Origin: Myxococcota bacterium | GTDB lineage: Bacteria; Myxococcota_C; UBA6777 | Assembly (NCBI GenBank): GCA_023150835.1 | Contig: JAKLKB010000030.1 | Coordinates: forward strand, 1-55,531 | Direction of reading: 5' to 3' | DNA length: 55,531 nucleotides | Part shown: positions 1 to 55,531 of the stretch, piece after piece | Numbering within the stretch: the stretch's first letter is position 1 | Layout: each line of letters begins with the position of its first letter | Program-made: the position numbers and the translations under genes | Notes under the pieces: generated by a model | Told to the model about the DNA's origin: nothing | What the model saw: the letters and a program-made list of their open reading frames with translations, nothing else | Databases searched by the model: none

Positions 1-873
1 GAGAGCGCGGTCAACGACGGCTTGGAGGCGGGGGTTGATGTACATTTGGGGGGCGAGGGCTTGAAGGGAAGGAGGTTGGGCTTCGATTTGTTGGATTAAG
101 ATCTCGTTGGTGGTTCCACCGTAGAGGGTACGTCCAGTGAGGAGTTCGACGAGCAAGACGCCAGCGGCGTAGATATCGGTGCGGCCATCGATCTCTTCGA
201 TATCGCCGCGAGCTTGTTCGGGGGACATATAGCGTGGTGTGCCGACAGCAAGGCCGGTTTCGGTGAGGGAGGGGGCATTTTCATCGCGTTGGGTGAGGAT
301 GCGAGCGACACCAAAGTCAAGGATCTTGAGGGTGCGTCGATCGTTGGAGCCTTCGATCAGGATGAGGTTTTCGGGTTTGAGATCGCGGTGGACGATGCCG
401 TGTCGGTGGGCAAAATCGAGGGCACCGAGAAGTTGTTCGAAGATCTGGATCAAGATGTGGCGGGGTGGGATACCAAAGCGTTGGATGTGCCATTGAAAGG
501 TTTTGCCTTCGAGCCATTCCATGATCAGATAAGAGCCGAGGCTGGGCATGTGGCCGAAGTCGATGATCTGAACGATGTTTTCGTGGCGGAGTCCAGCAAG
601 GAGGCGGGCTTCGCGTTTGAATCGCTCGACCATGAGGGGGTTTCCGGCAAAGTGAGGGTGGAGGATCTTGACGGCAAAGGGGATGGGGAGGTCGATATGT
701 TCGGCACGGTAGACGGAGCCAAAGCCTCCGCCACCGATCTTGTCTTTGAGGCGATACTTTCCGATGATTCGGTCGATCAGGGGATTTTCTGCGCCGCGCA
801 GGTGGGAGCCACAGCGATTACAAAAGGTCGCTTCGGGGCTATTGGGTTCTTGGCATCGCGGACAGGGCTGCAT
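1..873 (-). CDS. Zinc-ribbon Ser/Thr protein kinase, 3' end beyond window
   Basis: The first 291 codons of a Hanks-type Ser/Thr kinase, open to the window edge. The protein starts with a small zinc ribbon (C4-x2-C7, C18-x2-C21). An eukaryotic-like kinase domain follows: a Gly loop near residues 47-52 (IGGGGFG), the ATP-binding Lys in AVKI (about K69), the catalytic loop HRDLKPEN (162-169), DFG (186-188), and GTPRYMSPEQ of the activation segment. All catalytic residues are present, so it should be active and phosphorylate cytoplasmic partners. The C-terminal part, where such proteins often carry a membrane segment or sensor domain, is not visible. The ATG at 873 is chosen because the zinc ribbon begins right after it; its Shine-Dalgarno is weak. 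The pseudokinase at 1319-2686 looks like a decayed relative, sharing the Cys pattern and the sequence around the Gly loop. Confidence 0.9.
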   Translation of the reverse strand, partial: MQPCPRCQEPNSPEATFCNRCGSHLRGAENPLIDRIIGKYRLKDKIGGGGFGSVYRAEHIDLPIPFAVKILHPHFAGNPLMVERFKREARLLAGLRHENIVQIIDFGHMPSLGSYLIMEWLEGKTFQWHIQRFGIPPRHILIQIFEQLLGALDFAHRHGIVHRDLKPENLILIEGSNDRRTLKILDFGVARILTQRDENAPSLTETGLAVGTPRYMSPEQARGDIEEIDGRTDIYAAGVLLVELLTGRTLYGGTTNEILIQQIEAQPPSLQALAPQMYINPRLQAVVDRAL

Positions 874-950
874 GACGTGTGGCCTTTTTTACAGTAAGCA
901 ATGGAGGGACATGGGCTGTCGCTCCGTCGATAGAGATTCTTGCAGGGTGG

Positions 951-1059
951 TACGATATCCGGGTGACGTGTACACAAAGGAGAGTACGCAAATGCCCGAT
1001 TATTGGGCAGCCATAGGGGGCTGCCCCTACCTCTGATCACACAACGGGCGGATTTCGTA
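951..1059 (-). repeat. Dispersed TIR element, copy A
   Basis: A 109 bp element bounded by TACGATATCC (951-960) and GGATTTCGTA (1050-1059), which are near-perfect inverted repeats. In its own orientation (minus strand) it reads TIR, CGCCCGTTGTGTGATC, then a hairpin GGGCAGCC-loop-GGCTGCCC, then a tail with TTTGTGTACACGTCACCC. It matches copy D (27882-27994) almost throughout. It has no coding capacity and looks like a MITE or REP-type non-autonomous element. Confidence 0.85.
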
Positions 1060-1277
1060 TGACGAGGCAATACATCGCTACGATAGGATCGCGGCAAACG
1101 CGAAAAGTGTTGCCTGTTGTAGAAGAAAACAAGAGCAGACTCCTATGGGATAGGGGCTGCGTGGTGGCCAAAAAAAGCCGTGTTCGCGACACTTCGAGCG
1201 ACATTTCCGCTGTTTTGAAAAACAGTGATCAGTTCGCCGATGCGGGGTCAAGGGAGCCGCGCCTTTGGAAGTGGGGC

Positions 1278-1312
1278 GTGGGGTGACACCCCACAAAAAG
1301 CATCGAACCGCG
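1278..1312. repeat. Palindrome plus conserved tail, second repeat type (copy 1)
   Basis: A perfect 17 bp palindrome (GTGGGGTG-A-CACCCCAC, 1278-1294) is followed by AAAAAGCATCGAACCGCG. The segment CCCCACAAAA-CATC-AACC-GCG recurs at 11013-11047 beside another G/C hairpin. On the minus strand the hairpin lies just downstream of the pseudokinase stop, but no U-run follows it, so a classical terminator is not supported. Confidence 0.45.
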
Positions 1313-1318
1313 TAAGTC

Positions 1319-2686
1319 CTACGGGAAAGAAAACAAGAACAACCAAGCCCACCAAAGGGCAAAAAACAACAGGAAGCCAAGCAGCATCCAAGAAAAGCGT
1401 GTGCGCCGTTGGGTGCGTTTGAGGGTTGAGAGCGCGTGTTCGGGTTGGAGCGAGGGGTGGCTTGGGTGCGCTATCGTGGAAGAGGACAGGATCTGCGAGG
1501 CGCGAAGCCATTGGGAAGAAAAGACAGAGGGAGAACGCTCGTAAGCAGGAGAACGCGCCTCGGGGAGTCGCTGGAACGCTGCACGGGCGGCGTTTAATGC
1601 CTCAAGCTTTTGGGTATTGTCAAGATCTTTTTGTGCGATCCAAAAGGCGTGATCCCATCCAAGGGCGAGATGGCGCAGGGGAGGCTCAAAGGGCAAGGCC
1701 GCGATCTCGCGGAGGAAGGCGTTTGCTGTGGAGAACCGCTGGTGGGGTTCTTTGGCAAGAGCGCGGTGAAAAAGGGCTTCGAGAGCCTCGATGTAGGGGG
1801 CGGGTGGAGCGAGGTCTTGGAGTCGAGGCAGCGGGGCGTATCGCTGTTTTTTATAAAGATCTTCCCAATTTGGGGAGCGAAAGGGGAGGCGTCCTGTGAG
1901 CATTTGAAACCACAGGATGCCTGCGGTGTAGAGATCGCTGTAGGTGTCGATGGGGGTGGGGAGGGGAGTCATCTGTTCGGGCGGTAGATAGGCTCCGATC
2001 GCAAGCAGTTTGTGAGGAGAGGGCAGGGTTTGGAGTTTGCGTGTCCACAGCAAGGGTCCACATCCGATGTCGATCAATTGGAGTTGGAGGCGCCGTCCTC
2101 TTGGGGAGAGCAGGAGATGTTCGGGGCGAAGTTGGCCGACGATCAGACGGGAGGTATGGAGGTGAGCAAGGACGCGCAGCAGTTGTTGGAGGATATCGAG
2201 CCACAAGTGGTCGGGAAGGCCGCCAGCAAAGTCGCGCAGCAGTTGTTGGAGGCTGAATCCCTCGATCCATCGGGTGGCCCAATAAAAGCCGAGTTCAGAG
2301 GTTCCGAAGGCTTCGACCAAAGCGATGCCGGGGTGCATGATGCCTGCCCATGCTGCGACGCGTTGGCGTAGTGCGTCGGGATCGTCGAAGTATTCGAGGT
2401 TTGCAGGGCGCAGGAGGTGGAAGGCGCTGAGATCGGAACGCCCGGAAGATTGGGCAAGGTAGACAGTCCCAAACAGGCTTTCACGGGCGCGTTCGATCAA
2501 CACATAGCCCCCGATCTGGCGGCCAAGTAGCGGGTCTTTTCCGTTGCGCTCAAAGCCACACAACCCACACTGCTTGCCTTGATGGAGGCACTGAGAGAAC
2601 AGGCGCGGGCAAGCATCCCACAGTTCGCGAGAAGGCGAGGGGGCCGTCGGGAGGGGAGAATGGGAAGGACGACGGAACCACCACAT
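1319..2686 (-). CDS. Membrane-anchored pseudokinase
   Basis: A 455 aa protein with the overall fold signature of a Ser/Thr kinase but none of the catalytic residues. The Gly loop is degraded (ERARESLFGTVYLAQ), and the VAIK Lys is lost (SAFHLLRP near 87-94). The catalytic loop reads VGQLRPEH (183-190) instead of HRDLKPEN, so there is no catalytic Asp, and DFG is replaced by DIG (206-208). The C-lobe motif DLYTAGILWFQMLTGRLPF is well kept, so the fold is probably intact. N-terminal Cys (C26, C33, C40, C43) recall the zinc ribbon of the kinase at 1-873. The last 25 residues form one hydrophobic segment, a tail anchor. The start is preceded by AAAGG. It lies 18 bp after the histidine kinase gene and is probably co-transcribed with it. 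The likely role is scaffold or allosteric regulator; this is inference. Confidence 0.8.
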   Translation of the reverse strand: MWWFRRPSHSPLPTAPSPSRELWDACPRLFSQCLHQGKQCGLCGFERNGKDPLLGRQIGGYVLIERARESLFGTVYLAQSSGRSDLSAFHLLRPANLEYFDDPDALRQRVAAWAGIMHPGIALVEAFGTSELGFYWATRWIEGFSLQQLLRDFAGGLPDHLWLDILQQLLRVLAHLHTSRLIVGQLRPEHLLLSPRGRRLQLQLIDIGCGPLLWTRKLQTLPSPHKLLAIGAYLPPEQMTPLPTPIDTYSDLYTAGILWFQMLTGRLPFRSPNWEDLYKKQRYAPLPRLQDLAPPAPYIEALEALFHRALAKEPHQRFSTANAFLREIAALPFEPPLRHLALGWDHAFWIAQKDLDNTQKLEALNAARAAFQRLPEARSPAYERSPSVFSSQWLRASQILSSSTIAHPSHPSLQPEHALSTLKRTQRRTRFSWMLLGFLLFFALWWAWLFLFSFP

Positions 2687-2704
2687 CGTGGGGCCTTTCG
2701 TATA

Positions 2705-3886
2705 CTATCGCCTCGGATCTTCGGGGATGTTTTGGGCGGTTTGCTGTTGTTCGAGTTTGTGGACAGCTTGTTGGATCTCTTGAAGGTGCGGAGGATGGGG
2801 GAGATGGTGCAACCAAGGGGGAGCGGAAGGGTGGGTGTGTGAAGAGAAGATCAGGACTTGGAGGGCAGGGCTGGCAAGGCGCAAAGTATCGAGTGTTTCG
2901 GGGGTGAGGACGCAAGCAGCTTCGGTGATCAGCAAGTGGACTTCGTCTTGGAAGCGGCGTTGGATCTGGAGGATCTCCATGCTGTCTTCGGCTTCGAGGG
3001 TGGTGTAGCCTTGTTCTTCGAGGCGGCTGCAAAGGCGGTCGCGTTCTGCAAAGGAGAGGGAAGGCAGGCAGAGCATGATATGGCGCATGATCTGGGGGCG
3101 TGGAACGGCGGTGTGGTTGTTGGAGGTGCTGTATTGAAGGAGGGGGAGATAGAGGCGAACTTCGGTGCCGATATCTTCTTGGGAGCGCAGATCCATCCAG
3201 CCGCTGAGTTGGCGAAGCGTGCTGTAGACTAAGGCGAGGCCCATGCCGCTGCGTTGTGTGCGGGGATGGTGAGTGGCGAGGGGTTCGACGGCGATCTCTT
3301 GGAGGTCGTGAGGGATACCACGCCCTTCGTCTTGGACGGTGATGCAGACGTAAGGTCCGGCAGGGATGCGGGACCATGCTTCTTGGGCGGTGACTTCAGT
3401 GTATTCGGTGCTGAGGCGGATAGGTCCGCCTTGGGGGAGGGCTTCTTTGGAGTTGTCAAACAGGGGAACGAGCAGTTCTTCGATGCGTGCGGGGGGAAGC
3501 AAGACAAAGAAGGATTGTTGGCTGGGGAGAAATTGCAAAAGATGTTGGGTGCCGAGGTGCTCTTGCCAGCGGGGAAGGTGTTGAGACAGAAGGGCATGGA
3601 GATCGAGTTCGATGGGAGGGCCGCTTTGGCCGTCACGGCTGAAGCGTTGGAGTTGTTGAACGAGATCGAGTCCGCGCCGTGTGGTGCGTTCGATGATATC
3701 GGCGTCGTTTTGGTGGGGGGTGTCTTCAAAGTGTTCTTTGAGCATCAGCGAGTAGTTGAGGATGATCATGAAGAGATTGTTGAGATCGTGAGACAGCCAT
3801 CGTGAGAGGCGGATCTGGGCTTGGATGCGCTCGTCTTGGAGAAGATAGCGTTGGAGTGTTGGATCGAGGTGTTCACGGGAAGCCAT
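2705..3886 (-). CDS. Soluble histidine kinase with degenerate C-terminal receiver
   Basis: A 393 aa cytoplasmic histidine kinase with no membrane segment and no recognisable input domain. The H-box is LSHDLNNLFMII (His33), giving a short dimerisation helix pair. The HATPase domain follows with N-box FDNSKEAL, G1 DEGRGIP and G2 GMGLALVYSTLRQ. The last ~120 residues (from MRHIMLCLPSLSF) have the length and alternating pattern of a receiver, but the usual LVLDxxMP phospho-acceptor strand reads LLITEAACVL, with no Asp. It probably receives its signal through protein contacts and passes phosphate to a separate regulator, using the C-terminal pseudo-receiver as a docking or inhibitory module (inference). 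It sits directly upstream of the pseudokinase gene. The Shine-Dalgarno is weak (AGGG). Confidence 0.82.
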   Translation of the reverse strand: MASREHLDPTLQRYLLQDERIQAQIRLSRWLSHDLNNLFMIILNYSLMLKEHFEDTPHQNDADIIERTTRRGLDLVQQLQRFSRDGQSGPPIELDLHALLSQHLPRWQEHLGTQHLLQFLPSQQSFFVLLPPARIEELLVPLFDNSKEALPQGGPIRLSTEYTEVTAQEAWSRIPAGPYVCITVQDEGRGIPHDLQEIAVEPLATHHPRTQRSGMGLALVYSTLRQLSGWMDLRSQEDIGTEVRLYLPLLQYSTSNNHTAVPRPQIMRHIMLCLPSLSFAERDRLCSRLEEQGYTTLEAEDSMEILQIQRRFQDEVHLLITEAACVLTPETLDTLRLASPALQVLIFSSHTHPSAPPWLHHLPHPPHLQEIQQAVHKLEQQQTAQNIPEDPRR

Positions 3887-4064
3887 GAGGCCCTACTTTT
3901 TGTATCGGTGGGGGGGACATCCAAGTTCTTGGGGGGATGCTTGGATCGTTTTGAAGGGTGTAGCACAGACAGGCGGGTTTGCCAAGTTTTCTTGGGCGGG
4001 GGCGCGGGTGAGAGAGGCGAGGGGTGGGGCTTGGCTCTTGTTGAATCAAGCGAGGGGGGATGGT

Positions 4065-5204
4065 TTAGGCTTCGATGGGTCCGAGATCTTCGGCGGTGGG
4101 GAGGTTGAAGAGGACATCTTCGAGAAGATAGCGGAGGTATTCGAGCATTTCTTGGGGGTCATCGGAGCCGACTTCGCGTTCGACGTTGCGTTGGTAAAAG
4201 ATGCAGCGGATCTGTGGATCGTCCTCTTCTTTTTGGGTGATCTCGATGCGCAACGGAGACCATGGATTGAAGGGGCTATCGTGAGGGGCTTGTTCGAGCA
4301 GGTCGGCAGTGGGGAAGTCTTCGGTGGCGACTTCAAAGGGGGGGAGGGGTTCTTCGAGCATCTCCATCAGGGCGTTTTCAAGGGTATGCCAGACTTCGCG
4401 GGTCATCTCGGCGAATTCGGCGCGTGAAAAGTCCATTCCATCGGGTTCTTCGTCGGTTTCGACTTCGTAGAGAGCGCGATAACATTTGCGGGCTTCGTCG
4501 AAGCGTTCGGCGATCTCGCAGGCAAGGCCCATATCATGTAGAAAGTCGGGGCGATCGGGTTCGAGACGCAAGGCTTCTTCGTAGCATTGGATGGCTTCGT
4601 CGCTTTGTTCGAGATCCATCAATACGCCAGCGCGAAGGTGCCACAGGTCGGCGAGTTCGGGGTTGAGGTTGATCGCTTTTTGGGTGAGTTCAAGGCCGCG
4701 CTCAAACTGCTCGCGGATCTCGGGGGGCATCGTCAAAGTCGGTGGTTCGGAGCCTTCTTCGACGACTTCAGACATCTCTTCCATCAGTTGGGTGAGTGCT
4801 TCGCGACCGAGATGGATCTCTGCTTCGGCCCACATAAAATAAGCATCGCGTTTATCGATCGGATCTTCGGTGAATTGAAGGGCTTGTTTGAGTGTGCCGA
4901 TGGCGTCCTCGTATCGGCCCAATTCGATCAGAAAGCCGGCTTTGTACAGTTGGGGTTCGGCCATGCCGGGTTCGAGTTGGCAGGCGCGTTCAAAGGCCCG
5001 CTCTGCGGCTTGTTCTTCGCCGAGCATCTGGCGGATCTTGCCTTCGAGGCACCAAAAAAAGGGGTTTTGATCATCTTGAGCGAGCAGATTGCGGCTTTCT
5101 TCGAGGGCTTCTTCGAGTTCATCTTCGTCGATCATCTCGAGTGCGCGTTGGTAGCGTTGTTCTAAAGCGTCCATTTGATCGTCTTTTCGTTTCCCGAAGC
5201 TCAT
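4065..5204 (-). CDS. TPR protein with possible inactive metallopeptidase-like tail
   Basis: A 379 aa acidic soluble protein. The N-terminal two thirds are TPR units, for example around LEEALEESRNLLAQDD, AERAFERACQLEP, EDAIGTLKQALQF and DEAIQCYEEALRLEP, and mediate protein-protein contacts. The tail from about residue 265 (EFAEMTREVWHTLENAL) through the FYQRNVER segment to the end resembles the minimal zincin-like MMP family (PF06262 type). However, the region where HExxH should sit reads EYLRYLLEDVLFN, so it could not bind zinc. That similarity is tentative. The ATG at 5204 is preferred over one 36 bp upstream because GGAG lies 6 bp before it. The gene is divergent from the HEAT protein gene and lies 178 bp upstream of the histidine kinase gene on the same strand. 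Confidence 0.75.
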   Translation of the reverse strand: MSFGKRKDDQMDALEQRYQRALEMIDEDELEEALEESRNLLAQDDQNPFFWCLEGKIRQMLGEEQAAERAFERACQLEPGMAEPQLYKAGFLIELGRYEDAIGTLKQALQFTEDPIDKRDAYFMWAEAEIHLGREALTQLMEEMSEVVEEGSEPPTLTMPPEIREQFERGLELTQKAINLNPELADLWHLRAGVLMDLEQSDEAIQCYEEALRLEPDRPDFLHDMGLACEIAERFDEARKCYRALYEVETDEEPDGMDFSRAEFAEMTREVWHTLENALMEMLEEPLPPFEVATEDFPTADLLEQAPHDSPFNPWSPLRIEITQKEEDDPQIRCIFYQRNVEREVGSDDPQEMLEYLRYLLEDVLFNLPTAEDLGPIEA

Positions 5205-5328
5205 CGGTGTCTCCAAACTGGGGTGAGTCATAGAAAGCAAAAGTCGGCCCTCTTCAACATACTTTCTCTCTGTTTGTCAAGAGCGAAAGACGTATCGCGA
5301 CAACGAAGCGCCCTGTGGGGGCATCTTC

Positions 5329-5356
5329 TTGTTGTGAGAGGAAGGTGTGCTAGGAT
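5329..5356 (+). promoter_or_regulatory. Possible sigma70 promoter of the HEAT-repeat gene
   Basis: TTGTTG (5329-5334), 16 bp, then TAGGAT (5351-5356). It lies just upstream of the 23 bp direct repeat and about 90 bp before the chosen start. Matches to consensus are moderate, and this was found by eye only. Confidence 0.3.
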
Positions 5357-5364
5357 AGGCATCC

Positions 5365-5408
5365 TTTGGCGCGTGTCAAAGGCTGTTTTTGGCGCGTGTC
5401 AAAGACTG
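5365..5408. repeat. Two 21 bp direct repeats, period 23 bp, in a 5' leader
   Basis: TTTGGCGCGTGTCAAAGNCTG occurs at 5365-5385 and 5388-5408 with a single mismatch. The pair lies between the putative -10 box and the start of the HEAT-repeat gene. The spacing of about two helical turns would suit a dimeric binding protein. It could also be a simple replication-slippage duplication. Confidence 0.6.
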
Positions 5409-5449
5409 GTTGTTTTTGTGCGTGGAGAGCATCAGAAAGGATCGGTGGG

Positions 5450-7330
5450 ATGGTGCTGTTGAGGCGATATCGAAGGATGTTGTGGTGGTGTATGTGTGGC
5501 CTGCCGTGTTGGGTAGGGTGTTCGTACGGCTGGAGAGAGGTGCGGCAAGACGCGAAGAGTGACGATATGGCGGCGCGAAATCGTGCGCTTGATTATCTGA
5601 TCGATTACATCAGCAAGACGACAGGTTCACGCGAAGGGGTGGGGCAGCGACAAGAAGCTGTGCAGCTTGTGACCGATACGGGATTGCCTCGATCCATCGG
5701 CCCGTTGCGTATGATCTTGATGCACGAGGCGGACTCGCTGTTGCGGCGCGATGCGATTCGTGGTTTGGCGGTGTTGCGTTCTGCGCAAGCTCTTGCCGAA
5801 CTGCGTGGAGCGCTCAAAGATCGCGATATAGACGTCCGAATGACCGCTGCTGCGGCACTTGGCAAACTCGGCGATCAACGTGCGCTGCGTTCTCTTGTGG
5901 AGGCGACACGAGATCCGAGTCCTGCGGTGCGTGCGTCCGCAGCTTCGGCACTTGCGGAGCTTGGGGCTGATCGCGCCATCCCGTTTTTGATCCGTGCGCT
6001 TGATGATGAAAACGATGACGTTCAACGCGCTGCCCAAAAGTCTTTGCTGCGCTTCGGTGAAAAAGCCATCGCACGTTTGCTACCGATCCTCTCGCAGCCT
6101 TCGTCTTCGCTCCAAGATCGCGTCATTCGATTTTTGCCAGAGTTTGGGCAGCCTGTCTTTGTCCCCTTGATCCAAGCCTTTCGGCAACGCACCAGCCAAG
6201 AAAACGCAAAACGTGCGCTTTCCGAGTTCACTCGCGATGGTCAAAGTTGGCCGCTGCTGGTGCGTTTGACGCAAGTCCAAGACAAAAAAGAAGCGGAGTC
6301 CGTGATCCGAGAGTTGTCTGCGGTGGGATCGTTGGCGGCGGTACATGCGGTGTTTTTGATGTGGGATGATATGCCGGTCGTGGCAAAGCCGTTATTTCGG
6401 ACTTGTTTGGGACAGATCGCCCAACGCAGCGGAGAAGAAGGGCGGCGGTTGTTGTCGCGCTATACCCGCGAAGGAGACGATCTTGCGCGCCGTACAACCG
6501 CGTTGTTGGCGCTTGGGCAAGCAGGTACACCAGCCATCGATCTGATCCGTCCGCATCTTTCGTCTCAAACGCGAGCGATGGTGATCGCCGCCATTCGGGC
6601 GCTTGGGCAGATCAAACGCCCCGCACTTTCCACGTTGTTGCCTTATACAGAGGTCGAAGACGAAGAACTCCGCTACACCGCGATCCAGCAGTTGGGCGCG
6701 ATCCCCTCATCGAACGCTGTATCCGCCTTGATCAAACAACTCAAACATCCCTCGGCCAAGATCCGCATCGTGGCGATCGAAGCCCTCGGCCAACAACGCG
6801 ATCGCGCCGCGATCCCACACGCCCGTGATCTGCTGACTGACCCCGTCAACAACGTCGTCTTGGCGGCCATCCAGACACTGCTGTTGCTCGGCGATCAACA
6901 AAACGTCCAAGTCTACATCGCCGCTCTGAAATATGGGCCTTATCCTCCCGAACCCACTTACGTCGAAACCCTCGGGCGGCTCGCCGATACCAAAGTCGTT
7001 CCGTTGCTACGGCAGATCACGCGGCGCTATACACGCGATTGGAAAGCGTATCTCCAAACCAGTCAACGGATGTTGCGACAAAAACGCCGCAAGGCCAAGT
7101 CCATGACCACCGAACAATTAGAAGAAGCTGTGAGCCTTGATCTCGCTTCTCATCCTGCACGCAATGTTCTTGCGCTGTGCAGTTTTGTTGAGGCTGTGCG
7201 CGCACTTCAACGCTACGGCCAGCCTGTTCCTGCTTTGCTCAAAAAGTATGGCTATCGTCACAAAGCCCCGATGAATCCGTTGCTCAATCCACGCGAACGC
7301 TGCCCTTGGCCTGCGATCGCGCCCGATTGA
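5450..7330 (+). CDS. HEAT-repeat protein, probably exported
   Basis: A 626 aa protein made almost entirely of HEAT/PBS-lyase-type helical repeats, for example DIDVRMTAAAALGKLGDQRA, SPAVRASAASALAELGADRA, DDVQRAAQKSLLRFG and AKIRIVAIEALGQQRDRAA. It has no catalytic motif and probably acts as a binding scaffold. The N-terminus is hydrophobic (MLWWCMCGLPCWVGCSYG) and could be a lipoprotein signal with Cys at WVGC, although Trp at -3 is atypical. The ATG at 5450 is chosen because AGGA lies 8 bp upstream; the frame is open back to a TTG at 5366, but that would place the leader repeats in the coding region. The gene converges on the response-regulator gene with only 6 bp between stops. Confidence 0.8.
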   Translation: MVLLRRYRRMLWWCMCGLPCWVGCSYGWREVRQDAKSDDMAARNRALDYLIDYISKTTGSREGVGQRQEAVQLVTDTGLPRSIGPLRMILMHEADSLLRRDAIRGLAVLRSAQALAELRGALKDRDIDVRMTAAAALGKLGDQRALRSLVEATRDPSPAVRASAASALAELGADRAIPFLIRALDDENDDVQRAAQKSLLRFGEKAIARLLPILSQPSSSLQDRVIRFLPEFGQPVFVPLIQAFRQRTSQENAKRALSEFTRDGQSWPLLVRLTQVQDKKEAESVIRELSAVGSLAAVHAVFLMWDDMPVVAKPLFRTCLGQIAQRSGEEGRRLLSRYTREGDDLARRTTALLALGQAGTPAIDLIRPHLSSQTRAMVIAAIRALGQIKRPALSTLLPYTEVEDEELRYTAIQQLGAIPSSNAVSALIKQLKHPSAKIRIVAIEALGQQRDRAAIPHARDLLTDPVNNVVLAAIQTLLLLGDQQNVQVYIAALKYGPYPPEPTYVETLGRLADTKVVPLLRQITRRYTRDWKAYLQTSQRMLRQKRRKAKSMTTEQLEEAVSLDLASHPARNVLALCSFVEAVRALQRYGQPVPALLKKYGYRHKAPMNPLLNPRERCPWPAIAPD

Positions 7331-7336
7331 TGGCTG

Positions 7337-8719
7337 TTAACCGTTGGGACGGTGCAGCTCGTAGGCTTTAATTTTTTTGTGCAGGTTGGTGCGTTCGATG
7401 CCGAGGACATCGGCAGTTCGTGAGATATTCCAATCGTTCTCTTGTAATTTGAGCATAATGTAGCTGCGTTCGACTTCATCGCGCACTTCTTTGAGGGTTT
7501 GATTCCCGAGTGCTTTGATATCCACAACAGCCTTTTTTTCTTTGAGATCTTCGGGCAGATCGTGTACGTCGATCTGTTCGCCGCTGAGGATCACCAGTCG
7601 TTCGACAAGGTTTTTGAGTTCGCGCACGTTTCCCGGCCATGCGTATTGGCAGAGTTGGCGCATGGCGGTGGGGGTGAAGCTTTTGGTGGGGTAGTTGTAT
7701 TCTTGGCAAAAGTGACGTGTAAAACTATCGAGCAGTAGGGCGATATCTTCTCGACGTTCGCGAAGAGGCGGTAGGTGCAGGGGGATCACATTCAATCGAA
7801 AGAACAGATCTTCGCGAAATCGGCCTTTGCGGATCTCGTCTTGGAGATCGCGGTTGGTGGCGGCGATCACGCGCACATCGACTTGGATGGTGCGATCGCC
7901 TCCAACCCTCGAAAACTCCCCTGTATTGAGGACGCGCAACACTTTGGCTTGGGCATGGAGGGACATATCGCCGATCTCGTCAAGAAAGATCGTGCCTGTG
8001 TGGGCGCGTTCAAACTCTCCTTGCTTGGTGCGGATCGCGCCCGTGAATGCGCCTTTTTCGTGACCAAATAGTTCGGACTCGATCAATTCTTCGGGGATCG
8101 CAGCGCAATTGACTTTGACAAATGGGCGGGGGTGGCGTGGGCTGTTGTTGTGGATGGCGCGTGCGACCAGTTCTTTCCCTGTCCCAGACTCCCCAGTGAT
8201 CAACACCCATCCTTTGGTGGGAGCGACTTTTTCGATCTGCTGAAAGATCGTCTTCATCGTGGGGGTGTCTCCGACCATCTCGAAGCGATCGGCATATTCT
8301 TTCTCAAGGTTTCGTACCTTGTGCAACATCTCCCGTCGTTCGAGCGATTGGCGAACGGACAACAACAAACGCTCTCGCTCAAGCGGCTTTTCAATAAAGC
8401 TATACGCGCCCAATTTGACGGCTTCTACAGCATCCGAGATCGTCCCATGCCCCGAGATCATGATCACCTCGATATCTGGATCGAATCGCTTGATCGCTTC
8501 GAGGACTTTGAGGCCGTCCATCCCGGGCATATAGATATCCAACAACACCAGATCGATCACTTCGCGTTGGATCACTTCGAGGGCTTGTTCGCCTTGCAAG
8601 GCGGTGAGGACGCGATATCCTTCGCCTTCGAGAACCATCTGAACGGTGCGGCAGATATTTTTCTCATCATCCACCACCATCACTTGAAAATAAGAAGGGT
8701 TCCAATCTCTTGCACTCAA
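7337..8719 (-). CDS. NtrX-like sigma54-dependent response regulator
   Basis: A 460 aa protein with the three-domain NtrC architecture. The receiver has acidic VVDDE and phospho-acceptor Asp61 in VLLDIYMPGMDG. The AAA+ domain has Walker A GESGTGKE, the sigma54-contacting loop GAFTGA, Walker B TIFLDEIGDM and the arginine region FREDLFFRLNV. The C-terminal Fis-type helix-turn-helix is NDWNISRTADVLGIERTNLHKKIK. It should activate sigma54 promoters when phosphorylated by the kinase encoded just upstream. The IERTNLHKK helix is closer to NtrX than to NtrC proteins. The start is a TTG whose last two bases overlap the kinase stop (TTGA), with GGAG 7 bp upstream, giving translational coupling. An in-frame ATG 13 codons later would cut into the first receiver strand. 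Confidence 0.93.
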   Translation of the reverse strand: MSARDWNPSYFQVMVVDDEKNICRTVQMVLEGEGYRVLTALQGEQALEVIQREVIDLVLLDIYMPGMDGLKVLEAIKRFDPDIEVIMISGHGTISDAVEAVKLGAYSFIEKPLERERLLLSVRQSLERREMLHKVRNLEKEYADRFEMVGDTPTMKTIFQQIEKVAPTKGWVLITGESGTGKELVARAIHNNSPRHPRPFVKVNCAAIPEELIESELFGHEKGAFTGAIRTKQGEFERAHTGTIFLDEIGDMSLHAQAKVLRVLNTGEFSRVGGDRTIQVDVRVIAATNRDLQDEIRKGRFREDLFFRLNVIPLHLPPLRERREDIALLLDSFTRHFCQEYNYPTKSFTPTAMRQLCQYAWPGNVRELKNLVERLVILSGEQIDVHDLPEDLKEKKAVVDIKALGNQTLKEVRDEVERSYIMLKLQENDWNISRTADVLGIERTNLHKKIKAYELHRPNG

Positions 8720-10245
8720 CGTTTTGCTCCGTGTGGGTTGCTTGACGCGGGGGCTATGGACACAGGATTAGCGAGGGCATCGCCGACTTGGGGGCGAGGG
8801 CGAAGGGCGGGGCCTCGGACATTTGCGCTGGAAGCGGCTTCGGGCAACAAGATCGAAAAGGTCGCTCCACCCGATTCATTGGAACCTACGGTGATGCTTC
8901 CGTTGTGATCGATCACGATCTTTTTGGTGATCGCGAGTCCCAGTCCTGTTCCGAGTTGTTTGGTCGTGAAGTATGGGGTAAAGATCTTGCTCTGTAAATG
9001 GACAGGGATCCCCGGGCCTTGGTCTTCGACTTGGCAGATCACTTGTTGGGGCGGGATGCGGCCTGTTCGCAAGATCACGATCGGAGAGTCCGCTTCGATC
9101 GCATTTTGTACCAAGTTATGCAATACGCTGCGAAACAGCATCCGATCCGCCATCACCCACAATGAACCCTCCGATGTATCGAGGTGGATCTTGGCCTTGC
9201 CTCGAAACCAGTCGTACGCATCGAGGTATTCGCGCAGCAAGGCATTGAGATCCAAAAGGCTCGGCTCGACGGGAGGCAGCTTGGCAAAGGATGAAAACTC
9301 TTCGACCAAACGCCGCAAGGTCTGGATCTCTTCTTGGATGATCTCTTGGGCGATCTGTAGATTGCGCAAAAAGGCGGAATCTTCGCCTTTGTAAGCGCGA
9401 ACCAACTGCTGGATAGAAAGCTGGATCGGGGTTAATGGATTCTTGATCTCGTGGGCCAAGCGCCTTGCGATATCTTGCCATCGCGCCACTTGTTCCTTAA
9501 ACACTTCGTTTTGCTGTTGTTGCTGAAGGTGGCGGATCATCAAGGCGATATCGCGCTGCAATCCTTCTAACTCGTCGCGTGGGGCGCGTTTTCGATCGAT
9601 GATCGTCGGCGTCTGTGGGGTCACTTGCCAGATTAGCTGCCGCAACTCCCGCAACTCCCGCAACAAAAATCGTGTCAAGGCCGTCCCCAACAACATCGCC
9701 AACAACATCGACGCACCAAACATCGAAACCGCTGCCCAAAAAAATCCCGTCCTTCCGGCATATTTGGCGTCGATCCGTTGGCTGATCTGTTGTAGCACCA
9801 CACGCCACTGCGGGATATCTACCAGCGGAATTGATCGCCAAACCCGTAAGATCAGTCTCTTTCCGCCCACAGCGATCACGCGCTCCTCGATCGAAGATCC
9901 CGATGGGAGCGCGCTTTGATCGGCAAGGTAACGTTTCTCTCCCCACCGTACTTCCCGCAACCACCCCGCTTGGGCTCGTAGTACACGAAACCCCTGCTCG
10001 CGCTGTGTTTCCTCGATACGACCAAGGCACAAGCCGATCGCTTGCTTTTCTAACTCCCCGATCTGTCTCTGCCACGCCCGATCATTCGCCTCCAACGCTC
10101 GCTTTAACTCTTTCCCATGTTGCTCAAAGGTCTGCGCAAGTCCCGATCCCTCCAACAAAGCCCACGCCACGATCAAGCACACGCTCAACGGAACCAAGCC
10201 CACAAGCATCAACGTCCATAACTCTCTTTGTTGATAAGAGCGCAT
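8716..10245 (-). CDS. NtrY-like membrane sensor histidine kinase
   Basis: A 509 aa sensor kinase. The first membrane segment is at about 10-31 and the second at about 167-195, enclosing a ~135-residue periplasmic region with no recognisable ligand motif. A HAMP-like linker follows, then H-box RRLAHEIKNPLTPIQ (His265), N-box LHNLVQNAIEA, G1 DQGPGIP and G2 GTGLGLAITKKIV. The H-box and layout match NtrY-type kinases, though NtrY proteins often have more N-terminal membrane segments and a PAS domain; none is obvious here. The gene overlaps the regulator gene by four bases, so the two form a coupled pair. Its signal is unknown; NtrY/NtrX systems elsewhere respond to nitrogen status, redox state or envelope conditions. 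Confidence 0.9.
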   Translation of the reverse strand: MRSYQQRELWTLMLVGLVPLSVCLIVAWALLEGSGLAQTFEQHGKELKRALEANDRAWQRQIGELEKQAIGLCLGRIEETQREQGFRVLRAQAGWLREVRWGEKRYLADQSALPSGSSIEERVIAVGGKRLILRVWRSIPLVDIPQWRVVLQQISQRIDAKYAGRTGFFWAAVSMFGASMLLAMLLGTALTRFLLRELRELRQLIWQVTPQTPTIIDRKRAPRDELEGLQRDIALMIRHLQQQQQNEVFKEQVARWQDIARRLAHEIKNPLTPIQLSIQQLVRAYKGEDSAFLRNLQIAQEIIQEEIQTLRRLVEEFSSFAKLPPVEPSLLDLNALLREYLDAYDWFRGKAKIHLDTSEGSLWVMADRMLFRSVLHNLVQNAIEADSPIVILRTGRIPPQQVICQVEDQGPGIPVHLQSKIFTPYFTTKQLGTGLGLAITKKIVIDHNGSITVGSNESGGATFSILLPEAASSANVRGPALRPRPQVGDALANPVSIAPASSNPHGAKR

Positions 10246-10845
10246 CTATTCTGCCTTCTTTGGTCTTCTCGCCCGATATAACGAGGGATCACGCGATTCG
10301 CTGCTTTCGGACGCGAGGCGATTCGGCGAGTCGGTGGGGTTCTACTCCAACCCTGTGGAGGCACCTTCTACCACAGATCGCAAGCTGAAAGGCAGGCATC
10401 CCAAAAGAGACCCTTGCCCACAGGCCGACCCCACCGACAAATCCCGCCTCTCCTTTGGATTGAGGTCTCTTGGTCTGATCTTTGCGCTAGTGCCGAGGCG
10501 GTAAACAAACACGCTTCGCTCCACGCGAAGAGGTGTCGCATGATGCGGGTTGGAGAGATTGTGCGCGTTTTTGCCGTGTTCGTCATCCGACGGGCAGGCA
10601 AGGTATAGGTTGCGGGCTTCACAACAAACACAGTCTTTCTTTACTTACATCAGGCGCATGGACGGCAAAAAGCGAAGCCATCGGTGTGAATTTTTGAATA
10701 GGTTGCGGGCTTCATTCTTTTCATCGGTGTGCTTCCTTTTTGCCGGTACATGGTCTTCTTCCGCTGCTCTCTCTTTCCTCCTCCATTTTTTCTTCATGCC
10801 TCCAATCAACATCCCTTCCCCTCGGCTTCTTTGACACACCCCTCA
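10246..10845. other. Gene-free region upstream of the sensor kinase
   Basis: About 600 bp between the sensor kinase start and repeat copy B. The short open frames here lack Shine-Dalgarno signals, domains or signal peptides. The only structure noticed is a 17 bp direct repeat ATAGGTTGCGGGCTTCA at 10605-10621 and 10698-10714, with CATCGGTGTG also repeated close by. It presumably carries the kinase promoter, but I could not pick one with confidence. Confidence 0.5.
10605..10714. repeat. 17 bp direct repeat pair, 93 bp apart
   Basis: ATAGGTTGCGGGCTTCA occurs exactly at 10605-10621 and again at 10698-10714. The intervening DNA is not coding. The copies may be remnants of a duplication or target-site-like scars; nothing element-like was recognised between them. 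Confidence 0.5.
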
Positions 10846-10967
10846 TACGAGATCCGCCCATTGTGTGATCGCGAAACGTAGGGGCAGACAGGTGTGGCTG
10901 CCTAATCACAGGGCGTTTACAACAAACCGCATCGACGCTTATGGATACGCTTTTGACGGATATTGTA
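10846..10967 (+). repeat. Dispersed TIR element, copy B (diverged)
   Basis: Bounded by TACGAGATCC (10846-10855) and GGATATTGTA (10958-10967), 122 bp. It contains the shared CGCCCATTGTGTGATCG block and a weakened central hairpin (GGGGCAG...CTGCCT). It lies upstream of the ABC-F gene; an in-frame extension of that gene would start inside this element but is not translated in my view. Confidence 0.75.
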
Positions 10968-11012
10968 GGAATGATGATCGCAAACGAATGGCATGAGTTG
11001 GTCCAAGTGGTA

Positions 11013-11047
11013 TGGGGCAGCGCCCCCACAAAACCATCCAACCCGCG
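11013..11047. repeat. Hairpin plus conserved tail, second repeat type (copy 2)
   Basis: ATGGGGCAGCGCCCCCACAA begins a short G/C hairpin (GGGGC-AGC-GCCCC), followed by the tail CCCACAAAACCATCCAACC, close to that at 1278-1312. Both copies sit near a copy of the larger TIR element. Confidence 0.4.
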
Positions 11048-11144
11048 ATTCCAACAAAAGCACGTTTTTCAAGTATTCCTTGTTTGGCTTTGTGGTATAT
11101 TCCGCCCGCATGGGCCGACGTATCACGGAGGAGAAGAAGGAACG

Positions 11145-13172
11145 ATGTTGGTGTTGAAGGATCTTTCGTTGTTTTTGGGTGGGCGTGCGCTGATCGACGA
11201 AGTGAATTGGCAGATGAAGCCACAAGAACGCGTTGCGTTGATCGGGGGCAACGGTGCGGGGAAATCCACCTTTATGAAGGTGATCGCAGGTTTGATGGAG
11301 CCCGATGCAGGGGCGATCTTGGTTCCGAAGGGGACCAGTTTTGGCTACCTTCCGCAAGATGGCATCCATTTTCGAGCGCGCACGCTGTATGAAGAGGTGG
11401 TCTCGGCCCAACAAGAAGTGTTGCAGATCGAAAAAGAGATCAAGTCTCTTGAAGCAGCGATGGAGATCATCCAAGACGAAAGCGAACAATCCCAACTGAT
11501 GGAGCGTTACGACGTTTTATCGGAGCGCTTTCGTTATCTGGGCGGATACAACTTGGAAGCAGAAGTCGGCAGAGTTCTCGATGGATTGGGCTTTTTGCGT
11601 GTTGATTGGGAGCGTGCATGCGAAAACTTTTCGGGGGGATGGCAGATGCGGATCGCGCTTGCGCGCCTTTTGCTTCAACGCCCCAACTGGCTGCTGCTCG
11701 ATGAACCCACCAACCACCTCGATCTTGACGCTCGCAACTGGCTCGAAGGCTACCTCAAAGAATACCCCTCTGGGATCTTGATGGTTTCTCACGACCGCTT
11801 TTTTATCGACTCCTTGGTGCGCCGATGCACCGAGATCTACAACGGAAAGCTGTCTGATTACGAAGGCAACTTCTCTTATTACGAAGTCGAGCGCGAACGC
11901 CGTTACGAAGCCATCGAAGAAAAGGCACGCCGCCAAGCCGAAGAGATCGAAAAGATCGAGCGCTTTATCGATCGCTTCCGTTATCAGGCTTCCAAAGCCT
12001 CGCAAGTCCAAAGCCGCGTCAAACAACTCGAAAAGATCGAGCGGATCGTCTTGCCTCCCCGCCCTTCCAAGACAATGAGCTTTTCGTTTCCCAAGCCCCC
12101 TCGTTCGGGACGCGAAGTCCTTCAAATCACCCATGCCACCAAGCATTACGACGCGCTTTGTGTCTTAGAAGATATCAGCGTCACCGTCGAACGCGGCGAA
12201 CGCCTCGCTTTGGTTGGCGTCAACGGTGCTGGAAAGTCCACATTGATGCGGATGATGGCGGGTCGTGAGCCTTTTGTGGGCGAGCGCCAAGAAGGCTATC
12301 AAGTCAAACTGAGCTTCTTTGCCCAAGATCAAACCCAAGTCCTGATCCCCCAACATACGGTGCTTCAAAGTCTCGAAGAGGTCGCCCCTTATGAGATGAT
12401 GCCGCAACTTCGGACGTTGCTCGGTTGCTTTTTGTTCCAAGGAGACGATGTCTTCAAAAAGATCAGTGTCCTCTCAGGAGGCGAAAAAAGCCGCGTTTCT
12501 CTCGCACGTATGTTGATGCAGCCCGCCAACTTGCTGCTGATGGACGAACCCACCAACCACCTCGATATGTCCTCCCAACAAGTCCTCTTACAAGCGCTCA
12601 AACAGTACGATGGCACCATCGTTTTTGTCTCCCACGACCGCTTCTTTATCGATCAATTAGCCACCCGCATCATCGAGATCAAAGATCGAAAAACCACCAG
12701 TTATCTCGGAAACTACGAAGCTTATATCGAAAAAAAGATCAGCCTTGGCTTGCTCGAAGGCGAAACGGGTGTCCGCTTTACCACAGAAACCTCCCGTAGC
12801 AGCGAAGAAACCAACAAGCCCAAAGCCGTTGCCTCTCCTACAACCTCCGCATCAAAAGAACCTTCGGGACCGCGAGAACAGCGCCAACAACAGTACTTTG
12901 AAACCCAACAGCAACGACGGGAGTTTGAACGCAAACGCCGCAGCATCACCGAGGAGATCGCCAGTATCGAGTCTGCTCTTGCTCGCAAAGAAGAACGGCT
13001 CGCTGTCTTGGAATTGGCGATGTCCGAAAGCGGATTTTACGAAGACTTTGAACGATCAGGGCCGATTATCGAAGAGTACGACGAAATCAAAGCAGAGATC
13101 GCCCAAGCCTATGCCCTGTGGGAACAACTCCAAGAAACGCTTGAAGCCCTCGACAACGGCGCGGCAGCCTAA
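11145..13172 (+). CDS. ABC-F family ATPase (ribosome-associated type)
   Basis: A 675 aa soluble protein with two ABC ATPase domains and no membrane segment. Domain 1 has Walker A GGNGAGKST, signature NFSGGWQMR and Walker B LLLDEPTNHLD. The charged P-site tRNA-interaction linker (RRYEAIEEKARRQAEEIEKI) follows. Domain 2 has GVNGAGKST, LSGGEKSRVSLARML and LLMDEPTNHLD. A ~100-residue coiled-coil tail (RREFERKRRSITEEIASIES) ends the protein. ABC-F proteins act on the ribosome, in translation regulation, quality control or antibiotic protection; the layout is nearest YheS/Uup-like members, but the exact subfamily cannot be fixed by eye. The ATG at 11145 is chosen for its AAGGA and for being where the canonical LxLxDLS start lies; the open frame extends upstream through repeat copy B. 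Confidence 0.93.
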   Translation: MLVLKDLSLFLGGRALIDEVNWQMKPQERVALIGGNGAGKSTFMKVIAGLMEPDAGAILVPKGTSFGYLPQDGIHFRARTLYEEVVSAQQEVLQIEKEIKSLEAAMEIIQDESEQSQLMERYDVLSERFRYLGGYNLEAEVGRVLDGLGFLRVDWERACENFSGGWQMRIALARLLLQRPNWLLLDEPTNHLDLDARNWLEGYLKEYPSGILMVSHDRFFIDSLVRRCTEIYNGKLSDYEGNFSYYEVERERRYEAIEEKARRQAEEIEKIERFIDRFRYQASKASQVQSRVKQLEKIERIVLPPRPSKTMSFSFPKPPRSGREVLQITHATKHYDALCVLEDISVTVERGERLALVGVNGAGKSTLMRMMAGREPFVGERQEGYQVKLSFFAQDQTQVLIPQHTVLQSLEEVAPYEMMPQLRTLLGCFLFQGDDVFKKISVLSGGEKSRVSLARMLMQPANLLLMDEPTNHLDMSSQQVLLQALKQYDGTIVFVSHDRFFIDQLATRIIEIKDRKTTSYLGNYEAYIEKKISLGLLEGETGVRFTTETSRSSEETNKPKAVASPTTSASKEPSGPREQRQQQYFETQQQRREFERKRRSITEEIASIESALARKEERLAVLELAMSESGFYEDFERSGPIIEEYDEIKAEIAQAYALWEQLQETLEALDNGAAA

Positions 13173-13349
13173 ATTTCTGTGGGCTTGCGGGGGGCTGCTC
13201 GCCAACATCTTGCCTTTTGCCGTGTGAACGTGCTAAGAAAGCTACCACAGCGGGCCAGATGTGCTTTTGGGACGCCTATCGTTGGGCTTGTCTTGCTGTT
13301 CGTGCTTTGTTGGGCATATCGTGTTTTATGTTTGGGATGGCGAAGAAAG

Positions 13350-13733
13350 ATGCGAACCTCTTTTTGGTGGGTGCTGATCCTGATCGTCTTGGCTGCGATG
13401 GCTTCGTGCATCGTTGAGCCACTTCGTTACGATTGGTTGGCTTGCTCAAAAGCAGGCGACTGTTCGAGCGGCTACGGCTGTTATGTGGTCTCTCAATTGC
13501 CCAACGGTGTCTGCCTCCAAGATGGCAACGGTCTCGAACCCTTTCAGGCCAGAGATGCTTCTCCTCAGGAACCTGCACAGGAAACCACCCCCGAGCAAAG
13601 CGAAGAACTCGACCCCGAAGAACCTGTTGTTTCCGAAGAGATCACACCCGAAGAACCCGCACAAGAGGCCACATCCGAAGAACCCGCACAAGAAGCCGCA
13701 CCCGAAACAGACGGAGGTTCGGACTCCGAATGA
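13350..13733 (+). CDS. Small Glu/Pro-rich lipoprotein
   Basis: A 127 aa predicted lipoprotein. The hydrophobic signal FWWVLILIVLAAMASC ends in a good lipobox (AMASC). A short Cys-containing module follows (ACSKAGDCSSGYGCYV), of the kind found at the start of myxobacterial lipoproteins, and then a long acidic tail built from EEPAQE-type repeats, likely an extended spacer. No function is recognised. The ATG at 13350 sits at the start of the signal peptide; the open frame upstream encodes a second hydrophobic stretch, but using it would give two adjacent membrane segments. A strong hairpin lies 12 bp after the stop. Function is inferred only as a surface or periplasmic lipoprotein. Confidence 0.65.
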   Translation: MRTSFWWVLILIVLAAMASCIVEPLRYDWLACSKAGDCSSGYGCYVVSQLPNGVCLQDGNGLEPFQARDASPQEPAQETTPEQSEELDPEEPVVSEEITPEEPAQEATSEEPAQEAAPETDGGSDSE

Positions 13734-13744
13734 AAATCTGTACC

Positions 13745-13772
13745 CGAAGCATCCGAAACTTCGGATGCTTCG
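13745..13772 (+). terminator. Strong hairpin after the small lipoprotein gene
   Basis: A perfect 13 bp inverted repeat, CGAAGCATCCGAA / TTCGGATGCTTCG, starts 12 bp after the stop codon. No U-run follows, so it may act as a Rho-independent-like pause site or an mRNA 3'-end stabiliser rather than a classical terminator. Confidence 0.5.
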
Positions 13773-14000
13773 CGGCTTGCGATCGAATCTTTACAATAGA
13801 ATCTGGCCCTCTGTTTGTGGGCGTTGTGTGGAAACCAAAAGCAAGAACAAACAACAAAAAACCACAAGAACAGCAAATCGTTTGGCCATTCAAAGCAGCT
13901 CGTAACGAATCGTGTGCCTCATTTGAAGGATACCAAGGGCAGCGTTTGGCTTGCCTGAAAAATTTTCACGCAAATCGAGTGATCTTGAAGGAGAGTCGTC

Positions 14001-14525
14001 GTGCAAAAGACGAAAAACATATCCATCGCATGGGCGATCTGTTTGTGTAGCGTTTTGTTTCTGCATTGTTCTGGAAAGACACAAACCAAAAATGACGCAA
14101 ATCCCGATCCCAAGGGCGATGCCAACACCACCACCATCAAACAACGCGGATGTATTCGTGGTCGTGTTGTCAACGAAGATGGACAAGGTTTCTCGGGAGT
14201 CCTCGTCAGCACCGATCCTCCAACCAGTCCCGAAGTCTCCGACAGCCGGGGGTTTTTTGAGATCTGCAATCGCCGCGTGATCAAAAACGAAGAGACGGGT
14301 GAAACTGCCAAAGAAGCCATCAAAGACGCCAACTACACCCTAAAACTCAACAAAGATGGCTACCATGCGCGACCTCTCAAATTCGACTACAGCGGCACCA
14401 ATATCAAGCTGCGCAACTTGGTGATGGTCGAAAAAACACGACCCCTCCCCACCGTTGTGCAAACCAAAGTCAAAGAAGGGAAGCGCGACTCGGGACTTGA
14501 ACCCAAAGCGCCGATCTCGGAATGA
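14001..14525 (+). CDS. Lipoprotein with carboxypeptidase-regulatory-like beta domain
   Basis: A 174 aa lipoprotein. The signal SIAWAICLCSVLFLHCSGK has a lipobox ending at Cys. After a polar Asn/Asp-rich linker comes a beta-sandwich of the carboxypeptidase regulatory type (IRGRVVNEDGQGFSGVLVST, then SDSRGFFEIC and TLKLNKDGYHARPLKFD). Such domains serve as surface adhesion or structural modules, without catalysis. The start is GTG at 14001, with GGAG 7 bp upstream. It is followed in the same direction by the large 909 aa envelope protein, 158 bp downstream; that region has a weak GCC/GGC hairpin but no clear terminator. Confidence 0.75.
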   Translation: MQKTKNISIAWAICLCSVLFLHCSGKTQTKNDANPDPKGDANTTTIKQRGCIRGRVVNEDGQGFSGVLVSTDPPTSPEVSDSRGFFEICNRRVIKNEETGETAKEAIKDANYTLKLNKDGYHARPLKFDYSGTNIKLRNLVMVEKTRPLPTVVQTKVKEGKRDSGLEPKAPISE

Positions 14526-14683
14526 ACCGTACATCCGAGGAGAGGAGCCTTTGGTGACGCCGATCTTGGCGACAAACCCTTGCGTTCCACATCCCTCAAT
14601 GTGTTTGATCCCACGATGCGTTTTCTCGAACCGTTCGCGTATCCGATGGGAGCGATGTCCACTTATCTTTTGGAGACGTTTGA

Positions 14684-17413
14684 ATGACACAGATGCGTGA
14701 TAGACAAAGGCTTGCTCTCCTCCAAAAGCCTTTTGCTGGATGGGTGCTGGCTCTTTTTGTGGTCGCATCGAGCGTTGCAACGCTCGGATGCAAGGGCAGC
14801 ACCGCTCCCCAAGTAGGCGTCTTCCCGATCAAGGTGGTTGCCCTCACCAGCGACAAAGTCGGTATCCCCAAAGCCAAAGTCAGCATCAACAATACGATGC
14901 TCGGAGAAACCGACCAGTTCGGCACTTTTGTGGGAACTTATCGCGGGAAAGTCCAAGACAAGATCCGCATCAAAGTCGAAGGAGCAGGGCAAGACAACTA
15001 CATGATCATGACCAGCCGCTTGCGCCTGCGAAAAACCGCGCATGGCCTTGCGCCTGCTGAGATCAAAGTCGAAGCCTTCCTGCGTCAGCCCCCTCCCGAT
15101 GCCGAAACCTCTCCCAACCCCCCTCCCAACCCCCCTCCTGCTGATCCAAACGCCACCGGCAACGCCAGCAATGCCACAGCCTCGAATACAGGCAGCAACC
15201 AAGCCACCGTCCCCTCAAAAGGCCCCGATCCCACCCCCGAAAGACCCCCCCCCCCGGCCGAAGAGCGAGGTACGGATTCTCCACCGATCCGAACGCCCCG
15301 ACCTGTTGGCCCCGAAACTCCACCCAAGCCACGCATCAGCGGAAAGTACCGCATCAAGGTCATCGCCAATGTCAGCGGTATCCAAGTGCTCAAAGGAAAG
15401 AAACCACAAGGCGTCATCCGTATCCCCGAAGGCATCGTCTCTGTCAAACACGTAGACAAAAGCGAGTCCCCGCAGCCCGTCACCATTACACTCAAAGCCC
15501 GTAAACCGTGGCTTTACAAAACGCCCGAAGTCACACGAGATGTCGCGCTGAATGTTTCCCAAGAAGAATACGAGATCCGCGTAGACTTTGAAAAAGCCCC
15601 GCCCTTTAAGATCATGGCCCGCGCAAATATCCCCGGAATCCGCGTATCGATGGGCAAAGACAAACAAGAGATCGCCGATCCCAACAACCCCGTTGCTTTC
15701 GAATACACAGGCAAACCCAAAACCCTCACCTTGGTCTTTGTCCCTGCCGATCGAAAAGTCAAGCCTCGACGAATCACCAAAAAAGTCCAACTCGAAGCGG
15801 GAAAGTTCGAATACACCGCCGATACCGCCGAGTTCAAAGCTCCTGAACCCGCTGCCGCCCCCCGCGATCCCGAACCACCCGCACGCGATCGCGAACCCGC
15901 TGTCGCTGTCCGTGATCGCGAACCTGCCGCCGCTACCCGCGACCCCGAACCACCCGCACGCGATCGCGATCCTGCTGTCGCTGTCCGTGATCGTGAACCT
16001 GCCGCACGTGATTCTGAACCTGTCGTGCCTGTTCTTACCCGCGAACCCGCCAAAACTTTCAGCGGAAAGTTCGCCATCACCGTCACCAGCACCGCCAAAG
16101 GGGCCGTCTACAAAAATGGCCGCAAAGTCGGCTCGATCTCCTCCGATGGCGGAAGCTACGTGGTCAAACACACCGACAAAAGCTCCTCTCCCAAACCCAT
16201 CACCATCAAAGTTCGCGCAGCCAAAGCCGATGCCTTCAAAAAACGCGATGTCGAACAAGAAGTTGCACTCGAAGCAGGTCGCGAAACCTACACCTCCGAG
16301 ATCCAATTTGAAAAACGGCCCGGCATCGTCATCAAAGCCTACGCCAACCAAAAAGGCACTCGCATCTCGCTCAAAGGAAAACCCCAAGGCGAGATCGTCG
16401 AGCCTGAGAAGCCCCTCTCGATCGACTACGACGGCTCTCCGCGTGGCAGCCTCACCGTCCTGTTTGTTCCTCCCGGAAACAGCTTCAAACCCCGCAAAGT
16501 CACCAAAACGGTTCGCCTCCAAAGCGGTGTGTTTGAATACGAAGTCCGCGCCGAGTTTAGCGAAGTCGACACAGGCTCCGAAGTCACCCTCAAACCCAAC
16601 TGCTTTCGCCGTTCCAAAGGAAAAAAACGCGTTGTCGTGTTGAAAGCCTCGGCAGGTACGGCATTTTCGCTCAAAAGCTCCGAAGGCGTAGATTGCGAAG
16701 GCGAGTCCCTCTCCAAAACAGGCAAGGCTGGCTTGATCAAAGTCCAGATGCCTGCGGGCTTTGTGCGCGTGATCGCTCAGTTCCCCGATGGGGCCAAAAG
16801 CGAAAAGACCTTTGAAGTCGCCGATGGCGGTGGCAATATGACCGTCTCGTTCTCCCAAGGCGGCAAGCGTTGCAACCTCGACCGCATCCAAGCCAAGATC
16901 CGCAACAGCATCTTCCTCGAAGAAGAAGAAGTCGCTTGCCTGCGCAATGTTCAAAAATCCAATTCGCAATACTTCTCTGCGCATACCTCCCTTTCTCGCT
17001 TCTACTGCCACAAACGCGCCTACAAAAACGGCATCAGCGTTCTTGATGAACTCTACAAAGACCCGCGCAATCGCTTTCAACCCTATCCCGCCATGAGTCT
17101 TGGCATCGAGTACAGCCGCTGTAAAAGCTACGATCGCTCGCTTGATCTTCTCCGTCAGGCCGAACGCACCGCCAACCGCTTCGCCGCCGCAGACAAGTAC
17201 GTCAACCAAAAATCCCTCTACAAAGCCCTTGCAGAAGTCTATGAACGCCGATACTACAGCAAAAAGAACATTACCGATCTTCGCCGTTCGCTCAAATCCT
17301 TCGAACGTTTGGGCGATATCTTGCGTGGGGATGACGACGACAAGTCTTACGCGCAAAAGAACATCACGCGCCTCAAATCCCTGCTCAGCAAACGCGGTGG
17401 CTTGGAAGAGTAA
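14684..17413 (+). CDS. Large lipoprotein with duplicated beta modules and helical tail
   Basis: A 909 aa predicted lipoprotein. The signal ends ASSVATLGCKGS, with Cys in a lipobox. An N-terminal beta domain (FPIKVVALTSDKVGIPKAKV) is followed by a Pro-rich linker. Then two homologous ~165-residue modules occur, one starting SGKYRIKVIANVSGIQVLKG and the other SGKFAITVTSTAKGAVYKNG. Each holds a PEGA-like strand pattern and ends in a KPR(R/K)(I/V)TK(K/T)V(Q/R)L segment. They are separated by an Arg/Glu/Pro linker with a 25-residue repeat. A third beta region and a TPR-like helical C-terminus (YKNGISVLDELYKDPRN) complete it. The role is unknown; it is probably a periplasmic or surface scaffold. 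The ATG at 14684 has GGAG 8 bp upstream. A long open frame on the opposite strand is a codon-bias shadow. Confidence 0.8.
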   Translation: MTQMRDRQRLALLQKPFAGWVLALFVVASSVATLGCKGSTAPQVGVFPIKVVALTSDKVGIPKAKVSINNTMLGETDQFGTFVGTYRGKVQDKIRIKVEGAGQDNYMIMTSRLRLRKTAHGLAPAEIKVEAFLRQPPPDAETSPNPPPNPPPADPNATGNASNATASNTGSNQATVPSKGPDPTPERPPPPAEERGTDSPPIRTPRPVGPETPPKPRISGKYRIKVIANVSGIQVLKGKKPQGVIRIPEGIVSVKHVDKSESPQPVTITLKARKPWLYKTPEVTRDVALNVSQEEYEIRVDFEKAPPFKIMARANIPGIRVSMGKDKQEIADPNNPVAFEYTGKPKTLTLVFVPADRKVKPRRITKKVQLEAGKFEYTADTAEFKAPEPAAAPRDPEPPARDREPAVAVRDREPAAATRDPEPPARDRDPAVAVRDREPAARDSEPVVPVLTREPAKTFSGKFAITVTSTAKGAVYKNGRKVGSISSDGGSYVVKHTDKSSSPKPITIKVRAAKADAFKKRDVEQEVALEAGRETYTSEIQFEKRPGIVIKAYANQKGTRISLKGKPQGEIVEPEKPLSIDYDGSPRGSLTVLFVPPGNSFKPRKVTKTVRLQSGVFEYEVRAEFSEVDTGSEVTLKPNCFRRSKGKKRVVVLKASAGTAFSLKSSEGVDCEGESLSKTGKAGLIKVQMPAGFVRVIAQFPDGAKSEKTFEVADGGGNMTVSFSQGGKRCNLDRIQAKIRNSIFLEEEEVACLRNVQKSNSQYFSAHTSLSRFYCHKRAYKNGISVLDELYKDPRNRFQPYPAMSLGIEYSRCKSYDRSLDLLRQAERTANRFAAADKYVNQKSLYKALAEVYERRYYSKKNITDLRRSLKSFERLGDILRGDDDDKSYAQKNITRLKSLLSKRGGLEE
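15861..16010. repeat. Tandem 75 bp repeat encoding an R/D/E/P linker
   Basis: Two copies with a 75 bp period (starting 15861 and 15936), each encoding 25 residues beginning RDPEPPARDR and continuing EPAVAVRDREP. It is in frame, so copy-number change would lengthen or shorten the linker of the 909 aa protein without breaking it. Confidence 0.7.
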
Positions 17414-17551
17414 TTCACCGCTTTGAGCCACGCGAGGGACGCTTTTCGCCACTCGCTCTCTCTTTCTCTTGCCGCGATGCGCCGACCCCCTTTGATCAAA
17501 CCGCCCTTGTCTGGGTGGTTTGGTCTTGGGGCTTTTCCTCGGAGCTTTTGA

Positions 17552-19372
17552 GTGGCTCTCCTGAAACGGATGTTCGATCTCTGGAGGTGGTTTGAATTGC
17601 GCTATGCACAGTGGTTTTTGATCGGGTTGTTTTTGGCTCACATCGGATGCACAAAAACGGATCCTCCAACAACGAATACAACAAATACAACAAATACAAC
17701 GAATACAACGAATACAACGAACCCACCAAACACGCGCAAAGGTGCTTCTTCCAACGCATCTTCTTCATCTTCTTTTCCGCGTGTTGTTTTGCCCAAAGCA
17801 ACGCTCGATCCGACATGGTGGCCGAAAAGTTGGTTGGCGGCCATCGTTTCGGATTACAAGGTGCTGTTTCCTTTGCTCGGTCCCCAAGCCCGAGGAACAG
17901 AGACGCATCGAGCCGCGATGGCTTTGCGAAAAAACGATCTGATGGCTTATCTCAAAAAGCCCGTTGATCCGAAAAAAAAGATGTCTCGCGATGCGCAGAT
18001 CCTTCGCGGACGGCTGTTGCTTCGCGCCGCACGTTTTTACGCAGAGCTTTCCGAACTTGTGCTTGCGCTTAGCGAGGATGTTTTTTCTCAACGCTTTGCT
18101 CTTCGACAACGCCTTCAAATCGGCCAACTCTTTCCTCTTTACCGAGGCCGTTTGCTGTGCCTTCGCAAAAACTTCAAAGCCGCACAAGAACAGTGGAGCC
18201 TCGCAGAAAAAATCACCCCCCCAAACCGCCGATCCCGCCTTGCTTTTTGGAAGGCCCTTTGCCAAGACTCCCCCCTCGCCCAAAAAAACAGCCTTCTCGA
18301 ACAATCCGACTTTTCAAAAGATCCCGATACTTGGGCTGATTGGATGCTCGTTCGCGCTTTTTGGAGCCTCTCTCCAAACAACAAACCGCAATCCCCCACT
18401 CCCCGCGCCGAACTCTACTTTGCTTTGACCCAAGATGCCCCAAAGATCCCCTATGATGCCCTTCGTTCCGTCATGGACGAAGAAACCATCAAAGAAGGCG
18501 ACGTCGACGCAACGCTCGAATACTACGATCCCGGCCTACCTTGGTTGCTTGCACAACACCACGCCCGCAAAGCCCTTCACGCTTTCCAACAGATCGATCC
18601 CGCCGATCCCAGCGCTGCTCTCGGCCAAGCCGAAGCCTTCGCTTTGCTCGGCCTGCACCAACAAGCCACACAAGCCGTCCATCTCTTTCTCAAAACACCA
18701 CCCAAACAGATCGATTGGGCGATGCAAGTGTTTTCGCCTTTCCTCTCCCCCAACGATCTGCTCCTTCGCGCACGTTTGCTGCGTCTGCGCCTTCTTTCCT
18801 CGACCAACAAAGCTGCTCACAAAACCGCGCTCGATGGCCTCCAACAACTCCACGATCAACACCCACATTGCCCTGCTCGCCTTTGGATCGCTGAAACGTC
18901 CTTGTATCGGGAAAATACACCCAAACATTACAACACGATCCTTGCCTGTGCAGACCTTTCCACCGATCTGCTCAAACAATTGCAATCTTCGCTCGATCAA
19001 CAGACCGACGGTGCCAAGTACGTCGCCCAAAATCGCCTGACTCGCTATGCTTTGCGGGCCTTCTTCCAAACTGCCGCACAGTCCGCACTTTTTCACGGCG
19101 ACCGCGAACGTGCCGTCCGTTGGTTCGAGCTTTTGCACCAAAAAGATCAACCTTATCTGATCGGCGGCGACAACCAAGCCGCGCAGATCCTCTCCACCAC
19201 ACGCGCTTATCTGCGTATGTCGCGTTGGGGTGTCGCTTACCTCTTCCTCGGTAAAAATCGCCAAACCTACCCCTCGCTCAACCAGCCATGGGCTTTGCTT
19301 GGAACTCTTCGGATCTTCCGAGGCATGAGCGCAAATGACGGCGGCGGCGGACCGGGACCCAAAGGCGATTGA
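17552..19372 (+). CDS. Helical-repeat lipoprotein with Thr/Asn linker
   Basis: A 606 aa predicted lipoprotein. The hydrophobic signal WFLIGLFLAHIGC ends at a lipobox Cys. A low-complexity (TTN)6 linker and Ser-rich stretch follow. The rest is all-helical with degenerate TPR-like pairs (for example ARKALHAFQQIDPADPSAAL, then AEAFALLGLHQQATQAVHLF). No enzymatic motif is seen. The GTG at 17552 has GGAG 7 bp upstream; an ATG 18 bp later is possible. The stop lies 26 bp before the start of the first peptide-binding protein, so this gene probably leads the transporter operon. It could supply an outer-membrane or periplasmic partner for it (inference). It ends in a Gly-rich tail. Confidence 0.72.
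   Translation: MALLKRMFDLWRWFELRYAQWFLIGLFLAHIGCTKTDPPTTNTTNTTNTTNTTNTTNPPNTRKGASSNASSSSSFPRVVLPKATLDPTWWPKSWLAAIVSDYKVLFPLLGPQARGTETHRAAMALRKNDLMAYLKKPVDPKKKMSRDAQILRGRLLLRAARFYAELSELVLALSEDVFSQRFALRQRLQIGQLFPLYRGRLLCLRKNFKAAQEQWSLAEKITPPNRRSRLAFWKALCQDSPLAQKNSLLEQSDFSKDPDTWADWMLVRAFWSLSPNNKPQSPTPRAELYFALTQDAPKIPYDALRSVMDEETIKEGDVDATLEYYDPGLPWLLAQHHARKALHAFQQIDPADPSAALGQAEAFALLGLHQQATQAVHLFLKTPPKQIDWAMQVFSPFLSPNDLLLRARLLRLRLLSSTNKAAHKTALDGLQQLHDQHPHCPARLWIAETSLYRENTPKHYNTILACADLSTDLLKQLQSSLDQQTDGAKYVAQNRLTRYALRAFFQTAAQSALFHGDRERAVRWFELLHQKDQPYLIGGDNQAAQILSTTRAYLRMSRWGVAYLFLGKNRQTYPSLNQPWALLGTLRIFRGMSANDGGGGPGPKGD
17669..17722. repeat. In-frame 9 bp tandem repeat (6 units)
   Basis: Six units of ACAACRAAY encode (Thr-Thr-Asn)6 directly after the lipobox region of the lipoprotein at 17552-19372. 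Because the unit is three codons, slippage would vary linker length without causing frameshifts. Confidence 0.85.
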
Positions 19373-19398
19373 ATTCGCGCAAACAAGGAGAACTTGCT

Positions 19399-20958
19399 GT
19401 GAGAGCTAGAGATCGATGGCAAAAAGGGCATCGCCCCTTGATCTGCGTTGCGGTGGCTCTGTGTCTCGGATGGACGATGGGATGGGCTGCTCCTCCTCCC
19501 CTCAAATACGCCGAAGACCGCGCCCCTTCAAGCCTCAATCCCATCTATGCGGATGATATGTATTCTGAGCGCGCCTCCGAATTAATCTTCGAACGTTTGA
19601 TCGGCTTTGACAAAGTTCAAAAGCCCGCACCCATGCTCGCCACCAAGTGGGTCGTCGGCGAAGACAAAAAATCCATCACCATGACCCTTCGACAAGGCGT
19701 CAAGTGGCACGATGGCGAAGCCTTTACCGCCCAAGACGTCGACTTCACCATCAAGATGATGACCAGCCAACGCTCCCAGATCGCCGACCGCTATCTGGCG
19801 CAGATCATCAAAAAAGTGACAGTCTCCGATCCACACACCATCCTCATCGAATTCAAAAAAGCCCTCAGCAAGCCCGAGCGCTGGTTTCAATTCAAGATCA
19901 TCCCCAAACACCGCTTCAAATCGGGCATGGTCACGCGCACCGATTACTTTAGTCAAAAACCCTTCGGCACTGGGATCTTTCAGTTCAACAAATGGGACGG
20001 TCGAAAGATCATCCTCCGGCGAAACAGCAGCCACTGGGGCCCCAAAAAGACCAAACTCTCCGGCGCGACGCTTCAGATCATCCCCGACAAAAACATCCAA
20101 GTCGAAGTCCTCCGATACGGCGGCATCGACGCGATCATCCGCGTTCGTCCAAAAGATCTCCCCACCTTCGAGCGCGATCAAAACGTCCGCTTGTATCCGT
20201 ACTCGACCAACGACTGGTGGTACATCGGCCTCAATCACAAAGGCGTCTTTCGTGATCGCGGTGTCCGCGAAGCCTTTGTGTATGCCCTTGACCGCGAATC
20301 CTTGCGCAGCGCCCACCTCGGCGACGGGCAGGTGATCAGCGGCCCTTTTTCCCCCAATGATCCGCTCTACAACTTTTCGATCACTCCGCGCAGCCAAGAT
20401 GCCGAAAAAGCCGGCCAACTGCTCGATAGTGCAGGCTGGAAAAAAGCAGGCGAGTTTCGCAAAAAAGGCGGTAAAACCTTAAAAGTCCGCATGGTCTTGC
20501 CCAAAAGCAAAGACTCTTACAAGCCCTTGGTCTTGGGGATTCAAGGCGAGTTGCGCAAAGTCGGCGTAGACGTCGAATTGGTGTGGCTCAACGATGCCGC
20601 ATGGTCGCGTGAGATCTTCATCAAAAAAGGTTTCGATATGACCCTTCATATCTGGAACTTTGACGATCTCTCCACCATCTACCCGCTCTTTCACTCTCGT
20701 GGTTCGCGCAATTACATCGGCTACAAAAGCAAAGAAGTCGACAATCTCTTGCGCAAAGCCACCCTCACCACCGACCCCGTGATCTACAAAGCCATCTACG
20801 GAAAACTTCACAAGATCCTTCACGACGAAGTCCCTTACATCTTTCTTTGGTCTCTCACCAACTATTCGTCGGTGGTCTCGCGTGTCGAAAAAGTGACCAT
20901 CCACCCCTTCAATTATTTTCATTATGTGTCGGAGTGGAGAAAGCGCGTCGCAGAGTAA
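19399..20958 (+). CDS. Peptide-type ABC transporter substrate-binding protein 1
   Basis: A 519 aa SBP_bac_5 (DppA/OppA-like) protein. The signal peptide LICVAVALCLGWTMGWA is followed by the mature start APPPLKYAEDRAPSSLNPIY. Family hallmarks are LTLRQGVKWHDG-type (here MTLRQGVKWHDGEAFTAQDV), FSPNDPLY, a DFTIKMM segment and EVLRYGGIDAII. It should bind oligopeptides or similar solutes in the periplasm and deliver them to the permeases encoded downstream. GTG at 19399 is chosen with AAGGAG 8 bp upstream; the open frame begins at a TTG 30 bp earlier that overlaps the previous gene. Roughly two thirds of residues match the second binding protein at 22271. It lies 42 bp before the first permease. 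Confidence 0.92.
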   Translation: MRARDRWQKGHRPLICVAVALCLGWTMGWAAPPPLKYAEDRAPSSLNPIYADDMYSERASELIFERLIGFDKVQKPAPMLATKWVVGEDKKSITMTLRQGVKWHDGEAFTAQDVDFTIKMMTSQRSQIADRYLAQIIKKVTVSDPHTILIEFKKALSKPERWFQFKIIPKHRFKSGMVTRTDYFSQKPFGTGIFQFNKWDGRKIILRRNSSHWGPKKTKLSGATLQIIPDKNIQVEVLRYGGIDAIIRVRPKDLPTFERDQNVRLYPYSTNDWWYIGLNHKGVFRDRGVREAFVYALDRESLRSAHLGDGQVISGPFSPNDPLYNFSITPRSQDAEKAGQLLDSAGWKKAGEFRKKGGKTLKVRMVLPKSKDSYKPLVLGIQGELRKVGVDVELVWLNDAAWSREIFIKKGFDMTLHIWNFDDLSTIYPLFHSRGSRNYIGYKSKEVDNLLRKATLTTDPVIYKAIYGKLHKILHDEVPYIFLWSLTNYSSVVSRVEKVTIHPFNYFHYVSEWRKRVAE

Positions 20959-21000
20959 TGTTCTCTTTGGTTCATCCCTCAACGGAGCGATCTCGACGTC

Positions 21001-22005
21001 ATGGAAATCCTTCGCATCATCGCAAAAACCGTCTTTTTTTATCTGTTGGTGATCCTTGGGGCGACTTTTGTCATGTACGCTCTTTTGTGGGCTGCCCCGG
21101 GCGATCTAACGGACGTGCTTTGCCCCAAAGGCTGCGAGCCAGAAATGCGCCGAGAACTGATCAAAACGTGGGGCCTTGACAAGCCAATGATCGTTCAATA
21201 TGGCCGATGGTTGGGGGATGCTGCACGTTTTCGCTTTGGAACGTCGGTCTCTTTGCGACAAGGAGCGCCTGTCACCGAACTGCTCGCTCCTGCCATGCGG
21301 ATCACCGCATGGATGGTGTTGGGGGCTGCTTTGTTGACGTTGTTTCTGGCCTTTTTTTTGTGCTGGCGGCCCCTGCGCTTCTTTTCTCGGTGGCTGCTGC
21401 GGTTGGGCCAATTTCCTTTGGTTGTGTTGTCCTTCGCTCCGTTGTATATCCTCGCCTATTGGTCGGTGATGTTGACGAGCCGTGGGCCGGCTTGGTTGGT
21501 TCAGCAAGGGTGGCTTGACCCCAAAACCCTCGGACGTTGGCGTGATCTGGACTTGATCCCTTTTGGGCAACAAGTCAGCGATGAAGCGGGATGGCTGACC
21601 TTGATCCCGTTTTTTGTTTCGATGGTGTTGCTTGCCCTCGGCAACAACAACCTCGCCGAACAAGCGTCAAGTTTGCGCGGCGAGATCGAACACCTCAAAG
21701 GGCAGGACTTTATGCGGGCTGTTCGTGCGAAAGGTGCGTCTTTTTGGGCGCATTTTCTCCATAACTTGCTCCTGCCTGTCACGCAGTTCTTTAGTACGCG
21801 TGCCATCCTTTTGCTCGGTACGGTGGTGATTATCGAAACCATCATGAGCATCAACGGCGTGGGATGGCTGCTTTGGCAAGCTGCCGAGATGCGCGATACA
21901 CCTGTTGTCCTCGCCATCGCCTTGTTCGCAACGGTGCTTGCGAGTCTCCTTCAGATGCTCAACGAGATCGCGCTCAAACTGATCGACCCACGTTTGCGCC
22001 GATAA
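21001..22005 (+). CDS. ABC transporter permease, DppB/OppB type
   Basis: A 334 aa inner-membrane permease with about six membrane segments: near 10-31, then ITAWMVLGAALLTLFLAFFL, FPLVVLSFAPLYILAYW, TLIPFFVSMVLLAL, ILLLGTVVIIETIMS and VVLAIALFATVLASLL. The EAA loop that contacts the ATPases is FMRAVRAKGASFWAHFLHN. The N-terminal motif APGDLTDVLCPKG and the following WGLDKPMIVQYGRWLGD are typical of the family, with the usual FGTS motif. It forms the channel with the permease at 23887-24753 and is driven by the ATPases at 24819 and 25798. The next gene of the operon is separated from it by the TIR element copy C. Confidence 0.93.
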   Translation: MEILRIIAKTVFFYLLVILGATFVMYALLWAAPGDLTDVLCPKGCEPEMRRELIKTWGLDKPMIVQYGRWLGDAARFRFGTSVSLRQGAPVTELLAPAMRITAWMVLGAALLTLFLAFFLCWRPLRFFSRWLLRLGQFPLVVLSFAPLYILAYWSVMLTSRGPAWLVQQGWLDPKTLGRWRDLDLIPFGQQVSDEAGWLTLIPFFVSMVLLALGNNNLAEQASSLRGEIEHLKGQDFMRAVRAKGASFWAHFLHNLLLPVTQFFSTRAILLLGTVVIIETIMSINGVGWLLWQAAEMRDTPVVLAIALFATVLASLLQMLNEIALKLIDPRLRR

Positions 22006-22051
22006 GCACTTCTGTGATTCGACACGAGTCGATACGAGTCCATACGGATCA

Positions 22052-22249
22052 TACGAAATCCGCCCGTTGTGTGAGCGAAATAGGGTAGGGGCAGCCCCCT
22101 GTGGCTGCCCAAGAACAGGGCGGCTACTCGGATTCACTCCTGAATCCCTGCTCACTGTCGAGGGGCCAGCCCCCTGTGGCTGCCCAAGAACAGGGCGGCT
22201 ACAGCGGAGCGCACTCACCCTTACGTGCACACTTCTCTCGGATATCGCA
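22052..22249 (+). repeat. Dispersed TIR element, copy C, with internal duplication
   Basis: Bounded by TACGAAATCC (22052-22061) and GGATATCGCA (22240-22249), 198 bp. It is longer than the other copies because the central hairpin block GCCCCCTGTGGCTGCCCAAG through CAGGGCGGCTAC is present twice (about 22091-22127 and 22166-22202). It is inserted inside the transporter operon, ending 21 bp before the GTG of the second binding protein, and is preceded by short ACGAGTC iterations (22024-22040). Confidence 0.85.
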
Positions 22250-22270
22250 CCAGTACGAGGAGATCCATCC

Positions 22271-23827
22271 GTGCAAAACATCAAGAGAGATCTATCCTTT
22301 GTTCGTTTGTTCTCTGTGTGGGCGGGCATGGCGTTGCTTGCGATGGTCCTTCCTGTCTCCGCCACCCCGTTGAAATACACCGAAGATCGGACGCCTTCGG
22401 TGCTTAACCCGCTGTTTGCGGAGGACATGTACTCTGTGCGTGCTTCCGAACTGGTCTTTGAAAGCCTGATCGGTTGGGACAAAGATCAAAAACCAGCCCC
22501 GATGCTGGCGACCGAATGGTCTGTCGCTCCCGACAAAAAATCCATCTCCCTGACCCTTCGACAAGGTGTCAAGTGGCACGACTCCAAGCCCTTCACCGCC
22601 GAAGACGTCGACTTCACCATCAAAGCGATGACCAGTCGCAGCACTCAGATCGCCGACCGTTATCTGGCGCAGATCATCAAAAACGTTTCTGTCCTCGGCA
22701 CACACCAGATCAAAATCGATTTCAAACAGCCCTTGAGCAAGCCTGAAAAATGGTTGCAATTCAAGATCATCCCCAAACATCGCTTCAAAGGCGGCACCGT
22801 TCAGCGTTCTGACTACTTTAACCAAAAACCCTACGGTACAGGACCGTTTCAATTCCGTTCATGGATCGGGCGAAAGATCCAACTGCGCCGCTTTTCTGGG
22901 CATTGGAGAGGCGACCAGATCCGCCTTGATGGCGTCGCTCTTCAAGCCATCCCCGACAAAAACATCCAACGCGAAGTCCTTCGCTACGGCGGCCTTGATA
23001 CCATTATCCGCGTCCGTCCGAGAGATATCCCCCTCTTTGAACGCGACCAAGGTGTCGGTTTGATGCCTTATTCCACCAACGACTGGTGGTACCTCGGCAT
23101 CAATCATCGAAAAGGCAGTCTCTTCGCGGATCTGCGCGTTCGCCAAGCCTTCATTTATGCCCTCGATCGGGCCGGATTGCGCGATGCCCACCTCGGAGAC
23201 GGCCAGATCATCAGCGGGCCTTTCTCGCCCAACGATCCCCTCTACAACTTTTCCGTAGAAGCCCGCACCCAAGACACCGAAAAAGCCACCAAACTTCTCG
23301 ATGCTGCCGGCTGGAAACTCCCTTCTGGACAGCCTTATCGCAAAAAAGCTGGAAAAGTCCTCAAGCTGGATTTTCTCTTGCCGCGTAGCAGAAATTCATA
23401 CAAAGAACTGTGCCTCGCGATCCAAGGCGAGATGCGCAAGATCGGTGTCAACGTCGAGCTGATCTGGGTCGATGACGCTGCATGGGACCGCCAAGTCTTC
23501 ACCCAAAAGCGCTTCGATATGGTCCTCCACATCTGGAACTTTGATGAACTCTCCACCATCTATCCGCTCTTTCATTCACGCGGAAACCGCAACTACATCA
23601 GCTACAAAAACAAAGAAGTCGACCGCCTCCTCGAACAAGCCACCCGCACCACCGACCCCGTCATCTACAAAGCCATCTACGGAAAAATCCACAAGATCCT
23701 CCACGATGACCTCCCCTACCTTTTCCTCTGGTCTCTCACCAACTACTCCGCAATGTCTGTGCGCGTGAAAAAAGTGACCATCCACCCTTTTAATTATTTC
23801 CATTACGCGCATTCATGGGTAAAATAG
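22271..23827 (+). CDS. Peptide-type ABC transporter substrate-binding protein 2
   Basis: A 518 aa paralog of the protein at 19399, alignable end to end: TPLKYTEDRTPSVLNPLFAE, LTLRQGVKWHDSKPFTAEDV, QFKIIPKHRFKGG, STNDWWYLGINH and LSTIYPLFHSRGNRNYI. The signal peptide is SVWAGMALLAMVLPVSA. The GTG at 22271 has GGAG 8 bp upstream, only a few bases after the end of TIR element copy C. A frame extension upstream would translate the repeat and is rejected. Differences are spread through the protein, for example DSKPF versus DGEAF and an extra Lys/Gly in the HRKGS segment. The two proteins therefore probably differ in ligand preference while sharing the same permease (inference). Confidence 0.92.
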   Translation: MQNIKRDLSFVRLFSVWAGMALLAMVLPVSATPLKYTEDRTPSVLNPLFAEDMYSVRASELVFESLIGWDKDQKPAPMLATEWSVAPDKKSISLTLRQGVKWHDSKPFTAEDVDFTIKAMTSRSTQIADRYLAQIIKNVSVLGTHQIKIDFKQPLSKPEKWLQFKIIPKHRFKGGTVQRSDYFNQKPYGTGPFQFRSWIGRKIQLRRFSGHWRGDQIRLDGVALQAIPDKNIQREVLRYGGLDTIIRVRPRDIPLFERDQGVGLMPYSTNDWWYLGINHRKGSLFADLRVRQAFIYALDRAGLRDAHLGDGQIISGPFSPNDPLYNFSVEARTQDTEKATKLLDAAGWKLPSGQPYRKKAGKVLKLDFLLPRSRNSYKELCLAIQGEMRKIGVNVELIWVDDAAWDRQVFTQKRFDMVLHIWNFDELSTIYPLFHSRGNRNYISYKNKEVDRLLEQATRTTDPVIYKAIYGKIHKILHDDLPYLFLWSLTNYSAMSVRVKKVTIHPFNYFHYAHSWVK

Positions 23828-23886
23828 GGACGTTTTGAGTCTGGTCTTCCTCCTCTCGTTGCCGTGCGTGCGGAAGGTTCGGTACT

Positions 23887-24753
23887 TTGTTTCAGCGACT
23901 CCAAGTTCTCTTGCGTGAGAATCCCCACTTGTTTTTTGGCCTCGCCTTTGTCTTGCTCTTGTTGGCGTCTTGCTTGATCGGAGCCTTGTATCCGTACGAT
24001 CCCGTCATCGCTCGAATGCAAGGCAACACCCCATTGCAAGACCCTTCTTGGCGCTTCTGGCTCGGTACCGATCACTCGGGCCAGTCTCTCTTGATCTTGC
24101 TGATCAAAGGCACGCAGGCATTCTTTTTTCCGGGTATCCTCGCCTCTTTCCTTGCCCTTTTGGGCGGGATCTCCCTCGGAGCTTTCGCTGGCTTTTATGG
24201 CGGATGGATCGAACAGATCGGACGCTACCTCAGCACCCTAATCAACTCCTTCCCCAACCTCATCCTTGTTCTCTTGTGTACCACCGTCTTTGGACCCAAC
24301 GTCTATCTGATCGCGGCCATCGTCGGCATCACGTTTGTCCCCCATATCGCCGAAGAGATCCGACGCAAAGTCGCTCAACTCAAAGCCGAAGAATTCGTCA
24401 TGGCCGCCGAAGCGCACGGCCTACAAGAACGACGTATCCTCTTTTTGCACATCGTTTGGTTGCACTGCCTCCCCCTGATCCTTCGCCAATTGGTGTTTCT
24501 ATGGAGCGCCTTGATCATCCTCGAAACAAGCCTCAACTACCTCGGACGCGGCGTTTTGCAAAAAGGCATCTCATGGGGAAAGATGCTTTATGATTACCGA
24601 AGTGGACTTTTTCGCGGCGAGATCTGGAGTCCGTTGGTGGTCACTTTGGTTGTGATGCTCACGATGAGCGGCCTGTATCTGTTTGCGGAAGGGCTTCAAC
24701 GATGGAGCCAAGGCAAGGGCGTTTTGCACCAAGAACAGCCTTTGGATAGCTAA
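23887..24753 (+). CDS. ABC transporter permease, DppC/OppC type
   Basis: A 288 aa inner-membrane permease. The N-terminal segment is FFGLAFVLLLLASCLIGALY, followed by the family motif FWLGTDHSGQSLL. Core segments include FPGILASFLALLGGISLGAF, LINSFPNLILVLLCTTVFG and YLIAAIVGITFVP. The EAA loop is EFVMAAEAHGLQERRILFLH. It pairs with the permease at 21001. The start is a TTG at 23887, with GGAAGG 9 bp upstream; the next in-frame start would remove part of the first membrane segment's approach. It lies 59 bp after the second binding-protein gene and 65 bp before the first ATPase gene. Confidence 0.92.
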   Translation: MFQRLQVLLRENPHLFFGLAFVLLLLASCLIGALYPYDPVIARMQGNTPLQDPSWRFWLGTDHSGQSLLILLIKGTQAFFFPGILASFLALLGGISLGAFAGFYGGWIEQIGRYLSTLINSFPNLILVLLCTTVFGPNVYLIAAIVGITFVPHIAEEIRRKVAQLKAEEFVMAAEAHGLQERRILFLHIVWLHCLPLILRQLVFLWSALIILETSLNYLGRGVLQKGISWGKMLYDYRSGLFRGEIWSPLVVTLVVMLTMSGLYLFAEGLQRWSQGKGVLHQEQPLDS

Positions 24754-24818
24754 ATTCCATACCTCCCAAATACCCCCAATCCACGGTGCTTTGAGACGAT
24801 CGTGTCGAAGGGATCTCC

Positions 24819-25784
24819 ATGAGCGAACAACCGCAAACACAACCCCACTCCCCCCCCAAACCTTTGCTCGAAGTGGAACAACTCAAGATCCATTTTCGCA
24901 GTCGTGGGCGTTTGGTGCGGGCTGTCGATGGCGTGTCTTTCTCCGTCGGATCTGGCGAAGGTATCGCCGTGATCGGAGAGTCGGGCAGCGGAAAAACCCT
25001 CTCCGCGCTCGCGACATTGGCCTTGGTCGGCGGCGAACCCGGCGTTGTTTCGGGAGCCATCCGCTACCAAGACGATACGCTCCAAACCGATCTGCTCCAA
25101 GGTATCGAAGCTTGTTTCCGACAAGAACAAGGCACCTACAAACCGACGTGGAAGGCCGAAGGATGGCGTCATGCGTATCGTGAACGCGCTACCGCTCTCG
25201 CAGGCCGAAAGATCGGCATTATCTTTCAAAATCCCATCTCTTCCCAAGATCCGCTGTGGTCGGTCGGGCGCACGCTCAGCGAGTCCATCCGTCTGCACAA
25301 CCCCAAAGCCACGCGCAAAGAAGCGTCGCAAGAAGCCGAACACTGGCTCGAACGCGTTCATATCAAAAACCCCGCAGGTGTCATGCGCTCTTATCCGCAC
25401 CAACTCTCGGGGGGGATGTGTCAGCGTGTGATGATCGCCTCGACGCTTGCGATGCGACCGCGTATCATTATCGCCGATGAGCCGACCACTGGCTTGGATA
25501 TGACCACCAAAGCCCAAGTTCTTTATTTGCTCCACGAAGCTCGCGAAAAATACGGTAGCAGCCTGATCTTTGTCACCCATGAGATCGGCTTGATCTCGGG
25601 CTTAACCGAGCGAGTGCTCGTGATGCGGCGTGGCCATGTTGTCGATCATTTCGCAACATCCGACCTCTTGGATGTCAAGATGCGTGGGGAGACCCTCGAA
25701 ACCTCCCACGAATTCGCAGAGCACACACAAGATCTTTTGCGTTGCAGCCTTGCGCTCGAAGAGCGCCGCGCACGCGTGTTGTAA
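24819..25784 (+). CDS. ABC transporter ATPase, DppD/OppD type
   Basis: A 321 aa nucleotide-binding subunit. It has Walker A GESGSGKT, a Q-loop at FQNPISSQDPLW, signature LSGGMCQRV, Walker B IIIADEPTTGLD and an H-loop in IFVTHEIGL. Compared with usual OppD proteins it has a ~20-residue insertion between Walker A and the Q-loop (YKPTWKAEGWRHAYRERATA). It also has a short C-terminus without the Cys-rich iron-sulfur motif common in this family; that motif is present in the partner ATPase. The start follows a weak purine-rich region. The gene lies 13 bp before the second ATPase gene. Confidence 0.93.
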   Translation: MSEQPQTQPHSPPKPLLEVEQLKIHFRSRGRLVRAVDGVSFSVGSGEGIAVIGESGSGKTLSALATLALVGGEPGVVSGAIRYQDDTLQTDLLQGIEACFRQEQGTYKPTWKAEGWRHAYRERATALAGRKIGIIFQNPISSQDPLWSVGRTLSESIRLHNPKATRKEASQEAEHWLERVHIKNPAGVMRSYPHQLSGGMCQRVMIASTLAMRPRIIIADEPTTGLDMTTKAQVLYLLHEAREKYGSSLIFVTHEIGLISGLTERVLVMRRGHVVDHFATSDLLDVKMRGETLETSHEFAEHTQDLLRCSLALEERRARVL

Positions 25785-25797
25785 AGAGGGCGAGATC

Positions 25798-26877
25798 ATG
25801 GAAGAAAAGGTCGAGCTGATGCAAGACTCCAGCACCCAAAACGCTGCGCCCCTCACGACACAGACGGGCCCCACACCCATCCTCGTCGCCGAGACCGTCT
25901 GCAAGTTTTATCCGATCCGCCGTTCTCTCCTCGAACGCCTCCGCCGCCAACCGCCTCGCTTTGTTCGTGCCGTCGATCTCACTTCCTTGTGCTTGATGCC
26001 CGGTGAAGTCGTCGGATTGATGGGCGAATCCGGCTGCGGAAAAACCACCCTCGGCAAGATCCTCTGCCGTCTGATCCCCCCCACCTCCGGCAAGATCCAA
26101 CTCATGGGAAAAGATATCACTTCTCTTCGTGGTGAAGAACTTCGCCGACTCCGACCCCGCTTTCAGATGCTCTTCCAAAACCCCTACTCCACCCTCAACC
26201 CCAAGATGAACGTCCACAACACCCTCCTCGAAACCCTGCGCGTCAACCTCCGCCTCACCCCTTCCGACGAAGAGCAACGTATCCAAGAAGTTCTCGCTCA
26301 AGTCGGACTCCCTCACAAACGCTACAGCTTCCCGACCGAGATGTCCGGTGGAGAACGCCGAAGAGTCGGCTTGGCGCGCTTGTTGCTGCTGCGCCCATCG
26401 CTGATCGTCGCCGATGAACCCGTCGCCGGCCTTGATGCCTCGATCAAGGCCAAGATCGTCGATCTGATGATGGAAACGCGCACCCCCGAAGTCGCTTATC
26501 TATTTGTCTCCCATGATCTTCATGTCATACGTTATGTCGCGGATCGCGTCTTGGTCATGTTTTTGGGCTTGATCGTCGAAGAGTTGCCCATCGCCACCTT
26601 CGAGGAAGAGCTTCATCACCCCTACACCAGCACGCTTCTCCACGCAGCTCGTCAAGTCAGCCTCCACAACTCTTCCCAATCCAAAGTGGACTTCTCTGAC
26701 TTGCCCTCCCACAACGAAGCCGTTGGCGCAGGATGCCCTTACGTTCATCGTTGCCCTTGGGCTGGACATGAAGTCCCCAAGATCCGCTGCCTTGAAGAGA
26801 GGCCCCCCTTGGTGCCTGTCGCTGCAAACCACCGCATCGCCTGTCACCGCTTTTCCCCTACACCGGAGAGTCTTTGA
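25798..26877 (+). CDS. ABC transporter ATPase, DppF/OppF type
   Basis: A 359 aa nucleotide-binding subunit. It has Walker A GESGCGKT, a Q-loop in FQNPYSTLNPKM, signature MSGGERRRVGLARLL, Walker B LIVADEPVAGLD and an H-loop in FVSHDLHVIRYV. The C-terminal oligopeptide-transporter extension carries HPYTSTLL and the Cys motif CPYVHRCPWAG...C...C (four cysteines), which in this family can hold a [4Fe-4S] cluster. The ATG at 25798 is chosen; the open frame runs 168 bp further into the previous gene without a ribosome-binding site. The stop TGA shares its last base with the next gene's ATG (TGATG), so translation of the downstream TPR protein is likely coupled. Confidence 0.93.
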   Translation: MEEKVELMQDSSTQNAAPLTTQTGPTPILVAETVCKFYPIRRSLLERLRRQPPRFVRAVDLTSLCLMPGEVVGLMGESGCGKTTLGKILCRLIPPTSGKIQLMGKDITSLRGEELRRLRPRFQMLFQNPYSTLNPKMNVHNTLLETLRVNLRLTPSDEEQRIQEVLAQVGLPHKRYSFPTEMSGGERRRVGLARLLLLRPSLIVADEPVAGLDASIKAKIVDLMMETRTPEVAYLFVSHDLHVIRYVADRVLVMFLGLIVEELPIATFEEELHHPYTSTLLHAARQVSLHNSSQSKVDFSDLPSHNEAVGAGCPYVHRCPWAGHEVPKIRCLEERPPLVPVAANHRIACHRFSPTPESL

Positions 26878-27800
26878 TGTTTCGCATCGCTACTTTCTTC
26901 TTTTCTCCCCTCTCTCTCGGCTTTGTTCTGGTTCTTTCTCTTTCTTCGGCTTCTGCTCAAGACTTCCGCCAGATGGCCGAAAAGGGCAAAATTCTCCTCG
27001 AAAGACAGCTTTATTCAGATGCAATTCAAGAGCTTTTGGCAGCATCCCAGACGCCCGAAGGCAAACAAAACGCCGAGGTTCATTACCATTTAGGCTTGGC
27101 TTATTATCGCGTTGCGATCATCGATCGTGCGATCCTTGCGCTCGAACGATCCGTCACGCTTGCCAAAGCAGACCCCGAACGCCAGCGACCCGCCCTGCTG
27201 CTCGAACAAATCAAGCAGCTTTTTACCAAAGTTCAGATCACCCTCGAAGTGGACCCCGATGAACTCGGAAAAGTGGTGATCCAACTCGAACCCACCGAGC
27301 CCTTCAGCAACCTACAAAAACGCCGCGCCCACGCCATGCTCGCCAAAAAATGGAGACAAGGCACCTCACTCAAAACAGGCGCGTATTACCTACCCAAAGG
27401 CACTTACCGCTTTGGGATGCAGCAGCCGACTTGCCTGAGTTATGGCTTTTTTCTCAACAACCAACCGATCAAAACGCTCGATGTCGCCGATGCCACCGTC
27501 CAATTGGCGATCAAAGACAAACCGACCTGCGTCTGCGAAGGCGGGCAAGTCCTCAAACAAGATGCCAAAAAACGTTATTGCACTTGCCCCGAAGGCACCT
27601 TGTGGTCACAACGCGAAAACCGTTGTGAGATCCCCAAAAATGCCGCTGCTCCGCCCTCTTGGATCTCCAAAAACTGGCCGTGGGTCACTGCCTTGACGGT
27701 GATCGTTGTGGCGGCGGGTGTGACGGTTCCTGTCTTGCTTGTGATGAATAACAACAGCCCGCAAAAAGCTGAATTTTCCAAAGGATTTGACTTCAAATAA
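26877..27800 (+). CDS. Exported TPR protein with Cys motif and C-terminal membrane segment
   Basis: A 307 aa protein: signal peptide (FVLVLSLSSASAQ), TPR-like helices (LLERQLYSDAIQELLAA, VHYHLGLAYYRVAIIDRAIL), a PEGA-like beta region (YYLPKGTYRFGMQQPTC), and then a Cys cluster CVCEGGQVLKQDAKKRYCTC with a final Cys at RCEIP. Last come one membrane segment introduced by NWPW (VTALTVIVVAAGVTVPVLLV) and a short tail. The same order of parts occurs in the protein at 29177-30133, so this is a paired family. With an N-terminal signal and a C-terminal membrane segment, the domains should lie in the periplasm tethered to the inner membrane. The start has GGAGAG upstream and is coupled to the ATPase stop. 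Function unknown; the operon position suggests a link to the importer. Confidence 0.78.
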   Translation: MFRIATFFFSPLSLGFVLVLSLSSASAQDFRQMAEKGKILLERQLYSDAIQELLAASQTPEGKQNAEVHYHLGLAYYRVAIIDRAILALERSVTLAKADPERQRPALLLEQIKQLFTKVQITLEVDPDELGKVVIQLEPTEPFSNLQKRRAHAMLAKKWRQGTSLKTGAYYLPKGTYRFGMQQPTCLSYGFFLNNQPIKTLDVADATVQLAIKDKPTCVCEGGQVLKQDAKKRYCTCPEGTLWSQRENRCEIPKNAAAPPSWISKNWPWVTALTVIVVAAGVTVPVLLVMNNNSPQKAEFSKGFDFK

Positions 27801-27852
27801 CCGTACGCCATCTTGGTATGGCTTGACACCTGCGCCACAAGAAGGCGTACGG
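27801..27852 (+). terminator. Long-range inverted repeat after the TPR gene
   Basis: CCGTACGCC (27801-27809), starting right after the stop codon, pairs with GGCGTACGG (27844-27852), with a small nested stem GCCAT/ATGGC inside the loop. No U-run follows. It could end the transporter transcript or stabilise it; TIR element copy D begins 30 bp later. Confidence 0.4.
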
Positions 27853-27881
27853 GTTCGGCCTTCAACGCCACACAAGAGTCA

Positions 27882-27994
27882 TACGAGATCCGCTCGTTGT
27901 GTGATCGTAAAAATGTAGGAGCAGCCCCCTGTGGCTGCCCAATAATCGGGCGTCTACGAATGATGCTTTGTGTACACATCACCCGGATATCGTA
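27882..27994 (+). repeat. Dispersed TIR element, copy D
   Basis: Bounded by TACGAGATCC (27882-27891) and GGATATCGTA (27985-27994), 113 bp. It shares CGTTGTGTGATCG, the GCAGCC-CCCTGT-GGCTGC hairpin, CCCAATAATCGGGC and TTTGTGTACAC with copy A. It lies 50 bp upstream of the PD40 protein gene, so it may sit in that gene's promoter region. Confidence 0.85.
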
Positions 27995-28044
27995 TCAGCA
28001 TCGCCTTCGCCCTGTGGGGCTGATCGTGCGAAAAGGAGAGATCG

Positions 28045-29130
28045 ATGAAGAGAATTTGTGCTCGATGGCTTTTGTTGCTCGGATTTCTCGTGCTTTCCGC
28101 AGCTTCCGCAAATGCCAGCCTCAAAGAGATCACGGTGGATGCGACCAAAGCACACTGCCAACACCCCAAGTTCTCCCCTGACGGCGCACTGCTCGCCTTT
28201 GAAGTCCGTCACGTCGAGAAACGCGCCATCGACTTGCGGATCTACGATGTGCGCTCTGGCGAAACCAAGATCATCCGCGCCGGAACCACCGTTCTCGACG
28301 AAGATTCCGACAAACGCGGCATGGTCGCACGAGAGTTGTCTTGGGCTCCTACAGGCCATCGCTACCTCTACACCAGCAACGGTAGCGGCAACGTCTATGA
28401 CATCTATATGTCCCGCGAGGGCCGCTTAAAATGGAGTTCGCGTTCCAAAAACGACGGGCAGCCCGCGTGGTCGCCCGACGGAAAACGCATCGTCTTCACT
28501 TCGGCCCGCACAGGAAAAGGCGACTTGTACTGGGTTAACGTCAGCAAGATGAATCCCCGACGCTTAACCAAAAATCCCGAAAGCACCGAGTTTTTTGCTG
28601 CATGGGACCCCTCCAACAGCAAACGCCTCGCTTACGTCCGACACACCGATCAAAGCGATCGCATCTACCTGATCGACAACATCTTTGCCCCTTCGCCTGT
28701 TCGCCTTACTTCGTGGAAAAGCAATATCTCCGAAGTTGGCCCTTCGTGGTCTTTAGACGGCAAATCCATCGCCTTTTTTGGTGTCCGCGAAGACGGTAGC
28801 GCAAACCTCTATCTCAGCGGCGTTGGAGAAAAACCAAAACTCCTCGCCCGCAACATCGCAAAAAGCGATCAATCCGGCCCTGCTTGGTCTCCCGATGGCA
28901 AACATATCTTTTTTGTCCAAAAAAGCACCGCAAATACCGATGTGATCACCGCCATCCACGTCGAAACCAACGCCAAACGCACCATCGACACGGGAACCCA
29001 AGTCAACAACGAGCTTTCCGTCGTCGCGAGTGGTGGAAAGTGGCACATCGCTTTTTCTTCTCAAGGCAAAACTTCCTCCAACGATAAAGTCTACCGCAAA
29101 CTCTATATCAAAACCATCGATCCCTTCTGA
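28045..29130 (+). CDS. Secreted PD40 (TolB-like) beta-propeller
   Basis: A 361 aa protein. The signal peptide LLLLGFLVLSAASANA is followed by six to seven propeller blades of the PD40/TolB type: HPKFSPDGALLAFE, LSWAPTGHRYLYTS, PAWSPDGKRIVFTS, AAWDPSNSKRLAYV, PSWSLDGKSIAFFG and PAWSPDGKHIFFVQ. TolB itself has an extra N-terminal alpha/beta domain that contacts TolA; that domain is missing here, so this is not TolB. It should act as a periplasmic binding platform. The start has AGGAG 6 bp upstream. It is followed, 46 bp on, by the second TPR/Cys-motif protein, and probably forms a three-gene unit with it and the PEGA protein. Confidence 0.82.
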   Translation: MKRICARWLLLLGFLVLSAASANASLKEITVDATKAHCQHPKFSPDGALLAFEVRHVEKRAIDLRIYDVRSGETKIIRAGTTVLDEDSDKRGMVARELSWAPTGHRYLYTSNGSGNVYDIYMSREGRLKWSSRSKNDGQPAWSPDGKRIVFTSARTGKGDLYWVNVSKMNPRRLTKNPESTEFFAAWDPSNSKRLAYVRHTDQSDRIYLIDNIFAPSPVRLTSWKSNISEVGPSWSLDGKSIAFFGVREDGSANLYLSGVGEKPKLLARNIAKSDQSGPAWSPDGKHIFFVQKSTANTDVITAIHVETNAKRTIDTGTQVNNELSVVASGGKWHIAFSSQGKTSSNDKVYRKLYIKTIDPF

Positions 29131-29176
29131 GCTAGGCGACACCTTGCCCAAGATCGCTCGCCGAAAGGAGCCGAAT

Positions 29177-30133
29177 ATGCGGAAGAAACCCGCCCTGTGG
29201 GGAATCGTCTTGATGACTTGGGTGGCCGTAGGACTCGGCTGCCAAACCGCTTTCGCACAAGACGAAGTGGACTTCGACGAAAACTATCGCTCAGGTCGAG
29301 AGATGGTGAGTCAGAATCTTTACATGGACGCTGTGCGATTGTTGTACCCCGCTGTCTTTAAAACATCTCGTGGAAAAAAACACTTTGGTGCCAACTACTT
29401 CCTTGGGATGGCCTATTATCACGTCGGCAGCGTGACCCAAGCGATGAAGGTACTCACCACAGCGCGAGCGCTTGCCCGAAAACGCAATCAACGCGAACTG
29501 TTGTATCCTTTGCTCAAAAAGATCAGCAAAGACTTTGGTGAGCTTCAGGTGATCTCCGAAGCGGGCGCGGATAGTCCAAAGATCCTCAAGATCGCGCTCA
29601 CGCCGCAAAAAGCCTTCACTGACTCGATCCAACGCCGCGCCTTTTCGATTATCGCCGACCTTTGGAGTAAAAAGGGCATCCAGTTTGAAAACACCAAGAC
29701 GCTTTGGCTACCCAAAGGCGAGTACTTCTTGCAGATACCTCAGCCGATGTGTCTGTCGTATGCCTTTACCATCGGTGGAACCGTCGTGAGCGACTTGAGT
29801 ATCGGCGATAGTGCCGTAAGCATCGGCCTCAAGGACGTGCCAAGCTGCAAATGCCTTGGGGGGCAAGTCTTAAAAATAGAAGCGAAAAAACGCTATTGCA
29901 CTTGTCCAGACGGCAATATCTGGGCGTCCGAGCGCAAACGCTGCATCCTCCAACAATCGACGGACAACCGAAGCTGGCTTGCACGCAATTGGCCTTGGTT
30001 GACGGTCGTTGGGGTGGTCGTCGTCGCTGCTGCGGTCGCCATCCCTGTGGGGTTGGTGGTGGCTCAAAATCAAGATCGTGATATCAGCTTCGGAAAAACC
30101 GACCTGTTTTTGCGCCGCGATCTTCCGCGTTGA
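29177..30133 (+). CDS. Exported TPR protein with Cys motif and C-terminal membrane segment (paralog)
   Basis: A 318 aa protein with the same layout as the one at 26877-27800: signal (VLMTWVAVGLGCQTAFAQ), a TPR pair (SQNLYMDAVRLLYPAVF, NYFLGMAYYHVGSVTQAM), a beta region (LWLPKGEYFLQIPQPMCLSY), Cys cluster CKCLGGQVLKIEAKKRYCTC, NWPW, a membrane segment (LTVVGVVVVAAAVAIPVGLV) and a short tail. The order is the same and several blocks are nearly identical (KKRYCTCP), but much of the helical part has diverged. The ATG at 29177 has AAAGGAG 6 bp upstream. The next gene's ribosome-binding site overlaps its 3' end. Function unknown; it is probably an inner-membrane-anchored periplasmic subunit working with the propeller or the PEGA protein. 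Confidence 0.78.
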   Translation: MRKKPALWGIVLMTWVAVGLGCQTAFAQDEVDFDENYRSGREMVSQNLYMDAVRLLYPAVFKTSRGKKHFGANYFLGMAYYHVGSVTQAMKVLTTARALARKRNQRELLYPLLKKISKDFGELQVISEAGADSPKILKIALTPQKAFTDSIQRRAFSIIADLWSKKGIQFENTKTLWLPKGEYFLQIPQPMCLSYAFTIGGTVVSDLSIGDSAVSIGLKDVPSCKCLGGQVLKIEAKKRYCTCPDGNIWASERKRCILQQSTDNRSWLARNWPWLTVVGVVVVAAAVAIPVGLVVAQNQDRDISFGKTDLFLRRDLPR

Positions 30134-30144
30134 GGAGACAACTT

Positions 30145-31713
30145 ATGCGTCTGTGGCCCTCTCTACACGGCACTTTTCGTCTGTTGATCGTGATCTTGGC
30201 CGTTGCTGCGCCTGTTGTGGCATACGCCAAAGATCGCACCGCGATCTTTGTACAAAGTCTCGAACCCAAAAACCCCAACGCCCAAAAAACCAGCGGCGAG
30301 ATCAACTGGCTCTTGCGTGCGTTGAGCCAAGCCTCTCTTGCGGACAAAGGCGAGGCTTTGTTGGATCGCGGCTTGTTTTTCTCGAACGCAGAAGCCCTTG
30401 CTGCGGGCAATTGGCTTCGTCGAGCGCAGATAGCTCTCAACGAAGGTATGCAAAACTACGCTTCCGATCCTTCCGCTGCTTTGGAACCTTTGCTCAAGGC
30501 CAGTCGCTTTCTCGAATACACCTTCGCTTATTTCCCTGTGATCGAGCCGATGCGCGTCTCTCGCCTTGCTTCGGGGTTGCTTTATTGGCGAAAGGGTGAA
30601 AAAGCCCTCGGGATGAAGATGATGCAAACAGGCATCCTCCTTGATCCCAAATCTGCCGATATGCCCGAAGCGTTCTCCGATGCAGAAAAAGAGATGATCT
30701 CTGCGGTGCGTTGCAAACTCTCGATGCAACGCACTTCTACGCTGACGATCCAAGCCTTTGATCCCCGCACCGAGCTTTATCTCAACGATAAGTTCGTTGG
30801 CTTAGGCAAAGTCGACCTCAAAAACCTTCGCTCGGGCGAGTACATGATCAAGATGATGCTTGACGGATACCGACATTACAAACGCAAGTTCACGCTCGGT
30901 AAAAGTGGACGTGTATTTGCGCGAAATCGTCCCGGGCCACGCATCCATTTTTATGAGGAGCTTTGTAAAAAGTTCCCGAGCATCTCCAACGATGAGCAAC
31001 TCAAAGACGAATTGAAAGCGGCGGCTTCCACGCTGCGTCTCAAAAAAGACCGTGTCACGCGCTTTTTGGTGGGCTGCTTTCAACCTTCGGGCAACGGCAA
31101 CGTCGGAAACCTCAAATGGTTTGCTCTCGAAGGCGACAAGATGCAAAAAGGCAGTTGGAGCGTTCCCCCCTCCACCAAAGCCCGTATACGTGGCCTCAGC
31201 AAGCTGATCTCCGCGCTCGGACTCCAATCCAACAATCAAGAACCCTCGATGTTGCAATACGCTTCGCTCGCCCCACAAAGCGACTGCAAAGAACCCAACA
31301 ACATCGAACTCCCGCCGCTAATGCCCCCCAAAAGCGATCCTCCGATGTGGACCGTCTCTCCCGGGGATGCGATCACGCTCAGCACGCACCACGGTTTCCG
31401 CTTACAGGGCACTGTCCTTGCCATCGACGGCGAAACCCTCACCCTCGAAGTCTCCAAGAACAAAAGCGACCCCACCGCGCTGCGACAAGTCAAGATCCAA
31501 CGCAAAGAAGTCAAATGGACATTTATTCTTGGACCAAAGCAAGAGGGTGGGTTTCGCATCGGAGAACGTCTGATCGTGATCTCCGTCTTTGGTTTAGTTC
31601 TTCATGGGGTTCTTGCCGCGGATGATGGAGAGAAAATGCGCTTACAAACCAAGCATGGCAGCGAAGTGATCCCTTGGTCGATGATCCGACGAGTGATCCG
31701 CCGCGATTCTTGA
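30145..31713 (+). CDS. Exported PEGA-domain protein
   Basis: A 522 aa protein. The signal peptide LLIVILAVAAPVVAYA leads to a helical N-terminal region (about 20-190). A PEGA domain follows (TLTIQAFDPRTELYLNDKFV, then LRSGEYMIKMMLDGYRHYKR). A middle region of unknown fold comes next, then a C-terminal beta module (ITLSTHHGFRLQGTVLAIDG) with a second copy-like stretch near VISVFGLVLHGVLAADDGEK, suggesting two SH3-like or Lsm-like barrels. PEGA domains are usually surface or periplasmic binding modules. The ATG at 30145 has GAGGAG 7 bp upstream. It is the last plus-strand gene before a convergent small gene. Its final 43 bp have been duplicated into the spacer. Confidence 0.75.
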   Translation: MRLWPSLHGTFRLLIVILAVAAPVVAYAKDRTAIFVQSLEPKNPNAQKTSGEINWLLRALSQASLADKGEALLDRGLFFSNAEALAAGNWLRRAQIALNEGMQNYASDPSAALEPLLKASRFLEYTFAYFPVIEPMRVSRLASGLLYWRKGEKALGMKMMQTGILLDPKSADMPEAFSDAEKEMISAVRCKLSMQRTSTLTIQAFDPRTELYLNDKFVGLGKVDLKNLRSGEYMIKMMLDGYRHYKRKFTLGKSGRVFARNRPGPRIHFYEELCKKFPSISNDEQLKDELKAAASTLRLKKDRVTRFLVGCFQPSGNGNVGNLKWFALEGDKMQKGSWSVPPSTKARIRGLSKLISALGLQSNNQEPSMLQYASLAPQSDCKEPNNIELPPLMPPKSDPPMWTVSPGDAITLSTHHGFRLQGTVLAIDGETLTLEVSKNKSDPTALRQVKIQRKEVKWTFILGPKQEGGFRIGERLIVISVFGLVLHGVLAADDGEKMRLQTKHGSEVIPWSMIRRVIRRDS

Positions 31714-31757
31714 GCCTTGGTCGATGATCCGACGTGTGAGCCGCCGCGCTCCTTAGC
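31672..31757. repeat. Tandem duplication of the 3' end of the PEGA gene
   Basis: A 43 bp unit starting CCTTGGTCGATGATCCGACG covers the last codons and stop of the PEGA gene (31672-31714) and is repeated immediately downstream (31715-31757) with several mismatches. The second copy reaches the stop codon of the convergent small secreted-protein gene. Confidence 0.85.
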
Positions 31758-32169
31758 TTCGACAAATCACGTAGATCTGGAGGCGGTAGTTGCGGCGATT
31801 TCGATAAAAGGCAACATTGATCCCGCTCCAGCCGCTCGAAGAATTGAGGCTGCGAAGGTGATAGGCGCTGACGTGGCGCAAGACAAAAAGCTGACGCAGC
31901 TTGTAATTCTTTCCATCACTTCCATAGACCTTGCGATAAAATTTCAAGATCCCATCGATATCTTCGTAGCCACCCGAACTATAACGCCCGCCGCCTAGAT
32001 CTTCGGAGCCTTTGGGGACCATGACTCCGCAGCTTCCGCGTTTGGAGCTTGGGCTGGCTTGTGCGGCGTATGAACCCCCAAGCCACAGCACCAGACACAA
32101 CGCGCCGAAGATTTGAAGAGCAGCGTGAGATCGCCAAGCAGGGATGCCGCGAACCGTCCATGTTTGCAT
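31753..32169 (-). CDS. Small secreted protein of unknown function
   Basis: A 138 aa protein. The N-terminal signal is QIFGALCLVLWLGGSYAAQA. The mature part is a compact beta-rich domain with one Cys near its start (KRGSCGVMVPKGSEDLGGG) and two more near the end, aromatic- and Arg-rich toward the C-terminus (FYRNRRNYRLQIYVICRS). No family is recognised. The ATG has only a weak GGAA upstream. Its 5' leader is made of the 48 bp tandem array derived from the 3' end of the FHA gene, and its 3' end touches the duplicated end of the PEGA gene. It lies on the same strand as the Glt-like cluster and could be read through from it, or be an independent insertion. Confidence 0.6.
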   Translation of the reverse strand: MQTWTVRGIPAWRSHAALQIFGALCLVLWLGGSYAAQASPSSKRGSCGVMVPKGSEDLGGGRYSSGGYEDIDGILKFYRKVYGSDGKNYKLRQLFVLRHVSAYHLRSLNSSSGWSGINVAFYRNRRNYRLQIYVICRS

Positions 32170-32178
32170 GATGTTTCC

Positions 32179-32360
32179 GTAAGCAAGAGAAGAGGGCGAT
32201 CAGTCCGCCACGTTGGAGATTTTTTGGTGAGCAAGAGGGCGATCAATCCGCCACGTTGAAGATATTTTTGTGAGCAAGAGAAGAGGGCGATCCGCCCGTC
32301 GCGTTGAAGAGGCTTTGGTGAGCAAGAGAAGAAGGCGATCAGCCCGCCACTTTGAAGAGG
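32179..32360. repeat. 48 bp tandem array extending from the 3' end of the FHA/TonB-like gene
   Basis: Units begin GTGAGCAAGAGAAG (plus strand) at 32179, 32227, 32270 and 32318, with periods 48, 43 and 48. The last unit runs into the coding sequence and contains the final codons and stop of the FHA gene (32339-32341). The others fill the spacer up to the start of the small secreted-protein gene. The units are diverged by several bases each, so the array is not recent. Confidence 0.85.
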
Positions 32361-34507
32361 AAGGGATAGTTGACGTCGACAACCCCGCCACCTTGGGGGA
32401 CAGGAAACTTCCAGCGGATAATCCGACGAGTGATGCAGTTTTCCACCGCTTCATTGTTCATGGTGGTGGATTTGACGTTGGCCGTATCGACCGCACCTGT
32501 TCCGCCGATACGCCATGCGATCACGACTTTTCCGCCGAGTTTGGGGTTTTTCGTGAGTTCTTTTTCATAGCAGTAACGGATCTGCGCCCAGTGCATCTGG
32601 ATAACGCGAGCGATCTGCTCTTTGGTCAACGCGCCTTTGAGGATCAAGCGGCCCGGCTGGATCTGCGTGATGGTTTTGCCGCGTCCTTGCCCGCGAAGGT
32701 TCATCCCTCCACGACCATACACGCGCTTGCGGCCACCGTATCCCCAGCTACCACCGCCATAACCGCCACCACCGCCGCCGCCGCCCGCGCCAAAGCCACG
32801 ACCTGCGCCGCCCATCCCAAAGGACGCGCCACCCGCCGAACCGAGCAGCTTGCCAAGGAACTGTTGATCTTGGGCTTTTCCAAACAGATCGCCGCCGGGA
32901 CCCATATCGCCCATCCCGCTAGAGAGAAGGCCCAATAGACCCGATTTTTTGACCCGCTGCATGTCTCGTTGTTTTGGATCCGCAGGAGCGTCTTCTTTCG
33001 GAGCTTCTTTGGTCTCGTCCTTCTTGTCTTCTTTGATCTCTTCGTCTTTTTTCTCTTCTTTTTTTAGTTCAAATTTCTTCTCTTGCTTCTTTTTGATCTC
33101 GGGTGGTGGAACCACGATCATCTTGGCAAAGCGGCCTTTGAGGACGGTTTCACCGAGCGCCATCGGTCCAAGCGGAACGAATTGGAACATCAAGATCATC
33201 GCTGCGTGGACGATCGCAGAAAAAGCAATCACGCGCCAAAGCAGATAATCGCGGTCGTGGTAGGCGTCGCTGTTGTAAGCCTTGGTGGGGTAAGTGTAAG
33301 AGAACTCGATGTTCAGGCTTTGGCCTTCGAGAGCGAAGACTTCGCCCGGGGTCACCGCATACACTTGTCCGTCAAGTCCGTGGACACTTTTGCTACTGAA
33401 TTGGCCTTTGAGTGCGTCTGCCGAAACCACCGTCCCATCGGCTTTTGTCAGGACTGGATGGAAGGCATTGGTAAAAAACACCCCAAAGCTCCCTTGGAAG
33501 GGGATCACGAGGGGATAGTTTTGATCGGGGAACTTTTCATCGGCAAACGAAAAGTCGTTCAGGGGGTGCGTTCCAACCGTGACAATGCGGGGGCGATCGA
33601 AGTGACCGACCTCGACGGGGGTTCCGTCCAAGAGAAAGCGCACTTGGAAAAGGCGTTCACCTTTGCTTTTATCTTCTTGAACGAGATTTCGGCGGATACT
33701 CGGGGGAAGTTGATTGTCTGGGATCGGTGTGGTATCGATCACGATCGGCGCTGCGGGTTCTGCGATCAACGGAGCGCCATAATCACTTGCGGGAGGAGCC
33801 GCTGCTGCCGAGGGGATGCGCATCTCGTCTCGGACAAAATTGGCCATGATCACGCTGCTTGGAGCGGGAGGCAGGGGTTCGTCTGTGACGGGAAAATCGG
33901 GCTCTTGGTCGAGTTCGGCTTCGCCACCAAAGTCACCTTCGTTGTCAAAGGGAGAAGGCTTGATTCCTGCGAAGGGATCGGCTTTTTTGTCGAATGCGAA
34001 GTCTTCTTCTTCCATGACGGGTGGAAGCAACAGATCGTCGTCTTCGCGCTTGCTTTTGGCCGAAACAGCTTTGCCAAAGTCAGGCAACGGGCGCTTGACG
34101 GTGGGGCCTTCGGCTTCGCCGGGTGCTCCGAACACATTGAGGATATCATCGTCGGCATCTGCGATGCTTCCGAACATGGGAGCCGCGACTTCGCCAGGGG
34201 GATTCCCAAACACGCGGAGATACGAGCTTCCGATCTGAACGAGATCACCGTCTTCGATCTGGGCCTCGCCATCGATCTTTCGACCGTTATGGAGGGTCCC
34301 TTCGCTGCTCCATCCCAGATCGCTCAGCAGGATCTCGCCGTGCTCGTTGACTTTGAGCATGGCGTGGATGCGAGAAACTTGCGGGTCTTCCATACGCAGA
34401 TGCGCTGCGGGGCCGCTCCCGATGATGATGTTTTCTTGGGAATATTTGTTGGTATCAACCACACTATCCCCATCCAATATCTGGATATAAACCGTTTTCT
34501 TTTCCAT
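32339..34507 (-). CDS. FHA - membrane segment - TonB-like (AgmX/PglI) protein, GltG-like
   Basis: A 722 aa inner-membrane bridging protein. The N-terminal FHA domain (about 10-100) has the phosphothreonine-binding residues in QVSRIHAMLKV and GTLHNGRKI. An acidic/Pro linker follows, then a second beta region (about 310-420) and one membrane segment (about 424-448, VIAFSAIVHAAMILMF). Next come a Lys/Glu-rich stretch, a Gly-rich stretch (AGGGGGGGGYGGG) and a ~100-residue C-terminal AgmX/PglI TonB-like domain (QIRYCYEKELTKNPKLGGKV). The cytoplasmic FHA could bind a phosphorylated partner while the periplasmic end contacts the outer membrane. This order matches Myxococcus GltG. It is the last gene of the Glt-like cluster. 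The Shine-Dalgarno is weak. Confidence 0.85.
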   Translation of the reverse strand: MEKKTVYIQILDGDSVVDTNKYSQENIIIGSGPAAHLRMEDPQVSRIHAMLKVNEHGEILLSDLGWSSEGTLHNGRKIDGEAQIEDGDLVQIGSSYLRVFGNPPGEVAAPMFGSIADADDDILNVFGAPGEAEGPTVKRPLPDFGKAVSAKSKREDDDLLLPPVMEEEDFAFDKKADPFAGIKPSPFDNEGDFGGEAELDQEPDFPVTDEPLPPAPSSVIMANFVRDEMRIPSAAAAPPASDYGAPLIAEPAAPIVIDTTPIPDNQLPPSIRRNLVQEDKSKGERLFQVRFLLDGTPVEVGHFDRPRIVTVGTHPLNDFSFADEKFPDQNYPLVIPFQGSFGVFFTNAFHPVLTKADGTVVSADALKGQFSSKSVHGLDGQVYAVTPGEVFALEGQSLNIEFSYTYPTKAYNSDAYHDRDYLLWRVIAFSAIVHAAMILMFQFVPLGPMALGETVLKGRFAKMIVVPPPEIKKKQEKKFELKKEEKKDEEIKEDKKDETKEAPKEDAPADPKQRDMQRVKKSGLLGLLSSGMGDMGPGGDLFGKAQDQQFLGKLLGSAGGASFGMGGAGRGFGAGGGGGGGGYGGGSWGYGGRKRVYGRGGMNLRGQGRGKTITQIQPGRLILKGALTKEQIARVIQMHWAQIRYCYEKELTKNPKLGGKVVIAWRIGGTGAVDTANVKSTTMNNEAVENCITRRIIRWKFPVPQGGGVVDVNYPFLFKVAG

Positions 34508-34635
34508 GTTTGTTCGTCAGCCTCGCGGGGGTCAATAAAGAGACAAAGAAGGTGTCGCGCTCTGGATAGACGCGGAGTGTTCGAGTCGATTCGAGAAGAG
34601 AGGAGAAGTGCAGAGTGGGTCAAGAGGAGCGATGA

Positions 34636-34920
34636 TTAGAGTTTGAGGGCGTTTCGCATCAGCTCGGGATTGAAGTTTTTGCGCGGCTGGATCAAACTGT
34701 CAAACTTCACGCGGCTGCGTTGAACCATGTAGCTTCCTTCGGGCTTGATCAATTCACCTTCCACGGCGCTGCCATCGAAGTCGATCTTCGTGTTCTTCTT
34801 GAACATCACGCGATCTTCGCCTTTGATGATCTTGATTCGGGTTTGGGCCATCGCTGAACCCGTTGCCATCGCGGACATCGCGAAAAACACAGCCATCGCG
34901 GTCAACATGCTTTTTTTCAT
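34636..34920 (-). CDS. Small periplasmic protein of the Glt-like cluster
   Basis: A 94 aa protein: signal peptide MLTAMAVFFAMSAMATGSAM ending AQ, then a short domain (IDFDGSAVEGELIKPEGSYM, with RVKFDSLIQPRKNFNPELM). I recall similar small proteins next to FHA/AgmX genes in other Myxococcota, but cannot verify this here. The ATG at 34920 has AAGGAG 6 bp upstream; the longer frame start lacks a ribosome-binding site. A good sigma70-type promoter lies 73 bp upstream, so this gene and the FHA gene can be transcribed separately from the TPR genes. Confidence 0.78.
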   Translation of the reverse strand: MKKSMLTAMAVFFAMSAMATGSAMAQTRIKIIKGEDRVMFKKNTKIDFDGSAVEGELIKPEGSYMVQRSRVKFDSLIQPRKNFNPELMRNALKL

Positions 34921-34992
34921 CGGTCGCTCCTTTTTCTCGTTGTATCCGAGTGAATCAACGATTCCCCGAATCCTCTGTGCATAATCCGGCAG

Positions 34993-35022
34993 AGTGTAAT
35001 TCGGTTCTGCCGCCCTTGTCAA
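34993..35022 (-). promoter_or_regulatory. Sigma70-type promoter before the small periplasmic gene
   Basis: On the minus strand, TTGACA (35022-35017), an 18 bp spacer, and TACACT (34998-34993). The -35 is a perfect match, and the start codon of the 94 aa protein lies about 70 bp downstream. It would drive the small protein and FHA genes independently of the cluster's first promoter. Confidence 0.55.
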
Positions 35023-35087
35023 GTCCTGATCGGCTCTTCTCTTCTCTGGCGCTTGGACAACCGCTTTCTTGTTGGGTTCCGATCTTT

Positions 35088-36392
35088 TTAAGAACGAGGG
35101 GCAGGAGCAGGCGTGGTAGGAGCAGGCGTGGTAGGAGCGGGCGTGGTAGGAGCGGGCGTGGTAGGAGCGGGCGTGGTGGGAGCGGGCGTGGTGGGTGCGG
35201 GCGTGGTGGGTGCGGGCGTGGTGGGTGCAGGTTTGGGGGTAGCTTTTTTGGGTTCTTTTGTGGGTTCGGTGCCGATCTTGGAGAGTCGGTCTTTGGCTTG
35301 TACGATGAACTTGCGTGCATCTTCGAAGCTTTGGAGTTTTTTGGCGTCAGGGTGTGCAAGGAACTTGTCGAACAATTTTTCTGAGCTTTTTTGAGTGTCC
35401 GTGTTCTTGCTATTGAAGAGGATGACGCCGTGTTGAAAGACGGCTTCGGGATCGTCGGGGCGAAGGGTGAGGATGCGGTCATACACTTCTTTGGCTTCGT
35501 TCATGCGTTCCATGCCCATCAAAGCGACGCCGTAGTTGCGGTTGGCGTAGAGATTGTTGGGCTGTTGTTTCAGAACTTTTCCGAAGTGATCGATCGCCGT
35601 TTTCCAAGCGCCATTTTGGATGGCGATGGTTCCAAGGTTCATGTGCGCTTGGGTGTTCATGGGATCGTGTTTGAGGGCTTCGTGGAACTGCGCTGCTGCT
35701 CGGGTAAGGTCTTGTTTCTTCATGTAGACCATCCCGAGGTTGTTGTAAAAACCGGGGTCTTTTTTGTCGACTTGTTGAAGGGCGATGGTGGCGACAAGCT
35801 CGGCTTGGTTGTAGCGTTCCCAATCGTAGTAGAGCAGGATCAAGTTGCGGTAGGCTTGAACATTTTTGTCATCGCGAGAGAGAACAAGTTGGGCGAGTTT
35901 TTCGGCCTGATCGTATTTCTTGGCTTTCCGATACAGCATCGCGAGGTTGTTTTTGAGTTCAAGATTGTCAGGATTATTCTTGTTGAAATCTTCAAAGATG
36001 GTGAGTGCTTTGTCGATCTTGTTTGCGCGGATGTAGGCTTGTGCGAGTTCACCGCGAACTTCTTGGTTGCCGGGGTTTGCGGTTGCGTATTTCTCGTAGT
36101 GACCGAGGGCTTCGTCATGACGTTCTTGTTTTTCGTAGAGCTTTCCGAGAAAAAGAGAGGCTTTGGTTAGATTGGGGTCTTTGTCGAGAGCTTTTTTGCA
36201 AAGTTCCGTTGCCGCAGTGACGGAAGCAGCGGAATCATCGCCCATCTTGGTTTTGCACTCGATCAGATATTCTTGTGCGCTTTTTTCTTGGACGACCGTC
36301 TTGATCGGGTCTTTTTTGACCTGTGTGCCCGTACAAGCGGGTCCGACGGCAAGGGCGGCAGCGCATCCGAGGAAAAGAACAAAGCGTTGCAT
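35088..36392 (-). CDS. TPR lipoprotein of the Glt-like cluster (GltE-like position)
   Basis: A 434 aa protein. The signal VLFLGCAAALAVGPAC ends at a lipobox Cys, predicting an outer-membrane lipoprotein. About eight canonical TPRs follow (LTKASLFLGKLYEKQERHDE, IDKALTIFEDFNKNNPDNLE, LTRAAAQFHEALKHDP, MNTQAHMNLGTIAIQNGAWK). The C-terminus is a (TTPAP)8 linker on a 15 bp DNA repeat, ending APAPRS. TPR lipoproteins are components of the Glt apparatus in Myxococcus, where they help assemble the periplasmic and outer-membrane part. The start has AAGGA 9 bp upstream. It lies 62 bp after the 1304 aa TPR gene and is probably co-transcribed with it. Confidence 0.85.
   Translation of the reverse strand: MQRFVLFLGCAAALAVGPACTGTQVKKDPIKTVVQEKSAQEYLIECKTKMGDDSAASVTAATELCKKALDKDPNLTKASLFLGKLYEKQERHDEALGHYEKYATANPGNQEVRGELAQAYIRANKIDKALTIFEDFNKNNPDNLELKNNLAMLYRKAKKYDQAEKLAQLVLSRDDKNVQAYRNLILLYYDWERYNQAELVATIALQQVDKKDPGFYNNLGMVYMKKQDLTRAAAQFHEALKHDPMNTQAHMNLGTIAIQNGAWKTAIDHFGKVLKQQPNNLYANRNYGVALMGMERMNEAKEVYDRILTLRPDDPEAVFQHGVILFNSKNTDTQKSSEKLFDKFLAHPDAKKLQSFEDARKFIVQAKDRLSKIGTEPTKEPKKATPKPAPTTPAPTTPAPTTPAPTTPAPTTPAPTTPAPTTPAPTTPAPAPRS
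35110..35229. repeat. 15 bp tandem repeat (8 units) encoding TTPAP
   Basis: GGCGTGGTRGGWGCR (plus strand) recurs with exact 15 bp spacing from 35110 to 35229, encoding the Thr/Pro-rich tail of the TPR lipoprotein. Being in frame, slippage alters tail length only. Confidence 0.9.
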
Positions 36393-36454
36393 ACAAATCG
36401 ATCCTTCTTTTTACAGTTTAGCCCGCAGGCTCCAAGTCTTTCGGCTTGGTGGGT

Positions 36455-39400
36455 TCACATCCCCAACACAGCGTCGCCGTCTTTTTTGGACTGCTTGGAT
36501 TCAGCGGCTTTATCGGCTTGGGGGGAAGCGTCCTTGGCATCCTTGGCGTCTTTTCCGTCGTTGGCCGGTGCTGCGGGCTTTTTGAGCATATCTGGTGTGG
36601 CTTTCTTCGAAAGATCGAGCTTGGAGAGGGTGGGTTCGATCAACCAGAAACGGGTTTTGCGTTTGCTGAGGACGGTATAAGGGTTCACTTGGTTGAGTTT
36701 GCGTGTGATCTGGTTGCGGCGCAGCTCGACTTGGCGGGTCCATTCGTTGTAAAGGCCGAGTTCTGCGGCTCTCTTCAACACAGCGGAGTATCCTTCGATG
36801 GCGGCGTCTTCGTAGCGCAGCGCGATGTTTTCGAGTTCGCTTTTGTACATCTGTTGGAGGTCGGGTGACAGGTCTTTGGGGATGGGGGCGGCAAAGATCT
36901 TTTCCACGAAGATATGGGTGATCTCGTTCATCCGAAACACCGCAGCAAGCGTCCATTTGGCGACGCCGTAACCTGCAACGGCGGAATAGTCGCCTCGCAG
37001 AGCCGTTCCTGTTTTGATGATGTTTTTGAGAACACCTTTGTCTTTGCGGCTGTTTCCCGTGAATTGGATGGAGATATAAGAGCGTCGTCGCCGCTCTGCC
37101 AAGAAGAATCGGGCTTGAGCGAGCGATTCGAGAGCGGGGCCTTGGCCCATAATGCCCTTGATCTTGTGGCGAACCATCTGATCTCCGAGTGCAACGACCA
37201 TCATATAGCGTTTTTCGGTTTCGGCGTTGTTTCCGAGTTTTTCGTTGGCAGCGGCGATGTGCGCGTGGGCGTACAACAACAGATCGTTTTCCACCAAGTC
37301 CTTCTTCAACGTGCTCAGGGTTTTCAAGACGGCGGGGGCCCCCTTGGCGTCGAGGTCTCGTTCAAATCGCCGAACTGCGGTCGTTAAGAACGTGGAGACT
37401 TTGGCATCTTGATACTTGGCGAGGTACACCTCAAAGGCTTCGATGGCGGCTTTCCATGCTTTGTTGTCTTCGTGGACGGTAGCGATGGCAAGGTAAAGTT
37501 TGGAGGCTTCCTTGTCCTCGGGGAAACGGCGGATGAAGTCCCTGTACAGGATGATGGCGCGTTCGCTTTGTTGAAGGCCACGACGATAGAGGGCTGCGCT
37601 GTAGATGGCGCGGTTTTGTTGGGCGAGCTTTTTCTTTTCGGTGTCTTCAGAGGATTCTTTTGCAACAGCTTTGCCCTTTTTTCCACGCTTTTTTGCGACT
37701 TTCTTTTTGACGATCTTTTTCTTGCCTTTTTTCGGCTTGGCTCCGTCTTCTTCGGCACTTTCAAGGATCTTCATCACGTCTTTTTCGCCATACACGTATT
37801 TTTCATACCAAGACGCGGATTTGTCGTAGTTGGCGATCTGCTCGTAGTGGCCGCCAAGTTCAAACTTGATCTGATCCACAAAACTGGTTTCGGGATAGCG
37901 GCTCACCATCAGCTCGCGATACTTGATGGCATCAAGGATGCGCTTGGAGTTGTTGAAGTTGTTTCCTGCGATGGCAAGGGCGTTTGGAGCACGAGGACTC
38001 ATGACAAAGCTTTTCTTGGTGACCCAAGGGCCTGTTTTTCCGAATTCTTCCTCGTATTTCACGAGTTGTTCTGCGGTTTTGAGTGCGCCAAGTGTTTTTT
38101 GCTCGATGAAGATACGCTGCCATGCGGAGCGGATCACCATCTGGTACATCTCTTCTTTGAACTTGGCGTTTTTGGTGAGTTGCGGATCTTCGATGAAGAT
38201 GCGTGCGTTTTGCTCCAACTGAGGCCAGTCTTGGAGGTCTTCGTAAGAATAGAGGATCATAAATGCCGCACGACGGCTGAGTTCGTGGGTCGGAAACTCT
38301 TTTGCCATCATCGAAAAGATGTTCATCGATTTGCGGTAATGCTTGTAAGAATAGTAGATCGCACCTGTCTTAAAGAAACTTTGTAGGCGTTCTTCTTTGT
38401 CCGACTCTTTTTTGGGATCGAGGATGGTCAGATAACGCTCGTAGGCTTTCATTAAGCGTTGATCCCATTCTTTGATCGTGAGGCGAGTCCATGTGATCTT
38501 GCCGTCTTTGTCTTTGGTCAGACCTTGAAGTTTTTTGCCGGCCCCTTTTAACTCGACGCTGCCGGTGCGTCCGGCGAGTGCTTCATAGCAGAGGATCTCG
38601 GAGAAGGCGGCTTGTTTTTTGAACTGCCCTTGGATCTGGGTGCTGCGTTGGACGGTTTGGTCGTACTGGTAAGCAGCGCGGGCGTAGACCTTGCGAGCGT
38701 CTTCGGGAGGATTGTTTTTGCGGGTTTTGGGGGTGAGTTTTTGGGCTTTGCGATAAAGCAGTTCGGCAAGGTAAAAGCGCAGTTCGTAAGCACTTTCTGA
38801 ACTGGGATAATACTCCAGATATTTTCCGTACAGTTGGATCGCAAAGTCGTAATAAAGCTCTTGGCGCTTGAGATTTTCTTTTTCTTTTTGGGCGTCTTGG
38901 TGGTAACGTGTCGAGTATTCGAGCAACGTTTGTTCTGCGGACTCGTTGGCTTCTTGCCAAACTTTCTTATCGCCGTTCCATCGTTTGTGCCAAGGATTTT
39001 TATCATCAAAGTAAGCCATGAGGTTTTCGACTTCTTTGAAGATCTCTTGGGGCTTGGCGATCTTGGCGATGGATCGGAGGACTTCGTTTTGGAACAGCGG
39101 AGCGTCGGGGCCAAAGTTGTCGGGTTCGCCTTGGGGATTTAGGGTCATCAAGAGCTTGTAGGTCTTGATGGAGAGGGGATAGTTGCCTTGGTTGTAGTAG
39201 CGGCCTGCGAGACGGCGGGTGGCTTTGTAGGCGTACACAGGCCCCATGATGGATTTGAAGTAATTGTAGGCATCATCCGAAACGTCCAAACGTGCGAACA
39301 CAAGGACCAGATCGCGCAAGGCTTCGTCACGCAGGATCACTTTGCTTTCTTTGGTTTTGGCGTAGCGGATGGAGAGTTTGATCACGTGTTTGAATTGTTG

Positions 39401-40369
39401 GAGGGCTTTTTCGTACTCGCCGACGTTGAATTGACACCAGCCGATCATGTACATCGAACGAAGGTTGATGCCGCGCAAGTTGGCCTTGTCATCGAGAGAA
39501 AGATTGGGATCTTTGGTGCGTTCTGCGGTGATGCGAAGGGCGGATTGGTAATTTTCGAGAGCGAGTTGGACTTTGTTTTTGGTGTTGTTGAAGTAGTAGT
39601 CGGCAAGAGCAGTATAAGCATCTGGAACATAACGGCTATTTGGATAATCTTTCAACAATCGGGTGAACATGGTGAGGGCTTCTTGCTTTTTGTCCATGTC
39701 CATGAAGTTGAAGCCGAGGTTGTAGACGACTTCGTCGGCGCGTTCGTACTTGGGGTAAAGTTGGAGCAGTTTTTTGTAGACGTTAACGGCGTTGGTGCGG
39801 TACACGTCGGCTTTGGAGAGTTCGGCTTTGGGAGCGGGGGGGCAGTTTTGGTTGTTGCGTTTGCGGCAATCTTGGTCCCACTCTTCCATTTTTTTGTTGT
39901 GTTCTTCCATCGACAAGAAGCGGAGATATTTGGATTCTTCCCAATATTCTTCGGCCAATTGATAACGCAACTGTGCGTTACGGGCGGGATCTTCTTCATT
40001 GGGGATGAGTGTCTTGTAGGTGTTAATCTTTTGTTGACGGATCTCGGCTTTGGCTTTGTCTGCGAAGACGCCTGCGGTGAGTCCTTGGACCTTTGCGGGG
40101 CGTTGGACTTGCTTTTTGGCTTCTTCGGCACGACGGCGTTCTTCTTCGAGTTCGCGTTGGGTTTTTTTGCGTTTGAGGTTGATCAGCAGCTTATCTTTTT
40201 GCTTACGTTGAAGCTTGAGTTTTTGAAACGAGCCTTCGCGTTTGCCTTTTCGCTCAAAGTCTTTTTGGTCGTAGTTTTGGGCAGAAGCAAGGCCCAAAGA
40301 GAGCGCCCAGAGGGCGGCACATCCGAGGCCAAGCAGCCAAGCATACAACGCGTTGTTTTGGCGGATCAT
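36455..40369 (-). CDS. Giant periplasmic TPR protein (AgmU/GltD-like size)
   Basis: A 1304 aa protein. The signal peptide WALSLGLASAQ is followed by a long charged stretch (RKQKDKLLINLKRKKTQREL), then many TPR or TPR-like helical pairs, for example KKLLQLYPKYERADEVVYNL, TRLLKDYPNSRYVPDAYTAL and LQQFKHVIKLSIRYAKTKES. Near residue 890 is a Lys/Ala-rich insert (KKKIVKKKVAKKRGKKGKAV), unusual in an otherwise TPR protein. The C-terminal tail is Asp/Lys/Ala-rich (DGKDAKDAKDAS). Its length and all-TPR nature recall AgmU/GltD of Myxococcus, a ~1200 aa periplasmic Glt component; that assignment rests on context and size. The start overlaps the upstream gene's stop by 4 bp (ATGA), so translation is coupled. 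Followed 62 bp later by the TPR lipoprotein. Confidence 0.82.
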   Translation of the reverse strand: MIRQNNALYAWLLGLGCAALWALSLGLASAQNYDQKDFERKGKREGSFQKLKLQRKQKDKLLINLKRKKTQRELEEERRRAEEAKKQVQRPAKVQGLTAGVFADKAKAEIRQQKINTYKTLIPNEEDPARNAQLRYQLAEEYWEESKYLRFLSMEEHNKKMEEWDQDCRKRNNQNCPPAPKAELSKADVYRTNAVNVYKKLLQLYPKYERADEVVYNLGFNFMDMDKKQEALTMFTRLLKDYPNSRYVPDAYTALADYYFNNTKNKVQLALENYQSALRITAERTKDPNLSLDDKANLRGINLRSMYMIGWCQFNVGEYEKALQQFKHVIKLSIRYAKTKESKVILRDEALRDLVLVFARLDVSDDAYNYFKSIMGPVYAYKATRRLAGRYYNQGNYPLSIKTYKLLMTLNPQGEPDNFGPDAPLFQNEVLRSIAKIAKPQEIFKEVENLMAYFDDKNPWHKRWNGDKKVWQEANESAEQTLLEYSTRYHQDAQKEKENLKRQELYYDFAIQLYGKYLEYYPSSESAYELRFYLAELLYRKAQKLTPKTRKNNPPEDARKVYARAAYQYDQTVQRSTQIQGQFKKQAAFSEILCYEALAGRTGSVELKGAGKKLQGLTKDKDGKITWTRLTIKEWDQRLMKAYERYLTILDPKKESDKEERLQSFFKTGAIYYSYKHYRKSMNIFSMMAKEFPTHELSRRAAFMILYSYEDLQDWPQLEQNARIFIEDPQLTKNAKFKEEMYQMVIRSAWQRIFIEQKTLGALKTAEQLVKYEEEFGKTGPWVTKKSFVMSPRAPNALAIAGNNFNNSKRILDAIKYRELMVSRYPETSFVDQIKFELGGHYEQIANYDKSASWYEKYVYGEKDVMKILESAEEDGAKPKKGKKKIVKKKVAKKRGKKGKAVAKESSEDTEKKKLAQQNRAIYSAALYRRGLQQSERAIILYRDFIRRFPEDKEASKLYLAIATVHEDNKAWKAAIEAFEVYLAKYQDAKVSTFLTTAVRRFERDLDAKGAPAVLKTLSTLKKDLVENDLLLYAHAHIAAANEKLGNNAETEKRYMMVVALGDQMVRHKIKGIMGQGPALESLAQARFFLAERRRRSYISIQFTGNSRKDKGVLKNIIKTGTALRGDYSAVAGYGVAKWTLAAVFRMNEITHIFVEKIFAAPIPKDLSPDLQQMYKSELENIALRYEDAAIEGYSAVLKRAAELGLYNEWTRQVELRRNQITRKLNQVNPYTVLSKRKTRFWLIEPTLSKLDLSKKATPDMLKKPAAPANDGKDAKDAKDASPQADKAAESKQSKKDGDAVLGM

Positions 40370-42195
40370 CGCTTACATTCTCCCTGAATAAATTGACGGT
40401 AGTGGGCCACTTCATCGAGCCAGAACTCGCCTTGGTAGGGCCAAAAGATATGGCTTTGTTCTGTGATCAAGGTGTAGCGGTATTCGTCTTGTTCGATACC
40501 GCCGCCTTGTGCGTAGCGATCGAGCTCTTGCTTTTGTTTTTGCAAGGTTTCGAGCTTGATGACTTGGGCCTGATTGACTTGTTTGGTGACATCCTTGCGG
40601 ATGGACTCGAGGGCTGCGTGGATGCTGAGGCCCGCTCGGCGTTTGAGGGCTTCACGGGTTTTGAGGGCCGTTTCAAGCAAGGCACGCCCGAGGTTTGAGG
40701 TCTTCCATGCGGAGCCGCGAGTGCGGATGATCTCGATCTCGGCGTCGGTTTTGTCCATGAGGCTTTGGTAGTTGCGCAGCGATTTGTCTTGTTCAACAAG
40801 TGCAATGAGAGAGGGGAGAAGATCCGTAGTTTTGCCTTCTTTAAGCAGCGTTTGTTGGCTTCGGAAGTACTCGTAGTATTGGGCGATCCAGTTCTCCTTG
40901 GTGCGTCGGGCAACCAATATTTTGAGTTTATCTTGGAGCGGTTTAAAGAACGCTTCAAAGCGTGCGATCGATTGTTTGGTTTCTTCGTATTTGCAGTTTT
41001 GGAAGTAGATCAGAGACTGGAGGATCTGGAGTTCGGGGAAGAAGCTGATCTGATAAAAGGCCGACTGGAGGCCCAAGATGCGCCCAAGGGAGAAGTGATA
41101 GTACTTGAGCATATAAAAGACCCAAGAGGTTTCAAAGAGGACTTCTCCTTTGGTCAGGCCGCGCTGTTTGGGGACTTTGCGGTATTCCCGAAGGGAGGCG
41201 ACAAGGTGTTCTGGGCCTTTGGGGTTGTCGAGGTTAAAAACACCGAGAGCGTAATAAGAGCGGGCGATACCGAGTTGTGCGAATTCTTTGATTTGGAGGA
41301 GTTCTTGGCGTAGTGCTTTTTCTTCGGGCTTATCGCCGGTGGGTAGGGGGAGATCGATGATGCGTTGGAAGTATTCGATGGCTCCCTCGTTGTAGCCGAC
41401 TTGGGCGTTGCGTGTGCCCATGAGATAGAGGGCTTTGGCGAAGTAGTTGTAGGGGGCGCGCTTGCGGACTTGGCTGAGGAGAACGATGGGCATATAGATG
41501 TATTCGGTATTGGTGCGGCCAAAGACGAAGTAGTAGCGGCCCATGAGGTAGGAGAAGGCGTCCTTAAAATCGTCGATACGTTTGTGCCAGCGTTGGGTGA
41601 GGTCGGGGTTGCGTTTGACGTTGGGGGGGACAGGGAACAGATAGGGGATGGGGTCGGTTAATGCGGGGATTTCGATTTTTTTGCTTGTGCGTGTCAGTCG
41701 AAGAGCACGGATATTTGTGGGGATACGTCGAAGGATCTGGATCCGTCCAAGGCGTTCGAGGGTTAAGGTTTCATCGCCTGTTGCGGAGGCTGTTTGGATC
41801 ATGCGATCGAGCGCAAGCAGGAAGTTGCCGTCGGGGCGTCGTTTTTTGGGGTCGGCGATATCGAGGGATTGGGTCTCGCGCAAGACTTCGTTAAAGTATC
41901 CAGAGGAGACGATACCGAGTTGCATCCGAAAGAGGGCGCGTGCGAGCAAGAGGCGGGCAGCGCGTTGAAATTTAGGGAGGGCGGTACCGTTTTCGATGAT
42001 ATCGAAGAAGTCGACGGACGCGCCTTCAAAGTCGTTGCTTTTGTACTTGACACGGGCGCGGCTAAAGAGGCTTCGGATCTCGCGTTCGGTCATCATGGCT
42101 TGTGCAGCCACAGGTTCAACATACAAACAAGAGGTAAGAAGGGCGGCAGCAAGCGCCAGCATCCACCTCGACATACGTCCGGTTTTTTGCAACAT
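40366..42195 (-). CDS. Periplasmic TPR-like protein of the Glt-like cluster
   Basis: A 609 aa protein. The signal is LALAAALLTSCLYVEPVAAQ; a Cys inside a possible lipobox (LTSC) makes a lipoprotein alternative possible. The mature protein is helical with TPR-like units (ARVKYKSNDFEGASVDFFDI, YNEGAIEYFQRIIDL) and a long coiled-coil stretch toward the end (KLETLQKQKQELDRYAQGG). The C-terminal motif FWPYQGEFWLDEVAHYRQ looks characteristic; I recall similar W/F-P-F-x-G-E-Y-W endings in myxobacterial TPR proteins but cannot check this. The ATG has GGCAGGAG 6 bp upstream. It lies 19 bp after the beta-barrel gene and overlaps the giant TPR gene by 4 bp. Confidence 0.8.
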   Translation of the reverse strand: MLQKTGRMSRWMLALAAALLTSCLYVEPVAAQAMMTEREIRSLFSRARVKYKSNDFEGASVDFFDIIENGTALPKFQRAARLLLARALFRMQLGIVSSGYFNEVLRETQSLDIADPKKRRPDGNFLLALDRMIQTASATGDETLTLERLGRIQILRRIPTNIRALRLTRTSKKIEIPALTDPIPYLFPVPPNVKRNPDLTQRWHKRIDDFKDAFSYLMGRYYFVFGRTNTEYIYMPIVLLSQVRKRAPYNYFAKALYLMGTRNAQVGYNEGAIEYFQRIIDLPLPTGDKPEEKALRQELLQIKEFAQLGIARSYYALGVFNLDNPKGPEHLVASLREYRKVPKQRGLTKGEVLFETSWVFYMLKYYHFSLGRILGLQSAFYQISFFPELQILQSLIYFQNCKYEETKQSIARFEAFFKPLQDKLKILVARRTKENWIAQYYEYFRSQQTLLKEGKTTDLLPSLIALVEQDKSLRNYQSLMDKTDAEIEIIRTRGSAWKTSNLGRALLETALKTREALKRRAGLSIHAALESIRKDVTKQVNQAQVIKLETLQKQKQELDRYAQGGGIEQDEYRYTLITEQSHIFWPYQGEFWLDEVAHYRQFIQGECKR

Positions 42196-42214
42196 GCGTC
42201 ACTCCTGCCAAGGT

Positions 42215-42928
42215 TTAAAAGAAGAAGCTAAAGCCAAGATTGAGTGCCATATCGACACGGAACAAGTCTTGTTTTCGGCTTTCAAAGTGATCGGGCATAA
42301 ACAGCACACGAAACTCCCATCGGAAGGCGAGAAAGCGCAGCAAGAAGTAGCGTTGTCCGAGGCCGACGCCGCCAAAGGGGGCAAAGCCGGGGCTGCCTTT
42401 GGCACCTTTTTCGGTCAACACGTTTTCGGCTGCGGGTAGATCGCTGGGTGGGGGGAAGGTCAAAAAGACGCCACCAAGGACGGTAAAGAAGACATCGTAA
42501 TGGATGATCGCTTGGCTGAAGAGGTTAAATTTTCCGTAGAATGGGGCGAATCGAAACTCTGCACCAACGGTTGACAAGAAGAAGGGACGGCGAACGTCGG
42601 GTTTGACGCGGAAGGTGCCTTGTTCGTTTTGGAGTTGGTTGGTGAGTCCGGTGGGGACGTCAAAGCTGCCTGTGGCGAGGAGTCCGAGCGCAAACCATTC
42701 GTTGAGATGGTACATATAGCCGAGGCTGACGTTATAGACCTGATAGAAAGGATCGTTGGTGACGAGACCAAGACTGAGGTTGAGTTCTTGTTTTTGGGTT
42801 TTGGTGTAGAGGCGCTTTTTGAGGGCGTCGTCACCGGGGCGAAAGCGATCGGATGGACTGTCTGCGTGAGATGTGCGGGGGAGGCAGAGGAAGCCGAGAA
42901 CAACAAGCACAAGCGTGAACTTTTTCAT
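42215..42928 (-). CDS. Outer-membrane beta-barrel protein (OMP_myx_plus type)
   Basis: A 237 aa protein. The signal peptide LVLVVLGFLCLPRTSHA is followed by alternating-residue beta-strands with aromatic girdles: LNLSLGLVTNDPFYQVYNVS, LGYMYHLNEWFALGLLATGS, LLRFLAFRWEFRVLF and a terminal strand MALNLGFSFFF ending in Phe, the usual outer-membrane barrel signature. The pattern of a short N-terminal region, DPFYQVYNVSLGYMYHLNEW and a C-terminal FFF fits the myxobacterial outer-membrane beta-barrel family that occurs in Glt gene clusters. It is the first gene of the cluster; its promoter must lie in the 302 bp upstream. It would be the outer-membrane partner of the TPR and FHA/TonB-like proteins. 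Confidence 0.83.
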   Translation of the reverse strand: MKKFTLVLVVLGFLCLPRTSHADSPSDRFRPGDDALKKRLYTKTQKQELNLSLGLVTNDPFYQVYNVSLGYMYHLNEWFALGLLATGSFDVPTGLTNQLQNEQGTFRVKPDVRRPFFLSTVGAEFRFAPFYGKFNLFSQAIIHYDVFFTVLGGVFLTFPPPSDLPAAENVLTEKGAKGSPGFAPFGGVGLGQRYFLLRFLAFRWEFRVLFMPDHFESRKQDLFRVDMALNLGFSFFF

Positions 42929-43230
42929 GACTGAACCTTATAGCGTAAGGGTCCGAGAGCATCGTGCATTCGCGTCAATCTCGCGGTCAAGGATTGCGTG
43001 CCGAACAATAAAGACTTGCGAACAAAAAGTCAGGAGACAAAACAAGCCGTTGTGAGGTCATCAAGAACCCCATTGGGGGGGCCACACGCGAAGTCGAGAG
43101 TGTCTAGCACAATTCGACAGGCATTTCAAGAAGCAGCGTGCGGTTTTGTATGGCAACGCAGCGATATGCTTTGGGGCAAGGGCAAAAGCCGCATCGCTTG
43201 TTGGGTGGAGTGGAGACGCAAGAGAAGATG
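42929..43230. other. Spacer upstream of the Glt-like cluster
   Basis: 302 bp between the barrel gene start and the end of the preceding lipoprotein gene. It should contain the cluster's promoter; a TATAAG lies just before the start (minus strand), but no convincing -35 box goes with it. The only structure seen is a short palindrome CCCCATTGGGG at 43068-43078. No gene is seen. Confidence 0.5.
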
Positions 43231-43989
43231 TCATGGGGTGTTTGGGTTAAAGGTGAGGGCCAAGCGTGCGGCTATCTTGTCGGCGGAGCCTTGTTCGATG
43301 GTATAGCTGAGTTCTTCGGAAGAAGCGATCTGGTTTTGTCCTGCGTCAAGGGCGCGGGCGAAGACGTTGCGGTTGTTTGCGAAAGGGACGTTGGTTAAGA
43401 TCGCGAACTTGGGTTTGGGCTGTCCATCGATCAGACGAACGAAGAGGTTTTCTTCTTTGACGTCGTTGAAGGCTTTGAGTACAAATTGCAAGCGTTTGGC
43501 GGCTTCAGGGATATCGTTTGTGAAGCGGATGATCAGGGTTCCGGTGGTTACGCCTTGTCGGCGACCGAGAGAGAGCGTGACTGCGCTTTGGATGTTGTCG
43601 CCCGATTTCTCGACTTGAAAGGCTGGGGTGCTGCCGTTGGACACGGAGCGACCGGTCGAGTCGTAGGTGACGATCGTGAGTTTGCGTTCGCCGCCGTAGG
43701 GGATCTGTTTGAGGGGGATGGGTGGGATCTGGCATTTGCCTGTTTGGGAGTTCCAAAAAAGGTCGGTGGGTTGAAAGCCTTCGGTGAACTTGGCGTTGAC
43801 GATCTCTTCTTGTTGTTCGGTGAGTTTTTCGACGGTGAATTCCATCTGATAGACGCCGACGCATGGGAGGTCGGTCTTTTCTTCGACGCGGATCACGAAG
43901 CGTTCGATATAAGAGCAACTGCCGAGTTGCGTAAGGGTCAAGACAAACAACAACGCAGAAGGCCAAGAGGGACAAGCGAAACGTTTCAT
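43231..43989 (-). CDS. Lipoprotein of unknown function
   Basis: A 252 aa predicted lipoprotein. The signal LLFVLTLTQLGSC ends in lipobox LGSC. The mature part is beta-rich, with two Cys (DLPCVGVYQMEF, GKCQIPPIPLKQIPYGGERK). It may hold one or two Ig-like or related beta domains (TLIIRFTNDIPEAAKRLQFV). No known family is recognised. The ATG at 43989 begins the signal peptide; the longer frame adds 23 charged residues with no ribosome-binding site. It lies downstream of the two PEGA paralogs on the same strand, 118 bp after the nearer one, and may belong to the same transcript. Confidence 0.68.
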   Translation of the reverse strand: MKRFACPSWPSALLFVLTLTQLGSCSYIERFVIRVEEKTDLPCVGVYQMEFTVEKLTEQQEEIVNAKFTEGFQPTDLFWNSQTGKCQIPPIPLKQIPYGGERKLTIVTYDSTGRSVSNGSTPAFQVEKSGDNIQSAVTLSLGRRQGVTTGTLIIRFTNDIPEAAKRLQFVLKAFNDVKEENLFVRLIDGQPKPKFAILTNVPFANNRNVFARALDAGQNQIASSEELSYTIEQGSADKIAARLALTFNPNTP

Positions 43990-44107
43990 TCTTTTTCCAT
44001 ATACTTTATCGGTACATACGAGACGTTTTGGGGGGGCCTTTCTTTGTGAACCACCCAATGCGGAGGCTTTAGGGCTTGATGGGTGAACCGATCAAGCGCC
44101 GATGGGT

Positions 44108-45652
44108 TTATTGAGTGCCAGAAGCGGTGGTGGTGGTTACAATAAAAGTGGCGCTAGGTGGTGCGCTATTTTGTGCGATCAGGACGCCAGCGGTGACGGC
44201 ACCAGCGCCGACGACGGCGACAACGATAATGGTCCAAAACCACCATTTTTGTGCGATGGATTCGCCCTTGGGTTCAGGCTTTTGGGGTTTTTCTGTGATG
44301 CGTTTTTCGGGTTCGCGGCGTGGTTCGATGGCGGCGACGCGGCGTTCGGGTTCGGGGTCGGGTTCGGAGCGGCGTTCGGGTTCGGAGCGGCGTTCGGGTT
44401 CACTGCGGGCGATGGGTTCGGCGCGTCGTTCGGGTTCGGGTTCGCGTCGGATGACAGGGGGTGGGTCAGGGCGGCGGACGGGTTCTGCGAGGGGAGAGAG
44501 TCGTTGTTCGAGTTGTTGGGCGTAGGCGACGATGGCGCTGCGATGTTCATCCCGAGACAGGCCGATGGGGAGTTTGTGGTAGGTGATATTTTTGGCGTCT
44601 TTTTGGTATTTGGCGATGTAGAGCAAGATGACGCTTCCGCCATCTTTTTTGGAAAAGCGTCTGGGTTCGAGCATATAGAGGTGATCGACGCTGAGTTTGT
44701 CGCGGATCGACTCAAGGCGATCGAGGACGAGGGGATCGACGGCGGCGGCTTTGTCGAAGATGGGGATGCCGTCGAGGGAGAGAGCTTTGGGATCACGTTC
44801 GAGGGAGACGTTGTTTTTGAGGCTGGTGCGGCTGCCGAGCTTTTTTTTATCAAAGTTGGCGATACTTTTCCACATCTTGTAGCCGTTGTGTTCGACGCGA
44901 AACAGGTGACGGCCAAGAGGGATCTCGCGGATGGTGACGGGGGTTTTTCCGACAAGGCGTTGATTGTAGTAGACTTTTGCGTTGTTGGGGGTGGAGTCGA
45001 GAGACAGCGAGTAGTTGGCGCTGCGTTTGACCCAGTCGCGTATCGTATTGAAATATTTGACGAATTGCTCGGGATATTTGCCTTCATCGGGTTGGTATTC
45101 GGGGTTGAATTGAGCTGCGCGGATGACGTATTCCCGTGTTTTGGGGCCATTGCGCATCTGGAGGTAGGCAAGGCCGTGGAGCAAGTAAAGCTCGGTGAAG
45201 AGGTTGGGATCCGTCACCCAATCTTCGATGTGTGGGGCAAGTTTGTTGGCTTTTTCGAGGGCTTTGAGGGCAAAGCCGGCATAGCGGGGTTGATTAAAGG
45301 AGCAAAGTTTTTGGCCTTTTTCGAGGTAACGGCGGAAGTATGTAATGCGGATCTCAGTTTTTCGGTCGATGGTTTGGACATTATTGAGGCGGTTGGTGAG
45401 ATCCGCTTCTTCCATGACGTCGAGGCGGGGGCGTTGTCGAAGTGCCCAGCGGTAGAGGCGTTGGATCCATTCGGCCTCGGTGCTGTCGAGGTTTGTGTTG
45501 GATTTGTAGGGGATGAGAGCGATCTTGGGCTTGGTGTTTGCGTGGGAGTTGGAGAACCAAGTCAAGGGGAGAAAAAACAGCAGGGGCAAGACTATGCAGC
45601 GAAAGAAGGTGCGTTGCTGTGGGGGGAGGGTGGGGGTGAACTGTGGGGCCAT
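44108..45652 (-). CDS. PEGA-domain protein with Arg/Glu/Pro linker and C-terminal membrane segment
   Basis: A 514 aa exported protein. The signal region LPLLFFLPLTWFSNSHA is followed by a TolB/CsgG-like N-terminal domain (PKIALIPYKSNTNLDSTEAE), a helical region, and a PEGA domain (YSLSLDSTPNNAKVYYNQRL, then PLGRHLFRVEHNGYKMWKS). After a conserved second alpha/beta region comes an Arg/Glu/Pro linker (EPERRSEPERRSEPDPEPER), one membrane segment (WWFWTIIVVAVVGAGAVTAG) and a short tail. Most of it aligns with the next gene's product, which lacks the linker and membrane segment. It has the same N-signal/C-anchor plan as the proteins at 26877 and 29177. The ATG at 45652 has AGGAG 8 bp upstream; it lies 46 bp after the paralog. 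Confidence 0.78.
   Translation of the reverse strand: MAPQFTPTLPPQQRTFFRCIVLPLLFFLPLTWFSNSHANTKPKIALIPYKSNTNLDSTEAEWIQRLYRWALRQRPRLDVMEEADLTNRLNNVQTIDRKTEIRITYFRRYLEKGQKLCSFNQPRYAGFALKALEKANKLAPHIEDWVTDPNLFTELYLLHGLAYLQMRNGPKTREYVIRAAQFNPEYQPDEGKYPEQFVKYFNTIRDWVKRSANYSLSLDSTPNNAKVYYNQRLVGKTPVTIREIPLGRHLFRVEHNGYKMWKSIANFDKKKLGSRTSLKNNVSLERDPKALSLDGIPIFDKAAAVDPLVLDRLESIRDKLSVDHLYMLEPRRFSKKDGGSVILLYIAKYQKDAKNITYHKLPIGLSRDEHRSAIVAYAQQLEQRLSPLAEPVRRPDPPPVIRREPEPERRAEPIARSEPERRSEPERRSEPDPEPERRVAAIEPRREPEKRITEKPQKPEPKGESIAQKWWFWTIIVVAVVGAGAVTAGVLIAQNSAPPSATFIVTTTTASGTQ
44338..44450. repeat. Low-complexity repeat encoding the Arg/Glu/Pro linker
   Basis: Imperfect 18 bp units (GGCGTTCGGGTTCGGAGC and variants) encode RSEPER-type repeats near the C-terminus of the PEGA protein at 44108-45652. 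Confidence 0.7.
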
Positions 45653-45698
45653 GCTTTTTTCTCCTGCCGCAAACGAGAGTGTGTACTCAAGAGGCGGA

Positions 45699-46841
45699 CT
45701 ATCGGGCAATAAAACGCTCTAGCTTTTTGACATAGGAAAGGATGGCGCGTTGTCCATCCGCGTTGGTATCGCCGACGCGGATGCTTTTGTATTCGATACG
45801 TTTTGCGCCTTTGCGGTAGGTGGCGATTTGAAGAACGCTGAGGGTATCGCCATTGACGGTGATATTTTGGGGTTGTGCGATAAAGAGATATTCGGCGTTG
45901 AGGCGATTGCTGATGGATTCGAGGCGATCGAGGACAATGGGGTCTTCGCCGGTGCCTTTTTCAAACATGGGGATGCCGTCGAGGTTGAGGGCTTGGGGAT
46001 CACGGCTCAAGGGGACGGTGGTGCGGAGGCTACGTCGATCTCGGAGTTTGGCTTTATCGAAGTTGGCGGCGGTGTTCCAGCGGTTGTAGCCGTCTAGTTC
46101 GATGCGCAAGAGATGGCGTCCGAGGGGGATGTTGGGGATGGTGGTGGGAGTTTTTCCGACAAGGCGATGATTGTAGTACACGCGTCCACCGGGCGGATTA
46201 GAGGCGAGAGTGAGGGAGTACTGTGCGCTTTCTTTGACTTCTTTGCTGATGCCACCGAAGAAGTCGACGAATCCGGCGGGGAAAGCGTCACCGAGGCGTT
46301 GGAAATCAGGATTGAATTGAACGGTTTTGGTGACGTAGGTACGGGCTTGATCTTGGTCTTTGCTGATGAAGTGGGCGAGTGCGGTGTAGAGATAGAATTC
46401 GGTCATTAGCTGCGGATCAGTGAGTTCGTTTTGAAGGTCAGGGATCATCTCTTCGGCCTTGTTGAGGGCTTTGAGTGCGAACTTGCCGAAGCGGGGCTGA
46501 CCGATGGCGCACAATTTTTTACCTTTGTCAAGGTAGTCTTGAAAGCGTTTGATCTGTTCGTGGGTTTCGTTGCTCACGGGTTTGACGTTGTTGAGCGAAT
46601 CAAGGACTTGTTTTTTGCTGAGCAGATCAAGGCGTGTGCGGCCTTCCATGGCGCGTTGGAAGTATAGTTTAAGGATGCCAACGCGGGCAGGATCGAGATT
46701 GGAGGTGGAGGCGTAGGGGAGGATCGCGATGCGTTTTTTTGCGGCGGAGGCGGAGGCTTGTAGTGCAAGCGAGAGGGCAAGGGAGGCCAAAAGCCCGACT
46801 GGTATGTTGAGAGATTGTTTCCATCCACCCGAAAGCTTCAT
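45699..46841 (-). CDS. Exported PEGA-domain protein (paralog without anchor)
   Basis: A 380 aa exported protein. The signal is VGLLASLALSLALQASASA. It shares with its neighbour the N-terminal alpha/beta domain (RIAILPYASTSNLDPARV), the SLNNVKPVS and GKKLCAIGQPRFGKFALKAL helical region, the PEGA domain (YSLTLASNPPGGRVYYNHRL, then PLGRHLLRIELDGYNRWNT) and the following domain (GIPMFEKGTGEDPIVLDRLE). It ends there, without linker or membrane segment, so it should be soluble in the periplasm. This is a tandem duplication with loss or gain of a membrane tail. The ATG at 46841 has GAGGAG 7 bp upstream; the frame continues 37 codons upstream without a ribosome-binding site. Confidence 0.8.
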   Translation of the reverse strand: MKLSGGWKQSLNIPVGLLASLALSLALQASASAAKKRIAILPYASTSNLDPARVGILKLYFQRAMEGRTRLDLLSKKQVLDSLNNVKPVSNETHEQIKRFQDYLDKGKKLCAIGQPRFGKFALKALNKAEEMIPDLQNELTDPQLMTEFYLYTALAHFISKDQDQARTYVTKTVQFNPDFQRLGDAFPAGFVDFFGGISKEVKESAQYSLTLASNPPGGRVYYNHRLVGKTPTTIPNIPLGRHLLRIELDGYNRWNTAANFDKAKLRDRRSLRTTVPLSRDPQALNLDGIPMFEKGTGEDPIVLDRLESISNRLNAEYLFIAQPQNITVNGDTLSVLQIATYRKGAKRIEYKSIRVGDTNADGQRAILSYVKKLERFIAR

Positions 46842-47064
46842 GCTTGTTCTCCTCGTGGTTGCCTTGGTCTTGTGGTCGGATCCGCAGGGTTTTGTGTGTT
46901 GATCGGTGCTGTGTTCGGCAGCTTTTGCGCTGGTTTTCGAGTACACGATCATTTGCGCTGGTCTGTTGTATCGAAATCACCTGCGAAGATCAAGCGGATG
47001 GTGATCCCAAACGAAGAGAAGGGGAGCGAGACAGAGAGGGGAAGAGTGGCGCGGATAGAGGGTT

Positions 47065-48864
47065 TCAGGGGAATTGGAAGCGGTATGTATTGGTTTTTCC
47101 TGCTTCTACGGAGATCTGGTATTGTCTTGTTGTGGCGTCGGCTTGTTTTTTGGGGACTTGGTATTGGAGTTGGATGGTGTAATTTCCGGCAGGTAGTTCT
47201 TTTTCAAAGGGAATTTGCGTATGATCGATAAGTTTGCCTTGAAAGAAGATGTAAGCCCACGGGACGGATCGGATGATCACACGGCCTTTTGGAGGGGGCG
47301 ATACAATCGGGCGGAGGGTGGGTTGTTGTGTGGAAGAGGGCGGCTGAGGGATACGAGCGGCGACTTGGGTGGGTGAGGAGGGCAAGAACCATTGTGCGAG
47401 AAGGAAGAGCAGCAAGAGTCCTGTTGCGAAGGTGCCGAGGCCGATCCAAAGGGGAGCGTGTTGTTTTTGAGAGATCGCGGTTCCAGCGAACAGTTCTTCG
47501 TCTTCTTGCATCTCAAGCAGAGCGGGAGAAGCTGTCCATGTGCTTGCGCTGGGTGTTTCTTCGGTGTGTTTTTGCGATGGTTCGGTCTTTTGCGGGCGCA
47601 TCGGCAAAGGATCTTTGAGCGGAGGTGCATCTTCTGCCACGGCCTGAACGTCAGGTAAAGTCGGTTCGTCGTGCTCAAGGCGTGCATGGATCTGTAGTGG
47701 TGGCGGCGATGCTCGGAATGGGTGTAGATGGCTGGGCGGTTGAGAAAAAGGCGTTGCACCGGCAAAGACTTCGACGGATTGTGAGCGAGAGCCGTCAGGA
47801 GAGAGAGGTGGTTTGGTGGTGGGTGGTGTAGGCGTATGGAGAGGCCGCCCTACAGCGAGTTGTTTGGCGTGTACCTCTCGGGCGATCTTGGTTTCTTCCA
47901 TAATGGCGGCGCTGTCGCGCTCGAACACATCTTCGAACAATTTGCGGATAAAAGCCGAAAGATGCGCACGCGAAGGAAACAGGTGAGAGCGGCTGAGGAA
48001 GCGCAGGAGATCGAGGCGCATCTCTGCAACGCTGGCGTAGCGATCTTCTGGATAGCGCGTCAAAGCTTTCATGAGGATGTGATCGAGATCAGGCGGAAGG
48101 CTGGGGTTGATATGGCGCAAGGGTGTAAACAGAGCTTCACGGACTTTTTCGAGGATCACATAGTCGTTGGGTCCGTCAAACATTTTTTGGCAGGTCAAGA
48201 GTTCCCATGCGACCACGCCGAGCGAAAAGATATCGCTACGATGATCCATGCGATCACCCCGGACCTGCTCAGGCGACATATAGGCGAACTTGCCTTTCAA
48301 GACCCCGCCTGTGGTGTCGTCGCGTCCGAGGACTTGAACGCGTGCGATGCCGAAATCCGTGATTTTGACCTCGCCTTCGTAGGAGATCAAGATGTTTTGC
48401 GGCGTGATATCACGATGAACCAGATTGAGGAAGTGGCCCATATCATCGTGTTTTCGGTGAGCATAATCGAGTCCGTTGCAGATCTCGATCAAGACCCATA
48501 CAGCGAGGCCAAGCGGGATGTGTTGTTGATATTCGCGACACCTGTAGAGCAACGCAGCCAGATCACAGCCGCGTACGTACTCCATCGCGATGAAGTAGAG
48601 TTCGTCTTGCAGGCCGAAATCGTAGATGGGGACCGTGTTGACGTGATTCAAGGTGGCAGCGAGTTTCGCTTCGTTGATAAACATCTGAACGAACGAGGGA
48701 TTTTCCGTCAGGTGAGGATAAAGCCGCTTGATCGCGATGAGCTTTTCAAAGCCTTCTGCGCCAAAAGATTTGGCGCGAAAGACTTCGGCCATCCCTCCCA
48801 CAGCGACCTTGTTGAGAAGGATGTAACGTCCGTATACCAAGGGATCGAGTTGGGCTGCTTGCAT
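47065..48864 (-). CDS. Transmembrane Ser/Thr kinase with extracytoplasmic PEGA domain
   Basis: A 599 aa receptor-type kinase. In the N-terminal kinase domain, the Gly loop is VAVGGMAEVF, the ATP Lys is K46 in IAIKRL, the catalytic loop HRDITPQN (150-157), DFG 170-172, and the activation segment ends in GKFAYMSPEQ. All key residues are present; HRDxxPQN is a common variant of HRDLKPEN. A ~150-residue Pro/Ser-rich juxtamembrane region follows, then one membrane segment (LWIGLGTFATGLLLLFLLAQ) and a C-terminal PEGA domain (GRVIIRSVPWAYIFFQGKLI). It should sense a wall or surface feature outside and phosphorylate targets inside, possibly feeding the FHA protein of the Glt-like cluster (inference). 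No clear Shine-Dalgarno. It lies upstream of the PEGA paralogs on the same strand. Confidence 0.92.
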   Translation of the reverse strand: MQAAQLDPLVYGRYILLNKVAVGGMAEVFRAKSFGAEGFEKLIAIKRLYPHLTENPSFVQMFINEAKLAATLNHVNTVPIYDFGLQDELYFIAMEYVRGCDLAALLYRCREYQQHIPLGLAVWVLIEICNGLDYAHRKHDDMGHFLNLVHRDITPQNILISYEGEVKITDFGIARVQVLGRDDTTGGVLKGKFAYMSPEQVRGDRMDHRSDIFSLGVVAWELLTCQKMFDGPNDYVILEKVREALFTPLRHINPSLPPDLDHILMKALTRYPEDRYASVAEMRLDLLRFLSRSHLFPSRAHLSAFIRKLFEDVFERDSAAIMEETKIAREVHAKQLAVGRPLHTPTPPTTKPPLSPDGSRSQSVEVFAGATPFSQPPSHLHPFRASPPPLQIHARLEHDEPTLPDVQAVAEDAPPLKDPLPMRPQKTEPSQKHTEETPSASTWTASPALLEMQEDEELFAGTAISQKQHAPLWIGLGTFATGLLLLFLLAQWFLPSSPTQVAARIPQPPSSTQQPTLRPIVSPPPKGRVIIRSVPWAYIFFQGKLIDHTQIPFEKELPAGNYTIQLQYQVPKKQADATTRQYQISVEAGKTNTYRFQFP

Positions 48865-48999
48865 TGATCGTTAAACGGCTGGAATGTTTTTTGCTCGAAA
48901 ATAAAACGAAGTTCACTTTTGTTCGTAATAGAGAGAAGTCAGGATCTATCGTTTCACATCAAAAAGCAAGGTGTCATGTAAGAAAGGCCACGGGAGAAC

Positions 49000-49029
49000 G
49001 ATAGAGGAGATGGGTGGTCAATTTGTCAA
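49000..49029 (-). promoter_or_regulatory. Possible sigma70 promoter of the receptor kinase gene
   Basis: On the minus strand, TTGACA (49029-49024), an 18 bp spacer, and TCTATC (49005-49000), about 135 bp before the kinase start. The -35 is perfect and the -10 weak. The divergent sigma-factor gene begins 80 bp to the right. Confidence 0.35.
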
Positions 49030-49110
49030 GAGCCTGTGCCGTATGGGTAAGGGCAAGAGAAGAAGAAACGGGGTGAGAGACCCCTTGAACCGAGATATAA
49101 GGAGGATGGG

Positions 49111-50025
49111 ATGAAGAGGTCACTACCGATTCCGTCCGGTTCGCTGGAACGTTACCTTCAAGAGATCAACCGTTATCCGTTGCTTTCGGCTGAACAAGAA
49201 AAGACGCTTGCGAGAAAGTGGGTCGAGCAGGGGGATCGCGATGCGGCGCATATGCTGACAACAAGCAACCTGCGTTTCGTTGTAAAGATTTCTTATGAGT
49301 ATCGACGTTATGGGATTCGCCTTTCGGATCTGATCCAAGAAGGAAACATTGGTTTGATTATGGCGGTCAAGAAGTTTGATCCTGATCGCGGGGTACGTTT
49401 GATCTCGTATGCGGTGTGGTGGATTCGAGCACAGATCCAGAACTTTATTTTGCAAAGTTGGCGGTTGGTGAAGATCGGGACGACACAAGCGCAACGTCGT
49501 TTGTTTTACAAGTTGGAAAAGACCAAAAGGATGCTGGCGCGGATGCACGGGGGCCGCGACAAAGTGGATCGCAAGTTGGTGGCCGATGCCTTGAATGTCA
49601 AGGAAGAGTTGGTCGAGGAGATGGAGCAGCGCTTGGGGGCACAAGAAGTCTCGTTGGACAGCCGCTTTCAGATGGAAGGTGAAGAGGGGCGTAGCTTGAC
49701 GGAGATCTTGCCGGACAATGGGCCAAGTCAGGAAGAGATGATGGGCGATGCAGAGTACGAAGATGTACGTCGCCAACATCTTTACGATGCGTTGGAGCAG
49801 CTGTCTGATCGCGAGCGTTTGATCATCCGCCGCCGTCGCTTGATCGAAGAGCCGCAAACCTTGAGCGAGATCGGCAAGGATCTGGGGATTACACGCGAGC
49901 GCGTGCGTCAACTCGAAGCGCGTGCGTTACGCAAGCTGCGCGGCTTTTTGGAAGATGGCGGACTGATCGATCTTTTCGATGAGATCGAGATCTTCATGGA
50001 AGAGCCAGCCGAAGCATGGGCTTGA
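49111..50025 (+). CDS. rpoH: RpoH-like sigma factor (sigma-32 family)
   Basis: A 304 aa sigma70-family protein. Region 1.2 is LERYLQEINRYPLLSAEQEK. Region 2 has NLRFVVKISYEYRRYGIRLS, DLIQEGNIGLIMAVKKFDP and the -10 recognition helix YAVWWIRAQIQNFILQSWRL. The RpoH-box-like segment QRRLFYKL is at 128-135. Region 4.2 is TLSEIGKDLGITRERVRQLE. The length, the RpoH box and the absence of a long region 1.1 point to RpoH rather than RpoD or RpoS. It would direct RNA polymerase to heat-shock genes. The ATG has GGAGG 5 bp upstream. It lies 71 bp before queA on the same strand. No heat-shock-type promoter could be picked in front of it. Confidence 0.88.
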   Translation: MKRSLPIPSGSLERYLQEINRYPLLSAEQEKTLARKWVEQGDRDAAHMLTTSNLRFVVKISYEYRRYGIRLSDLIQEGNIGLIMAVKKFDPDRGVRLISYAVWWIRAQIQNFILQSWRLVKIGTTQAQRRLFYKLEKTKRMLARMHGGRDKVDRKLVADALNVKEELVEEMEQRLGAQEVSLDSRFQMEGEEGRSLTEILPDNGPSQEEMMGDAEYEDVRRQHLYDALEQLSDRERLIIRRRRLIEEPQTLSEIGKDLGITRERVRQLEARALRKLRGFLEDGGLIDLFDEIEIFMEEPAEAWA

Positions 50026-50096
50026 GGTGTGTTGCGTGTGTTTCCTGTTGAGGTTGGGATCTTTTGCTCAAATAGGCGGGTGGATAGGGGAATTAG

Positions 50097-51137
50097 ATGC
50101 ATTTATCTTCGTTTCTGTATGATCTTCCAGACGAGTTGATTGCACACAGTCCAGCGCGTGAGCGCGGAGAATCGAGGTTGATGGCATTGTCGCGGGAGCG
50201 AGACACACCTGCGTCGCACCATTTTTTCTGCGATCTACCGTCTTTTTTGCGAGCGGGTGATCTTTTGGTCATGAACGACACGAAGGTGTTTCCTGCGCGA
50301 CTTTTTGTCAAAAAGCCGTCGGGTGGGCGTGTTGAGCTGTTGTTTTTGCAGCGTGAAAAAGGGGAAGGGGGGCAAGTGTGGCGGGCGATGGCGCGTTCTT
50401 CTCGTTCGATCCGCGTTGGGATGGCGTTGGTTTTTCCAGAAGAACATGGCGCGGATGTCATAGCGCGAACAGAAGATGGAGCAGTGCTACTCCGTATCCC
50501 TGAAGCACTCGATCTATTCGGTCTTTTAGAGCGTCATGGGGAGATCCCGTTGCCGCCCTACATCAACCCGCACCAAGGGATGGTGGATCATGCCACGCGT
50601 TATCAGACGGTGTATGCGAAAGAGCAAGGGGCCGTCGCTGCGCCCACAGCAGGGCTGCATTTGAGCGAGGCGTTGTTGGAGAGCTTGTTGGGGATGGGGA
50701 TCGGCTTGTCTTGGGTGACGCTGCATGTCGGGGCGGGTACCTTCTTGCCTGTACGGGTGGAAGATATCCGCGAACATCGGATGCACGCGGAACGCTATCA
50801 GATCTCGGATGAAGCCGCGCAGGCTTGGCAAGAAACCAAGGCCAAAGGGGGGCGCGTGATCGCTGTCGGGACGACCTCTTTGAGGGCCTTGGAAGCGTCT
50901 GCGTTGGAGCATGGTCATGTCGTCGCGGGAGCCAAAGAGACCGATATCTTCATCTACCCGGGGTTTTCGTTTCGTGCGGTGGATGGCTTGATCACAAACT
51001 TTCACTTGCCTGCGTCGACGTTGTTGATGTTGGTTTCTGCGTTTCACGGTCGGGAGCGGACGTTGCGAGCTTATGAAGAAGCGGTGCGCTTGGGGTATCG
51101 TTTTTACAGTTATGGTGATGCGATGCTGATCTTGTGA
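50097..51137 (+). CDS. queA: S-adenosylmethionine:tRNA ribosyltransferase-isomerase
   Basis: A 346 aa enzyme of queuosine synthesis, which transfers the ribosyl part of SAM onto preQ1 in tRNA to give epoxyqueuosine. Family features run through the whole protein: YDLPDELIAHSPARERGESR at the start, FLRAGDLLVMNDTKVFPARL, GEIPLPPYI, RYQTVYAKEQGAVAAPTAGL, LHVGAGTFLPVRVEDI, VGTTSLRALE and the C-terminal GFSFRAVDGLITNFHLPAST with YSYGDAMLIL. The length is normal and the domain complete. The ATG is preceded by AGGGG. No preQ1 riboswitch-like structure is seen upstream. It converges on the cysteine-repeat lipoprotein gene, 103 bp between stops. Confidence 0.96.
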   Translation: MHLSSFLYDLPDELIAHSPARERGESRLMALSRERDTPASHHFFCDLPSFLRAGDLLVMNDTKVFPARLFVKKPSGGRVELLFLQREKGEGGQVWRAMARSSRSIRVGMALVFPEEHGADVIARTEDGAVLLRIPEALDLFGLLERHGEIPLPPYINPHQGMVDHATRYQTVYAKEQGAVAAPTAGLHLSEALLESLLGMGIGLSWVTLHVGAGTFLPVRVEDIREHRMHAERYQISDEAAQAWQETKAKGGRVIAVGTTSLRALEASALEHGHVVAGAKETDIFIYPGFSFRAVDGLITNFHLPASTLLMLVSAFHGRERTLRAYEEAVRLGYRFYSYGDAMLIL

Positions 51138-51240
51138 AGAGAGCCTGTGGCGGCGTTTGGGCGGGTGGGATGGGGAAGAGTGGTGTTGGGTGGTGGAGCC
51201 GTTGGGTTGAAAAAAGCGATAGCGTCTTGACAAGGGGCAG

Positions 51241-52794
51241 CTAGTTGTTTTTTGCGCCTTGGCAGATCCAGTTTTTGATCAACGTGATCTCGGCGGTGGT
51301 AAGGGTTCCACCGCGTGGCATGCGTGCGCCACAGGTCGGTGTTGCGGAGTCCAATTTTTCGACGATGTAGCTTTGAGCGGCGTTTCCGCTCACTACAAAG
51401 GTTTTGTTGCTGCATGTGCTTTTGCCCGTTGTGAGCGAACCAAAGGATTTGGTCGACTCAAGGTTAAGGCCTCCTGATGGAGTGTTGCCGCTGTGGCAGC
51501 CGGTACAACGGGCGTTCAGGAGGTTCTGGATGTCGGTTGCGTAACGGACGGTTGTTCCGCAAGGATCACCGCATTTCCCTGCGATGCAGGCTTGACCTGT
51601 GGCGCACTTGTTGTTGCAAGCGCCGCAATGATCGAGGTCTGTTTGAAGGTCAAGACAAGTGGTGTTGGTGCCACAGAGAGTTCTTCCTGTTGGGCAACCG
51701 CATTTGCTGTTGGTGCAAACTTGCGAGGTCGGGCATTTGGTGTTGCAAGCGCTGCAATGGCTGACGTTGTTCGTGAGGTTGACACAGGACGTTCCGCATT
51801 TTGTGGTCCCTGTCGGGCAGGCACAAACACCGTTTTGGCAAGTGTTGCCTCCCGTACATCGGGTTCCACAAGCGTTGCAATGGTTGCTGTCCGTTTTGAG
51901 ATTTACGCAAGCTCCGCTGCAATCGGTTTGTCCTGTGGGGCAGGCGCATTTTCCTGAAACGCAGGTTGAACCTGTCGGGCAGATCTCGCCGCACTTTCCG
52001 CAGTGTTGGGCATTGGTTTGCGTGTTGATGCACTGGCTGTTGCAGTCGGTTTCTCCTGTGGGGCAGCCGCATCGACCGTTGAGGCATTGGGTGGGGCATT
52101 TTTCCCCGCATTTTCCGCAATGATCTGTGTTGGATTGCGTATCGACGCATTGATCACCGCAAAGCACTTGTTGATCTGGGCAAAGACAAGCCGCTTGTTG
52201 GCAGATCTGGCCGGTGGGACAAGCGTTATTGCATTTTCCACAATGGCGGGCGTTGTTTTGTGGATCGACACATTCTTCAAGGCAGAGCTGTTTTCCGCTC
52301 GGGCAGGAGCATACGCCTTGTTTGCAGGTGGTTTGGGCTGGACAAGCGTTGTTGCAGGCCCCGCAGTGGAGGCTGCTTGTTTGAAGATCGACGCAAGCAT
52401 CGGCGCAGCGGGTTGTTCCCGTTGGGCAGGCGACGCTGCTTTGGCATACACCGTCGAGGCATATCTCGTTGCTCGCGCAGGCGTTGTTGCATTTTCCGCA
52501 ATGTTGGGGGTTGGTCTTGAGATCTTTGCAGCCTCCCGCACAAGGCGTTTGAGGACTTGGGCAAGATTCGGGGAGTAGGCCGCCGTCTTCGGGGGAAGTT
52601 TCTGTGGGCGTCTCGGGAGATGTTTCGTTCGGAGCGTTTTCGTTGTTTGTTTCGCTGTTGGGTTCGGAGGCGGATTCTTGTTGACCTTCGGGCTGTGGGG
52701 GGGGGCCGCATTGGACAAGGAGCGTAAGCGGGATCGCAAGGAAACAGAACAAAAGAAGTCCGCGTCGGATAAGCCGTGTGGGGTGCATCGGCAT
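51241..52794 (-). CDS. Lipoprotein with eight Stig1-like Cys repeats and a CxxCH domain
   Basis: A 517 aa predicted lipoprotein. The signal LLLFCFLAIPLTLLVQC ends at Cys, though Gln at -1 is unusual for a lipobox. A Pro/Glu/Thr-rich spacer follows, then eight Cys-rich modules of about 35 residues, each with CP(T/S)G...C...C(V/I)(D/N)...HC(G/N/S)(A/K)C...C, the Stig1-like repeat common in Myxococcota. The C-terminal ~110 residues hold CTGCHSGN, a c-type heme attachment motif (CxxCH), and MPRGGTLTTAEITLIKNWIC, the Met region and last helix of a single-heme cytochrome similar to planctomycete-type cytochrome domains. The protein could be a surface electron carrier on a long disulfide-rich stalk (inference). 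The ATG at 52794 has GGAGG 5 bp upstream. Confidence 0.82.
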   Translation of the reverse strand: MPMHPTRLIRRGLLLFCFLAIPLTLLVQCGPPPQPEGQQESASEPNSETNNENAPNETSPETPTETSPEDGGLLPESCPSPQTPCAGGCKDLKTNPQHCGKCNNACASNEICLDGVCQSSVACPTGTTRCADACVDLQTSSLHCGACNNACPAQTTCKQGVCSCPSGKQLCLEECVDPQNNARHCGKCNNACPTGQICQQAACLCPDQQVLCGDQCVDTQSNTDHCGKCGEKCPTQCLNGRCGCPTGETDCNSQCINTQTNAQHCGKCGEICPTGSTCVSGKCACPTGQTDCSGACVNLKTDSNHCNACGTRCTGGNTCQNGVCACPTGTTKCGTSCVNLTNNVSHCSACNTKCPTSQVCTNSKCGCPTGRTLCGTNTTCLDLQTDLDHCGACNNKCATGQACIAGKCGDPCGTTVRYATDIQNLLNARCTGCHSGNTPSGGLNLESTKSFGSLTTGKSTCSNKTFVVSGNAAQSYIVEKLDSATPTCGARMPRGGTLTTAEITLIKNWICQGAKNN

Positions 52795-52943
52795 GGTCTC
52801 CTCCGTTGGGCAGTGTTATGCTGCAAAGTCTCGGGTGTTCGGTTGAAATGAACGTCTTCGTTCCAACCGAATGGAGTATACCACGCACAGAAAAGATCTC
52901 GGCTTTTTTTCTCGGGTGCCATCGCGGTACGTTTGGGTTGCGT

Positions 52944-55250
52944 TCACCAAGATCGTTGTTCTTGCCAGAGAGCAAAGGCTTTGTCTTTGGGCAGTGGTGG
53001 TGAAAACAAATAACCTTGGGCTTTGTCGACCTTTGCTTGATGCAAAACCGCACGTTGCTCGTTGGTTTCGACGCCTTCGGCAACGATCTGTATCCCAAGG
53101 CTGCGCGTCATGGTGACGATGCCTTCGAATACAGCCTTGGATCGGTTGTTTTGAGTGAGATCGTGGATAAAAGATCGATCGAGTTTGATGGCGTGAAAGG
53201 GAAGCCGGTGCAGATAAGAAAGCGAGGAATAGCCCGTCCCGAAGTCGTCAAGCATGAAATGGAACCCGTCTTGGGCGAGTTGTTCGAGAAGGTGGGCGGT
53301 GTGATCGAGTTCTGTGAGCAGGGCGCTTTCAGTCAATTCGATAGATATCTCCGAAAATAGGGTATTTTCTTCTTTTAGAATAGAGCAGACTCGGTGATAA
53401 AAGGAGGCTCGGCCTTGGTCTTCGTTGGGGCGGATAAACTTTTGTGCGGCGGATGCGTTCCATTCGCGAGCAGAGGTGTTGATGCTGATCGTTGGGACAA
53501 CTGCGTTTGCGGTGTGTTGTTTCCATTGTTGGATGGTGCGACAGGCCTCGCGCAGAACCCACTCACCGAGCGGATAGATAAAGCCACATTCTTCTGCAAT
53601 GGGGATAAATTCGGCAGGGGAGATCATGCCTTTTTGGCTGTGTTTCCAACGCAGAAGAGCTTCAAAAGAGCAGATCATCCCGTTTTCAAGAGAGATGATC
53701 GGCTGCAAGTGGATGGAAAGTTCGTTGCGTTCGATCGAGTGGCGCAAGTCCATCTCTAGTTCCGTACGTTGTCGCACACGCAAGTGCATCTCTTGATCAT
53801 AGAAAACAAAAGAGCGACGGCCATTGGATTTGGCGCGATACAAGGCGATATCGGCTTCTCGGAGGAGCTCGTCGGCGTTGATTTGGGAGGCGGAGGAGAA
53901 AACAATACCGATGCTGGCTCCGATGTCGAGCTGTATGCCTTGGATCTCGACGGGGCGAGATATCGCGTCAAGTAGGCGTTTTGCGACGACTTGCGGTGTT
54001 CGTTCTCTTTGGATCAGTTCGAGGAGGATCGCGAATTCATCCCCGCCAAGGCGTGCGACGGTGTCGTGGCTGCGAAGGCTTTTCTTGATGCGGGAAGCGA
54101 TCTCTTTGAGCAAGAGATCGCCTGTTTGGTGTCCAAAGGTATCGTTGATCTGCTTGAAGTGATCGAGATCCATGAGCAACAAAGCAAAGTTTGAGTAGGT
54201 TTCTTCGGGAGAAGAACGTTGAAAGCGTGCGACCACTTGGTGGAGCCGTTCGTAAAAAGACAGGCGGTTGGACAAGCCTGTGAGCGGATCGTGGTAGGCG
54301 TTGAACCGCAGCTTTTCCTCCATTTCCCGCTGGTGGGTGATATCGGATGTGGCTCCGATCACGCGTAGGGGGGAGCCTTGTGGATCGCGCAAAACGATCC
54401 CTTGCCCGAGCGCCCAGATGTAGGTCCCATCGTGTTTGCGCAGGCGATGTTCCCATGTGTGGTAGGTTTGATCGCCGCTCAACCACTGCATGAAGGACTC
54501 GAAGAAAGCCGCTCGATCTTCGGGGTGGACACATATCTCCATCCATTCGACAGTGCGCGGGATGTATCCTTTTGGATATCCGAGCATCTCGTCGAAGCGT
54601 TCGGAAAGATAAAGCTGTTGGTTGGCCAGATCGATATCCCATAGCCCATCGCTGGTTGCTTGGACGGCGAGGCGGAAACGCTCTTGGCTGGCTTCGGCTT
54701 GTTGCGTGGCTTCTTTGGCCCGTTGTTCGGCCACGACACGTTGCGTGATATCAAGATGTTCGGTTGCGATGTAGCGTTTCCCGTCTACTTCGCAAGCCCA
54801 CAGTCGCGCAAGAAACCAACGCTTTTCGTCAGGTCCGTGACAAGGGTATTCAAAGGTGTCGCTATCGGTTTCTCGATGAAGTAGCTGCTTGAGCGATTGA
54901 AGTGCGCGTGCTGCGTGAAGATCGTAGGCAGCAGCTTGTTCACAGACTCGCAGATAACTGGCTCCCGGGGCGATGCTTGGTTTGAAAGCCCCGTTCTGTT
55001 CGCCAAATCGGAACCAAGCGCGGTTTGCGTACAAGATCGTTCCGCTTGCGTCGAGCAGCGCGAAACTGGTTTTGGTCGTTTGGAGGCTTTCAAATAACGC
55101 TCTTGCGAGCGGCTCGTTGAGGGGGGAGTGTGGTGTTGTGTGGAATATGACTTCCTGTTGCAATGCTGCCTCCCTTGCTGTGCGCCCTTGCTTGCGCGTG
55201 GATGCTCTTCGTCTTGTTGCTTTGTCTGAAAGGCATGAAAAATTCTTCAT
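52944..55250 (-). CDS. PAS-PAS-GGDEF-EAL cyclic-di-GMP protein
   Basis: A 768 aa soluble signalling protein. Two PAS domains (about 40-165 and 175-300; the first includes SFALLDASGTILYANRAWFR, the second SDGLWDIDLANQQLYLS) are followed by a diguanylate cyclase domain with intact LGGDEF and DHFKQINDTFGH. An EAL phosphodiesterase domain ends the protein, with intact EAL (FEALLRWKHS), DDFGTGYSSLSYL, KLDRSFI, EGVET and QGYLFSPPLP. Both catalytic sites look complete, so it could make and degrade cyclic di-GMP, with PAS input deciding. No membrane segment. ATG at 55250 is preferred, although its ribosome-binding site is weak; an in-frame TTG lies 21 bp upstream. Confidence 0.93.
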   Translation of the reverse strand: MKNFSCLSDKATRRRASTRKQGRTAREAALQQEVIFHTTPHSPLNEPLARALFESLQTTKTSFALLDASGTILYANRAWFRFGEQNGAFKPSIAPGASYLRVCEQAAAYDLHAARALQSLKQLLHRETDSDTFEYPCHGPDEKRWFLARLWACEVDGKRYIATEHLDITQRVVAEQRAKEATQQAEASQERFRLAVQATSDGLWDIDLANQQLYLSERFDEMLGYPKGYIPRTVEWMEICVHPEDRAAFFESFMQWLSGDQTYHTWEHRLRKHDGTYIWALGQGIVLRDPQGSPLRVIGATSDITHQREMEEKLRFNAYHDPLTGLSNRLSFYERLHQVVARFQRSSPEETYSNFALLLMDLDHFKQINDTFGHQTGDLLLKEIASRIKKSLRSHDTVARLGGDEFAILLELIQRERTPQVVAKRLLDAISRPVEIQGIQLDIGASIGIVFSSASQINADELLREADIALYRAKSNGRRSFVFYDQEMHLRVRQRTELEMDLRHSIERNELSIHLQPIISLENGMICSFEALLRWKHSQKGMISPAEFIPIAEECGFIYPLGEWVLREACRTIQQWKQHTANAVVPTISINTSAREWNASAAQKFIRPNEDQGRASFYHRVCSILKEENTLFSEISIELTESALLTELDHTAHLLEQLAQDGFHFMLDDFGTGYSSLSYLHRLPFHAIKLDRSFIHDLTQNNRSKAVFEGIVTMTRSLGIQIVAEGVETNEQRAVLHQAKVDKAQGYLFSPPLPKDKAFALWQEQRSW

Positions 55251-55494
55251 CACCAAACCCGCGAGATCCAAATGCTGTTGCTTTTTGTGGAAGTCTCTTC
55301 CAAAAAAGGATGCTCTTGCAGATCGCTACGGCATGGCGAGGAAAGAACTTAAACAGAGAGACGCGGTTGGAGCGTTTTTGGGCACGGCCTCAGAGGGTGT
55401 TTGCGAAACTCGCTACATGACAGTTGAAGAAAACAACGAAAACTCGAGGGGTTCATTCAAAACAGATAGCGATGAAGAGGTCAGCGACGCAACA

Positions 55495-55531
55495 GAGCGA
55501 GGGCAGGCACGGGGGCCTGCCCCTACCTCTT
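55495..55531 (-). repeat. Dispersed TIR element, copy E, cut by the window edge
   Basis: The hairpin GGGCAGGC-ACGGGG-GCCTGCCC (55501-55522) followed by CTACCTCT matches the centre of copy A, in the same orientation. The stem carries a paired change relative to copies A, C and D (GGC/GCC instead of GCC/GGC at the stem top). The outer TIR beyond the hairpin would lie outside the window; no left TIR is recognisable. Confidence 0.6.

Follow-up and report, generated by a model that had tools for sequence, protein, structure and literature searches.

A probable MITE family of about 113 bp with a core of paired GTAG hairpins in a Myxococcota genome

The dispersed repeats with TACGA ends in the window, i.e. 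the whole 55,531-nt stretch of DNA that was analysed, very probably form a MITE family with a unit of ~113 bp. The family is new, and its recent mobility is strongly supported; the kind of element is well known. The first-pass annotation had left the choice between MITE and REP-like element open, and both names apply, as the mobile unit is a MITE bounded by terminal inverted repeats (TIRs) and a target-site duplication (TSD), and the core of this unit consists of two paired REPs. The metagenome-assembled genome (MAG) to which the window belongs, as contig C176, comprises 7.56 Mb in 239 contigs. Among named relatives, the MAG 'Myxococcota bacterium KLAP109' comes closest; it shares about 91–94% nucleotide identity with the window genome (one sigma factor is 97% identical) and is the only genome of the comparison set near enough for a site-by-site test. 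Another genome listed in the same genus (G001) gives the same end-motif matches as KLAP109 (G005), and the two are apparently one assembly.

Copies, family size and anatomy

All four complete copies read by the first-pass annotation are present, in both orientations and with the ends it described (Table 1). The sequence at 55495–55531, which it took for a fifth copy cut by the edge, is a REP hairpin without TACGA ends that comes from a different repeat. The neighbourhood of this hairpin matches that repeat at the end of contig C196 (C196:17) and on the short contig C1 (L263/L266), and its position at the ends of C176 and C196 and on C1 suggests that the repeat breaks the assembly. The MITE itself codes for nothing recognisable, as had been proposed, despite a mechanical ORF (22067–23827) that begins within copy 3. 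An intragenic end pair at 14238–14521 of the window was judged spurious.

Table 1. Coordinates of MITE copies and REP hairpins in the window (C176) and of copies of a second MITE family on other contigs.
Feature	Contig	Position	Strand	Remarks
MITE copy 1	C176	951..1059	-	109 bp; flanks TGG (948-950) / TGA (1060-1062)
REP hairpin core, copy 1	C176	1005..1030	-	GTAG + GGGCAGCC/GGCTGCCC
MITE copy 2	C176	10846..10967	+	122 bp; right end degenerate; flanks TCA / GGA
REP hairpin core, copy 2	C176	10878..10903	+	
MITE copy 3	C176	22052..22249	+	198 bp because the core is duplicated; flanks TCA / CCA
First REP core, copy 3	C176	22085..22110	+	
Second (duplicated) REP core, copy 3	C176	22160..22185	+	
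MITE copy 4	C176	27882..27994	+	113 bp; perfect TCA/TCA duplication
REP hairpin core, copy 4	C176	27915..27940	+	
REP hairpin GTAGGGGCAGGCCCCCGTGCCTGCCC	C176	55501..55526	-	other repeat family, contig edge; not this MITE
Second MITE family	C201	65231-65342		
Second MITE family	C87	79381-79492		
Second MITE family	C113	41470-41581		
Second MITE family	C235	12536-12647		
Second MITE family	C90	39254-39365		
Second MITE family	C99	88666-88777		

Genome-wide, 984 matches to the end motif (500 + 484) were counted when up to two mismatches were allowed, compared with 1 (0 + 1) for a reversed control pattern, and the full 113-nt consensus gave 61. Paired elements were counted in a 1.1-Mb sample of contigs and scaled to the genome; the 83 found correspond to ~570, and the family is estimated at ~500–570 elements. 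This sample contains about one element per 13 kb, close to the one per 11 kb first read from the window. KLAP109 carries 230 end motifs (~115 elements), and a search with the end motif found no copy in three other genomes from the same family. The best dispersed copy pairs are 98% identical, and nearly identical copies are few. A match on a viral contig (L211) lies within a coding gene and was rejected as chance, and a plasmid search for the MITE gave no match.

The modal element is 112–114 bp long. Its two terminal inverted repeats, which match imperfectly, are TACGARATCCG...TGTGTGATCG and the partner TACGATATCCG...TGTGTACAC. The outer 11 bp of both ends pair in 97% of cells with the exception of position 6, which is A or G at one end and usually T at the other, so that the two ends of an element can be distinguished. 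Two GTAG-tagged REP hairpins, placed head to head and with a common GCCC/GGGC arm, form the core. It reads GTAG-GGGCAGCC-loop-GGCTGCCC, followed after ~7 nt by GGGC..CTAC; the opposite strand of this second half begins with GTAG again and continues into a short GCCC/GGGC hairpin, one arm of which also belongs to the first hairpin. The first hairpin is retained in 92% of cells, and its innermost pair is A-U for C-G in 5 of 70 sequences, with a non-pairing variant in 26 others. Compensatory changes were sought in the GCCC/GGGC and GTAG/CTAC pairings and none was found, so the case for these pairings is one of conservation only.

Variants of the element included duplicated cores (copy 3 of the window), tandem copies, copies with another repeat nested in a hairpin loop, and a 122-bp form in which the second hairpin is GGGCGGTTCGCGAACCGCCC. 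The repeat nested in MITE REP loops, CCCCCATAGGCGTTAGGTG...CACCTTAACAAGGCGCGTATGGGGG, was seen at C201:76195-76563, C104:71036-71401 and C235:172695-173177. Tandem arrays of full or partial copies were found at C87:147241-147515 of the window genome and at C201:75246-75722; in these arrays full neighbours lie 3 bp or 12 bp apart.

Target sites and spread relative to KLAP109

Target-site duplications were found at the element boundaries. They are exactly 3 bp long and read only TAA, TTA, TCA or TGA (TNA); an exact TNA duplication flanks 56 of 117 elements (48%), and 32 of 83 in a second count, where 2.6% would be expected by chance. A further bias in the flanks, towards G at −6 and C at +6, amounts to a palindromic target preference. 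Four cases of neighbouring copies exactly 3 bp apart were also observed, the spacing expected if one copy had inserted beside another. A TA duplication of the Tc1/IS630-like kind, suggested by the TA at each end, was rejected, the junctions showing 3 bp.

Compared to the window genome, KLAP109 was empty at nine of ten comparable sites, and no insertion was common to both genomes. At copy 1 it has a clean empty site with a single TGA (G005:C170), and it also lacks copy 4, the target there reading AAC. The DNA flanking copy 2 is too diverged in KLAP109 for an empty-site comparison, and at copy 3 KLAP109 has no full element and an end-like remnant at the site. Eight single-copy elements outside the window were tested by searching their joined flanks against KLAP109; seven of the sites were empty with one TNA, though not the same TNA as in the window genome in two of them, and the remaining site (L002) held unrelated DNA. 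The empty sites coincide with the ends of the element and, together with the TNA duplications, bear out the first-pass view of a non-autonomous, dispersed and recently active family. Since the tested copies are missing from the same spots in the nearest relative, the family appears to have spread recently. The simplest reading of these alignments would be insertion in the lineage of the window genome after its split from KLAP109; precise excision in KLAP109 at single sites is less likely.

The transposase partner

Within the IS5 family, members of the IS1031 group prefer TNA and generate exclusively a 3-bp repeat (PMC12016507). The TNA target and 3-bp duplication of the MITE thus suggest that a transposase of IS5/IS1031 type acts on it in trans, and we consider this class, inferred from target choice, reasonably likely for the partner. 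The first-pass annotation had proposed looking for a transposase or REP-associated tyrosine transposase whose ends match; none with MITE ends was found. The assembly of the window genome yielded no autonomous element that had TACGA ends; there, a search with PF13340 gave no hits and one with PF01609 gave five, none of which had TACGA ends. Searches with PF13586 and PF13359 returned nothing suitable as a partner, transposase loci scanned for MITE ends gave no match, and the long end-to-end pairs examined enclosed nothing beyond nested repeats, degenerate ends and ordinary genes.

The only IS5-type fragment (C238:23183-23506; PF13586, E 1e-9) is decayed. It belongs to an element of ~400 bp (L200:1460-1870) with perfect inverted repeats GAGGGTGTTTGCGAAAAAGTG and a TTA duplication, which adjoins a tandem of MITE copies. 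The fragment, used as a query, retrieved no autonomous partner. The target rule of the decayed element is like that of the MITE but its ends differ (GAGGGTGTTTGCG), and because the only IS5-type fragment does not share the MITE ends, the family was not classed as an IS5 derivative. The partner may have been lost, may lie in unassembled repeats of the MAG or may be of another family. An insertion sequence outside IS5 that makes 3-bp duplications, such as an ISAzo13-like element or some IS3, would agree with the failure to find an IS5-type transposase with matching ends; we regard such a partner as possible but doubtful, given the strict TNA choice described for the IS1031 group (PMC12016507) and the decayed IS5-type element with its TTA duplication in the same genome.

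The REP core, its genomic setting and known systems

A GTAG tag with a short GC-rich hairpin in many copies describes the core of the MITE only, not the whole element. GTAG hairpins numbered 82, compared with 7 in shuffled DNA. A RAYT-like gene of the window genome (L032, C113:53266-54030) encodes 254 aa with an HUH motif and matches NF047646 with an E of 9e-16, below the curated cut-off; GTAGGGGCAGGCCCC REPs lie within it, and REPs also lie beside it. Multiplied fragments of the REP encode an in-frame insertion of ~75 residues (GQAQI repeats) in the gene; in other words, the REPs have expanded within the gene of their own transposase.

The same type of REP was found outside the TACGA family. 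A second MITE family, unrelated to the first, has a 112-bp unit whose ends are TAGGACTTACGCAGTT (also given as TAGGACTTACGCA), a 5–6 bp duplication and a GTAG REP core of this type, GTAGGGGCGGTTCGCGAACCGCCC (Table 1); in the 122-bp variants of the TACGA family, the second hairpin is identical to this core. A third repeat, that at the window edge, C196 and C1, carries it too, and genome G008 has 12 such REPs and no TACGA ends. These occurrences, together with those at the RAYT-like gene, indicate that the REP forms a module separate from the MITE. The paired elements of the first sample were all at least 100 bp long and no REP-less version was seen, so the founder probably already carried the REP. 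A further dispersed repeat of ~165 bp, whose ends resemble GGACTTACGCAGTT and whose palindromic core is of another kind (GGGGTCAAGGG...), was observed at C87:135982-136148 and C90:56791-56951 and at more than 30 places in KLAP109.

REPs of the RAYT system might have colonised several unrelated MITE families of DDE transposons in one genome and been exchanged among them, the TIR/DDE route spreading the 113-bp unit and the GTAG/HUH route renewing the core; we offer this only tentatively and hold it to be rather unlikely as it stands. Far less probable is that the element is primarily a REP or REPIN spread by RAYT, a single-strand HUH transposase, with the TACGA ends as conserved flanks. The excess of GTAG hairpins and the RAYT-like gene with its REPs would suit such an origin, but the mobile unit ends at inverted TIRs that read TACGA, not GTAG, with a TNA duplication, and the empty-site junctions largely refute it. 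RAYT-driven spread of REPs is not known to produce TIR-bounded units with TNA duplications.

A simple gene model assigns 83% of the DNA to coding sequence, yet 54 of the 64 elements fell between genes; of the remaining ten, most were located where an ORF starts or ends. Elements were over-represented between convergent genes (13/45 vs 44/301) and under-represented between divergent ones (6/45 vs 65/301), a bias that is a tendency only because the numbers are small. The intergenic position, conserved hairpin and convergent excess would also fit functional elements held by selection rather than mobile ones (terminators, RNA stabilisers or protein-binding sites), which is highly improbable, since no comparable site is common with the sister species, refuting it for most copies, and an Rfam search of the window gave no match.

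Returning to the MITE reading, the terminal inverted repeats would be recognised in trans by a DDE transposase, presumably of IS5/IS1031 type, which would insert the element at TNA and create the 3-bp duplication. Insertions between genes would be tolerated, and the family would have multiplied after the split of the two sister species. A RAYT/REP system is the probable source of the REP core, which would now move with the MITE, and in transcripts the hairpins are probably neutral or mildly stabilising 3' structures, as their intergenic position and convergent excess suggest. Much of the dispersed repeat content of a little-studied lineage is explained by this family, which combines an exact insertion rule (TNA, 3 bp) with a burst placed later than a species split and can serve as a natural example for studying how REPs come to lie inside other mobile elements.

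Among known systems, MITEs that stem from IS5-family elements (IS1031 group) are likewise short, noncoding, TIR-bounded, of high copy number, flanked by 3-bp TNA duplications and, as is presumed here, mobilised in trans, but the ends here are TACGARATCCG and no autonomous parent with such ends was found. Correia/NEMIS, RUP and ERIC elements are also intergenic, hairpin-forming repeats of 100–130 bp with TIRs and hundreds of copies; their end sequences are unrelated, and Correia and RUP elements duplicate TA, unlike the TNA duplicated here. The GTAG REPs, BIMEs and REPINs associated with RAYT share the GTAG tag, the GC-rich stem, the opposite-orientation pairs and a RAYT-like gene, whereas the REP pair described here lies inside a TIR/TSD element and the moving unit ends at the TIRs (Di Nocera et al. 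2013, PMC3733652). The combination of REP and palindrome has precedent in Anabaena variabilis (PMC3733652, section 7), where GTAG-15 REP dimers are reported to lie within a longer palindromic dispersed repeat (TATAGGA...TCCTATA), but with other ends and another REP, whereas here one REP type occurs in at least two unrelated MITE families of one genome.

Follow-up and report, generated by a model that had tools for sequence, protein, structure and literature searches.

In Myxococcus xanthus, the Glt proteins (GltA-K) function in gliding and the Nfs proteins (NfsA-H) in assembly of the spore coat, and a single unlinked AglRQS motor is known to serve both (PMC3858216). The Glt/Nfs duplication has been placed in a terminal branch of the deltaproteobacteria (PMC3858216). 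A GltC-D-E-G core accompanied by AglRQS is found in other bacteria, Gammaproteobacteria among them (Luciano et al., 2011; PMC3169522). Here we analysed a DNA stretch of 55,531 nucleotides (hereafter the window) with a gene cluster, termed W, that has the C, D, E and G proteins in common with this core, but differs from it in having its motor genes outside the cluster and in including the group A parts F and barrel, which the core lacks.

Cluster W consists of six open reading frames on the minus strand (42928-32339), located where the initial annotation had placed them, and the family matches agree with the order that it had read from the DNA, namely barrel, TPR protein, giant TPR protein, TPR lipoprotein, small protein and FHA-TM-TonB-like protein. 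The first gene (42215-42928) encodes an outer-membrane beta-barrel of 237 aa from the TIGR04565 family (GltA/B/H, NfsA/B-like; 77 bits against a cut-off of 60), which is kept in the related genomes G001, G002 and G004. It is followed by genes for a GltC/NfsC-like protein of 609 aa (40366-42195; NF033756, 199 bits, equivalog cut-off 450) and a GltD/NfsD-like giant periplasmic TPR protein of 1304 aa (36455-40369), which gave TPR matches and aligns with NfsD at 25% across ~1190 aa. Next come a GltE/NfsE-like TPR protein of 434 aa with a Pro/Thr-rich tail (35088-36392; NF033758, 127 bits, cut-off 225), a small secreted GltF/CglF/NfsF-like protein of 94 aa (34636-34920; NF033764, 56 bits, cut-off 90; 45% to NfsF) and a GltG/NfsG-like protein of 722 aa (32339-34507; NF033760, 282 bits, cut-off 650). 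The latter combines an FHA domain (PF00498, E=2e-12) with a TM segment and a TonB-like AgmX/PglI tail (NF033768, 114 bits, cut-off 40). The N-terminus of the GltE-like protein resembles a signal sequence with a lipobox, the GC of which is evident in the orthologues from G002 and G004 and weaker in the window, so that this protein is likely, as proposed before, a lipoprotein. A single ATGA overlap was found, at the GltC/GltD junction, with the remaining intergenic gaps measuring ~20 to 170 bp; the plural in the earlier description of coupled overlaps and ATGA junctions was thus an overstatement. A scan for promoters and terminators gave no signal clearly above shuffles. The stretch between the GltG-like gene and the gene for the 138-aa protein described below (32170-32338) holds about four imperfect copies of a ~45-base repeat.

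The interval 32339-42928 covers these six genes, but it is too short for the conserved unit, which extends from 31753 to ~48864. The same-strand block runs from a kinase with a TM segment through a PEGA protein, a lipoprotein-like protein, the barrel, C, D, E, F and G to a protein of 138 aa in G001, G002 and G004, and a divergent sigma factor gene lies on the far side of the kinase gene in all three. Together with the window genome these relatives represent three genera, and an order shared among three genera is not due to chance. The GTDB phylum of the window genome is sampled here by five genomes, which are drafts, and cluster W is present in four of them, the one without it (G003) being very fragmented. 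The relatives are public MAGs (KLAP109, M3003, S139 and NP119) labelled Myxococcota, Myxococcales or Deltaproteobacteria.

The additional genes of the block are likewise on the minus strand. The first gene of the run (47065-48864) encodes a Hanks-type Ser/Thr kinase with a C-terminal TM segment (PF00069, E=6e-34) and HRD and DFG motifs, and occupies the same place in the three relatives. It is followed by a PEGA-domain protein of 417 aa (45699-46952; PF08308), a tandem duplicate with 43% to the next one and seen only in the genus of the window (g1), where G001 has it as well. The second PEGA protein (44108-45709; PF08308), 533 aa long with a C-terminal TM segment, shows 34-36% to the genes at the same place in G002 and G004; an open reading frame on the plus strand (44102-45712) was dropped, because the minus-strand PEGA gene is the conserved one there. 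Directly upstream of the barrel lies a lipoprotein-like beta-sandwich protein (43231-43989), the lipobox Cys of which is invariant among the orthologues in the three relatives; its structural model (pLDDT 66) gave weak Ig/pilin-like matches, indicating a generic beta-sandwich only. At the other end of the block, downstream of the GltG-like gene in the window and in the three relatives, is the gene for a secreted 138-aa protein with two invariant Cys (31753-32169), for which we found no known family and no confident fold match. We considered this protein as a counterpart of NfsH and rejected the idea, as there was no similarity and its model was not barrel-like, although the NfsH frame used was probably wrong and the sequence comparison on its own is weak.

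Linked C, D, E and G homologues, full-length and hence alike beyond fold class, with a GltG type that carries FHA, TM and AgmX/PglI tail, place W firmly in the broad Glt/Nfs trans-envelope family. The name Glt-like given at first holds in this broad sense, but W is not Glt proper. Matches to the Glt models cover much of the length of these models, but GltC, GltE, GltG and CglF all stay below their cut-offs. We compared W with the genuine Nfs proteins of G145, a genome that is, judged by its genes, M. xanthus or very near to it, since its nfs reading frames of 294, 442, 512, 499 and 682 aa match those of Mueller et al. (2010; Table 3, PMC2875238). With the same NCBIfam models, W and Nfs scored 199 and 214 bits for C, 127 and 124 for E, 56 and 68 for F, and 282 and 337 for G, i.e. 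W is close to genuine NfsC, NfsE and NfsF and somewhat below NfsG. Scores that miss the Glt cut-offs and resemble those of genuine Nfs argue that W is not the gliding copy.

W further resembles Nfs in the order barrel-C-D-E-F-G, in the sizes of D and G, in having its nearest relatives of F and D there, and in an unlinked motor. The order is also that of the contiguous glt loci of some Myxococcota-type genomes, where C, D, E, F, G and barrel are likewise found; W differs from Glt in that no GltI, GltJ, GltK or adhesin gene is present at its locus. The differences from Nfs are a single upstream barrel instead of NfsA and NfsB, no barrel after G and no NfsH, the addition of the kinase, the PEGA protein, the lipoprotein and the 138-aa protein, and the fact that no AglRQS-type motor was found in the W genome. 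Kinase genes upstream of the Nfs loci of two Myxococcota-type genomes (L146 and L199) were weighed as a parallel and set aside as weak, because kinase genes abound in such genomes and these ones are separated from the Nfs loci by others. In several Myxococcota-type genomes a ribosomal protein L3-like gene lies directly upstream of nfsA (L146:6904-7611, L201:13080-13769, L151:12933-13697).

The FHA domain offers one more character. The Arg of the FHA GR motif is normally the main phosphate contact. At this position, IGSG is found in all four W proteins and in all six Nfs proteins, whereas Glt has IGR (8/8) and the second cluster of the window genome described below has IGK (3/3). The later motifs of the W domain keep their S, H and N. 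Since the GR Arg is missing, a standard phospho-threonine switch is doubtful, and the W domain is unlikely to recognise phospho-threonine as FHA domains usually do. The cytoplasmic phospho-signal proposed in the initial annotation is weakened accordingly on the FHA side, although directly upstream a Hanks-type kinase gene is conserved. As a derived trait, IGSG favours the Nfs side for W, and it points to a phosphate-binding Arg lost throughout the Nfs side.

The genome of the window contains three Glt-family clusters, namely W, B and M, and all three types recur in its relatives. Cluster B (contig C115, 20-31 kb; 20000-36500 with GltJ; loci L030 and L031) encodes a MIDAS-like protein, barrel, C, D, E, F and G, and beside it lies a gene for a GltJ homologue with zinc ribbon, GYF domain and tail (C115, 34-36.5 kb). 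Cluster M (contig C134, 20-33 kb; 20000-33500; loci L032 and L137) has a 264-aa protein in the place of the barrel, then C, D, E, TolQ, two TolRs and G. Neither a GltJ nor a surface adhesin gene is linked to W; the GltJ homologue and the adhesin-like MIDAS protein are with cluster B, which also scores higher than W with the GltC, GltF and GltG models.

To place the three clusters, we built quick trees with SH-aLRT support from concatenated C, D, E and G proteins of W, B and M and of the Glt and Nfs loci of Myxococcota-type genomes, and applied AU tests. B grouped with Glt (99). The partner of M was a third Myxococcus cluster (100), which we take to be G4 or G5 in the naming of Luciano et al. 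W grouped with Nfs at 84 when one long row was included, at 93 without it, and at 81 in a reduced set. The single-gene trees conflict, with D and G joining W to Nfs (84 and 91), C joining it to Glt/B (84) and E leaving it outside (55). The most likely position of W, as far as these alignments tell, is on the Nfs side of the family. Because B and M pair with different Myxococcus clusters, either the Glt, Nfs and G4-like types predate the split of this phylum from Myxococcota, or clusters moved between phyla; the three clusters suggest a Glt/Nfs duplication older than the published one.

We thus favour, with a probability of roughly 0.6, the reading that W is a Glt/Nfs-type trans-envelope transducer, an old paralogue most likely from the Nfs side, which was kept by a small candidate phylum and would work with an unlinked TolQR-type motor in surface transport. 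Nfs is likely the nearest described system, yet we do not class W as a member of Nfs, since the number of barrels and NfsH do not fit, the motor seems to be of another type and the tree does not settle the matter. A further, tentative extension, to which we give distinctly less credence, is that three Glt-family machines in a phylum outside Myxococcota share one motor family, W being a kinase-linked, undescribed branch whose motor genes are scattered across the genome and whose TolR pair has Asn instead of the proton-carrying Asp in one partner; in that case the two phyla would have separated only after the Glt/Nfs duplication, contrary to the recent duplication that has been published.

The strongest competitor holds that W is a third deep Glt/Nfs lineage, orthologous to neither, with the ancestral order barrel-C-D-E-F-G and phylum-specific partners, i.e. 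kinase, PEGA protein, lipoprotein and 138-aa protein. It would account for the long stem of W (~1.0 change per column), the outside position in the E tree, the conflict of the C tree with D and G, the single barrel and the lack of NfsH. In addition, when 195 genomes of the other phylum were searched with a profile built on the GltC of W, no protein of this type turned up; no match exceeded 173 bits, and the best places were also claimed by the GltC model. A position of W outside Nfs, Glt and B was, however, rejected by the AU test (p=0.026), and the IGSG motif is common to W and Nfs, so that we consider a third lineage unlikely, if still the most serious of the alternatives.

Considerably less credible is that W is the gliding machine itself. 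The GltC gene is slightly closer to Glt than to Nfs, and the AU test left a Glt-side position of W standing (p=0.25), but grouping W with B was rejected (p=0.0005), and it is B, in the same genome, that is the sister of Glt and carries the GltJ homologue and the MIDAS-adhesin-like protein, which make it the candidate gliding machine of the phylum. W also misses every Glt equivalog cut-off, and its FHA motif differs from that of Glt.

No MotA/ExbB or ExbD match was found in the window, in line with the earlier claim that the cluster lacks motor genes. The genome as a whole has 11 MotA/ExbB and 11 ExbD matches, and each of the five genomes of the phylum has motor-family genes. Besides the TolQ and two TolRs inside cluster M on C134, there is an orphan TolQ on C21 and an orphan TolR on C137, and both kinds of orphan occur in four genomes of the phylum. 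The TolQs of C134 and C21 are 68% identical, and in the motor comparison they fall, like the TolRs that go with them, beside the second Myxococcus motor (contig C11), which we take as the M2 type, and not beside AglRQS. The latter was assigned to contig C1 of G145, because the Asp at position 28 of its first TolR fits the published aglQ D28N mutant (PMC3858216). A TolQR-family motor is therefore encoded elsewhere in the window genome, but it is of the M2 type, and no AglRQS (M1) type was found in this draft. The M. xanthus AglR homologue of M2 type, MXAN_3003, bound neither NfsG nor GltG in a two-hybrid assay (PMC3858216), so the motor pairing here may differ from that in M. xanthus. That W has lost its motor and is now a static scaffold, or a device for signalling under the control of the linked Ser/Thr kinase, would agree with the absence of motor genes at the locus in four genomes, the kinase directly upstream and a motor partner that is a candidate only, but we consider it very improbable, since Glt and Nfs of M. 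xanthus both rely on an unlinked motor, all five genomes have motor-family genes and the NF033768 tail domain is fully conserved.

Among the TolRs, the first one of the M-type motor and the orphans have Asn in place of the proton-carrying Asp (INIMPLMN or close) in all copies seen (C134:22655-23098, L217; C137:2589-3041, L221; also L291, L294, L297, L298 and L300), while the second TolR of the M-type motor retains it (SLMD). A TolR pair with a single Asp would be unusual.

For W as an Nfs-side transducer, a plausible mechanism, drawn by analogy with Agl-Glt and Agl-Nfs, would be that the GltG-like protein is located in the inner membrane, where a proton-driven TolQR-type motor encoded elsewhere, either that of cluster M or the unlinked TolQ and TolR, pulls or carries its periplasmic linker and TonB-like tail. 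The GltD, GltE, GltC and GltF-like proteins might relay the movement across the periplasm to the barrel, which together with the upstream lipoprotein may engage a surface polymer or surface protein. The job of W would then be moving or organising surface material, with gliding left to cluster B, and regulation probably comes from the kinase conserved upstream, tying one branch of the family to a specific kinase gene. Three paralogous machines outside Myxococcota make it possible to ask which parts make for gliding and which for surface transport.

Lastly, two other regions of the window drew our attention. Two large open reading frames (909 and 606 aa) with no Pfam match lie at 14684-19372, upstream of an oligopeptide ABC transporter set, and a protein of 517 aa encoded at 51241-52794 contains a domain of the Stig1 family, which is known chiefly from plants.
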